Positions 1 to 64,000 of a stretch of 64,000 nucleotides of DNA are shown here, one piece after another. Source of the stretch: Candidatus Methanoperedens nitratireducens (GTDB taxonomy: Archaea; Halobacteriota; Methanosarcinia; Methanosarcinales; Methanoperedenaceae); NCBI GenBank assembly GCA_020724545.1, contig DYGR01000010.1, forward strand, positions 1-64,000, given 5' to 3'. A program made the position numbers and the translations under genes. Within the stretch, counting starts at the first letter, position 1, and each line of letters starts with the position of its first letter. The notes beneath the pieces were generated by a model. The model ran no database searches and was not told the origin of the DNA. It saw only the letters and a list, made by a program, of their open reading frames with translations.

Positions 1-275
1 GTTGCGCCAGTTTACGTCGCACACACATATTGCGAAGCAATATGTGGATACGCAATCGACTGGCGTGACAGTCGACGTGGATACAGCGTGAACCGATGTT
101 TCGGTTCTGTTTAATACTGGATCACAGTTGCTACGAACGTGCGGAATATCCGTAGGTGTGTATGTATTTCTTTCTTCTAACTGCTGCATATTTTTGTATA
201 CCTCCTGGTCAACCTGTTACCCTTGTTCCTCACGGAACAAGCCTCACAGCTTTAGCGTGAGGTGATTGACAGCAA
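1..275. repeat. Structured dispersed repeat, copy A
   Basis: No gene is visible in the first 309 bases. The stretch contains two strong hairpins: CACATATTGC-GAA-GCAATATGTG at 24-46 and TCGACTG-GCGTGA-CAGTCGA at 56-75. A third block near 241-270 (CTCACAGCTTTAGCGTGAG) is shared with 16659-16690. The same ordered hairpins recur at 16.5 kb and, inverted, at 40.35 kb, with paired base changes that keep the stems. The copy may extend off the left edge of the window. Function unknown; it could act as RNA or as a mobile palindromic element. Confidence 0.7.
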
Positions 276-309
276 ATACTCTTCTATTATGTATATATAT
301 ATGTTATAT

Positions 310-867
310 CTAGGGAGTAGTCTCTCTACAGTCCTCACAGAGAATTGCCCCATCAACCAATTTCAGGTCCAGCTTAAAGATCAGGCACCGCTCACAGATG
401 CCCTGCCTGATACTCAACTGGGGAACTGCTTCTGAGGCAATCCTTTCCCTGTGCATACCGATAAGATCAGAGGTGATACTGCCCATCTCTGCTGATGCTG
501 CGATGAGGTCGGTATCTGTTACGATACCAATAAGCTTTGCACCTTCAACAACAGGTAATCGACGTATCTTCATCTTAACCATCTTGAACATGGCGTTTGT
601 AACGTCCTCAGTAGCAGGTATGGTTATAAGAGGGCTTGTCATCAGTTCTCTGATAGATATATCATTCGGCAAAATGTTCTTAGATACAATTTTTCTGACT
701 ATATCTCGCTCCGTTACAATCCCTACCGGACGTTCTCTATCTGTTATGATGATACTGCCAACATCAAGCCCAAGCATTTTTATCGCCAGAGCCTGGACAT
801 CGCTCTTTATGTCTATCGTTGCGACATCCCTTGTCATTATGTCTCTTACAGGCATCCTGAATTCCAT
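310..867 (-). CDS. CBS-domain pair protein with C-terminal zinc ribbon
   Basis: 185 residues. Two CBS domains (about residues 1-60 and 70-130) show the usual IVTERDIVRK and IGIVTDTDLI motifs; such Bateman modules bind adenine nucleotides and act as regulatory sensors. The C-terminus carries two CxxC pairs (CERC and CEDC, residues about 158-180), which look like a small zinc ribbon. This CBS plus ribbon layout is common in archaeal stand-alone regulators. Transcribed alone and divergent from the HTH regulator at 1085. The target is unknown. Confidence 0.85.
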   Translation of the reverse strand: MEFRMPVRDIMTRDVATIDIKSDVQALAIKMLGLDVGSIIITDRERPVGIVTERDIVRKIVSKNILPNDISIRELMTSPLITIPATEDVTNAMFKMVKMKIRRLPVVEGAKLIGIVTDTDLIAASAEMGSITSDLIGMHRERIASEAVPQLSIRQGICERCLIFKLDLKLVDGAILCEDCRETTP

Positions 868-1084
868 GTATATTACTCCCTGGTGTTTAAGTATGTATTT
901 TGAAGTTTTATATGTTGTGCTTTAATTTAGGGTATTTAGCGAGAATAGATATATACTGGAACAGTAGTTATTAAACTTTATGTAGTTCAGCAATATTATA
1001 GAGCTTACTTACTCAATTACTCCAGGTATTTTGCTATCGAAAGATTAAAATAATAACCACACATAATATGCCACGGGAGTCAGC

Positions 1085-1462
1085 ATGAAAATCCTTGATG
1101 TTAAACAGCTTGATGAGAGAGACGAAGAGATTGCCGATACCCTTGTTTCTCTAGGAATGAGCAGGCCTATTGCCAGGACGCTTAGTTATCTAAAGCATGT
1201 GGACGAGACCACATCGATTGAGCTTGAGAAGGCTGCAGGACTACGCCAGCCTGAAATCAGTATAGCTATGAGAGAGTTAAAAGAACATGACTGGATAAAC
1301 GAGCGTGATGAGAAGAAAACAGGCAAAGGCAGACCGTATAAGATATACTCGCTCAAAATCGACTTTAATGAGATTGTATCTCAGCTTGAAGAGCAACATA
1401 AAAAAGCTGTTGATGAGTCGCATGAAAAGATTGAGCGGTTGAAGGGATTGGGGCGGTATTAA
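1085..1462 (+). CDS. Predicted winged-helix transcriptional regulator
   Basis: 125 residues. Residues about 20-95 read as a winged helix-turn-helix of the archaeal TrmB/ArsR-like type: a SMSRPIARTLSYL helix, a recognition region around LRQPEISIAMREL, and a GKGRPYKIYSL wing. The C-terminus (about 95-120) is a charged amphipathic helix that could dimerise. No ligand domain or metal-binding cysteines are present, so it may work as a small dimeric DNA-binding protein. It converges on cofE, whose 3' end lies 12 bases away on the other strand. Targets are unknown. Confidence 0.75.
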   Translation: MKILDVKQLDERDEEIADTLVSLGMSRPIARTLSYLKHVDETTSIELEKAAGLRQPEISIAMRELKEHDWINERDEKKTGKGRPYKIYSLKIDFNEIVSQLEEQHKKAVDESHEKIERLKGLGRY

Positions 1463-1473
1463 AACAACTATAT

Positions 1474-2247
1474 TTATCTCCAATATTTCTGCTCTTCTTT
1501 CTCAAAGCATCCAAAGTACAGGCACTCCCTGCGTGAGATGAGCGGTATATCCTCGCTGCCCTTAATAAATCTCACCGGCGCATCCCTGATAAGCACAGCA
1601 GGCGTGCTCTCATCAGCCTCACCCATGATTATCTGTGCCGCAGACACAATGTTATCTGCCGTGGCACGCCTTGTGATCAGAAGAGGTTTTCCGAAAAGAT
1701 CGATCCGCCCCCTTGCATCCTCAACAGGCTCTATCCCCGCGCAGCCCAGTGCCATGCCCACACATCCCAGGCGCAGAGGCTGCGTCCTGCTATCGCCTAT
1801 TATCACGGCAAGGTTGCATTGATATTCAGCCATCAGCCTCTCCCTGATCTGAATTGCGCTCCTCTTCGGGTCCTCTGGCAGCAGTACCACATACCCCTGA
1901 GGCGCATTGGAGCTATCTATACCCGCGCTGGGGGATAGCACTCCTTTTGTGATCGTAACCACTACGCCTGGCACCCCGCCGAGTATCTCATCAGATTCCC
2001 TGATTATAAGCTCCATCTTTCTCGGGTCATTCCCATAGAGTTTTGAAAGCTCAGCAGCCCTCTCACCCGGGATAATACTCTCAAGTTCGATCACGCGCCC
2101 CTCGGCAGTAGCTACCGCTGATTCGGCAAAGACAAAGATATCGTTATCCTTCGGTCCTATGCCTGCTGCATCAATCGCCTCGATCAGCACCCCTGCTATA
2201 TCATCGCCAGGTCTTATGAGGGGCGTTTTTATACCGAATAACTGCAT
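1474..2247 (-). CDS. cofE: Coenzyme F420-0:L-glutamate ligase
   Basis: 257 residues, the usual length of archaeal CofE. It adds L-glutamates to F420-0 with GTP, finishing the deazaflavin cofactor used by methanogens and methane-oxidising archaea. Family landmarks include the N-terminal GIKTPLIRPGDDIAG region, VVTITKGVLSPSAGID, the substrate segment IGDSRTQPLRLGCVG and the late RRATADNIVSAAQ stretch. It stands alone, with Nif3-like downstream on the same strand side. Its presence is one of the main pointers to a methanogen-type host. Confidence 0.93.
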   Translation of the reverse strand: MQLFGIKTPLIRPGDDIAGVLIEAIDAAGIGPKDNDIFVFAESAVATAEGRVIELESIIPGERAAELSKLYGNDPRKMELIIRESDEILGGVPGVVVTITKGVLSPSAGIDSSNAPQGYVVLLPEDPKRSAIQIRERLMAEYQCNLAVIIGDSRTQPLRLGCVGMALGCAGIEPVEDARGRIDLFGKPLLITRRATADNIVSAAQIIMGEADESTPAVLIRDAPVRFIKGSEDIPLISRRECLYFGCFEKEEQKYWR

Positions 2248-2305
2248 TTAAGATTCACTACGCTTTCCAAAATCTTTAAGGTAAGGGAATATATGTTCTG
2301 CGATC

Positions 2306-3034
2306 TTATTTAGCACTTCGTATAGCCGGCTTATCTTCTATAAAAACCGATTCGACTGGTAACCGCTCGCATAATCTCTCCATGGCAGGGGCTTCAGTGG
2401 CATAATGGGTTGCATCAAAGAGGCATAATTTTTCTGCATAGCGTAATGCATCGTGCCTGAGCTCTCCTGATATAAGGGCATCGGCGCCGTGTGCAAAGGC
2501 TATATCGATATACTCCCTGCGAAAACCGCTTCCTCCGATCACCATTACTTTTCTTATTTCACCCTCTCCAGTGTACTGCACATGGGTATCCAGCTTCTCT
2601 GCTATGAAAGATGCAAGTTCTGAGGCGCTGCAGGGCTTTATTTCACCCACCCTTCCTAATTCAAGGGATACAAGATTACGTAAGCCCAGGATCTCAGCGA
2701 GCGCATCATTCACTCCCCCCTCTGCCTTGTCATAGTTCGTATGCATGGTGTAGATGGATATATCGTTATCAATGGCGAGCTTTAGTGTATCAGATAAACG
2801 TTTTGAGATAAGGTTTATGGGGTCGAATATCAGCGTATGATGGGTGATGAGCAGGTCTGCGCCCAGGCGCGCAGCTCTGTACAGGACAAAGTCTGTGGGG
2901 TCAAGCGCGACAGCGATCTTTTTAATATCGTTATCCCTATCAAGCACAAGTCCTGTTCTTCCCTTATCAAAGTCCTCGGCAAGTTCGGGATGTGCTATGT
3001 TTTCAAGGACTGCGATTATTTCTCTGAGTTCCAT
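2306..3034 (-). CDS. Nif3-like dinuclear metal centre protein
   Basis: 242 residues, matching the short archaeal form of the Nif3/YbgI family (hexameric, two metals per subunit; often labelled GTP cyclohydrolase I type 2, true role unsettled). Metal-ligand motifs are visible: ITHHTL near residue 65, HTNYDKAEGG near 98, and ATHYATE near the C-terminus. The name does not imply nitrogen fixation even though a nif operon follows 1.8 kb away. Divergent from pheS. Confidence 0.88.
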   Translation of the reverse strand: MELREIIAVLENIAHPELAEDFDKGRTGLVLDRDNDIKKIAVALDPTDFVLYRAARLGADLLITHHTLIFDPINLISKRLSDTLKLAIDNDISIYTMHTNYDKAEGGVNDALAEILGLRNLVSLELGRVGEIKPCSASELASFIAEKLDTHVQYTGEGEIRKVMVIGGSGFRREYIDIAFAHGADALISGELRHDALRYAEKLCLFDATHYATEAPAMERLCERLPVESVFIEDKPAIRSAK

Positions 3035-3142
3035 AGTTGTTTGTTATCCAGGGGTTTATTTAAAGATTGGTCTTTTTCTTCATGACCGAGATCGTCCTTG
3101 CACAAATGATTAAATATCGTGCTGTACATTGTAATAGCGTTT

Positions 3143-4606
3143 ATGACGCTCTTGAAAGAATTTAACCTCACCAGTAACGAGAAACGTGTTCTACAGGCTC
3201 TTACTAAAAAAGACAGATTTTCACCAGATGAGCTTGCCGCAGCATCAGAACTGAGCGTTGAAGCTGCAATGCAATCAGCTTTTACTCTTTCTGAAAAAGG
3301 TCTTTGTGAGGTTAAAGAGGAAATCACCGACATATTCACGCTCACAGAAGAGGGCGAACAGTATGCACAGAGCGGTCTGCCTGAGCGCCAGATAATCAGC
3401 TCGCTCACAGCACCTGTCTCACTTCCCGAATTAAAAAATAAATTCCCGCCCCGGATGGTGGGGATCGCCCTGGGCTGGCTTCGCAGGAAAAACTGGGCAA
3501 GGATAGAAGGGGATAAGGTAATCCCCTCTGGAAAAGCAGAGATCGGGGAAGATGAGAAGATACTTGCAAAGCTCAAAATAGGTCCATCTTCAGAAGTCAA
3601 AGACGCGGTCAGGGATTTAATAAAAAGGAACCTGGTTGAGAAAGCAGAGAAAAAAGCCCGCACTATAGCAATCACTGATAGAGGAAATACCCTTGCATCA
3701 GCAGGGTTAATCATTGAGGAGGAAATAGCACAGCTCACGCCCACCATTATCAAAAGCGGTGCATGGAGAACTGCAAGATTTCGACCGTACAATATCCATA
3801 CACCTGTAAAACCGGTTTATGGAGCAAAGATACACCCATACCAGCGGCTCATCAACGAGATGCGCCAGATCTTCCTTGACATGGGGTTCACAGAGATAAA
3901 AGGCGATATAGTCCAGAGCTCGTTCTGGAACTTCGACGCACTCTTCCAGCCGCAGGACCATCCTGCAAGAGAGATGCAGGATACCTTCCACCTTGATACC
4001 GAATGCGACCTGCCTGATAAGTATGTAAAGCCTGTAAAAGCTATGCATGAAATAGGCGGGGGCATATCAATAGGCTGGGGAGGTAAGTGGAGTGAAGAAG
4101 TAGCACGGAAACAGGTGCTCAGGACCCATACCACAGCGATCACGATTAAATATCTTGCAGAGCATCCTGATCCGCCTGTTAAAGCCTTCTGTATCGACAG
4201 GGCATACAGGCGCGAGGCCATCGACCCGACACATACGCCTGAGTTCGAACAGCTTGAAGGTGTGGTGATGGACAGGGGAGTGAGTTTCAAAAACCTGCTC
4301 GGCTGCCTGACGGAGTTCTATCACAGGATGGGTTTTGATAATGTCCGCTTCAGACCAGGATATTTCCCTTACACAGAGCCAAGCGTGGAACCTGAGGTCT
4401 ATATAGAGAGCATGGGCAAGTGGATCGAACTTGGAGGCGCGGGTGTATTCAGAAAAGAGGTCACATTACCCCTCGGTATCAAGCATCCTGTACTGGCATG
4501 GGGACTTGGTGTGAGCCGGGTGGCAATGCTGCGCCTTGGGCTTAAGGATCTCCGCGAGTTATACAGGAGCGATATCGACTGGCTGAGGAAGAGCACGGTA
4601 TTATAG
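3143..4606 (+). CDS. pheS: Phenylalanyl-tRNA synthetase alpha subunit
   Basis: About 487 residues from the ATG at 3143; an in-frame ATG at 3119 exists, but archaeal PheS begins near MTLLKEFNL. The N-terminal third is built of winged-helix repeats that contact tRNA; the class II catalytic core follows from about residue 200, with motif 2 around [12 protein letters not shown] and motif 3 in [18 protein letters not shown]. It charges tRNA-Phe as an alpha2-beta2 enzyme. The beta-subunit gene pheT is not next to it in this window. Confidence 0.95.
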
Positions 4607-4723
4607 ATAGCTGATTCTAAGACAGATTCCAACCACTCATTTTTAAGGTTTTTCACATGGTCTGAGCTTACAGAGTATATTCAAAATATTCAGGACTGAA
4701 TGCATATTTTTATTCTGAAAATA

Positions 4724-5616
<893 letters not shown>

Positions 5617-5620
5617 GAAC

Positions 5621-5938
5621 ATGAAGATGATTCGGGCAATAATCAGGCCAAACAAAGAGGAGAAGGTCATGGAGAACCTGGAGAAGGATGGCTTTGTGTC
5701 CTTAACGAAGATGAACGTGTTCGGACGGGGCAAGCAGAAAGGGATCAGGGTAGGGACTGTGTGCTATGATGAGATCCCCAAGGTTATGCTTATGCTTGTA
5801 GTCGAGGACGGTGATGTAGAGAGGGCTGTGAACATCATCCAGAACAGTGCAAGGACAGGGAACATAGGTGACGGTAAGATGTTCGTGACCGATGTGCTTG
5901 AGGCGTACACTGTGAGGACAGGCGAGGCCGGGTTGTGA
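5621..5938 (+). CDS. nifI1: PII-family nitrogenase regulator NifI1
   Basis: 105 residues from the ATG at 5621, which follows GAGGTGAG; an earlier in-frame start at 5591 lies inside nifH and is unlikely. NifI1 and NifI2 form a complex that binds nitrogenase and switches it off when ammonium is high, releasing it in response to 2-oxoglutarate and ATP (known from Methanococcus). The MKMIRAIIRP start and the VEDGDVERAVNII and GDGKMFVTDV segments are typical of the family. Sits between nifH and nifD as in other archaea. Confidence 0.93.
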   Translation: MKMIRAIIRPNKEEKVMENLEKDGFVSLTKMNVFGRGKQKGIRVGTVCYDEIPKVMLMLVVEDGDVERAVNIIQNSARTGNIGDGKMFVTDVLEAYTVRTGEAGL

Positions 5939-5943
5939 ATACC

Positions 5944-6321
5944 ATGAAGGAAGTAATCGCAATCATACGCCGCCACAACATACAGGCGACCAAGGCAGGG
6001 CTACTGGGAATCGGGATCCCTGCACTCACGATGGTAAGCGTGGAAGGCAGGGGAAAGCAGAAGGGCCTGCCTGGCTGGAATTATGAACTTGATCCTGCAC
6101 TCACCAAAATGGAAGAGCGCAATACAGGCACAAGTCTTCGCCTCATCCCAAAGAGGATGATATATATGGTGGTTGAGGATGGCGATGTATCGAAGGTTGT
6201 CCAGACCATAATAAGGACAAACCAGACAGGGCATGTAGGAGATGGAAAGATATTCGTGTGCCCTGTTGATGACGCTGTAAGGGTGAGAACAGGAGAGAAT
6301 GGAGAGCTGGCATTGAAGTAA
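5944..6321 (+). CDS. nifI2: PII-family nitrogenase regulator NifI2
   Basis: 125 residues from the ATG at 5944; a GTG at 5935 overlapping the nifI1 stop is possible but adds only three residues. It has the longer T-loop region of NifI2 (residues about 35-60, GRGKQKGLPGWNYELDP) and the closing GDGKIFVCPVDDAVRVRTGE. It is the partner of NifI1 in post-translational ammonium switch-off of nitrogenase. Located directly upstream of nifD, as in methanogens. Confidence 0.93.
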   Translation: MKEVIAIIRRHNIQATKAGLLGIGIPALTMVSVEGRGKQKGLPGWNYELDPALTKMEERNTGTSLRLIPKRMIYMVVEDGDVSKVVQTIIRTNQTGHVGDGKIFVCPVDDAVRVRTGENGELALK

Positions 6322-6334
6322 AAGGAGTATAGAT

Positions 6335-7735
6335 ATGTCAACAATATTACCTGTATGTGATATCCCGATACCGCAGCGAGAGCCGCATATCGTATGTCAC
6401 GACCCGGGAAATCAGATATTGCCCATGTGCAATATCCAGACAGTCCCGGGGGATATGACAGAGCGCGGCTGTACGTTTGCAGGCTGTCGGGGTGTCGTGG
6501 GCGGACCTGTAAAGGATGTGATTCAACTGGTACATGGCCCTATCGGATGTGCCTACTACACATGGGGCACAAGAAGGAACCTCTCAGATACAAAGCTGCA
6601 TCGAAAATACTGCTTTTCCACAGACCTGACAGAAGAGGATGTAATATACGGAGGCGCGAAGAAGCTCTTAAAATCGATAATAGAATCATACGAGCGCTTC
6701 CCGGAGGCAAAGGCAGTGTTCGTCTATTCCACATGCGTTGTCGGCCTGATAGGCGATGATACAGAGGCTGTATGCAGACAGGCAAAGGAGAAGATCGGAA
6801 TACCTGTTGTGCCTTTCCACTGCGAGGGCTTCAGGGGCGTAAGCCAGTCCCTGGGACATCACATAGCCAACCGCACGTTATTTGAAAAAGTGGTGGGGAC
6901 AGAGGAGCCTGATATCACGACGCCATATGATATGTGCATCATCGGTGAGTTCAATATCGATGGTGATGCCTGGATCATCAAGCCGCTGTTTGAAAGAATG
7001 GGCGTGCGGGTGCTTTCTGTATTTACAGGCAATGCCTCGTATGCTGATCTGCCTCCGATGCACAGAGCGAAGCTGAATATCGTGCAGTGCCAGAGATCAT
7101 CAACGTATATCGCAAATATGATCCAGGATAAGTACAGCATCCCATATATCAACGTCTCCCTGTTCGGCATGGTGCAGACAGCAGAGGCTCTTCGAGATGT
7201 GGGGAGGTTCTTTCACCTTGAGGAAAATGCAGAGAAGGTCATCACTGAGGAGCTCGCAAAATACCAGCCCAGGATCGATTACTACAGAAAGAGGCTTGAG
7301 GGCAAGAAGTGCTTTATATACCAGGGAGCGCCGCGCGCATGGCACTGGATTGAGCCGATGCGGGAACTGGGAATCGAGACTATCCTTACGGCAACCACGT
7401 TTGGACATAAGGATGACTACGAAAAGATCATGTCCAGGGTAAATCCAGGGCATATCTGTATCGATAATCCCAATGCACTTGAGATAGAGGAATATCTTGT
7501 TAAGCTCAAGCCCGATTTCTTTATAGCCGGACTTAAGGAGAAATACCTGACATACAAGCTAGGAATACCCTTTATAAACGGCCATTCCTATGAGGAAGGA
7601 CCGTACGCAGGCTTTGAGGGCTTTGTGAATTTTGCAAGGGATATTGACATAGCAGTGAACTCACCGGTCTGGAGGTTCGTGAACGGCCGGGAGCCAGCAG
7701 GAGTTGATGTAAATGCAAAGAACAGTGGTAATTAA
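6335..7735 (+). CDS. nifD: Nitrogenase molybdenum-iron protein alpha chain
   Basis: 466 residues, shorter than Azotobacter NifD and without the clostridial insertion. P-cluster cysteines are visible at C46, C72 and C134; the cofactor ligands correspond to C252 (LNIVQCQRS) and H417 (NGHSYEEG). The residues equal to Gln191 and His195 are kept (GVSQSLGHH, Q171 and H175), which favours an active Mo-type enzyme over Vnf/Anf or a nitrogenase-like relative. No AnfG/VnfG gene follows. Ends inside the start of nifK, so the two are probably translationally coupled. Confidence 0.93.
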   Translation: MSTILPVCDIPIPQREPHIVCHDPGNQILPMCNIQTVPGDMTERGCTFAGCRGVVGGPVKDVIQLVHGPIGCAYYTWGTRRNLSDTKLHRKYCFSTDLTEEDVIYGGAKKLLKSIIESYERFPEAKAVFVYSTCVVGLIGDDTEAVCRQAKEKIGIPVVPFHCEGFRGVSQSLGHHIANRTLFEKVVGTEEPDITTPYDMCIIGEFNIDGDAWIIKPLFERMGVRVLSVFTGNASYADLPPMHRAKLNIVQCQRSSTYIANMIQDKYSIPYINVSLFGMVQTAEALRDVGRFFHLEENAEKVITEELAKYQPRIDYYRKRLEGKKCFIYQGAPRAWHWIEPMRELGIETILTATTFGHKDDYEKIMSRVNPGHICIDNPNALEIEEYLVKLKPDFFIAGLKEKYLTYKLGIPFINGHSYEEGPYAGFEGFVNFARDIDIAVNSPVWRFVNGREPAGVDVNAKNSGN

Positions 7736-9032
7736 TCCCCCAAAGATGTGCCAGCCCATGGGGGCCATACTCGCCTACATGGGGGTGCACGGCTGCGTTC
7801 CTGTCGTGCACGGTTCCCAGGGCTGCAGTACATACCCACGCTATAATATCGCAAGGCACTTCAGGGAATCGGCCGAGGTTGCAGTTTCTTCGCTTGCCGA
7901 GGATGCAGCAGTATACGGAGGAGCAAAGAACCTGGCTGAAGCTATAAAGAACGTCAAAGCAAGGCTTGACCCTGAGGCCATAGGCATATGCACCACATGC
8001 ATGAGTGAGACAATCGGAGATGATGTCAGGCAGATAGTGAAGAAGGCAATCCTGCCTGATGATACTACAAAAGTGATACCTGCCTCAACGCCAAGCTATG
8101 TGGGAACGCATCTCACTGGTTATGACAATGCCATGAAAGCTTTGGTAGAAACGCTTGCAGTAAAAGGAGAGCCAAACAATAAGATCAACATAATAACCGG
8201 GATAATTAATCCGGGCGATATCAGGGAGATAAAGCACATGCTCCGTCTGCTGGGCATCGAGACCATATTCCTCTCGGATATCTCGGATACGCTGGATACG
8301 CCTATAATGAGGGGCGGTCACAAGCCCATGCTCCCGCAGGGAGGCACGAGGATAAGTGATATAGCGGATTCGGCTAATTCATCAGGAACTGTGGCTATAT
8401 GCAAGACTGCTGGCTCTGCCGCTGTGTACCTGCAGAATAAGTTCAATGTTCCCGCTATTCCTGGCCCTGCGCCTGTAGGGGTTGCAAACTGCGATCGATT
8501 TGTTGAGAATGTTACCAGATTAGTAGGTAAGGCTACTACCCCGGAGATCGAGAACGAAAGGGGCAGGCTTGTCGACAGCATGGTGGATGTGCACCACTAC
8601 ATGTTCGGGCGGCGTGTTGCTATATTCGGCGACCCCGGTATAGTTTCAGGCATCGTGCGCTTCTGTGCCGAAGTAGGGATGGCTCCTACAGTGGCGATGA
8701 CGGCCACAAAACACAGGGATTTTGCGCCTGATATAAAGGCGGTGAACAGCGAGTACGGGACAGATACGCAGATACTGGAGGGCACGGATCTCTACGAGTT
8801 CCATGAATTTGTGAAGATCCAGGGTGCTGAACTGATCGTTGGAAACTCCAAGGGCAAGGATATCGCTGATGATGAAAACATCCCTCTTGTACGTGTCGGG
8901 TTCCCTGTGTACGACAGGGTCGGTGTTTACCGTTATCCGATCCTGGGATACAGGGGATCTATCTACCTGCTTGACCTGATGACCAACGCCATCCTTGGAC
9001 ATAAGTACGACCCCAACAAGCTGCATCAGTGA
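7713..9032 (+). CDS. nifK: Nitrogenase molybdenum-iron protein beta chain
   Basis: 439 residues. Lacks the N-terminal extension of Azotobacter NifK and begins close to the conserved INPPKMCQPMGA core. P-cluster cysteines are in KMCQPMG, SQGCSTY and CTTCMSET, and the TPSYVGTH segment matches the region of the serine ligand. Overlaps nifD by 23 bases and is followed six bases later by the ferredoxin gene. With NifD it forms the heterotetramer that reduces dinitrogen in the cytoplasm. Confidence 0.93.
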   Translation: MQRTVVINPPKMCQPMGAILAYMGVHGCVPVVHGSQGCSTYPRYNIARHFRESAEVAVSSLAEDAAVYGGAKNLAEAIKNVKARLDPEAIGICTTCMSETIGDDVRQIVKKAILPDDTTKVIPASTPSYVGTHLTGYDNAMKALVETLAVKGEPNNKINIITGIINPGDIREIKHMLRLLGIETIFLSDISDTLDTPIMRGGHKPMLPQGGTRISDIADSANSSGTVAICKTAGSAAVYLQNKFNVPAIPGPAPVGVANCDRFVENVTRLVGKATTPEIENERGRLVDSMVDVHHYMFGRRVAIFGDPGIVSGIVRFCAEVGMAPTVAMTATKHRDFAPDIKAVNSEYGTDTQILEGTDLYEFHEFVKIQGAELIVGNSKGKDIADDENIPLVRVGFPVYDRVGVYRYPILGYRGSIYLLDLMTNAILGHKYDPNKLHQ

Positions 9033-9038
9033 GGATCT

Positions 9039-9311
9039 ATGGAATACATTACAGGGATAACAAGTTCTGGCGGAACATGGGTTCCCACCTTTGTTGTGAG
9101 AAGCAATATCAACGACTGCGGGTGCTGCGGCAAATGTTTCAAGATATGCGGGCGCGGTGTGTTCGAGTACATCGATCATCCAAACAGCGATGACCTGTGC
9201 GGTGCAAAGGTCATGACTGTAGCGCATCCTGAGAACTGTATAGGCTGCGGTGCCTGCGCGCGGGGGTGCCCGAAAAAGAATATCGTGTGTGAACCGAAGG
9301 TAATGAGTTGA
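9039..9311 (+). CDS. nif-associated 2[4Fe-4S] ferredoxin (ferredoxin III type)
   Basis: 90 residues with two cluster motifs: CGCCGKCFKICG (residues about 27-38) and CIGCGACARGCPK (about 67-79), separated by a long insert. The WVPTFV start and this spacing match the nif-specific ferredoxin III/FdxB group found in nif operons of bacteria. It sits where nifE and nifN stand in most methanogen nif clusters and is probably co-transcribed with nifDK, so a role as electron donor to NifH is likely. Confidence 0.85.
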   Translation: MEYITGITSSGGTWVPTFVVRSNINDCGCCGKCFKICGRGVFEYIDHPNSDDLCGAKVMTVAHPENCIGCGACARGCPKKNIVCEPKVMS

Positions 9312-9321
9312 GATGATAGAG

Positions 9322-9384
9322 AACCGCAGATGAACGCGGATAAACGCAGATACCTGCTTAATAAATCTGCGCTCATCTGCGGTT
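9322..9384. repeat. Interspersed palindrome, GCAGATGAACGC family, copy 1
   Basis: Imperfect inverted repeat: the left arm starts AACCGCAGATGAACGCGGAT and the right arm ends GCTCATCTGCGGTT. It lies just after the nif operon and could also form a hairpin at the transcript end. Related copies are at 18152-18220 (both arms) and 20014-20043 (right arm only). Such elements are short, non-coding and dispersed. Confidence 0.75.
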
Positions 9385-9405
9385 AATTATCTGAGGTAAT
9401 AGAAA

Positions 9406-10014
9406 ATGTCCAAAATAAGCCACATCCTCCTGAAAAACCCGGTGGTAGTTCCCACCGGGACAAAACTCAGTGAGGCTGTGCAGCTCATGAAGAAGAATAA
9501 TGTCGCAAGCCTGCTGGTGAGCAGGAACGACAGGCTTGCTGGCATAGTCTCTGTGGTGGATATAATGTGCAGCATTGAAGGTAGAGAGCAGGATATTGCA
9601 GTGGATAAGGTTATGCACTCACCAGAGTTTACTATTGATTCTGATAAATGGCTTACCGACGCTCTGGAGATGTTCAGGTGCTACAATGCTACCCATATAG
9701 CAGTAGTGGAGAACGGTGAGACAATAGGCATTATCAGGGCTGAGGATATACTGCACACGTACAGGTTTAAAAATGAGGAGAATGGTGAATTAATCAAATC
9801 CGGAAATCCATGTGATTGGGATGTGAGATATTATAGTGTTATTGGGTTTGGTAAAGCTTTTTTTATTGAAGACATTGAAGAAAAAGCGAAGGCGTTGAAG
9901 ATTATAACCGAACACTATTCAGGCAATTCATTTGAATTTCAAAAGAATTCAATCGATAAGGTAATAGTTATTAGAGTTGAGATAGAAGGTATTACTGGAA
10001 AAAAATCAGGGTAA
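9406..10014 (+). CDS. CBS pair fused to the C-terminal half of a PPOX/Nim-type flavoprotein
   Basis: 202 residues. Residues about 1-120 are a complete CBS pair (LAGIVSVVDIM, IGIIRAEDIL). From about residue 125 the text changes to the last part of a pyridoxamine-phosphate-oxidase-like FMN split barrel: CDWDVRYYSVIGFGKA, a HYSG segment and the closing IEGITGKKSG. The N-terminal half of that flavoprotein, which carries much of the FMN site, is absent. Base composition becomes AT-rich at the joint, near 9770. Most likely a deletion fused two neighbours; the CBS part may still work. Confidence 0.75.
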   Translation: MSKISHILLKNPVVVPTGTKLSEAVQLMKKNNVASLLVSRNDRLAGIVSVVDIMCSIEGREQDIAVDKVMHSPEFTIDSDKWLTDALEMFRCYNATHIAVVENGETIGIIRAEDILHTYRFKNEENGELIKSGNPCDWDVRYYSVIGFGKAFFIEDIEEKAKALKIITEHYSGNSFEFQKNSIDKVIVIRVEIEGITGKKSG

Positions 10015-10018
10015 AACC

Positions 10019-10183
10019 ATGTCCAGAATGAGATCAAGATCAGAGAAAATCGCAGCAAAACGCTATACTGAGGGAAAACTTTCATTTGATGAACTTGTCG
10101 ATATCCTGGGTTATGAAAATGCAAAGAAAGTGGCATATTATAAAGATATTGCAGAGGCATCCTTTGCAGAAGGCTTGGCATGA
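10019..10183 (+). CDS. Small putative antitoxin-like protein
   Basis: 54 residues (MSRMRSRSEKIAAKRYTEGK...), ATG four bases after the preceding stop. The segment AAKRYTEGKLSFDELVDILG resembles the helix-turn-helix of small UPF0175/VapB-like antitoxins, but no toxin gene in frame follows. It lies in an AT-rich patch with other remnants. The assignment is weak; it may be an orphan or the first part of a frameshifted gene whose rest is at 10190-10328. Confidence 0.4.
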   Translation: MSRMRSRSEKIAAKRYTEGKLSFDELVDILGYENAKKVAYYKDIAEASFAEGLA

Positions 10184-10189
10184 AAATAG

Positions 10190-10328
10190 TAAAAGAAGTA
10201 TTGATCAGGTAAAGAAATTTGCTGGATGCTGGAGCGACATGCCTGAAGAATTATTCAACAAATTTTTAGAGGAAATCAAACAACGAAGGAAGCAGGCTTT
10301 TTTGAATAATAATCAGAGAAAAATATGA
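10190..10328 (+). pseudogene. Antitoxin-like C-terminal remnant
   Basis: An open frame without a convincing start encodes FAGCWSDMPEELFNKFLEE followed by a basic tail; the pattern (A/F)GxWxDMPEExxxxFLxEI is typical of the tail of small type II antitoxins. It is in a different frame from the 54-residue ORF before it. Its TGA overlaps the ATG of the nuclease gene (ATGA), so translation coupling could once have linked them. Likely a frameshifted or deleted antitoxin. Confidence 0.35.
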
Positions 10329-11356
10329 AACTATTTACTATCGATAAAAATGAAAAATTAATTCCATATAAGGAGCGTGTCTTCAAAGATTCCAATCAAG
10401 AGGCGGATTTAGAAGTTTTACTTGAGAAAAATCCTGAATATTTTTTTGAAGAAAGCAAGGTTCTTATAATCGGCCGCCAAGTTACTACAAACCTCAATAC
10501 TTTTATAGATTTGTTAGGTGTCGATAAAGCAGGTAATTCTGTAGTAGTAGAATTAAAGAGGGAGAAAACGCCACGTGAGACAATTGCACAGATATTAGAA
10601 TATGCATCTTTTGTTGAGAACTTAGACTATTTTCAGTTAAATGAAATTTATCAAGATTATTCTGGAGAAGAAAGTAGTTTAGAAGATTACCATCAACAAT
10701 ACTTCAAAAATGAATCAAATGAAAAAGTTTCGTTTAATAAGTCTGTAAAGCTTGTCATAGTTGCTCAAGAAATCTCAAACGAGATTCGGCAAACTTCTCT
10801 ATTTTTGCGGAAAAAAGGTATCGATATTTATTGTATGGAGTTTAAGTATTTTGAAACTAAAGCTGGAGAAAAGATGATCTCAAGCGACTTCATTATTGGT
10901 GAAGAAGAATTTCTACGTCAGAAAATTATGTCTGCTTCGCTTCCCAAAGTTAATGAAAAACAATTTTTGAGTTACCTGGATAAAAATGGATTGAAAGTTT
11001 TCCCGCAGCTATTCGAGTTTGTGAAGCAAAGAGACTTAATGCTGAGATGGGGATCAAAAGGATTTTCATTAAATCTTGAATTGGATACAGGCTTTGTCGG
11101 TCTACTTTTTGGGTATCCTCCAAATTCTGTATTCAAACAGAGCATTTATACGGCATTTGAAGAAATCAATAAAAAAGTTAATAATCCCGATGAGGTAATT
11201 GAATTTTACAGAACGCGCCTTGAGAACCTTGGTTATTTCACAAATGCAGGATCAAATCTAAAATGGGTAATCGATAAATCCTATTCAGATGAAGATGTAA
11301 AAAGATTTTTTGATACTTTAGAGAATATAATTTTAAAAATAAAAAAAAAGGTTTAA
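10325..11356 (+). CDS. PDDEXK-type nuclease-like protein (DUF91/NucS-like N-terminus)
   Basis: 343 residues, AT-rich. The N-terminal 130 residues look like the DUF91/NucS-type restriction-endonuclease fold: FIDLLGVDKAGNSVVVELKR supplies D and E-x-K active-site residues, followed by the TPRETIAQILEYASFVE helix. The C-terminal 170 residues are not recognised and contain a KxxxxLRWGSKGFSL segment. Composition unlike the nif genes suggests transfer. Could act in defence or repair; not decidable from sequence. Confidence 0.65.
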   Translation: MKLFTIDKNEKLIPYKERVFKDSNQEADLEVLLEKNPEYFFEESKVLIIGRQVTTNLNTFIDLLGVDKAGNSVVVELKREKTPRETIAQILEYASFVENLDYFQLNEIYQDYSGEESSLEDYHQQYFKNESNEKVSFNKSVKLVIVAQEISNEIRQTSLFLRKKGIDIYCMEFKYFETKAGEKMISSDFIIGEEEFLRQKIMSASLPKVNEKQFLSYLDKNGLKVFPQLFEFVKQRDLMLRWGSKGFSLNLELDTGFVGLLFGYPPNSVFKQSIYTAFEEINKKVNNPDEVIEFYRTRLENLGYFTNAGSNLKWVIDKSYSDEDVKRFFDTLENIILKIKKKV

Positions 11357-11402
11357 AATGAACGTTTGAGTATTATATACCATTCAACAAGAGGTAAAAA
11401 CG

Positions 11403-12107
11403 ATGAGAATCCATTCCCTTGAACATGAACCCTTCGAAGGTCTTGCGAACATCGCAGTCTGGGCAAAGAGCAAAGGGCACAGCATCACAAGGACGCTTCT
11501 CTTCAACAACGAAGAGCTTCCCGATATGAACGATTTCGACTGGCTTGTTATAATGGGAGGCTCCATGAACATATACGAGGAGGAGAAATACCCCTGGCTT
11601 GCACAAGAAAAAAAATTCATCAAAGATGCGATCGCGCGCAAAAAAATAGTCCTGGGTATATGTCTTGGCTCCCAGCTGATTGCCGATGTCCTCGGCGGTA
11701 AAGTCATCAAGAACAGGTACAGGGAGATCGGATGGTTTCCAGTCTCATTGACCGAAGAGGCAAAAAACTCCCCTGTATTCAATACTCTCCCCGGCAGATT
11801 TACAGCTTTTCACTGGCACGGTGATACATTTAAAATACCGCCCGGCGCTGCAAGGATAGCAGAGAGCGAGGGATGTGCAAACCAGGCTTTTGAGTACAAT
11901 GGACGGGTAATAGGATTGCAGTTCCATCTTGAATATTCAGTAAAGAGCATTGATCTCATGTTTAAGAACTGCGGTGATGAGCTTGTGGATGGGAAATATA
12001 TACAGAGGCCTGATGAGATAGTATCACAGTACGGCCATGTTGCCCGGATGCAGAGTATACTGGATTTGCTGCTGGACAATATTGAAAGAAATTTTTATGT
12101 GTCTTAA
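11403..12107 (+). CDS. Class I glutamine amidotransferase (GMP synthase-like)
   Basis: 234 residues. The triad is visible: nucleophile Cys in GICLGSQLIADVLGG (about residue 82) and the His-Glu pair in LQFHLEYS (about 173). Stand-alone members of this family release ammonia from glutamine or act as gamma-glutamyl peptidases; the acceptor partner is unknown. It is not the GuaA subunit type, which lacks the long C-terminal tail seen here. TauE/SafE gene follows on the same strand. Confidence 0.85.
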   Translation: MRIHSLEHEPFEGLANIAVWAKSKGHSITRTLLFNNEELPDMNDFDWLVIMGGSMNIYEEEKYPWLAQEKKFIKDAIARKKIVLGICLGSQLIADVLGGKVIKNRYREIGWFPVSLTEEAKNSPVFNTLPGRFTAFHWHGDTFKIPPGAARIAESEGCANQAFEYNGRVIGLQFHLEYSVKSIDLMFKNCGDELVDGKYIQRPDEIVSQYGHVARMQSILDLLLDNIERNFYVS

Positions 12108-12124
12108 GGTTCAGTAGTGGCGAT

Positions 12125-12865
12125 ATGGATGATATAGTTCTTCTCTCTATCCTTATCTTTGCAACAGGGCTGCTCTACTCCTCGGTAGGTCATGCAGGAG
12201 CTTCCGGATATCTGGCAGCAATGGCACTGTTCGGTCTTGCACCTGAAGTAATGAAGCCGACGGCTCTTTTACTTAATATTCTTGTTGCAACTATTGCCAC
12301 GGCTCAATTCCGCAGTGCTGGCAGTTTTTCGTGGAATACCTTCTGGCCGTTTGCTATGAGCTCGATCCCGTTTGCGTTTATCGGAGGCACTATATCCTTA
12401 CCGGGTTCTATATACAAGCCAATCGTTGGCATTGTCCTGCTGTTTGCAGCTTACCGGCTTTTCCAATACAGGCAACAGGCAGATACCACAGTAGTTAAAC
12501 CGGTGTCGGTTCCTATTGCGGCTTTTTTCGGGGCCGGGATAGGTCTATTAGCCGGGGCCATAGGTGTGGGCGGCGGTATCTTCTTAAGCCCCTTGCTCCT
12601 GTTCATGGGCTGGGCGCAGGCAAAACAAACTGCCGGAGTTGCTGCTGCGTTTATTCTTGTGAACTCAATTGCAGGTATAGCAGGGCACCTTGCGAGCGTG
12701 AGATTCCTGCCAGATGCCATCTACCTCTGGGCACTTGCCGCAGTACTCGGTGGAATAATCGGCTCTGGACTGGGAAGCCGTAAGCTTGCTAATGCTACAC
12801 TTTACTATCTGCTTGCAGCAGTACTTGTTATTGCGGGCGCAAAATTCATTCTTCAAGGGTTATAG
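12125..12865 (+). CDS. TauE/SafE-family membrane permease
   Basis: 246 residues, strongly hydrophobic with seven to eight predicted membrane segments. The two-repeat architecture of TauE/SafE is evident in the paired motifs SSVGHAGASGYLA near the start and GAIGVGGGIFLSPLLL near residue 145. The family exports sulfite, sulfoacetate or related organic anions across the cytoplasmic membrane; substrate cannot be read here. 17 bases after the amidotransferase gene, so probably in one transcript. Confidence 0.88.
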   Translation: MDDIVLLSILIFATGLLYSSVGHAGASGYLAAMALFGLAPEVMKPTALLLNILVATIATAQFRSAGSFSWNTFWPFAMSSIPFAFIGGTISLPGSIYKPIVGIVLLFAAYRLFQYRQQADTTVVKPVSVPIAAFFGAGIGLLAGAIGVGGGIFLSPLLLFMGWAQAKQTAGVAAAFILVNSIAGIAGHLASVRFLPDAIYLWALAAVLGGIIGSGLGSRKLANATLYYLLAAVLVIAGAKFILQGL

Positions 12866-13064
12866 ATACAGGCACTCCACTGTGGATAATATCAGTGACA
12901 GGCGAAGTTCGCCGGGCATACTCCCACACCTCTTCAATCTTATCTCTGGGCGCATCGCTTTTTATCCTGCAGCTTACGCGAATGTTCTGGTAGCCCGGGC
13001 GGACATCTTCAGATATGCCCAGGAACCCGCGTAGATCCAGGTCGATACCATTCCGAATTCTCAT
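12846..13064 (-). pseudogene. OsmC-family C-terminal remnant
   Basis: 72 codons matching only the last half of an OsmC/OhrA-like peroxidase: LRGFLGISEDVRPGYQNIRV, then a DAPRDKIEEVWEYARRTSPV segment with no cysteine at the usual SPV/CPV site, and a closing VPVSITLEE. The N-terminal barrel half with the first catalytic cysteine is missing and only about 70 bases separate it from argF. It overlaps the 3' end of the TauE gene on the other strand. Probably a deletion relic. Confidence 0.65.
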
Positions 13065-13131
13065 ACTTATGTACCCACTCAGCTATAGAACAATATCTGA
13101 ATCTGCGGTATATTAATGTTTGTGGGCTAAG

Positions 13132-14040
13132 TCACGCTAACAACCGCAAGAGTAGCGCCTTCTGGGCATGCAGCCTGTTCTCTGCCTGGTCAAAAACCGC
13201 TGAATTTGGCCCATCCACCACCTCTGCCGTGATCTCCTCGCCCCTGTGGGCAGGAAGGCAGTGCAGTACCATTACATCGTGCTTTGCCTGTTCTATGAGC
13301 CTGCTATTGATCTGGTAAGGCCCAAAATCGCACAGTCTCTGCTCGTACTCATCCTCATCTCCCATTGAGACCCAGACATCTGTATATAATATATCTGTTT
13401 TTTTCGCTGCCTTCATCGGGTCATGGATGATGTTGATCACTCCCCCCATATCCTTTGCCTTATCAACAATCTCACTGTTTGGTTCGTATCCTTCAGGGCA
13501 TGCCACCGTCATTCTCATGCCTGTCAGTGCACATGCCAGTATCGCGGAATTACAGACGTTATTTCCGTCCCCTATCCATGAGAAGTTCAGTCCCCTGAAT
13601 TTTCCTTTGTATTCCCGTATCGTAAGAAGATCGGCAAGTAACTGGCATGGATGCTCAAGGTCAGAGAGCCCGTTGATAACAGGCACTGCGGCATATTTTG
13701 AAAGCTCAATCAGTGTCTCATGTTTGTATACCCGTCCCATGATCGCATGGACATAGCGCGACATGACGCGGGCGGTATCGGCTATGGATTCCCCGCGTCC
13801 AAGCTGTATATCCTTAGGACTTAAGAAAATCGCATGTCCTCCAAGCTCGGTCATGGCTACCTCAAATGATATCCGTGTGCGTGTGGAGGATTTCTCAAAG
13901 AGCATTGCAAGCGTTTTATCTTTTAATTCGCCTGATGTTTTTCCCCGCACCCTTTTCTCTTTTAGGTCAGATGCGGCATCAAGCAGGCTAATAATATCTG
14001 TGTACGATAGATCAGCGAGGGATAGTAGATGAGATGGCAA
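13132..14040 (-). CDS. argF: Ornithine carbamoyltransferase
   Basis: 302 residues, complete. Carbamoyl-phosphate motif STRTRISFE (about residue 52), HPCQLLAD near 129 and the ornithine-site [11 protein letters not shown] near 262 are all present. Makes citrulline from ornithine and carbamoyl phosphate in arginine synthesis; argG lies 6 kb away at 20136. Monocistronic here and divergent from sucC, with about 95 bases between the starts. Confidence 0.96.
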
Positions 14041-14134
14041 AATCAGGATGCTCCGTTTAGTTTATTCTACCTATTGTAGATACTTATTTAAATCACTTTT
14101 CCCTATAGTCATCTGTAAATAAAGGATTATTATG

Positions 14135-15241
14135 ATGCTATATGAATATGCTGCTAAGGAGATATTCTCGCGCTGCGGTATCCCGGTTCCTGGAAGCAGT
14201 CTTATTACCAGTGCAGACGATGCAGGGGCAGTCGCAAGAGAACTTGGGAGCGTTGTCATTAAAGCCCAGGTTACTGCAGGCGGACGTGGAAAAGCAGGGG
14301 GCATACTCACAGCAGCAACACCTGATGAGGCAGTGCAGAAAGCGCAGCGAATCCTGGGCATGTCAATTAAAGGACTGCCTGTAAAAAAAGTGCTGGTCGA
14401 GGAGTACAAAAAACCTGAAAAAGAGATGTACCTGGGGATAACCATCGACAGGAGGGCACGCCGTCCAATCATAATGGCAAGCACTGAAGGGGGTATCGAT
14501 ATCGAAGAGACTGCAAGAAACTTCCCTGAGAAGATATTCAGGATACATATAGATCCGCTTACAGGTATCCATGATTATCAGGCAAGAAGGATCGCATATT
14601 CACTGGACAGGGAAAATTCAACATTGATTACCGACCTGGTAAAAAAACTCTACCGCGTTTTTACTGATTATGATTGCACACTTGCTGAGATCAACCCGCT
14701 CGCTCAAACATCTGGCGCTATATTTGCTCTTGATGCCAGGATGGTGATCGATGATAATGCCCTCTTCAGGCAGGATGTCAGAGAGGAGGAGGATGGGGAT
14801 GCACTCTCCGTGATCGCAAAGAAGCAGGGGATGAGCTATGTCAGCCTTGATGGCGATATAGGGTGTATAGTCAATGGTGCAGGCCTTGCCATGGCGACAC
14901 TTGATATGATAAGATACTACGGCGGCCAGCCTGCTAATTTTATGGACGTAAGGGCAGGGGCAAACGCAGAACAGGTAAAAACAGCGCTCAGAATAGTATC
15001 ATCTAACAGAAACGTGAGGGCAATAATCATGAATATCTTCGGTGGAATAACTAAATGCGATGAGGTCGCCCGCGGGGTAATAGATGTAATATCCGAGGTA
15101 AAGGTCCCGCTCGTCATAAGGCTCACAGGAACAAACGAGGAATCAGGACGGAAGATGCTTGAGGAGCACGGCATAGACCTGGCATCTTCGACTGAAGAAG
15201 CTGCTGAGGCGGTGGTAGAACTTGGGCATTCTCATAGATAA
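14135..15241 (+). CDS. sucC: Succinyl-CoA synthetase beta subunit
   Basis: About 368 residues from the second of two adjacent ATGs (14132, 14135); the family begins [11 protein letters not shown] and AAAGGA is then eight bases upstream. ATP-grasp residues [11 protein letters not shown], the metal-binding AEINPLAQT and the C-terminal [12 protein letters not shown] identify it. With SucD it interconverts succinyl-CoA and succinate with ATP formation. sucD overlaps its end by 20 bases. Confidence 0.95.
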
Positions 15242-16091
15242 AGATACCCGGCTTTTAGTGCAGGGGATTACAGGGCGTGAGGGATCATTCCAGACAAAGC
15301 AGATGAAGGATTTCGGGACCAATATTGTGGCAGGCATAACCCCGGGGAAAGGGGGCAGTGAGATCTATGGTATCCCTGTTTTTGATTCTGTTGCTCAGGC
15401 AGTTGATGAGGTAGATCCCAGTGCATCGGTTATCTTTGTCCCCCCCAGGTTCACAGCAGATGCTATCTTCGAGGCTATTGACAGCGAAATTGAACTTATA
15501 GTATGCATAACAGAAGGTGTCCCTGTGCATGACATGATGCGTGTATGCGCTTATCTTGAGAATTCATCATCAAGGCTTATCGGCCCCAACTGCCCTGGCA
15601 TAACCACACCCGGAGAATCAAAAGTGGGGATAATGCCAAATCCAATCCACAGGCCAGGCAATATCGGACTTGTATCAAGAAGCGGGACGCTTACATACGA
15701 GATAATAGACCTTTTATCAAAAAGCGGAATCGGGCAGTCAACATCCGCAGGTATAGGCGGAGATCCCTTAATAGGGACATCATTTGTTGATATACTGAGA
15801 TTATTTGAAGAAGATCCGATGACCCGTGCTGTCGTACTCGTTGGTGAGATCGGCGGAACCGCTGAGCAGGATTCAATCGATTTCATAAAGCAGATGAGTA
15901 AACCGGTCGTTGCCTACGTAGTCGGTGTTTCAGCACCGCCTGGAAAAACGATGGGTCATGCGGGCGCTATTGTATCTATGGGCGGCGGCACCGCACTTGA
16001 GAAAATACATGCATTTGAGAATGCTGGCATTGAAGTGGGAAGAAGTCCAAAGGATATAGTGCAGAAGATAAAAACTATTATGCAAATTTAA
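15222..16091 (+). CDS. sucD: Succinyl-CoA synthetase alpha subunit
   Basis: 289 residues starting with TTG at 15222, inside sucC, giving the family N-terminus [20 protein letters not shown]. The CoA-binding Rossmann domain is first; the phosphorylated histidine is in [12 protein letters not shown] near residue 243. Overlap with sucC implies coupled translation and equal amounts of both subunits. Confidence 0.95.
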
Positions 16092-16205
16092 TATATGTCA
16101 AAGTATATTTTATCGGAACCTATATATACAACAAGACTCTGAATTATGACTGAAGATTGACATAATAATCATTACAATGAATAATTATTACAGTTATCCA
16201 CTGGC

Positions 16206-16274
16206 GTCCGAGCCCGCTACCTCCTACGGGTGATTCTTCTGTCGCTATAAGGGGGTGAGAATCCCCCCTCGGAC
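16206..16274 (+). ncRNA. tRNA-like folded element without anticodon stem
   Basis: 69 bases closed by a 7-bp stem GTCCGAG/CTCGGAC. Inside are a D-arm-like hairpin CCCG-N10-CGGG (16213-16230), a 20-base unpaired stretch, and a T-arm-like hairpin GGGGG-TGAGAAT-CCCCC (16251-16267) that abuts the 3' closing strand exactly as in tRNA. The anticodon stem is missing and the T loop is not canonical. It could be a tRNA relic, a small RNA or the structured end of a lost IS200/IS605-type element. Confidence 0.35.
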
Positions 16275-16279
16275 AAAAT

Positions 16280-16456
16280 TCACCTTTCAAGATCAATATC
16301 CTCATCTGTAAGCACTCTTGAGAATGGATATGGAAGATCCTTTACATCAATAATGTCTAATGGTACCTCCCGCTTTTTAATATCCGTAATCACCGCACCC
16401 CTCTCTTCTCCCCGGGTCCTTATCTGCTGGATAAATTTCCCGATAGCACTATCATA
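16280..16456 (-). pseudogene. C-terminal fragment of an unknown gene
   Basis: Open frame of about 58 codons (reading GKFIQQIRTRGEERGAVITD and ending VLTDEDIDLER) with no start codon and a stop just upstream of residue YDSA. It looks protein-like, well composed and in the local GC range, but I do not recognise it. Repeat copy B begins immediately upstream, so the 5' part was probably removed when the repeat arrived or rearranged. Confidence 0.4.
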
Positions 16457-16483
16457 TTAGTTTGGTGCATACTGTCATCCATA

Positions 16484-16716
16484 GGTACGGTGCGTACCGA
16501 ATCAAGGGTTGCGCCCCTTGAGGACGCAGACACGTATTGCGAAGCAATACGTGGATACGCAATCAACTGGCGTGACAGTTGATTAACGCCTGTGGAGATT
16601 GAACCTCTACTGGTTTGGTTCTGTGAACCCGAAGCAAGTTTGGTCGTTGAAACAGGAAGCTTCACAGCTTTTAGCGTGAGGTAGTTCACCGTTGTGTTAT
16701 AGCACTTCTCCATTGT
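16484..16716. repeat. Structured dispersed repeat, copy B
   Basis: Contains the hairpins AAGGG-TTGCGC-CCCTT, CACGTATTGC-GAA-GCAATACGTG (16531-16553) and TCAACTG-GCGTGA-CAGTTGA (16563-16582), then the CACAGCTTTTAGCGTGAG block at 16663-16680 shared with copy A. Relative to copy A, both arms of each stem carry matching changes (A-T to G-C and G-C to A-T), preserving pairing. Together with flanks this fills the gene-free stretch 16457-16782. Confidence 0.7.
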
Positions 16717-16782
16717 TTGACTCCGAATGAGATATTGTATTATATTTAACAGCTTGACTTAAGTTTAACCTTAAGCTAAATC

Positions 16783-16959
16783 CTAACGGGATTCTACCTT
16801 TTCAATGATGAATGCATCACCGCTTATTATAACCTTGAGCTTATCACCATGCTTAAACGGGCATTGTGTATCCCTTGCGACCTCCGCCGGCACATAAATG
16901 AAAAACGAATCGTACTCTTTACTATTAGTCGATACGAGAGGAGAAGCCAACATACCCAT
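16783..16959 (-). CDS. Small AbrB/SpoVT-like DNA-binding protein, second of tandem pair
   Basis: 58 residues (MGMLASPLVSTNSKEYDSFF...), starting at an ATG that overlaps the TGA of the gene before it (TGATG). The core FFIYVPAEVARDTQCPFKHG followed by DKLKVIISGDAFIIEK parallels the neighbour's VFVYIPTDVLKDSAFPFKY..DDVIVKID, so the two are paralogues from a tandem duplication. The swapped-hairpin AbrB fold usually forms dimeric regulators or antitoxins; a heterodimer is possible given the coupled layout. Confidence 0.55.
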   Translation of the reverse strand: MGMLASPLVSTNSKEYDSFFIYVPAEVARDTQCPFKHGDKLKVIISGDAFIIEKVESR

Positions 16960-17180
16960 CAGGGTGCTTTTTCGATGATAAGACGATTATTTTTCTGGTC
17001 GATTTTAACAATAACGTCATCATCATACTTGAATGGGAATGCGCTATCCTTTAGCACATCTGTTGGTATATACACAAAAACCGCATCGTAGCGCTTTCCC
17101 TTACTCACTCTTGGTCTATTAAGCAACTTGCTTTGCCCTTCTAACAAATTTTCTTCACCATGTTGTGTATTAATTTCCAT
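16959..17180 (-). CDS. Small AbrB/SpoVT-like DNA-binding protein, first of tandem pair
   Basis: 73 residues. After a polar N-terminal tail (about 25 residues) comes an AbrB-like core VFVYIPTDVLKDSAFPFKYD with DDVIVKIDQKNNRLIIEKA. Divergent from the micro-genes starting at 17292; the roughly 110-base gap between them has AT-rich promoter-like sequence. Probably the regulator of this small cluster together with its paralogue downstream. Confidence 0.55.
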   Translation of the reverse strand: MEINTQHGEENLLEGQSKLLNRPRVSKGKRYDAVFVYIPTDVLKDSAFPFKYDDDVIVKIDQKNNRLIIEKAP

Positions 17181-17291
17181 ACATAATCACCTTTTTTGAC
17201 TTGTAGAATGAGTAGTATTTTGTGTAGTAAATAATAAGTATATGTTAATACACAACCATACCCACACAAAATAAAAAAGGAGGAATAAAAC

Positions 17292-17459
17292 ATATACAGT
17301 ATAAGAAAAGCAATAGGTATAATTCTATTTACGGCTCTGGTACTCCATGCTGCAGAAGCTGGAGGCAGCGGCGCTGGAGGCGGCATGACGGCAGCCAGTT
17401 TCAGTTACAATCCTTGGGACAGCTACTATAGCCATGGGGCGTATATTTCTGGGGTATAA
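17292..17459 (+). CDS. Putative secreted micropeptide with ATA start
   Basis: 55 codons. The frame has no ATG, GTG or TTG, but a strong GGAGG (17279-17283) lies eight bases before an ATA at 17292. The product would be YSIRKAIGIILFTALVLHAAEA, a fitting signal peptide with a basic start and hydrophobic core, then GGSGAGGG and a Tyr/Ser-rich tail. Either ATA is used for initiation or the ATG was mutated and the gene is dying. Confidence 0.4.
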   Translation: MYSIRKAIGIILFTALVLHAAEAGGSGAGGGMTAASFSYNPWDSYYSHGAYISGV

Positions 17460-17487
17460 TGATAACACAACATCAGAGGTGAAAAAC

Positions 17488-17691
17488 ATGATAAAATACC
17501 AGGTAATTAACGCACCCAATATACAAAAAGATGCAATCATAGTAGAAAAGGATGTTTTGGAGAGACTGGTTGCGCACTATGACATACCCATGTTCGTACA
17601 AAAAGAAGAGTTGGAAGGCAAGACAATTTATTTCATTTTTTTGCCACACTGCAGAACCATAGTAGCATATGACGAAAAATGCTCTAAATAA
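17488..17691 (+). CDS. Small protein of unknown function
   Basis: 67 residues from the ATG at 17488, preceded by AGAGGTG. Composition is mixed with a central KEELEGKTIYFIFLPHC segment and two cysteines; no domain is recognised. It follows the possible micropeptide gene by 28 bases and overlaps the next small ORF, so the three may be one transcript. Confidence 0.5.
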   Translation: MIKYQVINAPNIQKDAIIVEKDVLERLVAHYDIPMFVQKEELEGKTIYFIFLPHCRTIVAYDEKCSK

Positions 17692-17842
17692 TATTCGGAA
17701 AAAGCGCACAGAAAAAGCCATAATCTGCAAGGGCTGCACGCAGCAGATAGAAGGTGAGGTATATAGTACAAGAGAAAAATGGCAGGGAAGAATATTACGC
17801 ATAAACGTAAAATTATCTTATACTTCAGCAAGTAACGAATGA
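17669..17842 (+). CDS. Small basic CxxC protein of unknown function
   Basis: 57 residues, start ATG at 17669 overlapping the preceding gene by 23 bases. The sequence has a basic first third, an ICKGCTQQIEGEVYSTRE segment with one CxxC, and a basic RGRILRINVK-like end. One CxxC alone suggests half of a zinc site, possibly completed by dimerisation. No family recognised; low certainty because of its length. Confidence 0.35.
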   Translation: MTKNALNNIRKKRTEKAIICKGCTQQIEGEVYSTREKWQGRILRINVKLSYTSASNE

Positions 17843-17914
17843 GAATGCCTGCAAGAAAAACAAACAAAATTATTATAGTAGGATATAGTAGGCAGATTGG
17901 GATAGGAGGTGGAA

Positions 17915-18013
17915 ATGGTTAAAAAAGATTTTACCTGCCCACTATTAGTTCGTATATATGCGAATAAAGTATTTAAAGATAACGGATGCATCGGCTTTAC
18001 CTTATTTTATTAA
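17915..18013 (+). CDS. Possible 32-residue micro-ORF
   Basis: ATG at 17915 follows a good GGAGGTGG site and reads MVKKDFTCPLLVRIYANKVF then a short hydrophobic end. It is last of the run of small rightward frames starting at 17292. Nothing else supports it. Confidence 0.25.
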   Translation: MVKKDFTCPLLVRIYANKVFKDNGCIGFTLFY

Positions 18014-18151
18014 ATATGTTTCAGCCAATCCTCAAAATTATCTCAGAATCAAAAAGAAAATGATATTTATTTTGTAATGTATATACATTACAAAACGACC
18101 TAACCTATAATCAGATTCTTATGTAATCATAAATGGTTTATAAAATATAAT

Positions 18152-18220
18152 AAACCGCAGATAAACGCAGATGAACGCGGATAACAACCATCTGCGTTTA
18201 TCGGCGTTCATCTGCGGTTT
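18152..18220. repeat. Interspersed palindrome, GCAGATGAACGC family, copy 2
   Basis: Complete copy: left arm 18152-18182 begins AAACCGCAGATAAACGCAGA, right arm 18190-18220 ends GGCGTTCATCTGCGGTTT, with a seven-base centre. A further small inverted repeat TGTAATGTATATACATTACA lies at 18073-18092. No gene is visible between 18014 and 18387. Confidence 0.8.
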
Positions 18221-18387
18221 GTATATTATGGAAATTTAGGAATCATGCTACATACGTCATCGGTTAAGAGAAGAATCGTGATAATCCAAGCGAATCTTGA
18301 CGCCATGGGATTCTCCGATAAAAGCAACAGATAATTATATCAGGCTAAAGCGCAATGGTGGAGGATTCATAATAACATGCTCTTACC

Positions 18388-18567
18388 ATGATCGACTTTG
18401 ACACGCTCCCTCTGGTATCAAAAATCGTCCTTATTGTAGGTTTCTCAATTGGAATTACGTCATTTATCTTGTTTCTCCGCTACCCGATAATGTTGATACT
18501 GATGAAATACAATCCTGAGTACAGGGAATTCATAAGAAGATCAATCGCACGGAAAAAACGGAAATAA
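18388..18567 (+). CDS. Small single-pass membrane protein
   Basis: 59 residues: a hydrophobic segment of about 25 residues (VSKIVLIVGFSIGITSFILF, then LRYPIMLILM) followed by a basic tail ending RRSIARKKRK, which by the positive-inside rule would face the cytoplasm. Stop lies six bases before the XTP diphosphatase ATG, so the two are probably one transcript. Function unknown. Confidence 0.6.
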   Translation: MIDFDTLPLVSKIVLIVGFSIGITSFILFLRYPIMLILMKYNPEYREFIRRSIARKKRK

Positions 18568-18573
18568 CCCATC

Positions 18574-19128
18574 ATGAGAACGATAATCTTTGTAACAGGT
18601 AATGCCCATAAGGTCAGGGAAGCAAATGATATCCTCTTACCTCTTGGCATAACTGTGGAGCAGAACAACTGCGGGTATCCTGAGCTACAGGAAGATGACC
18701 TTGAAGCTATAGCCGTGTTCGGGGCGCAGTGGGCTGCGAATAGATTGAATCAGGAGGTCATGGTGGATGATTCAGGATTATCCATAGAGGCGCTGGGGGG
18801 ATTTCCGGGCCCTTACTCAGCGTATGTTTTTAATAAACTTGGAAACAAGAGGATACTTAAACTGATGGAAGATGAAACAAACAGGAGCGCCACTTTTAAG
18901 TGCGTGATCGGATACTGCCGTCCTGGTGGGGAAGCATTTATATTCTCCGGGGAAGTGGCAGGAGAGATCGCAATTGATATCAGGGGAGATGCGGGTTTCG
19001 GGTACGACCCTATATTTGAGGTGAATGGCGCAACTTTTGGAGAAATGAGGGAGGATGAGAAAAATAAGTTATCCCACAGGTATCGGGCAATGGTTAAATT
19101 TGCGCAGTGGCTTGGGGAGAAGATATAG
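18574..19128 (+). CDS. XTP/dITP diphosphatase (Ham1/RdgB)
   Basis: 184 residues. Nucleotide-binding VTGNAHKVREANDIL at the N-terminus, catalytic MVDDSGLSIEAL near residue 66, GFGYDPIF near 147 and the SHRYRAM tail identify the house-cleaning pyrophosphatase that removes deaminated purine nucleotides. Complete, with standard archaeal length. Confidence 0.94.
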   Translation: MRTIIFVTGNAHKVREANDILLPLGITVEQNNCGYPELQEDDLEAIAVFGAQWAANRLNQEVMVDDSGLSIEALGGFPGPYSAYVFNKLGNKRILKLMEDETNRSATFKCVIGYCRPGGEAFIFSGEVAGEIAIDIRGDAGFGYDPIFEVNGATFGEMREDEKNKLSHRYRAMVKFAQWLGEKI

Positions 19129-19235
19129 CATCAGGCAGCAAGCCAGTGCGGTATTACCTCATAGGGCATAAGTGCGCTAGATTAACGTTAAATGCAAATA
19201 CTTATTAGGAATACACGCTATAATCTGTCATCTTT

Positions 19236-19309
19236 GGGCTCGTGGTCTAGTCGGCTATGACGTCGCTCTCACACGGCGAAGATCCTGAGTTCGAATCTCA
19301 GCGGGCCCA
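19236..19309 (+). tRNA. tRNA-Val (CAC)
   Basis: Full cloverleaf: acceptor GGGCTCG/CGGGCCC, anticodon stem TCGCT/GGCGA around loop CTCACAC (anticodon CAC), T loop TTCGAAT, discriminator A. CCA is not encoded. No intron. Confidence 0.93.
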
Positions 19310-19341
19310 TATAACAGCAGTTCAGATCGCTTTTTTTGATC

Positions 19342-19752
19342 CTATCTTATAACAACCCTCCTCAGCAGAGGCTCCTTTCTAAGATGCTCGGTTATCTGCT
19401 GCAGCTCTCTGGAGAAGGTATCATAGTCGTAGTCCTGGGCATGCATAATATCGCCCCACGCTGCAAAATAGCTGGCCAGAAATGCGGTCTCAGCAAGTTC
19501 CTCCTCAGTCGCACCGCGTAACTTGGCAGCGGTTTTGTGGAAGAGCTGGCAATAAGGACACTTTGCGTTTGCCGCGACTGCCAGTCCCATAAGCTCCCTG
19601 TACTTAGCTGGTATCTTGCTCTCGCCAAGGGTATACTTCTTGAAGAGCGGCCAGTGCTGGATAACGGTATCCTCAGGCACATTCTTTACGAAGCCTGGAA
19701 CCATCCCCAGATTCTTCTCTATATCTCTAAGTGTATCTTCATATTCTCCCAT
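19342..19752 (-). CDS. Carboxymuconolactone decarboxylase/AhpD-like protein
   Basis: 136 residues. Contains the redox motif NAKCPYCQLFH (Cys-x-x-Cys plus His, about residues 62-72) of AhpD-type alkylhydroperoxidase proteins, within an all-helical fold. Such proteins act as thiol peroxidases or disulfide donors; exact substrate unknown. The rest, GATEEELAETAFLASYFAAW, is typical of the family. Monocistronic. Confidence 0.85.
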   Translation of the reverse strand: MGEYEDTLRDIEKNLGMVPGFVKNVPEDTVIQHWPLFKKYTLGESKIPAKYRELMGLAVAANAKCPYCQLFHKTAAKLRGATEEELAETAFLASYFAAWGDIMHAQDYDYDTFSRELQQITEHLRKEPLLRRVVIR

Positions 19753-19917
19753 AGTAACTAACCTCCTTTATATGTAATTCGTTCAAAAAGAAAGAAATTG
19801 CAACCAGTTATGTCCGTGAATTGCATCCCCTCTATCTACGAACACAATTAAATCATGGTTTGTTCTTTTAAATAAACCTTTTGGATATGCAGAGACCATC
19901 CGTCAATTCCTCGTATT

Positions 19918-20043
19918 CAGACAGGATTAACAGGATTGACAGGATATATTTTGTATTTTAATCCTGTTAATCCTGTTATCCTGTCAAAAATCCTGTCAAG
20001 ATGAACGACAGCCATCTGCGTTTATCGGCGTTCATCTGCGGTT
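19918..20043. repeat. Composite repeat block: CAGGATTAACAGGAT palindrome plus palindrome half-copy 3
   Basis: An inverted repeat of about 26-bp arms, GACAGGATTAACAGGATTGA... (19920-19945) and its complement (19960-19985), is itself built from a repeated ACAGGATT unit. Directly after it (20014-20043) is only the right arm of the GCAGATGAACGC palindrome family. Together they fill most of the 380-base gene-free gap before argG; a TATA-like CTATTAATC lies near 20101. Confidence 0.75.
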
Positions 20044-20135
20044 AATGGTTAATATCGTCTCAATATGGAATTAGCGGATGGTCTCGGGTATGCAACAAAA
20101 ACTATTAATCTTTCCGCACTATTTAGCCAGGGATT

Positions 20136-21308
20136 ATGAAAAAGGTAGTACTCTCTTACTCTGGCGGACTTGATACATCCATCTGCATACCCCTGCTAAA
20201 AGAACATTACGGCTGCGATTATGCGATTACCGTGACGGTAGATGTCGGGCAGCCTGAAAAAGATATTCAGCAGGCGGAGAAAAAAGCGTCTATAATCAGC
20301 GATAAACATTACACGATAGATGCTAAAGAAGAGTTTGTAAAATATTATATTATCCCTCTTATCAAGGCAAACGGGAGTTATGAGGGCTATGTCCTGGGCA
20401 CATCGATAGCACGCCCCCTCATCGCCAAAAAAGTCGTGGAGGTCGCACAGAAAGAGAACGCTCATGCTCTATGCCATGGCTGTACAGGAAAGGGTAACGA
20501 CCAGTTGAGATTCGAAACTGTGTTCAGAGGTACTGCCCTTGAGGTCATTGCTCCTATGAGGGACATGAACTTAACACGCGAGTGGGAGATCGAATATGCA
20601 AAGAAACACGGGATACCTGTATCTGTCACGAAATCAAAGCCCTGGAGCGTGGATGAGAATATATGGAGCCGCAGTATAGAGGGCGGCCGCCTTGAAGAAC
20701 CTGATTTTATCCCTCCTGAGGAGATATTTGAATGGACTGTACCGCCTGAGGACGCGCCTGGTGCTGAGACGATCGATATAGGTTTTGAAGAGGGCGTGCC
20801 TGTATCATTGAATGGAGGCAGCCCTGGTAGTGTCTCACTGATCCAGAGACTTAATAAAATAGGCGGTGCCCATGGTGTGGGGCGCACAGATATGATCGAG
20901 GACAGGGTACTTGGCCTTAAGGCAAGGGAGAACTACGAGCACCCTGCTGCCACAATACTGTTAACCGCACACAAGGACCTGGAAAGACTTGTGCTTACCA
21001 GGGATGAACTGAGATTTAAATCATTCGTTGATGAGACCTGGAGCGAGCTTGCATATAAGGGTCTTGTGGATGAGCCCCTGTACTCGGATCTAAATGCTTT
21101 TATTGATAAGACACAGGAGAGGGTCACAGGGAATGTAAAGGTCAAACTCTATAAAGGCAGTGCAAAAGTTGTTGCCCGGGAATCACCATTTGCGTTATAT
21201 TCCTCTGATCTTTCCTCGTTTGATAGCAGGACCATAGATCAGAAGGATGCAGAAGGATATTGTAAGTATCATGGCTTCCAGGCACGGATGTTTAAAAAGA
21301 TATGTTAG
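20136..21308 (+). CDS. argG: Argininosuccinate synthase
   Basis: 390 residues. PP-loop [15 protein letters not shown] at the start, [15 protein letters not shown] near residue 112 and the late [16 protein letters not shown] and [11 protein letters not shown] segments define ArgG. It condenses citrulline and aspartate using ATP in arginine biosynthesis, following ArgF (13132). Complete. Confidence 0.96.
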
Positions 21309-21410
21309 TGCAGGATATGGTTCTGGTCAACTGATGTAAACACAATAAGATAAGTATAAATATAAGTTACGTAATGATTAAATGTGATAGTTTTAAGGAG
21401 GTGAAAAAAA

Positions 21411-21563
21411 ATGGTTGGACTTGAAAGCTCGTTGGATAATGCAGAAAATGCACAGAAGGTCAAAGTTGCAAAAGAAGACCCCGCAGAGAAGAAGAGACAG
21501 AAAGAGTTCTATGCAAAATTGAGAAACCGCTCGGCAGAACAACCGACTGGTGCACAATACTAG
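21411..21563 (+). CDS. Small charged protein of unknown function
   Basis: 50 residues (MVGLESSLDNAENAQKVKVA...), rich in Lys and Glu, probably helical and then disordered. Supported by a strong AAGGAGGTGA site eight bases upstream and a TATA-like GTATAAATATAAG near 21355. Followed by a large hairpin. Not recognised. Confidence 0.6.
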   Translation: MVGLESSLDNAENAQKVKVAKEDPAEKKRQKEFYAKLRNRSAEQPTGAQY

Positions 21564-21578
21564 TTGAGTTCAATAGAT

Positions 21579-21631
21579 CTGTAGGAAAGATACATAACTA
21601 TCGGCCTCTACAGGTTCTTTTATGTATCTTT
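21579..21631 (+). terminator. Hairpin with interleaved second helix
   Basis: A perfect 12-bp stem AAAGATACATAA/TTATGTATCTTT (21586-21597 with 21620-21631) has a 22-base loop and a T-rich tail, fitting a transcription terminator for the 50-residue gene. A second helix CTGTAG/CTACAG (21579-21584 with 21608-21613) interleaves with it, so the two form either a pseudoknot or alternative folds. Confidence 0.5.
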
Positions 21632-21731
21632 TCTATATATCTATGGGTATATGTTATATAAAGAATGTTATTAAGTTGCAAAAGCTTTAATATAAGAGCA
21701 ACTAACATCATGATAGAAGGAGGTAGGAATC

Positions 21732-21899
21732 ATGTGCAGTACATATACGCCTTTCGAAGTAAAGCCTGAAGATCTTGCAGCGATGGGACAGGAACGCGGA
21801 ATGTTCTGGTGCGTCTCGTGCAAGAAGACATTTATTAAGAAAGGTGCAACCGAGTGCCCGAGCTGCGGCTCAAATAAAATAAAGCCAAGAGCCCCGTAA
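21732..21899 (+). CDS. Small zinc-ribbon protein
   Basis: 55 residues with CVSC (about residue 27) and CPSCGS (about 42), a compact rubredoxin-like zinc ribbon, and a basic C-terminal end. Preceded by AGGAGGTAGG. A TATA-like stretch GTTATATAAAG lies near 21653. Function unknown; small archaeal zinc ribbons often bind nucleic acid. Confidence 0.65.
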   Translation: MCSTYTPFEVKPEDLAAMGQERGMFWCVSCKKTFIKKGATECPSCGSNKIKPRAP

Positions 21900-21942
21900 A
21901 CATTTCCAGTCTAATTTTAAATATGATAGGGGAGCTATAGAC

Positions 21943-22224
21943 GTGATTGCGTCTGCCAGCCAGAAGGTCAAAGAAGGAAAGCTTGTAAAAGTAGAAGTGG
22001 AGTACGATAGGATTATCAGAAGAATCAAGATCACTGGAGATTTTTTCCTGCACCCGGAGGATGTCCTGGATAGAATAGAAGAGAGTATGATCGGCCTTGA
22101 AAAAGACGCAAGCATTGAAACGATCGCCTCCATAATTCAGAGAATAGCGCAGGCACATGATGCCCAGATGATAGGTATTGGCCCTGAATCACTGGCCTCT
22201 GTGATCCGGGAGGCGCTTAAGTGA
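21943..22224 (+). CDS. lplB: Lipoate-protein ligase accessory domain LplB
   Basis: 93 residues from GTG at 21943 after AGGGGAG. In archaea such as Thermoplasma the C-terminal domain of lipoate ligase is a separate protein (LplB) that is needed with LplA to adenylate lipoate. VEVEYDRIIRRIKITGDFFL and the helical IETIASIIQRIAQAH region fit that family. Its stop overlaps the lplA start (GTGA), as expected for obligate partners. Confidence 0.85.
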   Translation: MIASASQKVKEGKLVKVEVEYDRIIRRIKITGDFFLHPEDVLDRIEESMIGLEKDASIETIASIIQRIAQAHDAQMIGIGPESLASVIREALK

Positions 22225-22991
22225 GGTGGAGGATAGTCAGGCCAGAGGTCCATGATGCCTGTATGAATATGGCTATTGATGAGGCCGTGAGCGAGGGGAT
22301 AATGGACAGCTCATCGCCGCCGACTATAAGGTTCTATATATGGAAACCATGCGCTGTCTCCATTGGCTATTTCCAGGCCATAAAAGACGAGGTGAACCTT
22401 GATGTATGCAGGGAACTGGGTGTTGATTGCATCAGGCGGTGGACAGGCGGAGGGGCGGTATACCACGATTACGATGGAGAGGTAACCTACAGCGTGATTG
22501 CACCTGCCAGCATGTTTCCAAAAAATATCATAGAATCATACAGACTGATCTGCGGCTGGATAATCAGAGGCCTTGAGCACATAGGCATTACTGCAGAGTT
22601 TCGGCCTATAAATGATATTCTCGTGGATAACAAGAAAATATCAGGCAGCGCGCAGACAAGACGCAGGGGCGTACTGCTCCAGCACGGCACACTGCTGTAC
22701 GGGCTTGATCTCAGGACCATGTTCAGTGTATTGAATGTGAGCAGGCAGAAGATCAGCGATAAGATGATACATAGCGCGGAGGAGAGGGTTACGTGCATCT
22801 TAAAGCACTGTGATGTGGACAAAACGGCTGTCTGCGGCGCTCTTATCGAAGCGTTCGCCTGCGGCGCGTCGAAGACGAACACACAGGGCAAGGAACATGA
22901 GTTCGGAACGTGGAGCGAGAGGGAGATTATGCGGGCAAGAGAGCTTGCTGAGAAAAAATACAAAACCGATGAGTGGACGTACCTGAGATAA
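22221..22991 (+). CDS. lplA: Lipoate-protein ligase A
   Basis: 256 residues beginning with GTG at 22221. The lipoyl-binding signature CIRRWTGGGAVYHDYDGEVT (about residues 72-91) and the catalytic lysine region DILVDNKKISGSAQ are present. Attaches lipoate to acyl carrier domains (for example H protein of glycine cleavage), acting together with LplB just upstream. Confidence 0.92.
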   Translation: MRWRIVRPEVHDACMNMAIDEAVSEGIMDSSSPPTIRFYIWKPCAVSIGYFQAIKDEVNLDVCRELGVDCIRRWTGGGAVYHDYDGEVTYSVIAPASMFPKNIIESYRLICGWIIRGLEHIGITAEFRPINDILVDNKKISGSAQTRRRGVLLQHGTLLYGLDLRTMFSVLNVSRQKISDKMIHSAEERVTCILKHCDVDKTAVCGALIEAFACGASKTNTQGKEHEFGTWSEREIMRARELAEKKYKTDEWTYLR

Positions 22992-23013
22992 TAAGTGAGA
23001 GTGATATCTGAAT

Positions 23014-23712
23014 TTAATATCCTGGGAAGTATTCCTGTTTTATCTGTTTATTCGGTATTCTCATATCCTTTAATACCGCTGCCATGGAATCCACCATCTT
23101 CTGCGGGCCGCTGATATAGAAGATGCGTTCCATGTAATCCGGGATTTCCCTCTGTATCATCTCTTTATCGATGCGCCCTGTGGGTCCCTTCCATTTTTCA
23201 CCTGGCCTTGTTATAGTGTGCACTACCTTAAGATTCATATTCTTCCTCTGCATCTCATCAAGTTCATCCTTGAACGCGATATCATCCTCAGACCTGTTGG
23301 AATAGAGCAGGATCATATCAGTCTTCAACTGCTTATCAGTAGCATACCTGATTATGCTCCGCAGCGGGGTTATGCCTATACCGCCTGAGAGCATGGCGAT
23401 TTTATCATATTTACCTTTAAATGTGAAATCCCCAACAGGACCATTGATGGTCACCTTATCCCCCACTTTCAGTGCTGCAAGGGCATTTGCGAACTCATGA
23501 CCTGTCAGCTTCTTTGTCAGTTCAATATAATCTGATTCCGTCGGGCTGCTCGATATAGTAAAATGTTTCTCCAGTTTCTTGCCCCCGCTTTTTAGAGTTA
23601 TGAACATATACTGCCCGGCAATAAAATCAAATCCTCCGGGTCTGTTGAATCTGAAGCTCATAACATCCTGGGTTCGCTGGATTATCTGCTCTACAGTAGT
23701 CTCAAAACGCAT
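23014..23712 (-). CDS. FAD/NAD(P)-binding ferredoxin reductase-like oxidoreductase
   Basis: 232 residues. The N-terminal flavin barrel carries HFTISSSPTE (the RxYS-type FAD motif), the second domain MLSGGIGITPLRSIIRY and the C-terminal YISGPQKMVDSM nucleotide motif. No 2Fe-2S domain is attached, so it resembles stand-alone FNR-like reductases. Electron partner unknown. Convergent with lplA. Confidence 0.88.
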   Translation of the reverse strand: MRFETTVEQIIQRTQDVMSFRFNRPGGFDFIAGQYMFITLKSGGKKLEKHFTISSSPTESDYIELTKKLTGHEFANALAALKVGDKVTINGPVGDFTFKGKYDKIAMLSGGIGITPLRSIIRYATDKQLKTDMILLYSNRSEDDIAFKDELDEMQRKNMNLKVVHTITRPGEKWKGPTGRIDKEMIQREIPDYMERIFYISGPQKMVDSMAAVLKDMRIPNKQIKQEYFPGY

Positions 23713-23781
23713 GGTCTCCCTCCCTGATAATAAATTAAATGTACTTGTTCTATAATTATCCTTTGCATACCATGTATTTCG

Positions 23782-24465
23782 TTATCGTTTGATCCCGTGC
23801 CTCTTTGCCCTTATCAGTTCAAGCAGGTTCTTCAATTTATTCTCTAAGAAGAAGATGATAAACATATATGATACAATGCTTATTTTTCGCGTGAGGTCTT
23901 CGCCATACCCCGTCGCTATGCCCATCAGGATATCTCTTAAATCAGAAGGGTCGGGGATCTCATATGCCGCGCTTCTGGCAAATGTTGAGTAGTCTTTCTC
24001 CCTGTTTCCTTTTATCTGCTGATGCTCAAAATCAAAGAGTACAATCCTACCATCGGGTCTGCAGGCCACATTATGCACATTTGCATCGCCCAGATCAAAG
24101 CCAGCATCATGTATTCTTCTTATTTCGGCTGCAGCCCTTTTAACGATTTCAATTTTTTTTTGCTTGCTCACACTTTTATCTCTTAGCAGGCGGGATAATT
24201 CTTTCATTTCGATATATTCAATATCCAGATAATCCTCTCCTTCCTCCAGCAATTTTGGGACTGGAAAACCACGCTTATTGAACTCCCTGTATCTTTTTGC
24301 TTCAGTATGCTTCCTGCTCTTGCCTGATTTTGGCTTAAGACCAAGAGGGATAGCTACAGCGATCGCAAGAAAATCGGAGTAGAAATTAGAAAAAAAGCCA
24401 TTATAAAATCTTTTTCTTATGTAATCTCCCTTTCTCTCATCATAATGTCGCTCAATTTTATTCAA
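23782..24465 (-). CDS. Kinase-like protein (RIO/Bud32-LPS kinase superfamily)
   Basis: 227 residues. A reduced protein-kinase fold: catalytic loop AGFDLGDANVHNVACRPDGR (Asp and Asn in DANVHN, about residues 122-127) and a metal-binding IVLFDFEHQQ replacing DFG. An N-terminal basic hydrophobic stretch (FYSDFLAIAVAIPLGLKPKS) may touch the membrane. Similar archaeal proteins modify lipids, sugars or small molecules; the substrate is unknown. Confidence 0.65.
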   Translation of the reverse strand: MNKIERHYDERKGDYIRKRFYNGFFSNFYSDFLAIAVAIPLGLKPKSGKSRKHTEAKRYREFNKRGFPVPKLLEEGEDYLDIEYIEMKELSRLLRDKSVSKQKKIEIVKRAAAEIRRIHDAGFDLGDANVHNVACRPDGRIVLFDFEHQQIKGNREKDYSTFARSAAYEIPDPSDLRDILMGIATGYGEDLTRKISIVSYMFIIFFLENKLKNLLELIRAKRHGIKR

Positions 24466-24654
24466 ATAGCCTTCGTCGCTTCTTTTGAAGTAACGACCAA
24501 TGCCTATACTATCACTCCCCGTATCTTATAAGATGTTGATTTAATGTAGGTGCTATAAACTAATATAGCTCGCTAATCAGATAAAAGCAATCGAAAAGCA
24601 CAAGTGCCATAATCACAAATATTGAAGTGGTGGTTTGTTATAGTCTCTGTAATT

Positions 24655-25548
24655 GTGGCCCTGGGTCTGGTGAAGCGCTTTGGCGAGTTTGCTGCTGTAG
24701 ATAACATAAGTTTTACAGTTGAGGAGGGTGAGATATTCGGGTTTCTCGGCCCCAATGGCGCAGGCAAGACTACGGCAATGAAGATGATCCAGTGTGTGTC
24801 ACCCAAAAGTGGTGGAAAGCTTGAGGTATTTGGAATGGATGTGAACACATACCAGCGGGAGATCAAGAGGCTTCTGGGAGTAGTGCCTCAGGAGACCAAT
24901 CTTGACCCTGATCTTACAGTATATGAGAACCTGCGGGTATATTCACGCTACTTTGATATCCCGCGCGCTGAGGCAGAGAAGAGAATAGATGAACTCCTGG
25001 ATTTTGTCCAGTTGCGCGATAGAAAAGATACATCGATTATACAGTTATCAGGAGGGATGAAGCGGAGGTTGATACTTGCAAGAGCTCTTATCAATAATCC
25101 CAGACTGCTGATCCTGGATGAGCCGACTGTCGGGCTTGATCCCCAGGCAAGGCATCTTATCTGGGATAGAATTAAAAAACTGCAGTCACAGGGGAGCACG
25201 ATTGTACTCACAACCCATTATCTTGAGGAAGCTGAGCGCTTATGCGACAGACTTGTGATTATGGACAATGGTAAGATCCTGGTTGAAGGAAAGCCGGATG
25301 AATTAGTAAGGAAATACGTGGGGACTGATATTGTGGAAATTGAAAAAAATCCAAGGGTAGTAGCCTGTTTGGACAGGATCGCTGCAAATTATGAAGTAAT
25401 GGGGGACATGATACAGGTGTACACAGATAATCCGCAGAAAATCACCAATGTTCTTTTAGAGAAATGCAGGCTTGGGCATGTGATCGCCAGAAGAGCCACG
25501 CTTGAGGATGTGTTTTTAAAACTCACAGGAAAAAAACTCAGGGATTGA
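24655..25548 (+). CDS. ABC-type exporter ATP-binding protein (DrrA-like)
   Basis: 297 residues from GTG at 24655, which gives the usual start ALGLVKRFGEFAAVDNISF; a TTG at 24622 would add eleven hydrophobic residues and is less likely. Walker A GPNGAGKTT, signature LSGGMKRRL, Walker B LLILDEPTVGLDP and the H-loop TTHYLEEAE are all present, with a C-terminal domain of about 80 residues. Its permease follows four bases after the stop. Confidence 0.93.
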   Translation: MALGLVKRFGEFAAVDNISFTVEEGEIFGFLGPNGAGKTTAMKMIQCVSPKSGGKLEVFGMDVNTYQREIKRLLGVVPQETNLDPDLTVYENLRVYSRYFDIPRAEAEKRIDELLDFVQLRDRKDTSIIQLSGGMKRRLILARALINNPRLLILDEPTVGLDPQARHLIWDRIKKLQSQGSTIVLTTHYLEEAERLCDRLVIMDNGKILVEGKPDELVRKYVGTDIVEIEKNPRVVACLDRIAANYEVMGDMIQVYTDNPQKITNVLLEKCRLGHVIARRATLEDVFLKLTGKKLRD

Positions 25549-25551
25549 ACA

Positions 25552-26334
25552 ATGTCTTACTTTGAGATTCCAAAACTCACCCGCAGCGTGTGGAAGATCT
25601 GGCTTCGTAATAAGGATGTATTCATGAAGACATACAAAGTGAATTTCATTCCCCCTTTCCTGCAGCCCGTGCTGTATCTCCTTGCTCTTGGATTTGGGGT
25701 CGGGGCTTTTGTAGATGAGATCGATGGTATGTCTTATCCCAGATTCATTGCTCCTGCTCTTATAGCTATCTCGATTATGAATACATCCTTTTTTGAATGT
25801 ACCTTTGCCTCGTATGTGCGGATGTATTATCAGAAGACCTTTGATGCCATAATCGCAACACCCATCTCCATTGAAGAAGTGATAGCAGGTGAGCTGCTCT
25901 GGGGTGCCACGCGAAGTACGATAAATACGGTGATCATACTGCCTGTGCTTGCAGCCTTCGGAGTCATCGAATTTCCCTCCTCACTGCTTGTAATCCCGTT
26001 CTCTTTTATTGCTGGCCTTCTCTTTGCAACCATCGGCATGTGCTTTACAGCCATATCCCCGAACATAGATTCTCTTAATTACCCCACCTTTCTATTCATA
26101 ACGCCCATGTTCCTATTCAGCGGTACCTTTTTCCCGCTCTCACTTCTACCTCTGTCCCTGCAGTATTTCGCAATAGCAGCACTGCCACTGACACATGTTG
26201 TCATTATTGTGCGCTCTCTTACGTTTGCAGATCCGAGCGGGTTGATACCTGTGAGTTTAGCATGGATCATACTCTTTTCACTTATATTTTTTATACTATC
26301 GATTAACCTGATGAAGAAAAGACTCATCGTTTAA
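25552..26334 (+). CDS. ABC-2 type transporter permease
   Basis: 260 residues with six predicted membrane segments and the ABC-2 signature region in the second half (FPSSLLVIPFSFIAGLLFAT, then PMFLFSGTFFPLSLLP). Works with the ATPase upstream as a homodimeric exporter of lipids, sugars or drugs. Substrate unknown. Ends eight bases before a convergent aminotransferase. Confidence 0.9.
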   Translation: MSYFEIPKLTRSVWKIWLRNKDVFMKTYKVNFIPPFLQPVLYLLALGFGVGAFVDEIDGMSYPRFIAPALIAISIMNTSFFECTFASYVRMYYQKTFDAIIATPISIEEVIAGELLWGATRSTINTVIILPVLAAFGVIEFPSSLLVIPFSFIAGLLFATIGMCFTAISPNIDSLNYPTFLFITPMFLFSGTFFPLSLLPLSLQYFAIAALPLTHVVIIVRSLTFADPSGLIPVSLAWIILFSLIFFILSINLMKKRLIV

Positions 26335-26341
26335 GTGCTTT

Positions 26342-27451
26342 TTAGCCCAGCATTTTCTCCATTATCCCAAGCGCCCGCTTTATATTCTCGATAGAGGTAG
26401 AATATGATATCCTTATATGCCCTTTTCCGTTCTCGCCAAAAGCCGTACCCGGAACAACGATAACACCGTTCTCGATCAATCTCTGCGGTGCATCTTCATC
26501 CTCGATCTCTGGGAATGCGTAGAATGCCCCTTTAGGCCTGATGCATTTAATACCCATAGCACACAGCCCATCAAGCAATACATCCCTCCTTGCCCTGAAG
26601 CTTGCGCGCATCTCGCTGACGCAGTCCTGTGGCCCTTCAATGGCTGCCTGTGCCGCCTTCTGAGCTATTGAGTTTGCGCATGCCTGGATGTACTGATGCA
26701 CTTTGAGCATCTGCTCGATATATTCTTTTCTTGCTGCTGCATAGCCGATGCGCCAGCCTGTCATTGCGTATGTCTTGGAGACACCATTGATGGTAATAAC
26801 ATTATCAGTGAACTGCGCAGGGCTGATATGTTCACCTTCGTATATGAAATGCTCATAGACCTCATCAGAGATTATTGTAATGCCGTTATCCTCTGCGATC
26901 TCTGCTAATGCTTTGATCTCATGTTCTCTCTGAACAGTCCCTGTGGGGTTTGAGGGTGAATTTATAATAAGTACCTTTGTCCTGGGAGTAACAGATTCAT
27001 TCACTTCCTCTGGCCTCACTGTAAGTTCTTCTCCAAGAGGTATACCCACAGCCCTTCCTCCTGCCATCCTTGTTAAAGCAGAATAAGATACAAAGCCAGG
27101 ATCTGGAATAAGAACGTCATCCCCCCTATCTATCAGGGCCGCAAGCGCAAGATGAAGCGCCTCGGATGCTCCGGATGTGATCATTACCTCATCAGGCATA
27201 ACAGTAAAATGGTTCTCCCGCTCAAACTTCCTGCACAGAGCCTCACGCAGCTCGGGAATCCCCAGGTTCACTGTATATGCTGTGAAGCCATTATTGATTG
27301 CATCGATAGCTGCCTTTTTAATATGCTCTGGTGTATCAAAATCAGGCTGGCCAAGTCCAAGGTTAATGGCATTCGGGCCAGCCCCTTCAAACATCTTGCG
27401 AATTCCTGATATATCAATATTTTTTACCCGCTCAGAGAACATGCTTATCAC
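26342..27451 (-). CDS. Class I/II pyridoxal-phosphate aminotransferase
   Basis: 369 residues. PLP lysine in INGVSKTYAMTGWRIGYAA (about residue 224), NSPSNPTGTV near 164 and RISYSTS near the end are those of aspartate/aromatic aminotransferases of subgroup I-gamma. Substrate range cannot be read. Last gene of a leftward operon; its ATG overlaps the stop of the SIS-domain gene by four bases. Confidence 0.9.
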   Translation of the reverse strand: MISMFSERVKNIDISGIRKMFEGAGPNAINLGLGQPDFDTPEHIKKAAIDAINNGFTAYTVNLGIPELREALCRKFERENHFTVMPDEVMITSGASEALHLALAALIDRGDDVLIPDPGFVSYSALTRMAGGRAVGIPLGEELTVRPEEVNESVTPRTKVLIINSPSNPTGTVQREHEIKALAEIAEDNGITIISDEVYEHFIYEGEHISPAQFTDNVITINGVSKTYAMTGWRIGYAAARKEYIEQMLKVHQYIQACANSIAQKAAQAAIEGPQDCVSEMRASFRARRDVLLDGLCAMGIKCIRPKGAFYAFPEIEDEDAPQRLIENGVIVVPGTAFGENGKGHIRISYSTSIENIKRALGIMEKMLG

Positions 27452-28056
27452 TCAAATAATGTATGCCTTGATTTTAACTCAGCTTCACTTGCCCCTGTCC
27501 TGACCATCAGCTCTGAGATAACAGCGTCAAGAAATACCAGCGCAGATATCTCAAAAACAGTTCCAAGAGGTGCAAGCTGTGTGTAACCTGTCATCCTGCG
27601 CTCGTGGTAATCCTCATAGATTATATCCTCTTTAGTCCTTCCAGGGATTAAAATGACAATATCTGATATCCTTCCAAGGGTGGAATCCCTGTTTGAGGTT
27701 ACAGTAGCCAGTTTTGAGCCAATTCTTTTTGCAATAACGCCAAGGCTCGCAATGGAAGGGGTCTCACCTGAACCTGATACTGCGATTACCATATCCTCAG
27801 CATTTACCGCCGGGGTTGTTGTTTCGCCCACAACGTAGACATTAAATCCCATATGCATCAGTCTCATTGCAAAGGCCCTTGCTGCAAGACCCGATCTCCC
27901 TGCACCCATTAAGAATACCCTTTTTGAGGTCATTATGCTGTCTACAAGAGATATTACAGATCTTGTATCCAGCTCAGATGCTATTCTTCTGATGTGGGCT
28001 GCAATAAAGTTCATCGATGCAATTGTAGCTTCACATTCCTTTTTTTCTATATTCAT
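27448..28056 (-). CDS. 6-phospho-3-hexuloisomerase
   Basis: 202 residues, SIS fold. MGAGRSGLAARAFAMRLMHM and the VSGSGETPS sugar-phosphate motif match PHI (HxlB), which with hexulose-phosphate synthase runs the ribulose monophosphate route; in archaea this supplies ribulose 5-phosphate. No adjacent synthase is seen, so it acts in trans. Overlaps genes on both sides by four bases. Confidence 0.88.
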   Translation of the reverse strand: MNIEKKECEATIASMNFIAAHIRRIASELDTRSVISLVDSIMTSKRVFLMGAGRSGLAARAFAMRLMHMGFNVYVVGETTTPAVNAEDMVIAVSGSGETPSIASLGVIAKRIGSKLATVTSNRDSTLGRISDIVILIPGRTKEDIIYEDYHERRMTGYTQLAPLGTVFEISALVFLDAVISELMVRTGASEAELKSRHTLFE

Positions 28057-28577
28057 AAATAAACACTCTTTTCCTCAATAGCTTTATGTTCAACTCGCTT
28101 TATCACCCAGTTCTCAAGATCCTTTAACTCGTTATATACCAGAGTTATCTTATCAGGGCTTCCGTCCCAGTGAAGGATTTTTCTTACATCTTTTTCTTTA
28201 AGTTGACCGATGATCGATCTCACGAAATGGGCAAGTGCAGATCTCTTAGAGAACTGGAGGTTGAATATAGCCCTGTATTCTCCTCTGGTTTTTGCATATG
28301 ATACTAATGTATAGCCCATACTCTCATACTCTGAGATCGTATTAAAATCACACAATATCTCCTGCTCGTAAATTATTGATGAGTCTATATTCGATATCCC
28401 AAAAATGATCTGCTGTATTAATGATTCGCTAACCTGCCTGCCAAACCATAGAATTATTTTGCCCTGTGTACAGGAAACAGTTACATCGTCGCGCCCCATC
28501 TCTATGATAGATATACCCCGCCCGTATGTGAGAGTACCTACAGAATCTTTTGAGTGCTTATCCTCTGTCATCAGCAA
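28053..28577 (-). CDS. Conserved-looking protein of unknown function
   Basis: 174 residues (start possibly at the second Met, two codons in). Mixed alpha/beta with a cysteine pair in TVSCTQGKIILWFGRQ and EQEILCDFN, no membrane segment and no recognised motif. Overlaps phi by four bases, so it belongs to the salvage operon. I do not recognise the family. Confidence 0.6.
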   Translation of the reverse strand: MLMTEDKHSKDSVGTLTYGRGISIIEMGRDDVTVSCTQGKIILWFGRQVSESLIQQIIFGISNIDSSIIYEQEILCDFNTISEYESMGYTLVSYAKTRGEYRAIFNLQFSKRSALAHFVRSIIGQLKEKDVRKILHWDGSPDKITLVYNELKDLENWVIKRVEHKAIEEKSVYL

Positions 28578-28600
28578 TTCATCTACCTGGGACTATATAA

Positions 28601-29458
28601 TTATCCTGAAATATATTTACCAATCAGATCGTTCAATCTTTCTTTAGTCTCAGCGGGAATCTTATCCGGTGCTGTCACTATTGCCCCTGATAACGCGCTT
28701 TCACAGATGCAGGTTCTATCATGTGGTACTCTGACAATAGCTTCTTTAATGATACCGCGCACAGTCTCCTCGTTTTTAATTGCGTTTGCGATCACGGTTT
28801 CGATACTCACATCCTCCTCATGCCATACGTCATAATCTGTCACCGTTGAAATGATACTGTAGCATATCTCTGCTTCACGTGCAAGTTTTGCCTCTGGGAG
28901 TGCGGTCATCCCGATTATATCAAACCCTAGGCTCTGATAGACCCTTGACTCGGCCCGTGTGGAGAACTGCGGTCCCTCCATGCAGACATATGTTCCCTTT
29001 TTATGAACAGTATGCCCGAGCTCGTCTGTGACATCAGCCAGCAGGGATGACATCTCAGGACAGAACGGATCAGCAAAGCCGATATGAACAACGATCCCAT
29101 CCTCAAAGAACGTGCTCTCCCGTATCCTTGTCCTGTCAAAGATCTGATCAGGGATCACGATATCAAGCGGTCTAAGCTCAGGTTTTAGACTTCCAACAGC
29201 AGATGCTGAGATTATCCTTTTAACACCAAGCTTCTTAAGGCCAAGAATATTCGCACGGGAATTCAACCTGGAGGGTGAAATATGGTGTCCTTTTCCATGC
29301 CTTGGAAGGAATGCGACATTTACCTCTCCAAAAGACCCTATTGTAATGGCATCAGACGGCCTCCCGTATGGGGTATTTATCTCAACCTCTTTTACATTGT
29401 CCAGCATGGATGCATCATAAACGCCGCTGCCACCGATTATTGCTATATCAGCATTCAT
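28601..29458 (-). CDS. S-methyl-5'-thioadenosine/thioinosine phosphorylase
   Basis: 285 residues. IIGGSGVYDASM at the N-terminus, PRHGKGHHISPSRLNSRANI near 53 and MEGPQFSTRAES near 168 are purine nucleoside phosphorylase family II motifs. In methanogens the family member often uses methylthioinosine after deamination of methylthioadenosine. Releases the base for salvage; a phosphoribosyltransferase gene lies just upstream in the same operon. Confidence 0.92.
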   Translation of the reverse strand: MNADIAIIGGSGVYDASMLDNVKEVEINTPYGRPSDAITIGSFGEVNVAFLPRHGKGHHISPSRLNSRANILGLKKLGVKRIISASAVGSLKPELRPLDIVIPDQIFDRTRIRESTFFEDGIVVHIGFADPFCPEMSSLLADVTDELGHTVHKKGTYVCMEGPQFSTRAESRVYQSLGFDIIGMTALPEAKLAREAEICYSIISTVTDYDVWHEEDVSIETVIANAIKNEETVRGIIKEAIVRVPHDRTCICESALSGAIVTAPDKIPAETKERLNDLIGKYISG

Positions 29459-29462
29459 TATC

Positions 29463-30167
29463 TCACGCTCCTTCGTAGCTCCATGTTTTTTCGCCCGAAA
29501 CTGTTTTTGTTTTGAGTAGTCCTCTTCTTACCATTTCCCCGAGTATCTCATCCATCCTGTTTGGCTGGGCTATCTCAAAGCTGATAGGGTCAATATTATG
29601 ATATTTTAATAATCCAGATCGTATTTTTTCTATGCTCCATTCAGGGAGTTTTTCCTTTACCATAAGCCTTGAGATGATATCGATCATGTCCTCAATAAAA
29701 TTCCACGGATACACAATCCATGCCCATTCCTGCACAACCTCACCGCAGTAATCAGGCCTGATCTCGGATGTGTAGAGATACTGCAGTACCGCGGTTCTTA
29801 CCTCTGCAGGGTTCTGCTCTGTCACATACTCTTTCGCATGCATAATACTCTTGCCTGTATCCGTAATATCATCAACGATAAGTACCTTCTTACCTGTTAC
29901 TGCGTTATCTGTGAGCGGGTACCTGATCGCAGGCCCGCCGCCAGCACTTGCTGTACCCACGTAATGTTCGACTTTAAGGCTTGTCAGGTCATTTAGTCCG
30001 AGGAAATCACAGAGCACACGTCCTGCAAACCAGCCGCCGCGTGCCAGTGCGATTATTATATCGGGTTTATAGCCTGAGCTCTTTATATCATCTGCAACAT
30101 GTCTGCAGAGATCATAGATATAATCCCAGTTTGTTATAACGCACTTGAATTTATCAGGAAGCACCAT
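29463..30167 (-). CDS. Purine phosphoribosyltransferase with C-terminal helical domain
   Basis: 234 residues. PRPP-binding VLIVDDITDTGKSI (about residues 94-107) after a RGGWFAGRVLCDFLG flexible-loop region identifies a type I PRTase of the GptA/xanthine-guanine group. The last 70 residues form a winged-helix-like extension (EILGEMVRRGLLKTKT). First gene of the leftward salvage operon, preceded by repeated TTACAAT heptamers. Confidence 0.85.
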   Translation of the reverse strand: MVLPDKFKCVITNWDYIYDLCRHVADDIKSSGYKPDIIIALARGGWFAGRVLCDFLGLNDLTSLKVEHYVGTASAGGGPAIRYPLTDNAVTGKKVLIVDDITDTGKSIMHAKEYVTEQNPAEVRTAVLQYLYTSEIRPDYCGEVVQEWAWIVYPWNFIEDMIDIISRLMVKEKLPEWSIEKIRSGLLKYHNIDPISFEIAQPNRMDEILGEMVRRGLLKTKTVSGEKTWSYEGA

Positions 30168-30193
30168 GAGGTTATCACTGCACCGAATAGGTG

Positions 30194-30229
30194 TTACAAT
30201 TACATAAATTTATTGTAAAATATTACAAT
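30194..30229. promoter_or_regulatory. Triple TTACAAT heptamer, candidate operator
   Basis: TTACAAT occurs at 30194-30200 and 30223-30229, with its complement ATTGTAA at 30212-30218 between them. The block lies 27-62 bases upstream of the PRTase start and on the shared side of the KaiC-like gene, whose own TATA-like GTATTTAAGTAAA is near 30350. Alternating heptamers suggest a cooperative repressor; the binder is unknown. Confidence 0.45.
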
Positions 30230-30390
30230 AATGTTTAATTATTTATAGAAGTTTTTAAAAAGTGAAATGTACATCAAGTTTTTTGAATCCCCGAATCTAT
30301 TCATAATCATTCTCAATATAAACATCATAATCCTTAATATGTAATAAGGTATTTAAGTAAAACAGTGAATACTCATTCAGGTGTTTAGCT

Positions 30391-31161
30391 ATGGCAGATA
30401 AAAAACAGATTAAAACAGATATAATTGGCTCACACCGTGTTCCAACAGGAATCCCGGGGTTTGATGAATTATGCGGAGGGGGAATACTCAGAAATAGAAC
30501 ATACCTTGTATCCGGGTCAGCCGGGGCAGGTAAGACTATATTCGGACTCCAGTATCTTTATAACGGCATTACGAAATACGGAGAGAACGGTATATTCATA
30601 GCGACAGAAGAGCGTCCTGAACAGGTCAGAGAGAACGTGAAAATGTTCGGATGGGATTTTGAAGCTCTGGAAGACGAAGGCAAGCTTGCGATACTTGATG
30701 CATGTTCTACAAAAATAGGTATTCCCTCGCATGAAAAATATGTCGATGTCAGGCCTTTTGATATGCGCTCCATGCTTGATCAGATCATAGCGATACAGGA
30801 GGATATCGATGCAAAAAGGGCTTTAGTCGATGGAACTACATCGATCGGTTTCTATTTACAGGATCCGGCGAAGATAAGGGTTGAACTTCTCAAATTAAGT
30901 ACAACTCTTGAGATACTGGGATTGACCTCATTAATGACATGTGAAATCACAGATGACAGTATGGTAGGAAGGTTTGGTGTAGAGACTTTCGTTACTGAAG
31001 GAACGATCATGATGTACTACAAGCGGACAGATTCTGTAAGGGTCCGCAGTATCGAGATCTTCAAGATGAGAGGTTCTAACCACAGCCAGAATATCCATCC
31101 ATACGACATCACCTCAAGCGGTGTAGTGGTACATCCACACGAAGAAGTTTATACTGGTTGA
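30391..31161 (+). CDS. KaiC/RadA-like ATPase
   Basis: 256 residues, one RecA-type domain. VPTGIPGFDELCGGGILRNR precedes Walker A SGSAGAGKT (about residues 42-50); catalytic glutamates follow at FIATEERPEQ. Walker B is RALVDGTTSI. Single-domain KaiC-like proteins are numerous in methanogens and are thought to act as signalling ATPases. Overlaps the region before tpiA, stop to ATG distance 17 bases. Confidence 0.88.
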   Translation: MADKKQIKTDIIGSHRVPTGIPGFDELCGGGILRNRTYLVSGSAGAGKTIFGLQYLYNGITKYGENGIFIATEERPEQVRENVKMFGWDFEALEDEGKLAILDACSTKIGIPSHEKYVDVRPFDMRSMLDQIIAIQEDIDAKRALVDGTTSIGFYLQDPAKIRVELLKLSTTLEILGLTSLMTCEITDDSMVGRFGVETFVTEGTIMMYYKRTDSVRVRSIEIFKMRGSNHSQNIHPYDITSSGVVVHPHEEVYTG

Positions 31162-31178
31162 TTTTTAAAGGTGCGCTC

Positions 31179-31850
31179 ATGGGGAAAAAACCGCTGATAG
31201 TATTGAATTTCAAAACATACACAGAGGGTATGGGGAAAAATGCGGTAAAGATGGCAAAATATTGCGAGGAAGTAAGTGCAGATTCGGGAGTTAAGATTAT
31301 TGCAGTTCCCCAGGCACCTGATATATACAGGGTAGCATGTTCTGTAAAAATACCAGTTTTTGCCCAGCATATCGATGGTGCTGGAGCCGGGAGCCATACC
31401 GGCCATATCACAGCCGATTGTGTCAGGTCAGCAGGTGCCACGGGAACACTCATCAACCACTCAGAGCGCCGCCTTCTCCTGGCTGATATAGATTCGGCTG
31501 TCCAATCCGCAAAAAGATCAGGATTGATAACGATCGTATGTACAAATAATGTTGCAGTTACACTGGCAGTTGCGACATTCGCACCCGAATTCGTGGCGAT
31601 AGAACCCCCGGAGCTTATAGGCTCAGGGATCCCTGTCTCCAAAGCTGATCCTGATATAGTGAGAGGGTCTGTCAGTGCCGTAAAAAGGATACAACCTGAT
31701 GTTGAAGTCCTGTGCGGTGCGGGCATATCCCGGGGGGATGATGTTGCTGCTGCGCTTGAGCTGGGAACAGCGGGCGTACTTCTTGCTTCCGGTATCATTA
31801 GAGCAAAAGACCCGAAGGCTGCACTCATCGACCTTGTGGGAAATATATGA
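31179..31850 (+). CDS. tpiA: Triosephosphate isomerase (archaeal type)
   Basis: About 223 residues from the ATG at 31179, the short archaeal form. Catalytic lysine in IVLNFKTY, histidine region LINHSERR and catalytic glutamate in VAIEPPELIG are visible, then the phosphate loop CGAGISRGDD. Interconverts dihydroxyacetone phosphate and glyceraldehyde 3-phosphate. Confidence 0.94.
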   Translation: MGKKPLIVLNFKTYTEGMGKNAVKMAKYCEEVSADSGVKIIAVPQAPDIYRVACSVKIPVFAQHIDGAGAGSHTGHITADCVRSAGATGTLINHSERRLLLADIDSAVQSAKRSGLITIVCTNNVAVTLAVATFAPEFVAIEPPELIGSGIPVSKADPDIVRGSVSAVKRIQPDVEVLCGAGISRGDDVAAALELGTAGVLLASGIIRAKDPKAALIDLVGNI

Positions 31851-32027
31851 TGTTAATCGATGAACCAACGCAAAAGCTTTTAAAAGATGAAGACATAGAA
31901 AGATTTAAGTAAAATAAGATCGTTTGAGGGGCGCACATCCACGAGGTTTTAATATAACTTGCAATTGATTGAGTATTTATTATCCCTGATTAAAAGTATA
32001 TGTATGAGATTAGAGGGTAATATATTT

Positions 32028-32122
32028 GGGCTCGTAGCTCAGTCAGGCAGAGCACCGGGCTTTTATTCAAAGCGAATTGAGAAGAAACCCGATGGTCGAG
32101 GGTTCAAATCCCTCCGAGCCCG
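32028..32122 (+). tRNA. tRNA-Lys (TTT) with intron of about 21 bases
   Basis: Acceptor GGGCTCG/CGAGCCC, D-arm GCTC..GAGC, anticodon part CCGGG-CTTTTA, T loop TTCAAAT. After position 37 comes an inserted stretch of about 21 bases (about 32069-32089) before ACCCGA, the canonical site of archaeal bulge-helix-bulge introns. Mature length would be 74. The closing base pair of the anticodon stem is C-A. rpoH starts 22 bases later. Confidence 0.9.
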
Positions 32123-32144
32123 CTTTACCTGTGAGGTAAATTAA

Positions 32145-32402
32145 ATGAAGGAGAAAGAGCATACTGGACGGGAGTTTAGGCCCTTAGAACATAAACTGGT
32201 ACCAAGACACGAAATTTTAGATGAGGATACTCTTAAAAAGATACTATCTGAGTATAATATAGAGAAGGAACAGATGCCTAAGATTCGTGTATCTGATCCG
32301 GCAGCTTTAGCCATTAAAGCAAAAGTTGGCGATGTTATACGTATCATCCGCGATAGCCCGACGGCAGGCAGGGCCATTTTCTACCGTCTGGTTATCGCAT
32401 AA
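32145..32402 (+). CDS. rpoH: RNA polymerase subunit H
   Basis: 85 residues: a polar N-terminal tail, then the Rpb5-like core LVPRHEILDEDTLKKILSEY and the conserved IRVSDPAALAIKAKVGDVIR and FYRLVI end. First gene of the RNA polymerase operon, 20 bases before rpoB''. Contacts the A'/A'' jaw near incoming DNA. Confidence 0.96.
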   Translation: MKEKEHTGREFRPLEHKLVPRHEILDEDTLKKILSEYNIEKEQMPKIRVSDPAALAIKAKVGDVIRIIRDSPTAGRAIFYRLVIA

Positions 32403-32422
32403 TTAGAGGTAATAGAGGTAAT

Positions 32423-34015
32423 ATGTTAGATAGAAGAATGCTATCAGATGTGTATTTTACAAATGATAATATTGTGCGTCACCATGTAGATTCGTTCAAT
32501 GATTTTCTGGATTATGGTATCCAGAAAGTTATTGATGAGCAGAGGATTATAGAAACTGATATTGAAGGTGTATATGTTAGACTTGGAAAAATCCGTACAA
32601 ACCATCCGATAGTAAGAGAAGCGGACGGTGCGGTCGATAAACTCTATCCCACAGAGGCCAGGCTAAGGAATATAACGTATGCTGCACCGCTTTATCTTGG
32701 CATGACCATCATCAGCCCTGAGGGGGAAAAAGAAGAGAAAGAAGCTGAAATTGGACATTTACCAATGATGGTATGGTCCAAAAAATGCAACCTCGTAGGA
32801 TTGACAGAGAAGGAAATGGTCGAACTGGGAGAGGATCCGCAGGACCCTGGAGGGTATTTCATAGTTAACGGCACAGAGCGGGTTATTACCACGCTTGAAG
32901 ACCTTGCTCCGAATAAAATCCTTGTTGAATTCGAGGAGCGCTATGGTGAAAACATAGAGGTAGCAAAGGTATTCTCACAGAGGCGGGGTTACCGTGCACT
33001 GGTGGTTGTAGAGCGGAATAGAAAGTCCATTCTTGAGGTTTCATTCCCATCCATATCAGGCAGGATCAATTTTGTTACCCTTGTCCGTGCGCTGGGTCTT
33101 GAGACCGATCAGGATATTGTGAATGCTGTGTCCGATGATCCTGAGATTATTAAATTCATGCTTGAGAACCTGGAAGAAGCAGAAGTTGGCAATAAAGAAA
33201 AAGCAATGGAGAAAATAGGGACACGGGTAGCGTCCGGCCAGGCCAGAGAATACCAGATAAAAAGAGCAAATTACGTGATCGACAGGTACTTACTTCCTCA
33301 CCTCGGGAACGATGAGGCCCACCGTCTTCTGAAAGCCCAGTTCCTGGGCCGTATGGCCCAGGCGTGTTTTGAACTTGCCCTGGGCAAAAGGGAGAACGAT
33401 GATAAAGATCATTATGCAAATAAAAGGCTCAAACTGGCAGGTGATCTGATGGAAGATCTGTTCAGAGTCTCATTCAACAGGCTCACAAGGGACATCAAAT
33501 ACCAGCTTGAGAGGGCAAGTATGAGAAACAGGGACCTGAATGTTGCCACTGTCGTGCGCTCAGATGTGCTGACTGAGCGTCTTGTACATCCATTAGCCAC
33601 GGGCAACTGGGTCGGAGGCCGCACCGGCGTATCACAACTGCTTGACCGCACTGACTATATTGCCACACTGTCGCATTTACGCAGGGTCATATCACCGTTA
33701 TCAAGATCGCAGCCTCATTTCGAAGCAAGAGACCTGCATCCTACACAGTGGGGAAGAATATGCCCCACAGAAACCCCAGAAGGACCTAATTGCGGACTTG
33801 TTAAGAATTTTGCACAGTTGGTCGAAATATCCACTGCCGCAGGAGATGACAGGCAACTTAAGAACTATCTCTATGAAAAGGGTGTACAGCCGATCATCCC
33901 GCAGCTTGTGGGAGTTGAAGAAGTGCCTACTACCTATGCGACAGAACTTGAGGCACTCGAAGAAGCACAAGAAGCAAAAATCGAGCCTGAAGAGGAGGGT
34001 GATATATTTGAGTAG
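32423..34015 (+). CDS. rpoB2: RNA polymerase subunit B''
   Basis: 530 residues, the N-terminal half of the beta-like subunit (split as in methanogens). Conserved [13 protein letters not shown] near 152 and [19 protein letters not shown] near 435 mark lobe and fork regions. The acidic tail ends in EEEGDIFE. The next subunit starts within its last codons, so translation of the two halves is coupled. Confidence 0.96.
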
Positions 34016-35822
34016 AACAAGGATTTTCTTAAATGGCGAGCTCATAGGTACTCATGACAGACCAAAAGAATTAGTAGTAGAACTGCGAAAGAAACGAAGA
34101 CAGGGTGAGCTCAAGAAACAGATTAACATCATTTTCTATGAGGATACGAGTGAGATATACATCAATTCAGATCAGGGCAGGGCAAGACGTCCTGTTATAA
34201 TCGTAGAAAAAGGTGTACCTCTTGTAACAAAAGAACATATTGAAAAACTAAAGAATGGGGAAATTACGTTTGAAGGCATTGTGAATGAAGGTTTAATAGA
34301 GTATCTTGATGCCGAAGAAGAAGAAAATGCGTTTATAGCAATTGATGAAACGGATATAACACCAAAACATACGCATCTTGAGATAGACTCTGCTCTGATC
34401 ATGGGTGTTGGCGCAGGCATGGTGCCTTTTCCTGAGCATAATGCATCCCCAAGGAATACGATGGGAGCAGGTATGATTAAGCAAAGTCTTGGCATGTCGA
34501 TGCCTAATATGAAGCTGCGACCTGATACAAGAGCCCATGTTCTCCATTACCCGCAAAGATCACTGGTAACCACGCAGACTGCTGAGGCCATCGGGTTCGA
34601 TAAGCGACCTGCAGGGCAGAATTTCGTGGTAGCTGTGTTATCCTATGAAGGTTATAATATAGAGGATGCGCTGATCATAAACAAAGGTTCGATAGACCGG
34701 GGACTCGGAAGAAGCCATTTCTTCAGGACAAACGAGGGAGAAGAGAGAAAATATCCGGGCGGACAGGAAGATAAATTCGAGATTCCTGATGCAGAGGTGA
34801 GAGGGGCACGGGGCGCTGATGTTTATAAACAACTTGATAGTGATGGATTAGTCAATCCTGAGATACCTGTTGGACCAAATGATGTGCTTATAGGCAAAAC
34901 AAGTCCTCCAAGATTCCTGGAAGAACCCACTGAGTTTGGAATCAGCCCTCTCCAGCGCAGAGAGAGTTCAGTCACGATGCGCTCAAATGAAAAAGGTATA
35001 GTTGATACAGTGATACTGACCGAATCAGAGAACGGCTCACGACTTGCAAAGGTCAGGACAAGAGACCAGAGAATACCTGAGATCGGGGATAAGTTCGCAT
35101 CCCGTCACGGACAGAAAGGGGTAATCGGCCTCGTAGTACCGCACGAGGATATGCCGTTCGCAGAAGATGGTACAGTTCCTGATCTCATAGTCAACCCGCA
35201 TGCCATACCATCACGAATGACAGTGGGCCATGTCCTTGAGATGATAGGCGGCAAAGTAGGCTCACTTGAGGGAAGACATATGGACGGTACAGCATTCTCA
35301 GGAGCATCTGAGGATGAACTGCGCTCTGGCCTTAATAAATTTGGCTACTCGCATACAGGTAAAGAGGTACTTTATGACGGTATAACTGGAAACAGGATTC
35401 ATGCTGATATATTTGTAGGAGTTATTCTTTATCAGAAGCTCTACCACATGGTATCATCAAAGATGCATGCCAGATCCAGGGGACCTGTCCAGGTATTGAC
35501 CCGGCAGCCGACAGAAGGCAGGGCAAGGGAAGGCGGTTTGAGGTTTGGAGAAATGGAACGCGATGTTCTTATAGGACATGGCGCTGCTATGGCCTTAAAG
35601 GAGAGGCTGCTTGATGAATCCGACAGGGTAGTGGAATACGTCTGTTCTGCCTGCGGCATGATTGGCACTCTTGATAAACGAAGAAATATCACTATATGCC
35701 CGGCCTGCGATGCAGAGACAGAGATACATCCTGTTGAAATGAGCTATGCATTCAAACTACTGCTTGATGAGATACTATCCCTCGGCGTTGCACCACGACT
35801 TGTGCTGGAGGACGCTGTTTAG
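34008..35822 (+). CDS. rpoB1: RNA polymerase subunit B'
   Basis: 604 residues from a TTG at 34008 with GAGGAGGGTGAT just upstream; the open frame extends further left but only as an overlap of rpoB''. The start [15 protein letters not shown] is that of the family. Catalytic [23 protein letters not shown] and the zinc-binding [21 protein letters not shown]-terminus are all present. Confidence 0.95.
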
Positions 35823-35831
35823 GAGGAAACG

Positions 35832-39604
<3,773 letters not shown>

Positions 39605-39616
39605 AGGAGCAGAATT

Positions 39617-39910
39617 ATGCAAACTGATATAACCAAAGTACTGCGAAGCACTTTATCCACAGGTAAAGTGCTTATCGGCACAAAACAAACCTTGGATGCA
39701 GTAAAGAATGGGAAAGCACAGGTTGTTATAGTATCGTCCAATTGTTTAGAACAAACATTGAAAGAATTAAGGGGTGTAGCTATAATAAAATACCCTGGAT
39801 CTGGTGTTGATCTTGGTGCCGCATGTGCTAAACCATTCTCGATTACTGCACTTGCGGTTCTGGACCCCGGAGAATCAGAGATTCTTTCCTTAGGGAGCAT
39901 GAATGAGTGA
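39617..39910 (+). CDS. rpl30e: Ribosomal protein L30e
   Basis: 97 residues of the L7Ae/L30e RNA-binding fold (KVLIGTKQTLDAVKNGKAQV, then AIIKYPGSGVDLGAACAKPF). Stands between rpoA'' and nusA as in most euryarchaea. Its end overlaps the nusA start by eight bases. Confidence 0.94.
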   Translation: MQTDITKVLRSTLSTGKVLIGTKQTLDAVKNGKAQVVIVSSNCLEQTLKELRGVAIIKYPGSGVDLGAACAKPFSITALAVLDPGESEILSLGSMNE

Positions 39911-40346
39911 AGTCAGGTTAACTACTGAGGGAATAAGGTATATTGCATTATTTGAGAGCCTCACAGGCGCCAGAGCAAGAGATTGCTATGAAGATATAGA
40001 AAATAACAGGTTGATATTCGTGGTAAAGAGCGGGGATATGGGACTGGCCATCGGAAAAGGCGGAGATCATATCAACCGCGTAAAGAGAGTGGTCGGCAAG
40101 CATGTTGAAGTCATTGAACACTCAGAAGACCCTGTTGAGTTCGTGAAAAATGCTTTTCATCCGGTTTCAACAAAAAATGTTAATATTGTTGAGAAGGATG
40201 ATAAGCGCATAGCTTATGTAGAGGTACTTACTAAAGAGAAAGGACTTGCCATCGGGAGAGACGGCAAAAACATTGAAAAGGTAAAAAAACTCTCCTTAAG
40301 GCACCATAATATAGATGATGTGATCATCAAGGGTTACGCCCCTTAA
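39903..40346 (+). CDS. nusA: NusA-like KH-domain transcription factor
   Basis: 147 residues, only the two KH domains of bacterial NusA: GLAIGKGGDHINRVKRVVGK (about residues 41-60) and GLAIGRDGKNIEKVKKLS (about 113-130). The archaeal protein is thought to act in termination or antitermination. The last codons run into repeat copy C. Confidence 0.94.
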   Translation: MSEVRLTTEGIRYIALFESLTGARARDCYEDIENNRLIFVVKSGDMGLAIGKGGDHINRVKRVVGKHVEVIEHSEDPVEFVKNAFHPVSTKNVNIVEKDDKRIAYVEVLTKEKGLAIGRDGKNIEKVKKLSLRHHNIDDVIIKGYAP

Positions 40347-40440
40347 CGACGACTGTCACGCCAGTCGATTGCGTATTCACGCATTGCTTCGCAATACGTG
40401 TCTGCGTTCAAGGGACTGTTACGTCAGTCGATTGCAACCA
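40330..40440. repeat. Structured dispersed repeat, copy C (inverted, inside the operon)
   Basis: Relative to copies A and B it is on the opposite strand. Helices: AAGGG-TTACGC-CCCTT (40329-40344), CGACTG-TCACGC-CAGTCG (40350-40367), CACGCATTGC-TTC-GCAATACGTG (40378-40400). A second short CAGTCGATTGC block follows near 40425. It fills the unusually long 136-base gap between nusA and rps12 and its first hairpin covers the end of nusA. Confidence 0.72.
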
Positions 40441-40482
40441 TTGAGAAAATAAAAATTATTCATACTGGAGGAAGAAAACTTC

Positions 40483-40911
40483 ATGGGAAAAGGAATATAC
40501 GCAGCTCGTAAACTTAAGAGCGAACACAAGAAGTTCAGATGGAGCGACAGGAATTATAGCAGACGCGCTCTTAATCTGGATGTAAAGGCAGACCCGCTGG
40601 GAGGAGCACCTCAGGCAAGGGGTATTGCACTTGAAAAAGTCGGGATTGAGGCAAAGCAGCCCAATTCTGCTATCCGAAAATGCATAAGACTTCAACTCAT
40701 CAAAAACGGAAAACAGATATCCGCTTTCTGCCCTGGCGACGGTGCGATCAATTTTATCGATGAACATGATGAAGTAACCGTAGAAAGGATGGGCGGAAGA
40801 ATGGGCGGTGCCATGGGAGATATTCCCGGAGTGCGCTGGAAGGTAATAGCAGTTAACAATGTTGATCTAAGACAGTTAGTTCTTGGTAAAAAGGAAAAGC
40901 CGGTGAGATAA
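40483..40911 (+). CDS. rps12: Ribosomal protein S12
   Basis: 142 residues of the archaeal/eukaryotic S23 type: [20 protein letters not shown], the decoding-site [20 protein letters not shown] and the C-terminal [20 protein letters not shown] loop. An AGGAGGAAG site precedes the ATG. Two bases separate it from rps7. Confidence 0.96.
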
Positions 40912-40912
40912 T

Positions 40913-41473
40913 ATGTATAAATTGTTTGGAAAATGGGATTTTACAGAGGTTGAGGTTAGAGACCCGAGTATCAGGAATTATGTCAACCTTACACCCATCT
41001 TTGTCCCGCATACAGGCGGCAGAAATGCAAAACAGCAGTTCGGTAAATCGAGTTTAAACATTGTTGAGCGACTTGTCAACAAAATGATGCGCGAAGAGAA
41101 TAATACAGGACAGAAGATAACAGCGAACACGATTGTTCAAGAAGCTTTTGAGAAAATCAATAAGAAAACGGGACAGAACCCTATACAGATCCTGGTCAAT
41201 GCAATATCAAATTCGGGACCCAGGGAAGAGACTGTCAGGTTACAGTACGGCGGTATTGCAGTTCCAAAATCAGTTGATACTGCACCACAGCGCCGTGTGG
41301 ATACTGCGCTACGGTTAGTCACTGAAGGGGCACAGAAGGCAGCCTTCGGTACAAAGAAGTCCCTAGCTGATACCCTTGCAGATGAGATAATCGCAGCGGC
41401 AAACTACGATGTCAAAGGGTATGCAATGGGCAAAAAAGATAATATCGAGAGGGTTGCAAAGGCAGCACGTTAA
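40913..41473 (+). CDS. rps7: Ribosomal protein S7
   Basis: 186 residues. [40 protein letters not shown] and the C-terminal [20 protein letters not shown] are typical. Last gene of the operon here; elongation factors EF-2 and EF-1alpha and rps10, which follow rps7 in many archaea, are absent and a hairpin plus a convergent gene comes next. Confidence 0.96.
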
Positions 41474-41478
41474 TAGTA

Positions 41479-41500
41479 TCGCATAACCGGAGTTATGCGA
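41479..41500 (+). terminator. Hairpin between convergent rps7 and ribH
   Basis: Perfect inverted repeat TCGCATAAC-CGGA-GTTATGCGA (9-bp stem, 4-base loop), six bases after the rps7 stop and 14 before the end of ribH. It can close both transcripts. Only a short T-rich run follows. Confidence 0.65.
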
Positions 41501-41513
41501 TTATCCTATTAGC

Positions 41514-41924
41514 TTATTCTTTTAACATTCTGACCATCTTTACTGCTGCTTCTACAGCGCGTTTGGCATATTCAACACGCTCATGTGCATCAAGCCTGCT
41601 CATGCCCGGACCTGAGATCCCGAGTGTTACGGGTTTATTGTACTCCAGGGCAAGATCTGCTATCTTCCTTGATGCATGCTGAATAACGATCTCGTCGTGC
41701 TTTGTGGCTCCCTGTATCACACATCCCATCGTGACCACTGCATCAACATTCCCATCCTCTGCGAGTTTCTTTACTGCCAGAGGCATATCAAAAACACCGG
41801 GCACGTATAAAATTTTCGCAACTGATACTCCGAGAAAAGCTGCATGTTCTTTACCAAGGGTCTCCATCTGTATAGTTATATCCCTGTTGAATTCTGAAAC
41901 AACAAATCCAAGTTTGATACTCAT
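41514..41924 (-). CDS. ribH: 6,7-dimethyl-8-ribityllumazine synthase
   Basis: 136 residues. LGFVVSEFNRDIT start, the VPGVFDMPLAVKKL strand-turn, and the catalytic histidine in IQGATKHDEIVIQ mark lumazine synthase, which makes the penultimate intermediate of riboflavin. F420 synthesis draws on a related pyrimidine precursor. Monocistronic. Confidence 0.92.
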   Translation of the reverse strand: MSIKLGFVVSEFNRDITIQMETLGKEHAAFLGVSVAKILYVPGVFDMPLAVKKLAEDGNVDAVVTMGCVIQGATKHDEIVIQHASRKIADLALEYNKPVTLGISGPGMSRLDAHERVEYAKRAVEAAVKMVRMLKE

Positions 41925-42012
41925 TTTTTAGCACCTAGACCTGTCATATTCTTCGGGTTAATCAAAAACTTTATCCTTTTAAGATGCATTAACGGGATTA
42001 CTCCATCAGAGT

Positions 42013-42085
42013 GCCTGGGTGGGGTAGCTGGTTATCCTATGGGACTGTGGATCCCACGACTCGGGTTCGAATCCCGACCCGGGCC
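42013..42085 (+). tRNA. tRNA-His (GTG)
   Basis: Acceptor GCCTGGG/CCCGGGC, anticodon stem TGGGA/TCCCA around CTGTGGA (anticodon GTG), T-arm TCGGG-TTCGAAT-CCCGA, discriminator C as expected for tRNA-His. A tyrosine recombinase gene follows on the same strand about 70 bases later, so it is the probable integration site of the island. Confidence 0.93.
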
Positions 42086-42152
42086 TCATATATTTTCTTT
42101 AAGGCCCTATCAGAAAATATATGTACAATTAGATATAATGATGGAGGAATAT

Positions 42153-43169
42153 ATGGTAGAACTCTATCCATACCAGAGGGCTTTAGAGCGAGTTTTAGGA
42201 AAGGTCGACACACTTGAAGAAGATACTGAGTATATAAAGAAGTGGTATAGGTATTTAAAAACTGATAAAAATGAAAGCTTGAGCGTGGCACGCATTGTAA
42301 AAATGCTCAGGAACATATCACTGTGCTCAGACCGATTCAAAGAAAGGTTTGGTAAAAGGTTAATCAAAGCTACAAAAGAAGAGATAACTGAGTTAATAAT
42401 TGAGATTCAGGATAGTGATAGAGCAGAACTGACAAAACGAGATTACAACATAGCAATCAAGAAATACCTGACTTTTGCTGGAAAGGGCGATCAGGTCGAC
42501 TGGATAAAAACCTATGTATCTGATAAAAAACGAAAACTTCCTGAAGATATGATAACAGAGGCTGAGGTCAATCTGCTCATAGATAAAGCCCAGAATTCAC
42601 GCGATAAAGCCATGTTTGCTCTGCTGGCAGATACGGGTTCGAGAATTGGGGAAAACTGGATAGAAAACCATCCACGACCAGATAGGGATAACTGGCTTTT
42701 TGTGACCCTAGATAAGAACTGTGGCAGACTTGTTTATGCAGCAGCACGCCAAACATTGTTAGATGCTGTCGCCGCAGCCGGAATAAAGAAGAGGGTGCAT
42801 GCGCAGTTATTCCGGCATACCGCAGCGACCCGTGCAGCCAGCTTTATGACCGAGCAAGAAATGAAGATTCATTTTGGATGGGAACCAGGCAGTAAAATGC
42901 CTGCTATCTATGTGCATATGGATGGTAAGCAGGTTGATAACAAACTATTAACACATTATGGTTTAAAAACCTTCGAAGAAGATGGCAAAGGCACGCTTAT
43001 CAAGTGTCCAAAGTGCGCTCGTTTGAACCCAATAACTTCGCGGTTTTGCGGCAACTGTGCATGTATCATAGATGCCAAATTAATGACTCAATCAGACACA
43101 ATCCATGAAAAGATTGCAAGGGTCAAAGAATACTTGTTCCAAAGCCAAGAGTCCGTGAGAGATTCATGA
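42153..43169 (+). CDS. Tyrosine recombinase/integrase, catalytic core damaged
   Basis: 338 residues from the ATG at 42153 with GGAGG at 42143-42147. N-terminal SAM-like core-binding domain (about 1-120), catalytic domain, then a C-terminal zinc ribbon (CPKCARLN..CGNC). Arg is in TGSRIGE and Tyr in AIYVHMDG, but the text jumps from SRIGE straight to NWIENHPRPDRDNWLFV, lacking about 45-50 residues with the beta-hairpin lysine, and the usual HxxR reads QLFR. Likely inactive. Confidence 0.75.
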   Translation: MVELYPYQRALERVLGKVDTLEEDTEYIKKWYRYLKTDKNESLSVARIVKMLRNISLCSDRFKERFGKRLIKATKEEITELIIEIQDSDRAELTKRDYNIAIKKYLTFAGKGDQVDWIKTYVSDKKRKLPEDMITEAEVNLLIDKAQNSRDKAMFALLADTGSRIGENWIENHPRPDRDNWLFVTLDKNCGRLVYAAARQTLLDAVAAAGIKKRVHAQLFRHTAATRAASFMTEQEMKIHFGWEPGSKMPAIYVHMDGKQVDNKLLTHYGLKTFEEDGKGTLIKCPKCARLNPITSRFCGNCACIIDAKLMTQSDTIHEKIARVKEYLFQSQESVRDS

Positions 43170-43397
43170 CATGCTATACTGTGTCTGGAGTCTAAATAAT
43201 TCCGGGCGGACTCTGTACATGGAGTCAATAATCCGAACAATCTTCTTATTTTTACACGCCAAATGGAGTACTCTTATTTTATAGAATGAGCTCTGAAATC
43301 TAAATCCCTATAGGGGCTTTACTTGATGAGAACTATTTAAGTATTGAGGGAAACTTTGTATAATGATTACACCTTATAATTTAAAAGAGAAATTAAC

Positions 43398-43562
43398 ATG
43401 AAAAACTTTCAAAAGATTGGCGGATTTGCCGCATTGTACCTGGCAATAGCATACTTAGTTGGGATAGTGCTGTTTCTTTTTGTGCTTGATTATCCGAGTA
43501 TTGTAGAACCCTCTCAGAAGATAGATTTACTTGTAAATCAACAAACTCTCATATACCTATAG
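43398..43562 (+). pseudogene. Membrane protein gene truncated by an IS
   Basis: 54 codons: MKNFQKIGGFAALYLAIAYL continuing through a membrane segment to VNQQTLIYL, then a TAG that lies inside the left inverted repeat of the insertion sequence. The start resembles multi-pass DUF4386-like membrane proteins of about 200 residues, so most of the gene is gone. The gap 43170-43397 before it holds only AT-rich promoter-like sequence. Confidence 0.65.
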
Positions 43563-44937
43563 TTTAGCACTTTTGGTAGTCATAAATATTTCGGTGAAAA
43601 TCTATTAAAACACTTTAAAAATTATTCATTTTTCTGTAATTGTCCTCTCAACCTGTATTTCATTTGCACGGTCAATTAAGCTGTTAAACTCATTAATGAC
43701 CCTATCATTTTCATGAGTTATGCCCAGCTTCCGTAAAAGCCTAAAAAATAGCTGTAGCAAACATTCCCTCTGGAACATTATTCTCCTCTGACCTGTAGTG
43801 ATGCCTGCATTCTTGTACCACGGACGATATACAGGTTGAGCATGCATAGTAATTTTTGTAAATGGAAGCAACTGCAACAGGGAATGTGCAACAAAACATA
43901 GTGTTACATGCTTTGTCATCCCTTCTTTGCTTCTAACTCTGTAGTCAGCCATTTTCCCCAACTGTTTCAATTCGCGGAAGGCAAGTTCTATTTTCCATCT
44001 TGCTGAGTATAATTGCAATACTCTTGCAGGGGGAAGGAAAATATTAGTACTGAAAAGAGCGATCGGTTTGTTATTCACATCCCTGGTGATCACCAGCAGT
44101 ACCAGCTTATCCCAACCTCTAATCTTAACAAGTTTGGAACCCAGGTCTACAATCTTTTTCTTACCATATATCGTTACTTCTGTGGGTATGAAGAAATTTT
44201 CACCTTCAGCAAGTTGTTTAATATAGAGTCTATCGCCATACTTTCTTGGTCGTCCCCGCTTAATTCTCGATTATTTCCACTCCCAGCTCCAGTTTTGTTT
44301 TAAATTGGATCGAATTCTCGATGTACTTCTTCCTCACGTAAAGCAAAGCACAGATTGGAAAAAATAACCAACCAGTTCCAAATTGAAATAAAAGCCCAAA
44401 GCATACCCAACAATTTGCCCAAATCTTATTTCCTTTCTTGTTGTTATGAGGCTTATGATACCAACTCACTCCATAAAATTTTGACCCGTGTTTTTCGGTG
44501 TAAGTATCATCAAGGGCTCCTATTATTTCTAAACGCTCACCGTCAGCGACTGGTTTTATGGTTTTCAAGAGCAACCAAAATAATTTCTTTGAAACTTCGA
44601 TTGCAGTCCACTGGTAATGACTTAAGAATCTGTGGTAGTTTGTCCAATGCTTCTTACTGCTGCTGGAAAGATATACATTGGTGACAAATCCTTCTTTATC
44701 AAGTCCCATGAAGGATAGTATAAAGTGACAGAAGTATTCGAAACTCGGTGCTGTAAATAAGTTCTGAAAATTTAACAATAAGAAAAGTATTTCTGTTGGC
44801 TCGATTATGTTAATCATGGTATGGGCCTTTAAAACCATACCACCTGCTTTTAATAAAAATTGTTCGATACCAAGCGAAGAAATCAAAATTTAAAATATTG
44901 TATTATATATTTAAAAATGAAAAATGCTAAACTATAG
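43557..44937 (-). mobile_element. IS4-superfamily insertion sequence, about 1.38 kb
   Basis: Terminal inverted repeats are visible: left CTATAGTTTAGCACTTTT (43557-43574) and right AAAATGCTAAACTATAG (44921-44937), matching at 16 of 17 positions. Between them is one leftward transposase frame with a frameshift. No target duplication is seen (flanks ATATAC and AACAAT), so one side may have been deleted after insertion. Confidence 0.8.
43626..44886 (-). pseudogene. IS4-superfamily transposase, single frameshift
   Basis: N-terminal part 44886-44260 contains the first catalytic aspartate in IGALDDTYTEK; the C-terminal part, open from about 44262 to 43626, has RGRPRKYG, a second Asp in VITRDVNNKP and the YREK motif in YSARWKIELAFRELK. 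The two are one base out of register around 44260. Total about 420 residues. Possibly inactive unless frameshifting is programmed. Confidence 0.8.
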
Positions 44938-45093
44938 AACAATAAACGAATAACCAATAAACAAGTAAAGGAACTTCTTGGTTATAATCATACAGATACT
45001 CCTCAGGCAAGGAAACTACTTCTAAAACTTGTTAAAGAGAATTTTGTTATACAAATGGGAAATAAAAGAGGTACCTATTATGAAGCCACCTAA
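44938..45093 (+). pseudogene. C-terminal winged-helix fragment
   Basis: Open frame starting exactly at the IS right end, no start codon: ITNKQVKELLGYNHTDTPQA then RKLLLKLVKENFVIQMG and GTYYEAT. This matches the terminal HTH of AlbA_2/Schlafen-type ATP-binding regulators. The rest of the gene is not on the other side of the IS, so the insertion was accompanied by deletion. Confidence 0.55.
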
Positions 45094-45118
45094 ATTTGCG
45101 ATAAAGGCATTATATCAC

Positions 45119-45190
45119 AAACGATATGTCTTTATCATAAACGATATGTCTTTATCATAAACGATATGTCTTTATCATAAATGATATGTT
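45119..45190. repeat. 20-bp tandem repeat overlapping the relE 3' end
   Basis: Unit AAACGATATGTCTTTATCAT is repeated exactly at 45119, 45139 and 45159, with a degenerate fourth copy from 45179. The stop codon and last codons of the RelE-like gene lie in the final unit, so the repeat grew from that gene's end. No spacers, hence not a CRISPR. Confidence 0.9.
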
Positions 45191-45444
45191 TTTTCATCTC
45201 TTTTATCTATTTTGATTACAGTAATCGCCTTATTATTCCAATCTATATCATAAACAATCCTGTATCTTGAGATTCTTAAGCGGTAGGTGTCCTCTTCGCC
45301 TGCGAGCTTTTTGATATCGTATTCCTTTATTGGTAGCGGAGAAGTCTTAAGAGTAAGAAGAGCTTTTATTGCTTTCTCTGCTATCCGCTTATCAAGATTC
45401 TTTAAAGCTTTTTTAGCAGCGTTGCTTAAGAAAATTTCAAACAT
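45175..45444 (-). CDS. RelE/ParE-type toxin
   Basis: 89 residues of the RelE fold: MFEIFLSNAAKKALKNLDKR start, a LKTSPLPIKEYDIKKLAGEE middle with YRLRISRYRIVYDID and a closing KIDKRDEKTYHL. RelE toxins cleave ribosome-bound mRNA. The antitoxin gene overlaps by eight bases upstream. Full length, so the pair may be active. Confidence 0.88.
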   Translation of the reverse strand: MFEIFLSNAAKKALKNLDKRIAEKAIKALLTLKTSPLPIKEYDIKKLAGEEDTYRLRISRYRIVYDIDWNNKAITVIKIDKRDEKTYHL

Positions 45445-45640
45445 TCAATTCCGCAAGCACGTCATCCAGTCTGGATTTTTCACCGCGCTTCGTCTCTTCA
45501 CGTATCTTATGGATCTCCGACCTCTCCTCATCGCTGATTTCTTCTTCAGGAATCAGGGCACTTCTGATCAGTTCTATTTCTCGTCTGAGTGTTTTTATCT
45601 CATTGTATATTGTATCTAAAGATGCTTGCATTGCATTCAT
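45437..45640 (-). CDS. Antitoxin of the RelE-like toxin
   Basis: 67 residues, highly charged: a helical IYNEIKTLRREIELIRSALI part and an acidic/basic tail ending RLDDVLAELNV that would wrap the toxin. No ribbon-helix-helix is obvious. First gene of the pair, overlapping relE by eight bases, which fits antitoxin-first coupled translation. Confidence 0.8.
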   Translation of the reverse strand: MNAMQASLDTIYNEIKTLRREIELIRSALIPEEEISDEERSEIHKIREETKRGEKSRLDDVLAELNV

Positions 45641-45727
45641 GCCTCGTAAATTGGTTTTATTATGAGACCTTGAGGGGTTTTTCTACAAGATTGTATATAG
45701 TTGTTTACATGATGTATCTAAAGAGCT

Positions 45728-45898
45728 TTATTCAGGACTAAGAGTCGCTTTCTTTATAATGATGTTGCGATTCTCATCTTCATAAAAGGCAATTATGTCT
45801 CCTTGTTTAAGGTTTAATTTTTGAGACACCTCTTTTATGATTGTTATCTTGTTATCCGTGCTGGTTTTAGATGTTCCCAATAATTTCATATTTCTCAT
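45728..45898 (-). CDS. AbrB/SpoVT-family regulator
   Basis: 56 residues: MKLLGTSKTSTDNKITIIKE, then VSQKLNLKQGDIIAFYEDEN and IIIKKA, a textbook swapped-hairpin AbrB domain. Divergent from the integrase stub at 46056; three TGTACGA half-sites lie between. Probably the repressor of the island's left-right control region, binding its own promoter. Confidence 0.8.
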   Translation of the reverse strand: MRNMKLLGTSKTSTDNKITIIKEVSQKLNLKQGDIIAFYEDENRNIIIKKATLSPE

Positions 45899-45906
45899 TG
45901 TGAAAT

Positions 45907-45958
45907 TGTACGAAAGTTATATATACCTTTGTATATATACGATTGTACGATTCGTACA
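45907..45958. promoter_or_regulatory. Bidirectional control region with TGTACGA operators
   Basis: TGTACGA half-sites at 45907-45913 and 45944-45950 and its complement TCGTACA at 45952-45958, the last two forming the perfect palindrome TGTACGA-T-TCGTACA. Between them TATATATACC and GTATATATAC offer TATA boxes for both strands. The layout suggests autoregulation by the adjacent AbrB protein. Confidence 0.6.
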
Positions 45959-46055
45959 CATTAAACGAATCATGAGCTGATCCAGGGATCGTGAGCGCCC
46001 TGGAGTCGTGATCGTTCGCGTGCCATAGCCGATGAAACACGGAGGTAAAAAGAAT

Positions 46056-46232
46056 ATGAGTATCAACATTAAGGGTTTCCTGGAAGATTGCAGGGCAAGA
46101 GGATTGACCGAACACACCATAGCGACCTATAAATCAAACATCGCTACATTCCTTAATTTCGTAGGCGATCCCCTCAATGTTGATATTCCCATCCTCTGTC
46201 AGCCAAAGCGAAACTCAGAGGGCAACGGTTAG
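46056..46232 (+). pseudogene. Integrase N-terminal stub
   Basis: 58 codons from the ATG at 46056 (GGAGGT at 46041-46046). MSINIKGFLEDCRARGLTEH followed by TIATYKSNIATFLNFVGDP is the core-binding (SAM-like) domain of a XerC/D-type recombinase. The catalytic domain is absent and the frame ends in unrelated residues. A second, independent integrase relic in the island. Confidence 0.7.
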
Positions 46233-46520
46233 ACCTGGTGAAGGAGTGGCGGCTCACGTCGAATCAGGCCAGGCCAAGTTAATTCAGACCATATCAGGTC
46301 AATTCAACTCAATTTAAAAGGAGATAAAAGAAATAGCAAAAGCGGTTGAGGTGTTTTAAGAGAAAAGTAATGTTTTCAATGATATCTTTCGCTATGTAAA
46401 GACGTTGTCCCTTTAATAGATTTAACTTTTTTATTTTTGGCCTTGTTTTTGAGGGCTTTTTTGAAACAAAACCAGCATACACGGACCATCCCCGGATACT
46501 TGATATACGTTACCTTTTCT
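46233..46520. other. Gene-free stretch before the structural module
   Basis: No convincing ORF. It holds a run of TCAGGCCAGGCCAAG/AATTCAGACC-like short repeats near 46265-46315 and T-runs (TTTTTTATTTTT near 46428) that could end transcription from the left. Confidence 0.5.
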
Positions 46521-46550
46521 TCCTCCAACTAAGGAGGATACTATATACAG
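46521..46550 (+). promoter_or_regulatory. Promoter of the structural module with upstream palindrome
   Basis: The perfect palindrome TCCTCC-AACTAA-GGAGGA (46521-46538) directly precedes a TATA-like CTATATACAG (46541-46550). Transcription should begin near 46570, leaving a leader of only about ten bases before the ATG at 46581. The palindrome overlaps the TFB contact region, so a bound protein would control TFB/TBP access. Confidence 0.55.
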
Positions 46551-46580
46551 TATTAAAAAGTTATGCAAGAATTATTACTG

Positions 46581-46994
46581 ATGAATCCAGCTAAACATGG
46601 AAAACATTCCAGACACTTCAAGGTTATTTTTCCAAGAGGCGTTCGGAAATTGCATGCAAACCCTGGAAGCATTGAGAAATATGCAGGCAAGAAACTTCCG
46701 TTAATCGGTGCCACTGGCAAGCAGGTTGCAGGCGCCATCGGAGGCGCAGCCGCAACTGTTGCTGCACCGAAGCTGCTGAAATATGACGGATGGAAGGACA
46801 TTATTGCAAGCGGCGTTGTCGCGGTCGTGGGCGGCAGCCTGGTTAGAGGCGTTGACAAAGAAGCAGGTGACGCTTTCCTGTACACGGGACTGGGCGTAAC
46901 CGGCTTAAAAGCAGTCAGCGCACTGATCAAGGCAGCCAGAGGCCGGAACGGAAGGCAAGAACCGCACGCAGACCAGCACCCGGACGCCGCATAA
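46581..46994 (+). CDS. Glycine/alanine-rich membrane protein, putative virion component
   Basis: 137 residues from the ATG at 46581; an in-frame ATG at 46563 would lie upstream of the predicted transcript start. A basic N-terminus (KHGKHSRHFKVIFPRGVRK) precedes two or three hydrophobic Gly/Ala-rich segments (VAGAIGGAAATVAAPKLL; IIASGVVAVVGGSLVRG; LYTGLGVTGLKAVSALI) and a basic polar tail. Similar small membrane proteins occur in internal-membrane viruses, but no family is recognised. First gene of the module. Confidence 0.6.
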   Translation: MNPAKHGKHSRHFKVIFPRGVRKLHANPGSIEKYAGKKLPLIGATGKQVAGAIGGAAATVAAPKLLKYDGWKDIIASGVVAVVGGSLVRGVDKEAGDAFLYTGLGVTGLKAVSALIKAARGRNGRQEPHADQHPDAA

Positions 46995-47017
46995 GACCCG
47001 TAGGCGATGTAGGGAAT

Positions 47018-47152
47018 ATGTCCGATGAGGAACTGGATCGGCTCCTGGGAGACCTGGGCAATGAAGACCTGGATCTGGACTTCGATGTCGATCTCTTCGG
47101 CGCCCTGAATGCAGGCATAGATGACCTGGGACAGGAAGTAATCCTTTCGTAA
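47018..47152 (+). CDS. Very acidic small protein
   Basis: 44 residues, about a third Asp/Glu: MSDEELDRLLGDLGNEDLDL followed by DFDVDLFGALNAG. Lies between the membrane-protein gene and the 163-residue gene, same strand, with only 13 bases before the next ATG. Strong acidity suggests a scaffold, DNA mimic or partner of the basic first gene product. Not recognised. Confidence 0.5.
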   Translation: MSDEELDRLLGDLGNEDLDLDFDVDLFGALNAGIDDLGQEVILS

Positions 47153-47165
47153 GGAGTGAAAAAAC

Positions 47166-47657
47166 ATGAACTTCATACCACTAAGACATGAAAAGGCATA
47201 CACCATCCTTGAGAACGTAAGGAAACAGGCTGAGGCATACGCACAGCAGGTAGGGAAGACGCAGAACCTCAAAATGAGAGTAGAGGCGCTGCGGCCGGTA
47301 CACCTTGGTCTTACAGCTACCACCTACAAGCTTGAGTACAGCTCTGGCAATGAGAAGAAGTACACTCTCACACAGAACTGCGGCATATTCCTTGCAGGGA
47401 TAATGCAGTACGAGAGCGGAATGACGCATATAACTATAAGGAACGGTCAGAACCTGCTTGGCGTCTGGACCACAAGACCTGTGTTCAAATACCAGGAACA
47501 GGCAGGTATCTACACAGGCAACGTGGAGAACTACAGTTTCCGCTCAGGTGAGTCCATGGGCGTACAGATCGCTGGAGTAACAGCAGATCCTGATGCCTGG
47601 CTAATAGGCTACGCGGTGATGCCTGAATCCCTTGTGAACTCAAAGATCGTGGCGTAA
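47166..47657 (+). CDS. Putative structural protein, capsid candidate
   Basis: 163 residues, soluble, with a short N-terminal helix (YTILENVRKQAEAYAQQVGK) and then mostly beta strands (VHLGLTATTYKLEYSSG, MTHITIRNGQNLLGVW, NVENYSFRSGESMGVQIAG). AAGGAGTGAA precedes the start. A strong terminator-like hairpin overlaps its stop, which would make its transcript the most abundant of the operon, as expected for a coat protein. No homologue recognised. Confidence 0.6.
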   Translation: MNFIPLRHEKAYTILENVRKQAEAYAQQVGKTQNLKMRVEALRPVHLGLTATTYKLEYSSGNEKKYTLTQNCGIFLAGIMQYESGMTHITIRNGQNLLGVWTTRPVFKYQEQAGIYTGNVENYSFRSGESMGVQIAGVTADPDAWLIGYAVMPESLVNSKIVA

Positions 47658-47677
47658 ACGCCATGATCTCTTTTTTT
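47644..47677 (+). terminator. Intrinsic-terminator-like hairpin at the end of the 163-residue gene
   Basis: An 11-bp stem AGATCGTGGCG/CGCCATGATCT (one G-T pair) with loop TAAA, followed by seven T (47671-47677). The stop codon TAA is the loop itself. Very compact; likely partial termination since co-directional genes continue 29 bases later. Confidence 0.75.
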
Positions 47678-47705
47678 GAGGTTTTTGAGGAGAAAAGGTG
47701 AAATC

Positions 47706-48101
47706 ATGGAAATAAGAAGCGTAGACACAGGCGCAGGCACAGAGCAGGTGATCATCACCGCAACCGTGAGCTGCATAGGAGCAGATGCAGGCACGATCGA
47801 GGTCCTGAATACGCTGCCTTTTGCGCTTGAGATCACAGAGATACGAGCTGTGCTCACAGGCAAGCTTGTAACAGCATCAAGCACCCATTCTATAAAGGTG
47901 ACAAACGGCACGAACGATATCTGCGCAGACGTAGCGTTCGCACTTGCAGATACGATCGGCACCGAGAAGGTGGGCACGATATCCGCCACATACAAGAGGA
48001 TCAGCGGCGCCATGAAGCTTGCTATCGTAGGCACGGCAGGCGGGACAGCAAGCACAGGCGGTCATGCCCTTGTGATCATCAAGGCACAGAGGGTCGAATA
48101 A
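47706..48101 (+). CDS. Putative beta-rich structural protein
   Basis: 131 residues from the ATG at 47706 (GGAGAAAAGGTG upstream; an earlier TTG at 47676 is unlikely). Alternating Ile/Val/Thr pattern (EQVIITATVSCIGADAG, ALEITEIRAVLTGKLV, AMKLAIVGTAGG) suggests a small all-beta, possibly jelly-roll, protein. Follows the putative coat gene. Not recognised. Confidence 0.55.
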   Translation: MEIRSVDTGAGTEQVIITATVSCIGADAGTIEVLNTLPFALEITEIRAVLTGKLVTASSTHSIKVTNGTNDICADVAFALADTIGTEKVGTISATYKRISGAMKLAIVGTAGGTASTGGHALVIIKAQRVE

Positions 48102-48181
48102 ATCCAAAATCTGATCACCCTGGCAGGGGACTCTCAGGGTTACAATCGGGTCCCTAACAACAACAAGGTTAACGTGATAAT

Positions 48182-48790
48182 ATGACACTAAATGTTTATG
48201 AGAATTACAGGCTTGCCCTGCCAGTTCTTAAAGTCGGGCATATAATCAAAGCGGGCAGCGGTTCAAAAGGTGGCACAGGATTCTGGATCATCAGGAAGGT
48301 GATGGAAGGCAGGGTCCTGATCAACGAGAGCTCGATCGTGACAAAGAAAAAATGGGTTTCAGCAAGCGGCGATGCGTACAGACAGGTATCAGGCAATCTC
48401 GATACCCAGAGGATCGTACATCTGCAGTACCTTGCAGCCCTGGATGCGAACGATGCGCTGATATACTGGATGAAGGACCCCCTGTTCAGCCCAGAGAATG
48501 ATAGCACTGTGAACAGCACGATCGCACCTGATACGAATCCCTTGCGGCTTGATAAGTGGAGCTATGATCAGTCAATGTTCATGGCCGTAACTATAGCCTC
48601 TTCAGCGGACCGCAGGCTTATTGTGGAAACTGTGAATTATGAAGTCCAGGCATTGGGCGGGCAAGCTCCCAGGAAGTATCTTGAGATCACAAGTGAGGGA
48701 AATGCAACTTTTGTGGAGATGCCAGAACCTGCAAGGATCCCGCCGCCGCCAAGAAGGGTGTTCAGGGATGAATATCCTGAGGAGGAATAA
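48182..48790 (+). CDS. Putative structural protein
   Basis: 202 residues. Mixed beta-rich core (LKVGHIIKAGSGSKGGTGFW, MFMAVTIASSADRRLIVETV) and a Pro/Arg/acid-rich C-terminal tail (PARIPPPPRRVFRDEYPEEE) that looks unstructured, as in proteins that tether parts of a particle. Between it and the gene before are weak hairpins (ACCCTG/CAGGGT at 48117-48140). Not recognised. Confidence 0.55.
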   Translation: MTLNVYENYRLALPVLKVGHIIKAGSGSKGGTGFWIIRKVMEGRVLINESSIVTKKKWVSASGDAYRQVSGNLDTQRIVHLQYLAALDANDALIYWMKDPLFSPENDSTVNSTIAPDTNPLRLDKWSYDQSMFMAVTIASSADRRLIVETVNYEVQALGGQAPRKYLEITSEGNATFVEMPEPARIPPPPRRVFRDEYPEEE

Positions 48791-48798
48791 GTAAAGGA

Positions 48799-48836
48799 AT
48801 AGGTAAACCGTTTTACCTATATCTCTACCTTTTTTC
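48799..48836 (+). terminator. Hairpin plus T-run inside the structural operon
   Basis: Perfect 9-bp stem ATAGGTAAA-CCGT-TTTACCTAT (48799-48820), then CTCTACC and a T6 run to 48835. Eight bases after the 202-residue gene; the next gene begins at 48855. A second attenuation-like signal in the same operon. Confidence 0.7.
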
Positions 48837-48854
48837 AGGAGGATATTCACCATC

Positions 48855-49406
48855 ATGCCCTTCGATCACAAGAAAGTCTCAACTTCTAAAGTTGAGGAGA
48901 ACAAAACAGCCCGGAAAGAAAAAACGCCAGAGTCGGCCAGGATAGAGGATGTCCTGAAATCCTTATCTGTCGCCTTTTCTGAATCAGGTAAGAAACTGGA
49001 TGCGATCCTTGATACATTGCAGGTCCTTCACGACATTGATGAGCGTGAGCCGATAGAGGTCGTATATCCAACAGGCGGGGCCCTCAAAAATCTGCCCACA
49101 GGAAAATCTACGTTTGATTTTATGGAGGGCAGCGTGGTCTTTGCAGACAGCTCTGCTGGCGATCTGGAGCGAAGCCTCAAAAAAACCGAGAGGTACATGC
49201 GTTCCATCACCATCGAGGCGCAGACACTTGATGTGACCGTGTTCTTTGACGGCGATAAGAGAGGGACAAAACTGGCCGCAGGACGCGTACTCAGGCTTTC
49301 GAACACAAAGTTCCGGTCGATGATCGTGAGCACAGGAGGGGCGACAGAAAGCATCCGCTTCTGGGCTTCAACGAGCAGATATGGAGGTCTGGTCGAGGTA
49401 AAATAG
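48855..49406 (+). CDS. Putative structural protein with helical N-terminus
   Basis: 183 residues. A charged N-terminal tail and helix (ARIEDVLKSLSVAFSESGKK LDAILDTL) is followed by a beta-rich C-terminal domain (SITIEAQTLDVTVFFDGDKR; LSNTKFRSMIVSTGG; IRFWASTSRYGGLVEVK). This stalk-plus-beta layout, shared with the next gene, is typical of fibre or decoration proteins that trimerise through the helix. GGAGGATATT precedes the start. Confidence 0.55.
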   Translation: MPFDHKKVSTSKVEENKTARKEKTPESARIEDVLKSLSVAFSESGKKLDAILDTLQVLHDIDEREPIEVVYPTGGALKNLPTGKSTFDFMEGSVVFADSSAGDLERSLKKTERYMRSITIEAQTLDVTVFFDGDKRGTKLAAGRVLRLSNTKFRSMIVSTGGATESIRFWASTSRYGGLVEVK

Positions 49407-49416
49407 AGGTCAAATA

Positions 49417-49872
49417 ATGGGATCTATCTTTGCTGAAATTGAAGAGAAATTGCCCATCCAGCAGGTCGTGGGCGATGCGGTGAGAAGCCTTCAAGACGGC
49501 GGTGGCAGTCAGGATCCTGTAATTGAGCGGCTGGATAAGATCATTGTATTGCTTGGCAGGCTGGCATTTCAGCCTGATTATGCCCAACTCCTGCCAAAAG
49601 TGTATAATATCAACATCCAGCTATCCAATAATGAAGTCCCTCTGGGGATGATGAGGCAGGCCAATAGTGTTACTTTCTTGAAAACTGAAGTTGATCTGCA
49701 GATCAAGATAGCAGTCATTATCAATAACGCTGAGGTAGTGATGACTGAATGGAAGAGGATTCCCGCAGGCAGGGATACGAAGATCGATGGTATAACGATT
49801 GCTGAAATCTATTACAGCAATGGGGCTGTGACAGGCGGAACACAGGTTGAGGTTTTAGCCGTATGGATTTGA
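49417..49872 (+). CDS. Putative structural protein, related in layout to the previous gene
   Basis: 151 residues. Amphipathic helices (VVGDAVRSLQDGGG, PVIERLDKIIVLLGRLAF) then a beta domain (DLQIKIAVIINNAEVVMTEW, AEIYYSNGAVTGGTQVEVLA). Ten bases after the previous stop. The C-terminal beta domain ends at the last residue, as in particle-surface proteins. Not recognised. Confidence 0.55.
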   Translation: MGSIFAEIEEKLPIQQVVGDAVRSLQDGGGSQDPVIERLDKIIVLLGRLAFQPDYAQLLPKVYNINIQLSNNEVPLGMMRQANSVTFLKTEVDLQIKIAVIINNAEVVMTEWKRIPAGRDTKIDGITIAEIYYSNGAVTGGTQVEVLAVWI

Positions 49873-49909
49873 GGTTGGAACATGCATATACAGGAAGGAG
49901 GAATAGATA

Positions 49910-50866
49910 ATGCCTTTTTCAAGCGGTGCTAAGAGGCTCTGGGAGATCATTGATGAAATAGCCGATGGCCTGATAGCCACACCAGGAGGCTTCTGGACTA
50001 ATGGAGACGCTACATGGAATACTTCAGATAAGACCGCAAATAATGCGAGAAGGTGTCTGCGTTATCTGAATGGCACTGAGGAGCTTTATGTGGCCTTAGA
50101 GCAGATCAACCAGACAAACGGGATAAACTATTACTATACTGGCTCAGTCTGGTATTATGGTAAGGGACTGCGGATAGTATTCAGTGCATCGTGGGATTAT
50201 ACAGGTCATACCTACCCATCGAGCAATCAATCAACAATTATACCTTTTGAGGGACGTTACAATGGCGGCGTGGTTGCAGATATGGCAACCCTGTTGGTAA
50301 CATATTACCTCTGGTTTGAGTCCAATGGTTTTGTCCTGATGGGCAAACCAGAACCCAATTCAACAGATGGTGAACAGGCTAGTTTTCTGGCTGTAGTAGA
50401 GAGAAATCCGGCCAAGGAGTATTCAGACGGTTATACTAATTTTTATGCTATGGCTCTGCAAAACAGAAACAATCTGTATGATGGGGCAGATGGTGTCACT
50501 TCAATAAACAGGTTTAGGGGTATATTAAGACCTTTTGCATATCAGTACCCTGATACAGCAACCCGTTTAGGGGGGTTTGGCGTAAACGGGAACGGGATAA
50601 GTTTTGTACCAACACCTACTTATTATGCCTTCAAGAGCAGTGGCAATGGTAAAGTGTATTATGTCGAGCCGATTATTCACAATGTTTCAGATCAGCTAAC
50701 CCCGATCTTTCAGGGAGAATTGTGGTTTCCCTGGTCTGAGACCGTGGGACTGATAGACGGTGATGTTGTAGCTGTCGAAGGGGAGACTAAAAAGTTCCTG
50801 ATGAAAGCTCTTGATAGCCCCGATAGCGTAAACAGGATCAATTATGCAATAAAATATGTCGCTTAA
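49910..50866 (+). CDS. Putative surface/receptor-binding structural protein
   Basis: 318 residues, the largest of the module, rich in Tyr, Trp, Asn and Gly and without cysteine-based sites or signal peptide. WEIIDEIADGLIATPGGFW at the start, then YYYTGSVWYYGKGLRIVFSA and the block SNGFVLMGKPEPN, which is shared with the next gene (SAGFALMGKCYPN). Aromatic, beta-rich character fits a spike, tail-tip or adhesion protein. AAGGAGGAATAG is upstream. Confidence 0.6.
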   Translation: MPFSSGAKRLWEIIDEIADGLIATPGGFWTNGDATWNTSDKTANNARRCLRYLNGTEELYVALEQINQTNGINYYYTGSVWYYGKGLRIVFSASWDYTGHTYPSSNQSTIIPFEGRYNGGVVADMATLLVTYYLWFESNGFVLMGKPEPNSTDGEQASFLAVVERNPAKEYSDGYTNFYAMALQNRNNLYDGADGVTSINRFRGILRPFAYQYPDTATRLGGFGVNGNGISFVPTPTYYAFKSSGNGKVYYVEPIIHNVSDQLTPIFQGELWFPWSETVGLIDGDVVAVEGETKKFLMKALDSPDSVNRINYAIKYVA

Positions 50867-50868
50867 CC

Positions 50869-51699
50869 ATGCCAGTATTATTCGGGAGCTACACTGTCGG
50901 TACTGGATTTGTTGACGGTAGTTCACACCCTTTTGGGCTTGAGCTTTGGGTAAAGACAACAACAGCGATAGCAACAAGCATAGACGTGAGCACTACCTAT
51001 GTAGACCAGGACGGCAACCCTCCTGAAGTTACGACTGTAACTACAAGCATCCCGGCAAGCACACCAACAGGCACGTATATCAGAGTTGCACTGAATGCAG
51101 GGGATTATGCTGTTCGCGATGTAACTGACGTTACAGTTGTGGATGGCACATCGGGGAATGCATTTGAATTGGTCAGCAAAGCAGATGGTTATTATGGGAA
51201 GCCATTTGGTTTGGCTGCTAGAATCTGGGACTCTTTCAGCCCTGAGACTTTGAGCGGGATTGAGCATACAGGTGACAGCTATGCTCTTGAAGGAAATCCC
51301 TGGTTTGCCTGGACGGGTGATGCTCTCAGTGGCAGGGAGATATCAGGCGATGATTTCCCTCTGACTGGTGGAATATACGGTAATATCATTGCAGGCTACT
51401 TGAGACTTCCAAGCGGGGTGATTATCTCTACCGGCTTTAGAATCATTATCAAGAACAGTGCTGGGTTTGCTCTGATGGGTAAATGCTATCCAAACGGAGT
51501 TTACCAGATCACCCTTGATCTACAGAGATATGACAGGTCCTATCTGCTTGTAGGAAGCTCTGCAATTGAGCTATATGGTCAGTATGGTACAATGTATATT
51601 GATGGCTTCGTTACACAGTTGGGATCCAAGGATATGTACTTCCTGCCCGATCAGGAGGCGCATAGTATTGGGTTTAAAAAGAAAAGATTATTTGCCTGA
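50869..51699 (+). CDS. Putative surface protein with shared FxLMGK block
   Basis: 276 residues, starting two bases after the previous stop. First half is Thr/Val-rich (IDVSTTYVDQDG, TTVTTSIPASTPTGTYIRVA), like an Ig or beta-sandwich domain; second half holds IIIKNSAGFALMGKCYPNG, related to the preceding protein. The C-terminus is basic (GFKKKRLFA). Probably part of the same surface structure. Confidence 0.55.
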   Translation: MPVLFGSYTVGTGFVDGSSHPFGLELWVKTTTAIATSIDVSTTYVDQDGNPPEVTTVTTSIPASTPTGTYIRVALNAGDYAVRDVTDVTVVDGTSGNAFELVSKADGYYGKPFGLAARIWDSFSPETLSGIEHTGDSYALEGNPWFAWTGDALSGREISGDDFPLTGGIYGNIIAGYLRLPSGVIISTGFRIIIKNSAGFALMGKCYPNGVYQITLDLQRYDRSYLLVGSSAIELYGQYGTMYIDGFVTQLGSKDMYFLPDQEAHSIGFKKKRLFA

Positions 51700-51719
51700 A
51701 TGAAAGGAACTGGATCGGT

Positions 51720-51944
51720 ATGGGAAGAAAAAAGAGACTGAAAAAAAGGCTCAATGGGCTTAGAAAGCAGAGAGATATCCACCTGGACAAACAGGAACAG
51801 ACAACAGACGAACATTTAAAAAAAGATTATTATCCTAAAGAGATAGGAAAATTTGACAGAGATATTGATGAAACTCAGAGATTGCTCAACAGGAAGAAAA
51901 AGAGAAAGTCCTCTGATGATGAAATCGTGATAGTCTACTGGTGA
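51720..51944 (+). CDS. Small basic coiled-coil protein
   Basis: 74 residues, over a third Lys/Arg, with a long amphipathic helix (RLKKRLNGLRKQRDIHLDKQ; EIGKFDRDIDETQRLLNRKK). Likely a coiled-coil, perhaps a nucleic-acid or scaffold-binding protein. Last rightward gene of the module; its stop abuts the end of the convergent nucleotidyltransferase gene. Confidence 0.55.
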   Translation: MGRKKRLKKRLNGLRKQRDIHLDKQEQTTDEHLKKDYYPKEIGKFDRDIDETQRLLNRKKKRKSSDDEIVIVYW

Positions 51945-52910
51945 TCATTCAGGATGGGTTTCAAGATATATTTCAACAAGTTTTTCATCCGCATCTTTTA
52001 CGTAGGCATATACTGAACTCAGAAGCTCTTTGAGCATGCTTTTTGTCATCCTCTTAATTCCCTCAGGTATTTCTGTTCTTTCCGTTTCATTCATATCTTT
52101 CTCATCAAGCTGCAGGTCGCGCACTATTCTGTACAGCTTATGGATCTGCTCAAAATCGCCTTTATAATAACTCTTGAACTCTTCAGACAGGGGCGGCATA
52201 TCTTTATCGTAAAGCTGTTTGATATAATAAGCGCGCCTCAAACGCCGCATAGTATAAAGAAAAATCCTGGCTTTGCCCTCATCATCAGGTTTATGCCCTC
52301 TCACTGCTATTTTAAGATACCGCAGCCGTTTTATGCATTCGTCTATTTCAGCGAGAAGAGCGATATCATTCACCTTTTTACTGAGAAGCTGCTTCTGAAG
52401 GTCTGCGCCGATCAGAGGGATACCCTGTCTGAGGACGGTTAACAGATATGCAGGTTCTAACTCGAGCTGTTTATTAGCCTGCTTTAAAGTGAAATATTCA
52501 AGCTGGATATTGTACTTTTCCATTTCAGCTTTAAGATCCTTTTCGATCTTATCCTGGGTAATGAGTAACAGGTCATAATCAGAATCTTCCCTGTAATCTC
52601 CTCTCACCCTGCTGCCGTGAAGATAGAGGCCCTTAACCGTATGCATGTATGGGTTCAGTGCATCAACTACATGCTCCAGGACAGGATATTTCTCTATGAC
52701 TTCCAGGTCCACAGGCTTCTCGACTGGCTCGAAATACCTGCAGCCGTCACAATACAAACCAACTCTGCGCCATTCGGTTTTAGCCTGTGCTGGATGGTCC
52801 TTCACGTACACGGCCCTGAGATAATAGCCATCACATTTCGGACAGGGGATTTTTATTCTGCTAGTATGTCCTCTGCCCTGCTGCCTTCGTATTCCAATCT
52901 GCAGGCTCAT
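51945..52910 (-). CDS. Nucleotidyltransferase-domain protein with N-terminal zinc ribbon
   Basis: 321 residues. N-terminal CPKCDG and CDGCRYF pairs (about residues 23-56) make a zinc ribbon; then a Pol-beta-type nucleotidyltransferase core LHGSRVRGDYREDSDYDLLL (about 97-116) with the GS and DxD residues. The C-terminal 150 residues are helical, similar to HEPN-type partners. Could be an MNT antitoxin, tRNA-modifying or defence enzyme. TATA and a palindrome stand at its start, so the message is probably leaderless. Confidence 0.7.
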   Translation of the reverse strand: MSLQIGIRRQQGRGHTSRIKIPCPKCDGYYLRAVYVKDHPAQAKTEWRRVGLYCDGCRYFEPVEKPVDLEVIEKYPVLEHVVDALNPYMHTVKGLYLHGSRVRGDYREDSDYDLLLITQDKIEKDLKAEMEKYNIQLEYFTLKQANKQLELEPAYLLTVLRQGIPLIGADLQKQLLSKKVNDIALLAEIDECIKRLRYLKIAVRGHKPDDEGKARIFLYTMRRLRRAYYIKQLYDKDMPPLSEEFKSYYKGDFEQIHKLYRIVRDLQLDEKDMNETERTEIPEGIKRMTKSMLKELLSSVYAYVKDADEKLVEIYLETHPE

Positions 52911-52930
52911 AATTCCAGAAACGCACGTTT

Positions 52931-52971
52931 TCTATATATAGTCTGTGCAAAGAGTATATTCCTTGCACAGA
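52931..52971 (-). promoter_or_regulatory. Promoter and palindrome upstream of the nucleotidyltransferase gene
   Basis: On the minus strand a TATATATAGA box (52931-52940) lies about 25 bases before the ATG at 52910. Directly behind it is the inverted repeat TCTGTGCAA-N12-TTGCACAGA (52942-52971). A second imperfect palindrome TAAAAAGGT-AG-ACCTTTTA follows at about 52978-52998. Confidence 0.55.
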
Positions 52972-53093
52972 GATGAATTAAAAAGGTAGACCTTTTAATA
53001 TCTCAAAAATAGCGTTAGTTTCAGTGATATATATCCATTACTTCATAATTTTTTTTATCTATATATACAATGATATTGACTGGTGATATTAAG

Positions 53094-53270
53094 GTGCCAA
53101 AAATCCAGTATGGTTCTGATGGGAAGTACTCGGTCACACTGTCAAAGGATATCGTGGAGGCAAAAGGCTGGAAGGCCGGGGGTAAAGTGGAGTTCGCCAT
53201 CGTAGACCAGAAGGAAGTTTTTGCACATCCAGGTGATATCGTGATTAGATACACCCCGCCGGTCAAATGA
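53094..53270 (+). CDS. AbrB-like small DNA-binding protein
   Basis: 58 residues from GTG at 53094 with GGTGAT upstream; the ATG at 53070 abuts a TATATATAC box and would probably lie before the transcript start. Core: YGSDGKYSVTLSKDIVEAKG, then WKAGGKVEFAIVDQKEVF, similar to swapped-hairpin regulators. Twelve bases before the serine recombinase gene, whose expression it may control. Confidence 0.55.
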   Translation: MPKIQYGSDGKYSVTLSKDIVEAKGWKAGGKVEFAIVDQKEVFAHPGDIVIRYTPPVK

Positions 53271-53282
53271 GCGGATACTGTC

Positions 53283-53816
53283 ATGCGCTCAGGATCCGGG
53301 TCGACTGCTGCTCGGACGGTGAATGTGAACTTGCCGGCAGGTGCAGGGTCTTCCAGGGGGGTTGTGGGGTATATGAGAGTCAGCACAGACGATCAGAACC
53401 CTCAACTGCAAAGAGATGCACTTGCTGCTGCAGGTATCAGTGAAATTTTCTCTGATGTAGAGAGCGGATCTTCTCCTGACAGGAAAGGATATCGTAAACT
53501 TATACAGGCGATCATGAACGGATTGATCAAGAAGGTAGCGGTCTGGAAGATGGACCGCCTTGGTCGGGATCCCAGGGAATTACTGGAATTCTTCTGGTTA
53601 TGCGATGAGTTCGGGGTTGTGGTAGAAAGCCTTACTGAAGGTTTTGTGGCAAATCGTACCAGGACTCCAGGGGATTTTTTGATATGGTGGATCTCTGTGG
53701 GGCTGTCTGTGTATGAGCTGCTCACGCTGAAGATGAGGCAGAGAGCAGGTATCGAGGCAGCCAGGGCAAAGGGAAAGCATCTGGGCAGACCAAGAAAAAA
53801 TCCAGGTCCCGACTAA
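53283..53816 (+). CDS. Serine recombinase (resolvase) without DNA-binding domain
   Basis: 177 residues from ATG 53283, or about 150 if GTG 53364 is used; the first 27 residues are unusual for the family. Catalytic serine in VVGYMRVSTDDQNPQLQRDA, and VAVWKMDRLGRDPRELLEF with the conserved arginines. It stops at GKHLGRPRKNPGPD, exactly where the C-terminal helix-turn-helix normally begins. May be truncated or depend on a partner for DNA binding. Confidence 0.82.
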   Translation: MRSGSGSTAARTVNVNLPAGAGSSRGVVGYMRVSTDDQNPQLQRDALAAAGISEIFSDVESGSSPDRKGYRKLIQAIMNGLIKKVAVWKMDRLGRDPRELLEFFWLCDEFGVVVESLTEGFVANRTRTPGDFLIWWISVGLSVYELLTLKMRQRAGIEAARAKGKHLGRPRKNPGPD

Positions 53817-53996
53817 AATAGGATATATTTTTCACGTTTGTACTTCGGTAAGCGTGGCCGTGGTAATGCACTGAGCTCCTGGAGGCCTGGCCAGGTATCA
53901 CCTTAAGTCTGCAGGTCTTATGCCCTTTCAGGTTGTGATTGTGCTCAGTATTACCATGGTACTCATGGTGATGATATGGCCACACAGGCCCCTTTA

Positions 53997-54071
53997 TGCT
54001 CCGATGGGGATTTGAACCCCAGTCGTCAGAGTGAGAGTCTGACATGATTGGCCGTGCTACACTATCGGAGC
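53997..54071 (-). tRNA. tRNA-Glu (CTC)
   Basis: On the minus strand: acceptor GCTCCGA/TCGGAGC, anticodon stem TCAGA/TCTGA around CTCTCAC (anticodon CTC), T loop TTCAAAT, discriminator A. It marks the right side of the accessory island; the 180 bases between it and the recombinase gene contain no gene. Confidence 0.93.
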
Positions 54072-54177
54072 GTGGTTATCTGAACGTAATTATATGGTTA
54101 TTAAAGTTTCGTTTGTGGTGTAGTACATTATATACTTATTTATTAAAATCGTTATTGGGGATTCTTTCGCGGCTATA

Positions 54178-54681
54178 CTACTTAATCACATCTACGAGTG
54201 CGACCCTCTCTAATACAAGTTCAGGGATTTTCTCATCGCCCACAGCTTCTATTTCTTCTTTAGTGATACCGAAGGCCTGCATGATTGCTTTTTTCTTGGA
54301 TTCATTATACTGAAGCACATGCCCGGGTTTTATTTCATTAAATAGTTCATCAAGTCCTGGTATTGCATGGTCTTCCCCGACTGCAACCAGGACAATGTTA
54401 TTCTCCCCCTTATGTACTCCAAGCCTAATCGCTCTACTTATCTGCCGCGTTCCTGAGGCATAGAGCATTATTTCTTTATCAAGATCGTTTGCTATATTTC
54501 TGCCTGTTTTGAATGAGTTTATTGCTTTTTCTACTGCGAACCTGATATGCTTCTCGCCTGCCAATTTATCGGCATCAAGCGCCTGTATGGTTATATTTAT
54601 CTCTTTACTTATTTTCTTGATCTTATGCAGGAATTCATCCAGATTATCTATAAATGCCGCTCCTTCGAGGATATGGATCAT
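54178..54681 (-). CDS. KEOPS complex subunit Cgi121
   Basis: 167 residues. ALDADKLAGEKHIRFAVEKA, the MLYASGTRQISRAIRLGVHK segment and VLERVALVDVIK match Cgi121, which binds tRNA for the KEOPS complex making t6A at position 37. Other KEOPS genes are not adjacent. It is followed upstream by the PP-loop gene on the same strand. Confidence 0.9.
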   Translation of the reverse strand: MIHILEGAAFIDNLDEFLHKIKKISKEINITIQALDADKLAGEKHIRFAVEKAINSFKTGRNIANDLDKEIMLYASGTRQISRAIRLGVHKGENNIVLVAVGEDHAIPGLDELFNEIKPGHVLQYNESKKKAIMQAFGITKEEIEAVGDEKIPELVLERVALVDVIK

Positions 54682-54704
54682 TGATTCTTAATTACTGCAC
54701 GTAT

Positions 54705-56585
54705 TTAAATAAATGAGCCAAACTTCACCACAGGACATGCCCGAATGCATTTTCCGCAGTGTGTACATCTCTCGTTGATTCTTGCCGTGCCATTGATGCT
54801 GATCGCACGCTCTTTACACTGGCCCACACATACCCCGCATCCTGTACATGATAGGATGCGCCATATAGTTTTTTCTGCAAGTTCGATTAATTGTCTTGTG
54901 TTTTTCTCATCCCTGCCTCTTGCCACCACTGTACCGCTCGCATATACATGCACATTTTCCTCCCCTCGCTGTGTAAGAATTACCCCATCAATGGAATTTG
55001 TAATTCCGATTACCCTGAGCAGTCCTGTCTCTGAAACCTCCGGGAGATTCAGGGACGTACCGAAGCTGCCTTCTGCTGTTATCCCGCCTGCTTTGCAAGG
55101 CCTGTAGCCCACTGTCATGGTAAAATGAACTGGTTTTTTCTCAGGTTTTGGGATAATATCAATACCCATCTTTTCTGCGATCGATCTTATCGACTTTGGA
55201 AGAACCTGCCAGCGCCAGAAGCCGTATGTTACCCATTCATCGGGTAATCCATTCCGGGCAGCATATTCCCTGAGGTATCTCTCAAGCTTCTCACTTAACT
55301 CATGGTGAACCTCTGCTAAGCGAGAAAAATCCGCCATGCTTGCTGAAGGACACAGCCAGCATCCGATCCTGTCAAAACCCTCCTCATATAAAGGATTATA
55401 TTTTGCTTTTTTCCAGAAAAGATATAACCACACATGCAATGCGGTCCAGTTCTGGATAGGGGTAGCCCCTATCTGGTTGCCCACCCACGGATTTCTCCAG
55501 ATGTGCTCGCTGTTGGCCCTTATTTCGCTTTCGTATTTTCTCTGTCCTATAAATGTAAGGCAACCATCCTCATAGTTATTCTCGATTAACTGCGCTATCG
55601 CCCCGAGTTTGCAGACCTTGCAGCACCATCTTGCCTCTACTGTGGGCGGTCCAAAATTATCTATTGATTGCCAGAATGAATCACCAGATGAATGAGATAC
55701 AAGAGGCAAAGAGAGCTCTTCTGCTGTCTGTTTTACATTATCTATAGTCTCCTGGAACTCAAGGCCCGTATCAGCAAAAAGTATATCGAACTGTGCAACT
55801 GCGTCGTGAACAAGAAGCAGAGTGGCAAGACTATCCTTTCCACCAGAGTATGAGACGCTTACCGGTCTGTTAGAGGTCTTGATCACGTTCTTTATGAAAC
55901 TATGCGCTTTTCCCTCAAATTTTTTCAATATATGCATATTTGCAGCCACAGCATCATCCCAGCTTTTCTCTCCCGGCTGGTGTTCCACAGGCACAGGTTT
56001 CCCGTTCCAGCGTGTTTTTACAGCAATGCCCTTTTCATGAGTGAGCATCCGCTCTGCGCTCATTCTTGCCCTGCCTGTTGCAATGACCTCTTTGTGTGGC
56101 GTAAGCACAATGACCTCATCACCCTCGATGATACTTATATCAGCATCATTAACTCCGGGTGCGAGCACTGAAGCCCCTTTTATAATAAAATCGACTGCCC
56201 CTTCATCCACGACTACCCATTTCATTCCCCCTGTAAGCAGCCTTGCTCCCTCAAGCCTTGGGATGAATACCCATCCCATTTTCTCAAGTTCAAAACGAAG
56301 TGAGCCCATGATTGCGCCATCAAAGACCACCTCATCCATCCTGTCCTCGTACGGTGCCTTGTTCAGGACTACAAGCTTACCTTCAGGAATTAATTTTATA
56401 CCGAACTGTTTCTCGGTAGTCCTGTTGATAAGATCAATATCGTACTTAAAAGCCGGTCTGATATCACCTGGCGGGGTTATCTCGATCTTACCTGTACTGG
56501 CTGTGCAGGCGCAGGTTCTCCCAAGTACGGGGAGGTTGCAGGAAGGACACCAGTAGAGTAATAGCTCGCCAAGGTAATGGGTCAT
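54705..56585 (-). CDS. PAPS-reductase-like PP-loop protein with PUA and ferredoxin domains
   Basis: 626 residues. Order: N-terminal zinc knuckle (CPSCNLPVLGRTCAC), PUA domain (about 130-190), PP-loop ATPase with SVSYSGGKDSLATLLL near 245, cysteines WCCKVCK and CWLCPSA, and a C-terminal 2[4Fe-4S] ferredoxin (CTGCGVCVGQC, CTHCGKCIRAC). Members of this archaeal family are annotated as PAPS reductases; PUA suggests an RNA or thiolation substrate instead. Complete. Confidence 0.85.
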   Translation of the reverse strand: MTHYLGELLLYWCPSCNLPVLGRTCACTASTGKIEITPPGDIRPAFKYDIDLINRTTEKQFGIKLIPEGKLVVLNKAPYEDRMDEVVFDGAIMGSLRFELEKMGWVFIPRLEGARLLTGGMKWVVVDEGAVDFIIKGASVLAPGVNDADISIIEGDEVIVLTPHKEVIATGRARMSAERMLTHEKGIAVKTRWNGKPVPVEHQPGEKSWDDAVAANMHILKKFEGKAHSFIKNVIKTSNRPVSVSYSGGKDSLATLLLVHDAVAQFDILFADTGLEFQETIDNVKQTAEELSLPLVSHSSGDSFWQSIDNFGPPTVEARWCCKVCKLGAIAQLIENNYEDGCLTFIGQRKYESEIRANSEHIWRNPWVGNQIGATPIQNWTALHVWLYLFWKKAKYNPLYEEGFDRIGCWLCPSASMADFSRLAEVHHELSEKLERYLREYAARNGLPDEWVTYGFWRWQVLPKSIRSIAEKMGIDIIPKPEKKPVHFTMTVGYRPCKAGGITAEGSFGTSLNLPEVSETGLLRVIGITNSIDGVILTQRGEENVHVYASGTVVARGRDEKNTRQLIELAEKTIWRILSCTGCGVCVGQCKERAISINGTARINERCTHCGKCIRACPVVKFGSFI

Positions 56586-56780
56586 TGTTCCCCCTTGGCG
56601 TTTATACTACTTATATAGTGCCATACAGATGAACCCCCTTCCGAAATTACTGAAAGCTATGCGCCCAACTACGGCAATATTTATGTTTATATAATTTAAA
56701 TACTGACAATTGCGATAATAATGTATAAAGTAAATAATAACTCAAACTGCTGACCCTGTTGAGATGAATGGCCTTGCTAG

Positions 56781-56972
56781 GAAATACCAATTATATCCGA
56801 AGAAGTGGCAAGTATCCTAGAAAGCGCTTCAAAGGTGGCACAGGTGGAAAGCTATGTTCCGTTAGCCCCTGAGAAAATATCCCTCGCCAAACTACCCTCC
56901 ACCAATCCCGAACTCTTTGGCCGTGAAAAAGAACTGAAGGGCAATTGTGACCTTTCAGTTAATAAATGGTAA
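56781..56972 (+). pseudogene. STAND/NB-ARC-type ATPase gene fragment
   Basis: Open frame without start: IISEEVASILESASKVAQVE and KISLAKLPSTNPELFGREKE, then a short unrelated end and a stop. LPxTxPELFGREKEL is the junction just before the P-loop in TPR/TIR-linked STAND ATPases. The ATPase itself is absent, so this is a relic. The rest of the gap 56586-57026 is AT-rich with no gene. Confidence 0.55.
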
Positions 56973-57026
56973 AGTTGATGACCGGACGTGCTACAGTTCT
57001 ATTCTCCCAGCCATTTCGTATCCTGA

Positions 57027-57479
57027 TTACCCGAACGGAGGTGATGAGAACAGGATAAAGTTCACAGGTTCATCTCCTACCTTCCTGAAGGAATAGGGAA
57101 CATCTGCAGGAACTATCAACAGAGTACCTGGCCCGATATCACTCTGTACACCGCCTATGTTTCCTGTTGCTCTGCCATCAAGAAAATAAAGAAAATGGTT
57201 CTGATCAGGATGCTGGTTAGAATCTATTTCATCAAATCTGAACAGTTGAACGCTACCTGTTGGTACTGCTGCAACCGTGGTAAATTCAGCCTGAAATCCA
57301 AATCTATTTTCAAATGGCTGCCTGTAGCGATCCTCCACATTGATCAGTTGCGGCTGTATCTCTCCTGTGTCAAGAGGTCTCGGGATAAGGTACCCTCCGA
57401 TAAGACCTGCGACAAGAAAGATCATCGCCATTGTAATAATAGCGCGTTTACTCATATTAACCATATTAACGAACCCCAA
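57027..57479 (-). CDS. Membrane-anchored cupin-domain protein
   Basis: 150 residues. A single N-terminal membrane segment (AIITMAMIFLVAGLIGGYLI) then a cupin barrel with NQHPDQNHFLYFLDGRATGN (His ligands) and GPGTLLIVPADVPYSFRKVG. The cupin would face the outside. Function unknown. An alternative start at MSKRA (seven or eight codons in) is equally likely. Confidence 0.75.
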   Translation of the reverse strand: MGFVNMVNMSKRAIITMAMIFLVAGLIGGYLIPRPLDTGEIQPQLINVEDRYRQPFENRFGFQAEFTTVAAVPTGSVQLFRFDEIDSNQHPDQNHFLYFLDGRATGNIGGVQSDIGPGTLLIVPADVPYSFRKVGDEPVNFILFSSPPFG

Positions 57480-57537
57480 TAATTGATATTGGAGTCCAGG
57501 TACATATACAATGCCATTATCCAGATCTCTGATTCTA

Positions 57538-57987
57538 TTAGCTACTCTGCGGCCTCAAGCTTAATCTCATCAGGTAGGCGTCTTCACCATCATTATAATA
57601 TCTCTTCAAAACCCTGACCTGGTAAAACCCGTGCCTCTCATAGAATCTTTTTGCTTTTATGTTACTCACGCGAACCTCAAGAATAACTTCAAAAGCCCCT
57701 CTCTGGCGGAGATTATTTATAATCTCTTCTAAAAGATTGCTGCCTATCCCTCGGTTCTGGTATTCAGGGAGTACAGCAAGGGAAAATATGCGCCCTGTCT
57801 TTCTTGAAGTCTGGAATCCCACAACGTAGCCCACGACTATACCATTGATTTCAGCTACCATAAAACCTTCAGAGCATGTCTCATAGAACTGCATATAGAG
57901 ATAGGGGTCATGCTCATTAAATATCCTTCTTTCTATATCGATAACCGATGGGAAATCAGAGGGCTGGAATTTTCTAATAAAGTTCAA
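57538..57987 (-). CDS. rimI: Ribosomal-protein/N-terminal alanine acetyltransferase (RimI-like)
   Basis: 149 residues, GNAT fold. Acetyl-CoA loop LPEYQNRGIGSNLLEEII (about residues 74-91), then ILEVRVSNIKAKRFYERHGF. In archaea this protein acetylates N-termini broadly. Divergent from truD with about 130 bases between starts. Confidence 0.9.
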   Translation of the reverse strand: MNFIRKFQPSDFPSVIDIERRIFNEHDPYLYMQFYETCSEGFMVAEINGIVVGYVVGFQTSRKTGRIFSLAVLPEYQNRGIGSNLLEEIINNLRQRGAFEVILEVRVSNIKAKRFYERHGFYQVRVLKRYYNDGEDAYLMRLSLRPQSS

Positions 57988-58118
57988 TCAGGTCACCATC
58001 CAATTATAATTTTGTTTATCAATCTGTTTAAGGCAAGTGATTTATCTTGGGGAACGACTATTTTAAACTATGATAGCGCCATTATACATACTTCACTCAT
58101 ATTACAGGAGTAATTATC

Positions 58119-59402
58119 ATAAGTATAGATAACGCAATCGGCATAAGTTTATATTATACCAGGACTCAGGGCATCGGAGGAGTAATACGGCAGGAGATCG
58201 AGGATTTCATTGTCGAAGAACTCACAAACAGGATCGAAAGTACAGGCGGGAACTACCTGATAGTAGAACTTACGAAACGAAACTGGGACATACACCATCT
58301 TGTACGCGACCTTTCGCGTATCCTCAGGGTAAGCCAGAACAGGTTTGGATGGGCAGGTACAAAGGACAAACGCGCCCTTACCAGACAGAGAATCAGCATC
58401 AGGGATATAAGTGAGCAGGATCTGGCGCTTGTGCGATTAAAGGATGTGGATCTGAAGGTAGTCGGGCGGTCGAATAATAAGATAAGCCTTGGAGATCTGT
58501 GGGGAAACCGATTTAGAATAACAATAAGGGATATTGAGCTACCGCTGGATGAAACGACTGCCAGGGTAAAAGCCATATCGCAGGAGCTTGAGAAAGGTGC
58601 GCCGAATTTCTTTGGTGTCCAGAGATTCGGGGAGACCAGGCCCCTGACGCATGTGGTGGGTGAGGCCATTGTTCGCGGGGATCTCAAAGAAGCTGCCCTG
58701 ACATATATAGCAAAGTCCTTCCCGGATGAGCCCGATGAGATAAGAAAGGCGCGGCAGTATGTATGGGATACAGGCGATTTTAAAGAGGGACTGAAGACAT
58801 ACCCTGTTCGCCTTCAGTTCGAGAGGGCTATGATGAACCACCTTGTTGCCCATCCGGATGATTATATCGGTGCATTCAGGGTATTGTCCCCGAACCTGCA
58901 GAGGATGTTCCTGCATGCCTATCAATCGTATATATTCAATATCATCCTGAGCCGCCGCATTGCCTCTGGTCTATCGATAAACGAGGCTTATGATGGGGAT
59001 ATAGTGTGTTTTAAGAATGAGGTTGGTTTGCCTGATACTTCCCGCCTGCAGAGGGTCACGCTGGATAACCTGGACGGGATTAATAACCTGATAAGAAGGG
59101 GGCGCGCATTTGCAACAGCGCCTCTTGTGGGGTATGATATGGATTTTGCGCAGGGCGCGCCCGGTGATATTGAGCGAGGGGTTGTCCAGGAGTTAAAGAT
59201 CGATCCTGAGGGTTTTAAAGTCCCTGCTATGCCTGAGCTGTCCTCAAGAGGACGGCGCAGGGAGATAGTACTGCTCATCAGGCCTGAATTCAGTGTTGAA
59301 GAAGATGAGATTAATGCAGGAAAGACAAAGGTCACGCTTGAGTTCTCTTTACAGAAGGGTAGTTATGCAACGATTGTTTTAAGGGAATATATGAAGAAAT
59401 AA
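58119..59402 (+). CDS. truD: tRNA pseudouridine-13 synthase TruD, non-canonical start
   Basis: 427 residues. No ATG, GTG or TTG exists in frame before 58431, yet the essential parts lie earlier: YYTRTQGIGGVIRQEIEDFI and the catalytic aspartate in FGWAGTKDKRALTRQRISI. The frame can start at ATA 58119, eight bases after AGGAG (58106-58110), giving the exact family N-terminus SIDNAIGISLYYT. Starting at 58431 would remove the active site. TruD makes pseudouridine 13 in tRNA. Confidence 0.85.
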   Translation: MSIDNAIGISLYYTRTQGIGGVIRQEIEDFIVEELTNRIESTGGNYLIVELTKRNWDIHHLVRDLSRILRVSQNRFGWAGTKDKRALTRQRISIRDISEQDLALVRLKDVDLKVVGRSNNKISLGDLWGNRFRITIRDIELPLDETTARVKAISQELEKGAPNFFGVQRFGETRPLTHVVGEAIVRGDLKEAALTYIAKSFPDEPDEIRKARQYVWDTGDFKEGLKTYPVRLQFERAMMNHLVAHPDDYIGAFRVLSPNLQRMFLHAYQSYIFNIILSRRIASGLSINEAYDGDIVCFKNEVGLPDTSRLQRVTLDNLDGINNLIRRGRAFATAPLVGYDMDFAQGAPGDIERGVVQELKIDPEGFKVPAMPELSSRGRRREIVLLIRPEFSVEEDEINAGKTKVTLEFSLQKGSYATIVLREYMKK

Positions 59403-59442
59403 CCTTATCATCTCTCCCGCCAAGAAGCAGGCGATTTAGAAT

Positions 59443-60708
59443 ATGTTCACAATAATAACAGGCGCACAGTTCGGTGACGAGGGCAAGGGCAAGATCGTTG
59501 ATATGATGGCCTCACAGTACGATATCGTAGCCCGGTTCCAGGGCGGGGATAACGCAGGACATACCGTCGTAGCCGAAGGAAGAACCTACAAGCTGCATCT
59601 TATACCCTCTGGCGTGCTTTTTGGCGCGCGCCTCCTTATAGGCCCTGGCACGGTCATGAACCCGAAGATACTGATGGAAGAGCTCTCCATGCTCTCTGAG
59701 AGCGGCGTGGATGTGACGCCTGAAAAGCTCGGTATCGATGCAAAGACAAGCATTATAATGCCCTATCATGTAGCGCTTGACAGTTTGCGAGAATCAAGGC
59801 GCGCCGTGAAGATAGGAACTACGAACAGAGGAATAGGTTATGCTTATATCGATAAAGTGGGGCGCGATGAGATACAGATGGCGGACATAGCGGATAAGAA
59901 CCGCTTCCTGAGGCGGCTTGATGAGATCGCTCCACAGAAAGAGAATGCTATAAAAGAACTGGGAGGAGACCCTGGAGTTGCGAGAGAGGGGATAGATGAG
60001 TACCTGGAGATCGGCAGGAAATTGAAGCCCTACATCACCGATGTATCAAGGGAGATAAACATGGCATTAAAAGAGGGGAAAAAAGTGCTTGCAGAAGGAG
60101 CGCAGGGATCCCACCTTGATTTCATCCACGGCACGCAAAAATTTGTCACATCCTCAAGCACTGTAGCTGGTTCGGCATGTGCAGGACTCGGCGTCGGGCC
60201 AACGAAGGTGGATAACGTGATTGGGGTGATCAAGGCTTACATCACGCGCGTGGGAGAGGGGCCGCTACCGACAGAGCAGAATAATGAGACTGGAGAACAC
60301 CTGCGTGAAAAAGGAGGGGAGTTTGGCACAACGACAGGGCGGCCGAGAAGATGCGGATGGTTTGATCTGCCGCTTGCAAGAAAATCCATTGATCTTAATG
60401 GATATACATCTGTGGCTCTCACAAAACTTGATGTCCTGACCGGGCTTGATCCATTAAAGATCTGCGTGGGATATGATCAGGACGGCAGAACCATAGATTA
60501 TCCTCCAGAGCTTTCTGATGAACTGTCCATATGTAAGCCAGTTTATAATGAACTTGCGGGCTGGAATGAGGATATCTCAGATATAGAAAGTTTCTCTGAA
60601 CTTCCAGAGAATGCAAGGAAATATGTAGAGTTAATTGAGCATTTAATGGGAGCTAGTATAGAGTATATCTCAGTGGGACCGGGCAGGAAGCAGACTTTTA
60701 TGAGATGA
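59443..60708 (+). CDS. purA: Adenylosuccinate synthetase
   Basis: 421 residues. ITGAQFGDEGKGKIVDMMAS start with the GTP-binding loop, catalytic DNAGHTVV, GTTNRGIGYAYIDKVGRDE, and TTGRPRRCGWFDLPLARKSI near 290. Converts IMP and aspartate to adenylosuccinate for AMP synthesis. Complete. Confidence 0.96.
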   Translation: MFTIITGAQFGDEGKGKIVDMMASQYDIVARFQGGDNAGHTVVAEGRTYKLHLIPSGVLFGARLLIGPGTVMNPKILMEELSMLSESGVDVTPEKLGIDAKTSIIMPYHVALDSLRESRRAVKIGTTNRGIGYAYIDKVGRDEIQMADIADKNRFLRRLDEIAPQKENAIKELGGDPGVAREGIDEYLEIGRKLKPYITDVSREINMALKEGKKVLAEGAQGSHLDFIHGTQKFVTSSSTVAGSACAGLGVGPTKVDNVIGVIKAYITRVGEGPLPTEQNNETGEHLREKGGEFGTTTGRPRRCGWFDLPLARKSIDLNGYTSVALTKLDVLTGLDPLKICVGYDQDGRTIDYPPELSDELSICKPVYNELAGWNEDISDIESFSELPENARKYVELIEHLMGASIEYISVGPGRKQTFMR

Positions 60709-60818
60709 AGAATGATATATGAAGATCTACATAGATTCATATACTCTCTGAGTCATATGATCTTCAGTTAATTTTTTCTTCTTATAGATACTTTTAATAT
60801 AAATCACTAAGCACTAGC

Positions 60819-60905
60819 ATGAACAGCATAAGTAATAATACTGGCATGAACCGCACAGGTAATATCATTAACATGAGCAGCATAAATAACAGAAGTTTAT
60901 TCTAG
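60819..60905 (+). CDS. Repeat-built 28-residue leader ORF upstream of cdc48
   Basis: Three imperfect 27-base repeats start at 60818, 60845 and 60872, each containing an in-frame ATG. They encode MNSISNNTG, MNRTGNIIN and MSSINNRSLF, an Asn/Ser-rich peptide. A TATA-like TTTTAATATAAAT near 60798 would place the transcript start beside the first ATG, making this a leaderless upstream ORF. Coding use is unproven. Confidence 0.35.
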   Translation: MNSISNNTGMNRTGNIINMSSINNRSLF

Positions 60906-60948
60906 TAAGCTTTTAATGAAATAAAAATCAAATATAAACAGGGGAATC

Positions 60949-63216
60949 ATGGACAGATCAGTACGATTAAGAGTAGCTGAAGCAGATCAGAGAGATGTCG
61001 GAAAAGGAATTGTCAGGATAGATGAGAAGTTCAGGAATATCATAGGAATAAATATCTTTGATGTTGTTGAATTAAAAGGGGAACGTACAACCTCTGCTAC
61101 CGTGGGAAGATCATACCCTCAGGATGAGGGATTTGATGTTATAAGGATGGACGGGCTGATACGCACAAATGCAAGAACAAGTATTGGAGAATATATAGAG
61201 GTCAAGAGAGCAGAATGGAAAGAAGCAAAAAAGGTCACTCTCTCTCCAGTAGCACAGAATATCCATATCTATGCGCCCAGCGAGAGTCTGCGGGCTATCT
61301 TCTATAACAGGACTCTCTCAAAGGGAGATATTATCTCAACTACGAGCGTGCGAAGACCCAAAGAATCGTTTGGCAATGATATGGTTCTTGAGCATATATT
61401 CCAGGATTTCTTTGGGTCCCCATCCTTTGGTCTTGGAGAGATAAAACTCCAGGTCGCTTCTACCTCACCTTCAGGAATCGTTAAAATAACAGATATGACA
61501 GAGATGGAGCTCTTACCAGAGGCTATAGCGCTTGAGCGGGAAATACCAGAGGTCATGTATGAGGACCTGGGCGGGATAAAGCCGGCTATCACCAGGATCA
61601 GGGAAATTATAGAGCTGCCTCTAAAACATCCTGAGCTGTTCCATAGGCTTGGTATTGATGCTCCAAAAGGTGTGCTCCTTCATGGGCCGCCTGGCACAGG
61701 GAAGACCATGCTGGCAAAAGCTGTGGCAAATGAGAGCGATGCCTATTTTATTACTATCAACGGCCCTGAGATCATGTCAAAGTACTATGGGGAGAGCGAG
61801 CATAAGCTGCGTGAGGCTTTTGAAGATGCTGAAAGAAACGCCCCGGCTATAGTCTTCATCGATGAGATAGACAGTATTGCTCCGAAAAGAGCCGAGGTCA
61901 CTGGAGAAGTAGAGCGGCGCGTGGTGGCTCAGCTTCTCTCGCTCATGGATGGGCTGAAAACAAGGAAGAACGTGATTGTGATAGGCGCTACCAACCGCCC
62001 TGAGGCACTGGATATGGCTCTTCGCCGCCCTGGCAGGTTTGATCGCGAGATCGAGCTTCGGGTACCTGACCGTGAGGGACGCCTGGAGATCCTCCAGATC
62101 CATACCCGCGGGATGCCGCTGGCCCAGGATGTTAGTCTCGGTGACCTTGCTGACCGTACATACGGGTTCGTAGGTGCTGATATCGCAGCCATGTGCCGCG
62201 AAGCTGCAATGAATTCACTGCGCCGGATCCTCCCTGAGATCAATCTTGAAGAGAATGAGATACCGAAAGAGACGCTGGATAAACTGATCGTCACGCGCTC
62301 TGATTTTGAGGATGTCATGAAGGAGGTCCAGCCATCAGCACTGCGCGAGATATTATTTGAAGTGCCAAATGTGACATGGGATGATATCGGAGGACTTGAT
62401 AATGTAAAATCCTTACTCACCGAAGTTGTGGAGTGGCCTCTTAGATACAGTGAGTCTTTCCGCAGGATAGGCGTAGAAGCCCCGAAAGGCGTACTCTTGT
62501 ACGGGCCGCCAGGCACAGGTAAGACCCTGCTTGCAAAGGCCATAGCCAATGAGAGCGAGGCTAATTTTATAACTGTAAAGGGCAGCGATATACTATCCAA
62601 GTGGTATGGCGAATCTGAGAAGCATATAGCAGAGATCTTCAAGAAAGCACGTCAGGTTGCCCCGTCCATAATATTCCTCGATGAGCTTGATGCCCTTGCT
62701 CCAATGAGGGGAACAGCACTCGGTGAGCCTCATGTAACAGAGCGGATAGTTAACCAACTGCTCTCAGAGCTTGACGGACTTGAGGAACTGCGCGGCGTAG
62801 TGGTCATAGGGGCTACCAACAGACCTGATATTATCGATCCTGCTCTTCTGCGCCCGGGCAGGTTTGATGAGATGATACTCGTTCCTGTACCTGATGCAAA
62901 GACAAGGCTTGAGATCTTTAAGGTTCACACAAGAAAGATGTCACTTGCCAAGGATGTTAATCTTGATGAACTTGTTAAGCTTACAGAAGGTTTCACAGGT
63001 GCTGATATAGCGGCTATATGCAAGAAAGCGGGACGCTTTGCCATGCGGGAGGATATAAATGCACAAAATGTCAGACATCTGCATTTCCTGGCTGCAATAA
63101 ATGAGACAGGACCGTCGATCACATCTGATATAATGGTATACTATGAAGAGATCAAGAACGAATTGAGAAAGAAACGCTCAAAACAGATAGAGAGCAGGCC
63201 GGAGATGTATGCCTAG
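60949..63216 (+). CDS. Cdc48/VCP-type AAA+ ATPase
   Basis: 755 residues: N-domain (about 1-185), then two AAA+ rings with [18 protein letters not shown] and [18 protein letters not shown] as Walker [19 protein letters not shown] and [18 protein letters not shown] as Walker B. It unfolds proteins for the proteasome and segregates complexes. The C-terminus ends in a short basic tail and MYA; the next gene starts inside it. Confidence 0.96.
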
Positions 63217-64000
63217 TGTTAAAGAAGGCGTACTTTTTGATCCGCTTGCGGATAACAGAGCCAGATGCAATATATGTGAGCAGAGATGCAGGATACTGGA
63301 AGGCAGGCTGGGGTTTTGCGGAACTCGAAAGAATATTAATGGGAAAATCCATACAATTATCTATAATACCATATCAAGCGAGGCCGTAGACCCGATTGAG
63401 AAAAAGCCGCTCTACCATTTCCTGCCCGGTACGCTCTCCTATTCCCTGGGCAGTATCGGATGTAACTTCAGATGCGAGCACTGCCAGAACTGGGATATCT
63501 CGCAGATCAGGCTTGACCAGGCGTACACAAAAGAGATAACGCCAGAGCAGGCTATCAGGCGTGCCCTGGCTGCAGGATGTAGATCTATCTCATGGACATA
63601 TAACGAACCTGCCATCTGGCATGAATATACGTATGACAGCGCAGTACTTGCAAAAGAAGCAGGACTGAAGACAGTCTATGTGACCAATGGCTATATCACG
63701 CCTGAGGCTTTAGAGCGCATCTCGCCTTATCTTGATGCTTACCGTGTTGATATCAAATCATTTTCTGATAGTTTCTACAGAAAAATATGCAGTGCAAGAC
63801 TTGCGCCAGTCCTTGCATCTACCAGACTGGCAAAGGAGCTGGGTATGCATGTTGAGGTTATAACCCTGATTATACCAGGAAGGAATGATTCTCAAGAGGA
63901 GATCACGCAGCTTGTGAAATGGGTGCATGATAACCTGGGAACAGATGTCCCCATACATTTCACGAGATTCTACCCCATGTACAAGATGGAGGATGCGAAT
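63209..64000 (+). CDS. AmmeMemoRadiSam system radical SAM protein (incomplete)
   Basis: 264 codons to the window edge. Start ATG at 63209 overlaps the cdc48 stop, implying coupling. N-terminal CNICEQRCRILEGRLGFCGT cysteines, then the radical-SAM loop GCNFRCEHCQNWDIS and the SWTYNEPAIWHEYT segment are those of AmrS, related to pyruvate-formate-lyase activases. Its partners Memo and AMMECR1 may follow beyond the window. Confidence 0.9.
   Translation, partial: MPSVKEGVLFDPLADNRARCNICEQRCRILEGRLGFCGTRKNINGKIHTIIYNTISSEAVDPIEKKPLYHFLPGTLSYSLGSIGCNFRCEHCQNWDISQIRLDQAYTKEITPEQAIRRALAAGCRSISWTYNEPAIWHEYTYDSAVLAKEAGLKTVYVTNGYITPEALERISPYLDAYRVDIKSFSDSFYRKICSARLAPVLASTRLAKELGMHVEVITLIIPGRNDSQEEITQLVKWVHDNLGTDVPIHFTRFYPMYKMEDAN

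Follow-up and report, generated by a model that had tools for sequence, protein, structure and literature searches.

Among the closest known counterparts of this locus are tailless haloarchaeal viruses of the order Halopanivirales, namely the alphasphaerolipoviruses SH1, PH1 and HCIV-1 and HJIV1 of the Simuloviridae, in which the vertex spike is built by VP3 (PMC6414509, PMC4958249). Because VP3 also occurs by itself in the genomes of haloarchaea, a cellular origin was suggested for it earlier (PMC4958249). Anaerobic methanotrophs of the ANME-1 group have tailless viruses too, the Huracanviridae and Chaacviridae, which are compared with the present element by their description; the MCPs of Huracanviridae are single jelly-roll proteins (PMC9894754). 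Ca. Methanoperedens archaea control methane release, and no described virus of Ca. Methanoperedens was found in the literature searched.

The window, a 64,000-nucleotide stretch of a Ca. Methanoperedens genome, contains ten ORFs at 46521-51944 (g1-g10; Table 1), whose place, strand and spacing all proved correct, bearing out the first-pass annotation of ten co-directional, closely spaced genes. None of the ten matched Pfam or PHROGs. The low dN/dS between the window and M. nitroreducens Mnv1 (~0.11-0.20, with dS near saturation), the concentration of changes at third codon positions and the synteny with Mnv1 indicate that these are more than chance ORFs. Nine ancestral genes lie behind them: g1 and g2 form a single ORF in Mnv1, in another Methanoperedens (STD1_6) and in G054 of another family of the order (three-frame translation, Mnv1 alignment), and the g2 frame of the window stays open upstream into g1. 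This pattern implies that g1 and g2 represent one gene broken by a frameshift, and the very acidic 44-mer previously listed as a gene of its own is the C-terminal tail of g1. The description of g1 as a membrane protein is plausible but unproven, as its hydropathy is marginal (best 19-residue Kyte-Doolittle mean 1.6).

Table 1. Features of the virion-like module and its surroundings in the window
Feature	Position	Strand	Description
Integrase with internal deletion	42162-43097		Compared by eye with the L060 integrase; same type as in tailed Methanosarcina-family proviruses
Tyrosine integrase N-terminal fragment	46056..46187	+	44 codons; left remnant of element; second integrase type
g1	46563..46994	+	Basic, glycine-rich, marginally hydrophobic; candidate capsid-associated membrane protein; frameshifted near 3' end
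g2	47018..47152	+	Acidic C-terminal tail of g1, in a different frame in the window
g3	47166..47657	+	Module core protein; predicted N-terminal helix, then strands; leading candidate shell (capsid/penton) protein
g4	47706..48101	+	131 aa, all-beta-looking; candidate second shell protein; 65% identity in Mnv1
g5	48182..48790	+	202 aa virion protein; candidate shell/vertex protein; 70% identity in Mnv1
g6	48855..49406	+	N-terminal helical region, beta-looking C-terminal domain; candidate vertex adaptor; 58% identity in Mnv1
g7	49417..49872	+	N-terminal helical region, beta-looking domain; 68% identity in Mnv1
g8	49910..50866	+	VP3-family receptor-binding spike protein (by homology)
g9	50869..51699	+	Spike/fibre protein; N- and C-terminal blocks common to tail-fibre-like proteins of tailed proviruses
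g10	51720..51944	+	Small, basic, charged protein
Nucleotidyltransferase-fold gene	51945..52910	-	Right part of element; Pfam Polbeta/NTP_transf_2
Small AbrB-like protein	53070..53270	+	Paired with resolvase; 46-50% to L092 and L124 equivalents; family called by eye
Serine resolvase	53283..53816	+	Right end of element; Pfam Resolvase E 2e-29
tRNA-Glu	53997..54071	-	Host DNA, right border

Mnv1 carries g1 and g3-g9 in identical order, with amino-acid identities of 44-76%, so that the gene order, which the first-pass annotation had proposed to seek in other genomes, is conserved in that genome. Its neighbours there are small early genes, an integrase and a gene with an ASCH domain. The g1-g3 pair is also present on a 9.5-kb contig of STD1_6, neither circular nor terminally repeated, together with other virus-like genes, and as a relic in the same order in G054, beside a tRNA-Val whose 3' end is ~20 bp away. 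In Mnv1, STD1_6 and G054 alike the g1 homologue lies directly upstream of g3, which, besides g1, is the sole module protein in common with STD1_6 and G054. A degraded g5 homologue was detected in G047 (another family), and no relatives of g4 were found outside Mnv1. Weak profile matches of g3 (G169, G371, G283) and g7 (G155, G224) were dropped, as they read through stops or ran antisense to other genes. Zero relatives were recovered from IMG/VR with g3, g5, g6, g7, g8 and MetSV ORF16, none by tblastn of the module proteins against phage and plasmid collections (including g3, g5, g6 and g8 against the phage collection), and CRISPR spacers compared by DNA similarity yielded short sub-threshold matches only, with no spacer match recognised. 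The viral origin of the module is well supported, and the earlier reading of virion components in an integrated element is upheld by the Mnv1 synteny together with the kinship of g8.

The AlphaFold model of g8 (pLDDT 82.6, pTM 0.87) has PH1 VP3 as its best Foldseek match (E 5e-8), with nothing found in the PDB, and HHalign pairs g8 with VP3 at 97.5% (E 5.6e-12, 280 columns; shuffled-alignment z 4.4 to 6.4). Both the predicted fold and the profile alignment argue that g8 is homologous to the spike protein VP3 of tailless sphaerolipoviruses. SH1-type VP3 in the phage collection is confined to tailless haloarchaeal viruses. By sequence, g8-g9 come closest to the tail-fibre genes that tailed proviruses of the Methanosarcina family carry (g8 identity 44-54%). 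Whole-protein hmmsearch with g9 (E 1e-45 to 3e-28) returned targets of 619-916 aa that always adjoin g8 homologues, and its N-terminal block recurs in Methanosarcina-family proviruses (E 1e-24 to 5e-32); g9 has no significant match to VP6, to which it is parallel in position only. Given these clear relatives of g8 and g9, the claim that the module matches no known family does not hold. Nor were paralogous surface blocks found inside the window, where g8 and g9 have only a 13-residue motif in common; g8 paralogy is located in Mnv1 (three copies, one broken). Because g8 is akin to VP3 and the closest relatives of g8-g9 reside in tailed proviruses, the two genes appear to form an attachment cassette swapped between virus types. 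If true, one adhesin family spans two virus realms, Varidnaviria and Duplodnaviria. With the VP3 spike now tied to tailed and tailless viruses alike, archaeal viruses of unrelated virion type would be exchanging host-recognition modules, a point relevant to how they change hosts.

VP3 homology alone is not diagnostic of taillessness, since tailed proviruses also carry g8 and g9 relatives. The module could accordingly be read as part of the distal tail and fibres of a provirus of tailed type (Caudoviricetes), its head and tail genes having been lost here and lying beyond the contig end in Mnv1. In five tailed Methanosarcina-family proviruses (L060, L061, L063, L064 and L065), homologues of g8, often in tandem, and fibre genes of the g9 type have tape-measure, major tail and HK97-fold head genes as neighbours. 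Such an origin is nevertheless unlikely. No terminase, portal, HK97 MCP, tape-measure, head-packaging or tail gene was found in the window element; similarly, no tail or terminase gene was recognised in the Mnv1 stretch or in the STD1_6 contig, which holds g1-g3 within 9.5 kb. Genes preceding g8 in the tailed proviruses encode 215-219 aa and 480-aa proteins and the tape measure, instead of g1-g7, and the window leaves only ~375 bp from the integrase fragment to g1. Moreover, the g3-g5 and g7 profiles do not match the five proviruses, and no credible match in tailed proviruses was found for g3, g4, g5 and g7 among 238 genomes, or for g6 in seven genomes.

The sizes and order of the genes are parallel to those of Halopanivirales, which encode a small membrane protein, a protein of ~163-185 aa and, further on, one of ~150 aa, VP3, a protein of ~230-276 aa and a small ORF. 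The HJIV1 order (91 aa, small MCP of 163, large MCP of 245 and, further on, 158, VP3 of 335, 226 and 75 aa) parallels the window in size, as does SH1. However, the two MCPs, VP12, VP9 and VP6 have no sequence similarity to the window, the packaging ATPase was not found in the window element, and the host is a freshwater methanotroph here but a haloarchaeon for SH1, PH1, HCIV-1 and HJIV1. Genes g1-g7 show zero sequence relationship to capsid, penton and membrane proteins of SH1/HCIV-1/HJIV1/PH1, P23-77 and MetSV, and their comparison with MetSV, SH1, P23-77, Pfam, PHROGs and PDB gave nothing; g3-g7 have zero profile similarity to VP4, VP7, VP16 and VP17, so that membership fails at the sequence level only. 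Immediately preceding g8, g7 occupies the slot of penton VP9 in sphaerolipoviruses, and VP9 is its best, non-significant, profile match (E 0.067); homology of g6 or g7 to VP9 was rejected for want of significant similarity. Of the structure predictions proposed earlier as a check for jelly-roll folds, that of g8 led to PH1 VP3, whereas g3 reached a pLDDT of 49, too low to assign a fold; Foldseek matches of this poor model were dismissed as meaningless. Neither the g3 nor the g4 profile had a match among PDB sequences.

A further parallel is offered by MetSV (Methanosarcina spherical virus, classed in Tectiviridae) and two MetSV-like Methanoperedens proviruses, L092 and L093, in which a small gene is followed by a 146-163 aa gene and then by small beta-looking proteins, as in the window. 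L092 also has its integrase type and an AbrB-like/resolvase right end in common with the window element. The MetSV ORF16-type MCP is present in L092 and L093, and no homologues of MetSV ORF15, ORF16 (MCP; hmmsearch and HHalign) or ORF13 (ATPase) were detectable in g1-g10. Homology of g1 and g3 to ORF15 and ORF16, suggested by top ranks in a 22-protein set, was dropped after HHalign.

The absence of terminase, portal and packaging ATPase reported earlier is borne out within the element: five ATPases had no tblastn match in the window element or in the Mnv1 and STD1_6 stretches, and the element contains no credible Walker A motif. Truncation accounts in part for the missing packaging ATPase: known relatives carry its gene to the g1 side of their capsid genes, and exactly on that flank the window copy is cut short and the Mnv1 contig stops. 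That neither an ATPase nor a recognisable capsid protein was found, and that g1-g3 is the only universal pair, would also fit another tailless architecture (pleomorphic, spindle-shaped or a helper-packaged satellite), with g1 in the membrane, g3-g9 at the surface and no need for a packaging ATPase. We consider this quite improbable, given several distinct beta-looking proteins parallel in size and order to those of icosahedral sphaerolipoviruses and the weak hydrophobicity of g1, in contrast to spindle-shaped viruses, whose MCPs are highly hydrophobic (PMC9894754).

Genes g1-g9, together with g10, probably constitute the late virion cassette of a small decayed provirus, whose particle would most likely be icosahedral and membrane-containing, with a sphaerolipovirus-like layout. 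A tailless particle is likely, and of the two options named earlier, tailless virus or domesticated particle, the former is now the leading reading. In such a virion, the capsid-associated membrane protein would be g1, including its split-off tail g2, the shell would consist of g3 with g4 and/or g5, and the vertex or penton adaptors would be g6 and g7, both of which have a helical region at the N-terminal end. The receptor-binding spikes would be formed by g8 (VP3 family) and g9, on a presumably tailless particle with an internal membrane. There is about an even chance that the module represents a new tailless virus family of ANME-2d and relatives, with the core g1-g3 and g4-g7 sequence-unrelated to known viruses and a VP3-type cassette exchanged with tailed methanogen viruses. 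For viruses of Ca. Methanoperedens, the cassette supplies a set of candidate capsid genes that can be tested.

Retention of the module by the host as a domesticated particle or cell-surface appendage, as had also been proposed, would agree with intact g3-g9 under purifying selection between the window and Mnv1, and with the lone VP3 and VP6 genes of haloarchaeal chromosomes (PMC4958249). Selection between two divergent copies, however, mirrors viral as well as host history, and neither proposal gained positive support. Both are very improbable in view of the sporadic occurrence of the element (g3 in 3/34 family genomes), the relics in G047 and G054, the neighbourhood that differs from genome to genome, the frameshifted g1 and the decaying island with its broken integrases.

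The integrase relics noted in the first-pass annotation were confirmed, with two present (Table 1). The N-terminal fragment has 52% identity to the L092 integrase, 70% to that of L124 and 86% to that of L123, with a weak Pfam match to SAM-like integrase. The element is decayed, as an L092-like AbrB-like/resolvase end is accompanied by only a fragment of an L092-type integrase. No exact attachment-site repeat was found at tRNA-His. On the right, the alignment to G001, the closest relative, has 94% identity and starts at 53996, the 3' end of tRNA-Glu, and left of this position (within 40001-56000) there is no alignment to the corresponding G001 region. In G032 a g10 homologue (46%, E 5e-8) directly follows a g9 homologue, and the nucleotidyltransferase-fold gene, widespread in the genus, occupies the same slot between g10 and the resolvase; no g10 homologue was found in Mnv1. 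The window resolvase itself is 47% identical to the one at the right end of L092.

All ten ORFs (g1-g10) claimed by the first-pass annotation are present in the window, which lies on a 78-kb contig; the genome measures 2.9 Mb and belongs to the genus Candidatus Methanoperedens; the matching genus-mates are M. nitroreducens Mnv1 and Methanoperedens STD1_6. The further claim, that the proteins match no family, holds insofar as Pfam and PHROG are blank for all ten, but not for g8, whose profile relates it to the viral protein VP3, nor for g9, which has relatives. A search for the same gene order, proposed earlier as a check, found it in Mnv1, which keeps g1-g3-g4-g5-g6-g7-g8-g9 at 44-76% amino-acid identity, with g1 and g2 as one 191-aa gene and g8 in three copies, one of them broken. 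The window copy of g2 has a frame that stays open upstream into g1, and the alignment with Mnv1 puts a frame change close to the 3' end of g1. Substitutions between the two lie mostly at third codon positions (dN/dS ~0.11-0.20, dS saturated). The module is sporadic: g3 occurs in 3 of 34 family genomes, and g4, g5 and g7 have credible copies in the window and Mnv1 alone, apart from a degraded g5 in a genome of another family (G047). STD1_6 also has the g1-g3 pair, on a 9.5-kb contig (L005) that otherwise differs; the companions there are a hydrophobic protein of 181 aa, an Ala-rich one of 556 aa whose C-terminal part includes a hydrophobic stretch, a pair of related proteins (128/129 aa) and one, rich in repeats, that matches phrog_4433. 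This contig is probably a fragment of another virus with a common g1-g3 core. A genome outside the family (G054) holds the pair as a truncated g1 followed by the ~30 first codons of g3, which breaks off with the 3' end of a tRNA-Val ~20 bp away.

The predicted structure of g8, built from a 19-sequence alignment, was good (pLDDT 82.6, pTM 0.87), and among viral structures it best matched VP3, a capsid protein of Haloarcula hispanica virus PH1 (E 5e-8). The homology is confirmed by profile comparison against the VP3 proteins of the tailless haloarchaeal viruses SH1, PH1, HCIV-1 and HJIV1 (97.5%, E 5.6e-12, 280 columns, 21% identity). These tailless membrane viruses recognise their hosts through vertex spikes made of VP3 and VP6 (PMC6414509, PMC4958249). 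The g8 profile has matches in 16 of 238 class genomes, mainly in one Methanosarcina-family genus and often as tandem pairs. In the Methanosarcina-family loci, g8 copies are in most cases followed by long g9-like proteins and have tape-measure, tail and HK97-fold head genes ahead of them (families confirmed), so these loci are tailed proviruses. Given the VP3 homology and this presence in tailed proviruses, g8-g9 is thus a spike/fibre cassette exchanged between tailed and tailless viruses. In the tree, the four VP3 proteins lie on one side and the g8 family on the other; within the latter, tailed-provirus copies cluster (93/100), and module copies show no clear branching order; the tree has long branches. 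Tailed proviruses L060, L061, L063, L064, L065, L067 and L071, all in Methanosarcina-family genomes, carry VP3-family proteins as fibre genes, often in tandem; in L061, the major capsid protein hits Pfam Linocin_M18/encapsulin at E 1e-14. A distant VP3/g8 relative (~26% identity) occurs in this genome (L072) and in two other Methanoperedens (L068, L069), with conserved 174-aa and 117-aa genes upstream, a 590-677 aa gene downstream, and radical-SAM or PKD-like neighbours.

Beyond the known relatives in Mnv1, STD1_6, G047 and G054, g1-g7 had no match to Methanosarcina spherical virus (MetSV), nor to SH1 or P23-77; searches of g3 and g4 against PDB sequences and of g3, g5, g6 and g7 against IMG/VR returned nothing, and the g3 model, from three sequences, was poor and its structure search uninformative. 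By position and general build, rather than by homology, g1-g7 would form a candidate virion core. The order parallels that of HJIV1 and SH1: a small membrane protein, a ~163-aa protein, further proteins, a ~150-aa protein with an N-terminal helical region, VP3, a protein of ~230-276 aa and, last, a ~75-aa ORF. The penton protein VP9, encoded ahead of VP3, carries an N-terminal helix (PMC6414509). The particle was probably tailless and icosahedral. As the first-pass annotation stated for terminase, portal and packaging ATPase, neither these nor a tape measure were found in the window element, in 13 kb of Mnv1 or in the STD1_6 contig. The missing ATPase is uninformative, because in SH1-like and MetSV-like viruses its gene lies on the g1 side, which the Mnv1 contig lacks and which is cut short in the window. 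That the module is a stripped tailed provirus is unlikely: all head and tail genes would need to sit beyond g1, and g1-g7 fill the place held by tail genes in tailed proviruses. Another tailless architecture is slightly less probable still, and a host appendage very improbable. Sequence membership of the Sphaerolipoviridae and of the MetSV group breaks down at the capsid proteins; the VP3 spike and the order of genes still make a module that would work like a sphaerolipovirus the best description. It would belong to a known kind, the tailless archaeal viruses, and its capsid core could turn out to represent a new family.

Features of the window and of compared loci
Feature	Locus	Position	Remarks
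Nitrogenase-like cluster	window	4792-9032	host; NifH/NifI/NifD/NifK-like ORFs (by eye)
tRNA-His, then directly tyrosine integrase	window	42013-43169	part of catalytic domain missing
Transposase-like ORFs and 20-bp tandem repeat	window	43626-44886, 45119-45181	ORFs on minus strand, broken
RelE/ParE-type toxin and antitoxin-like ORFs	window	45175-45640	two ORFs; minus strand; overlapping; by eye
Integrase remains	window	46056-46187	~375 bp ahead of g1
g1-g10	window	46563-51944	plus strand
Nucleotidyltransferase-fold gene	window	51945-52910	zinc-ribbon-like N-terminus
Serine resolvase	window	53283-53816	closes element
tRNA-Glu 3' end	window	53996-53997	identity to closest relative (G001) restarts
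g1-g3 pair and other genes	L005 (G021:C57)	190-9148	STD1_6 9.5-kb contig
Distant VP3/g8 relative	L072 (G000:C72:20000-36262)	8553-12709	this genome
MetSV-like provirus	L092 (G030:C1:125000-140614)	6690-15122	apparently complete
MetSV-like virion cassette	L093 (G022:C5:9500-29400)	8730-14210	second in Methanoperedens

An integrase adjoins the Mnv1 cassette, as do an ASCH-domain gene and several small genes; the Mnv1 contig stops 0.7 kb past g1. The window element shares its integrase type and an AbrB-like/resolvase pair with the MetSV-like provirus L092, from another Methanoperedens, and a genome of a different genus (G032) has the same order of g9 (C-terminus), g10, nucleotidyltransferase gene and resolvase. 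From these likenesses and the borders, the element therefore extends over ~46.0-53.8 kb; it is decayed, because its integrase is down to 44 codons and g1 is frameshifted. The nucleotidyltransferase-fold gene, with DNA-level matches in ~9 Methanoperedens-family genomes, may be element cargo. To the left of the element are one more broken integrase and remains of a transposase. The tyrosine integrase after tRNA-His, which resembles those of tailed Methanosarcina-family proviruses, is the remnant of a second integrated element, and the A+T-rich stretch between the two remnants contains the transposase-like ORFs and a 20-bp tandem repeat (43626-44886 and 45119-45181).

The literature searched yielded no account of MetSV-like proviruses from ANME-2d. 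L092 encodes an integrase, packaging ATPase, small capsid protein, major capsid protein (MCP), more virion-like genes, an AbrB-like gene and a resolvase, with identity to MetSV of 42% for the ATPase (ORF13), 37% for the small capsid protein and 42% for the MCP. L093 comprises ATPase, small capsid protein, MCP and downstream genes, then a ParA-like gene; to its right (L124) lie integrases, an AbrB-like gene and a resolvase.
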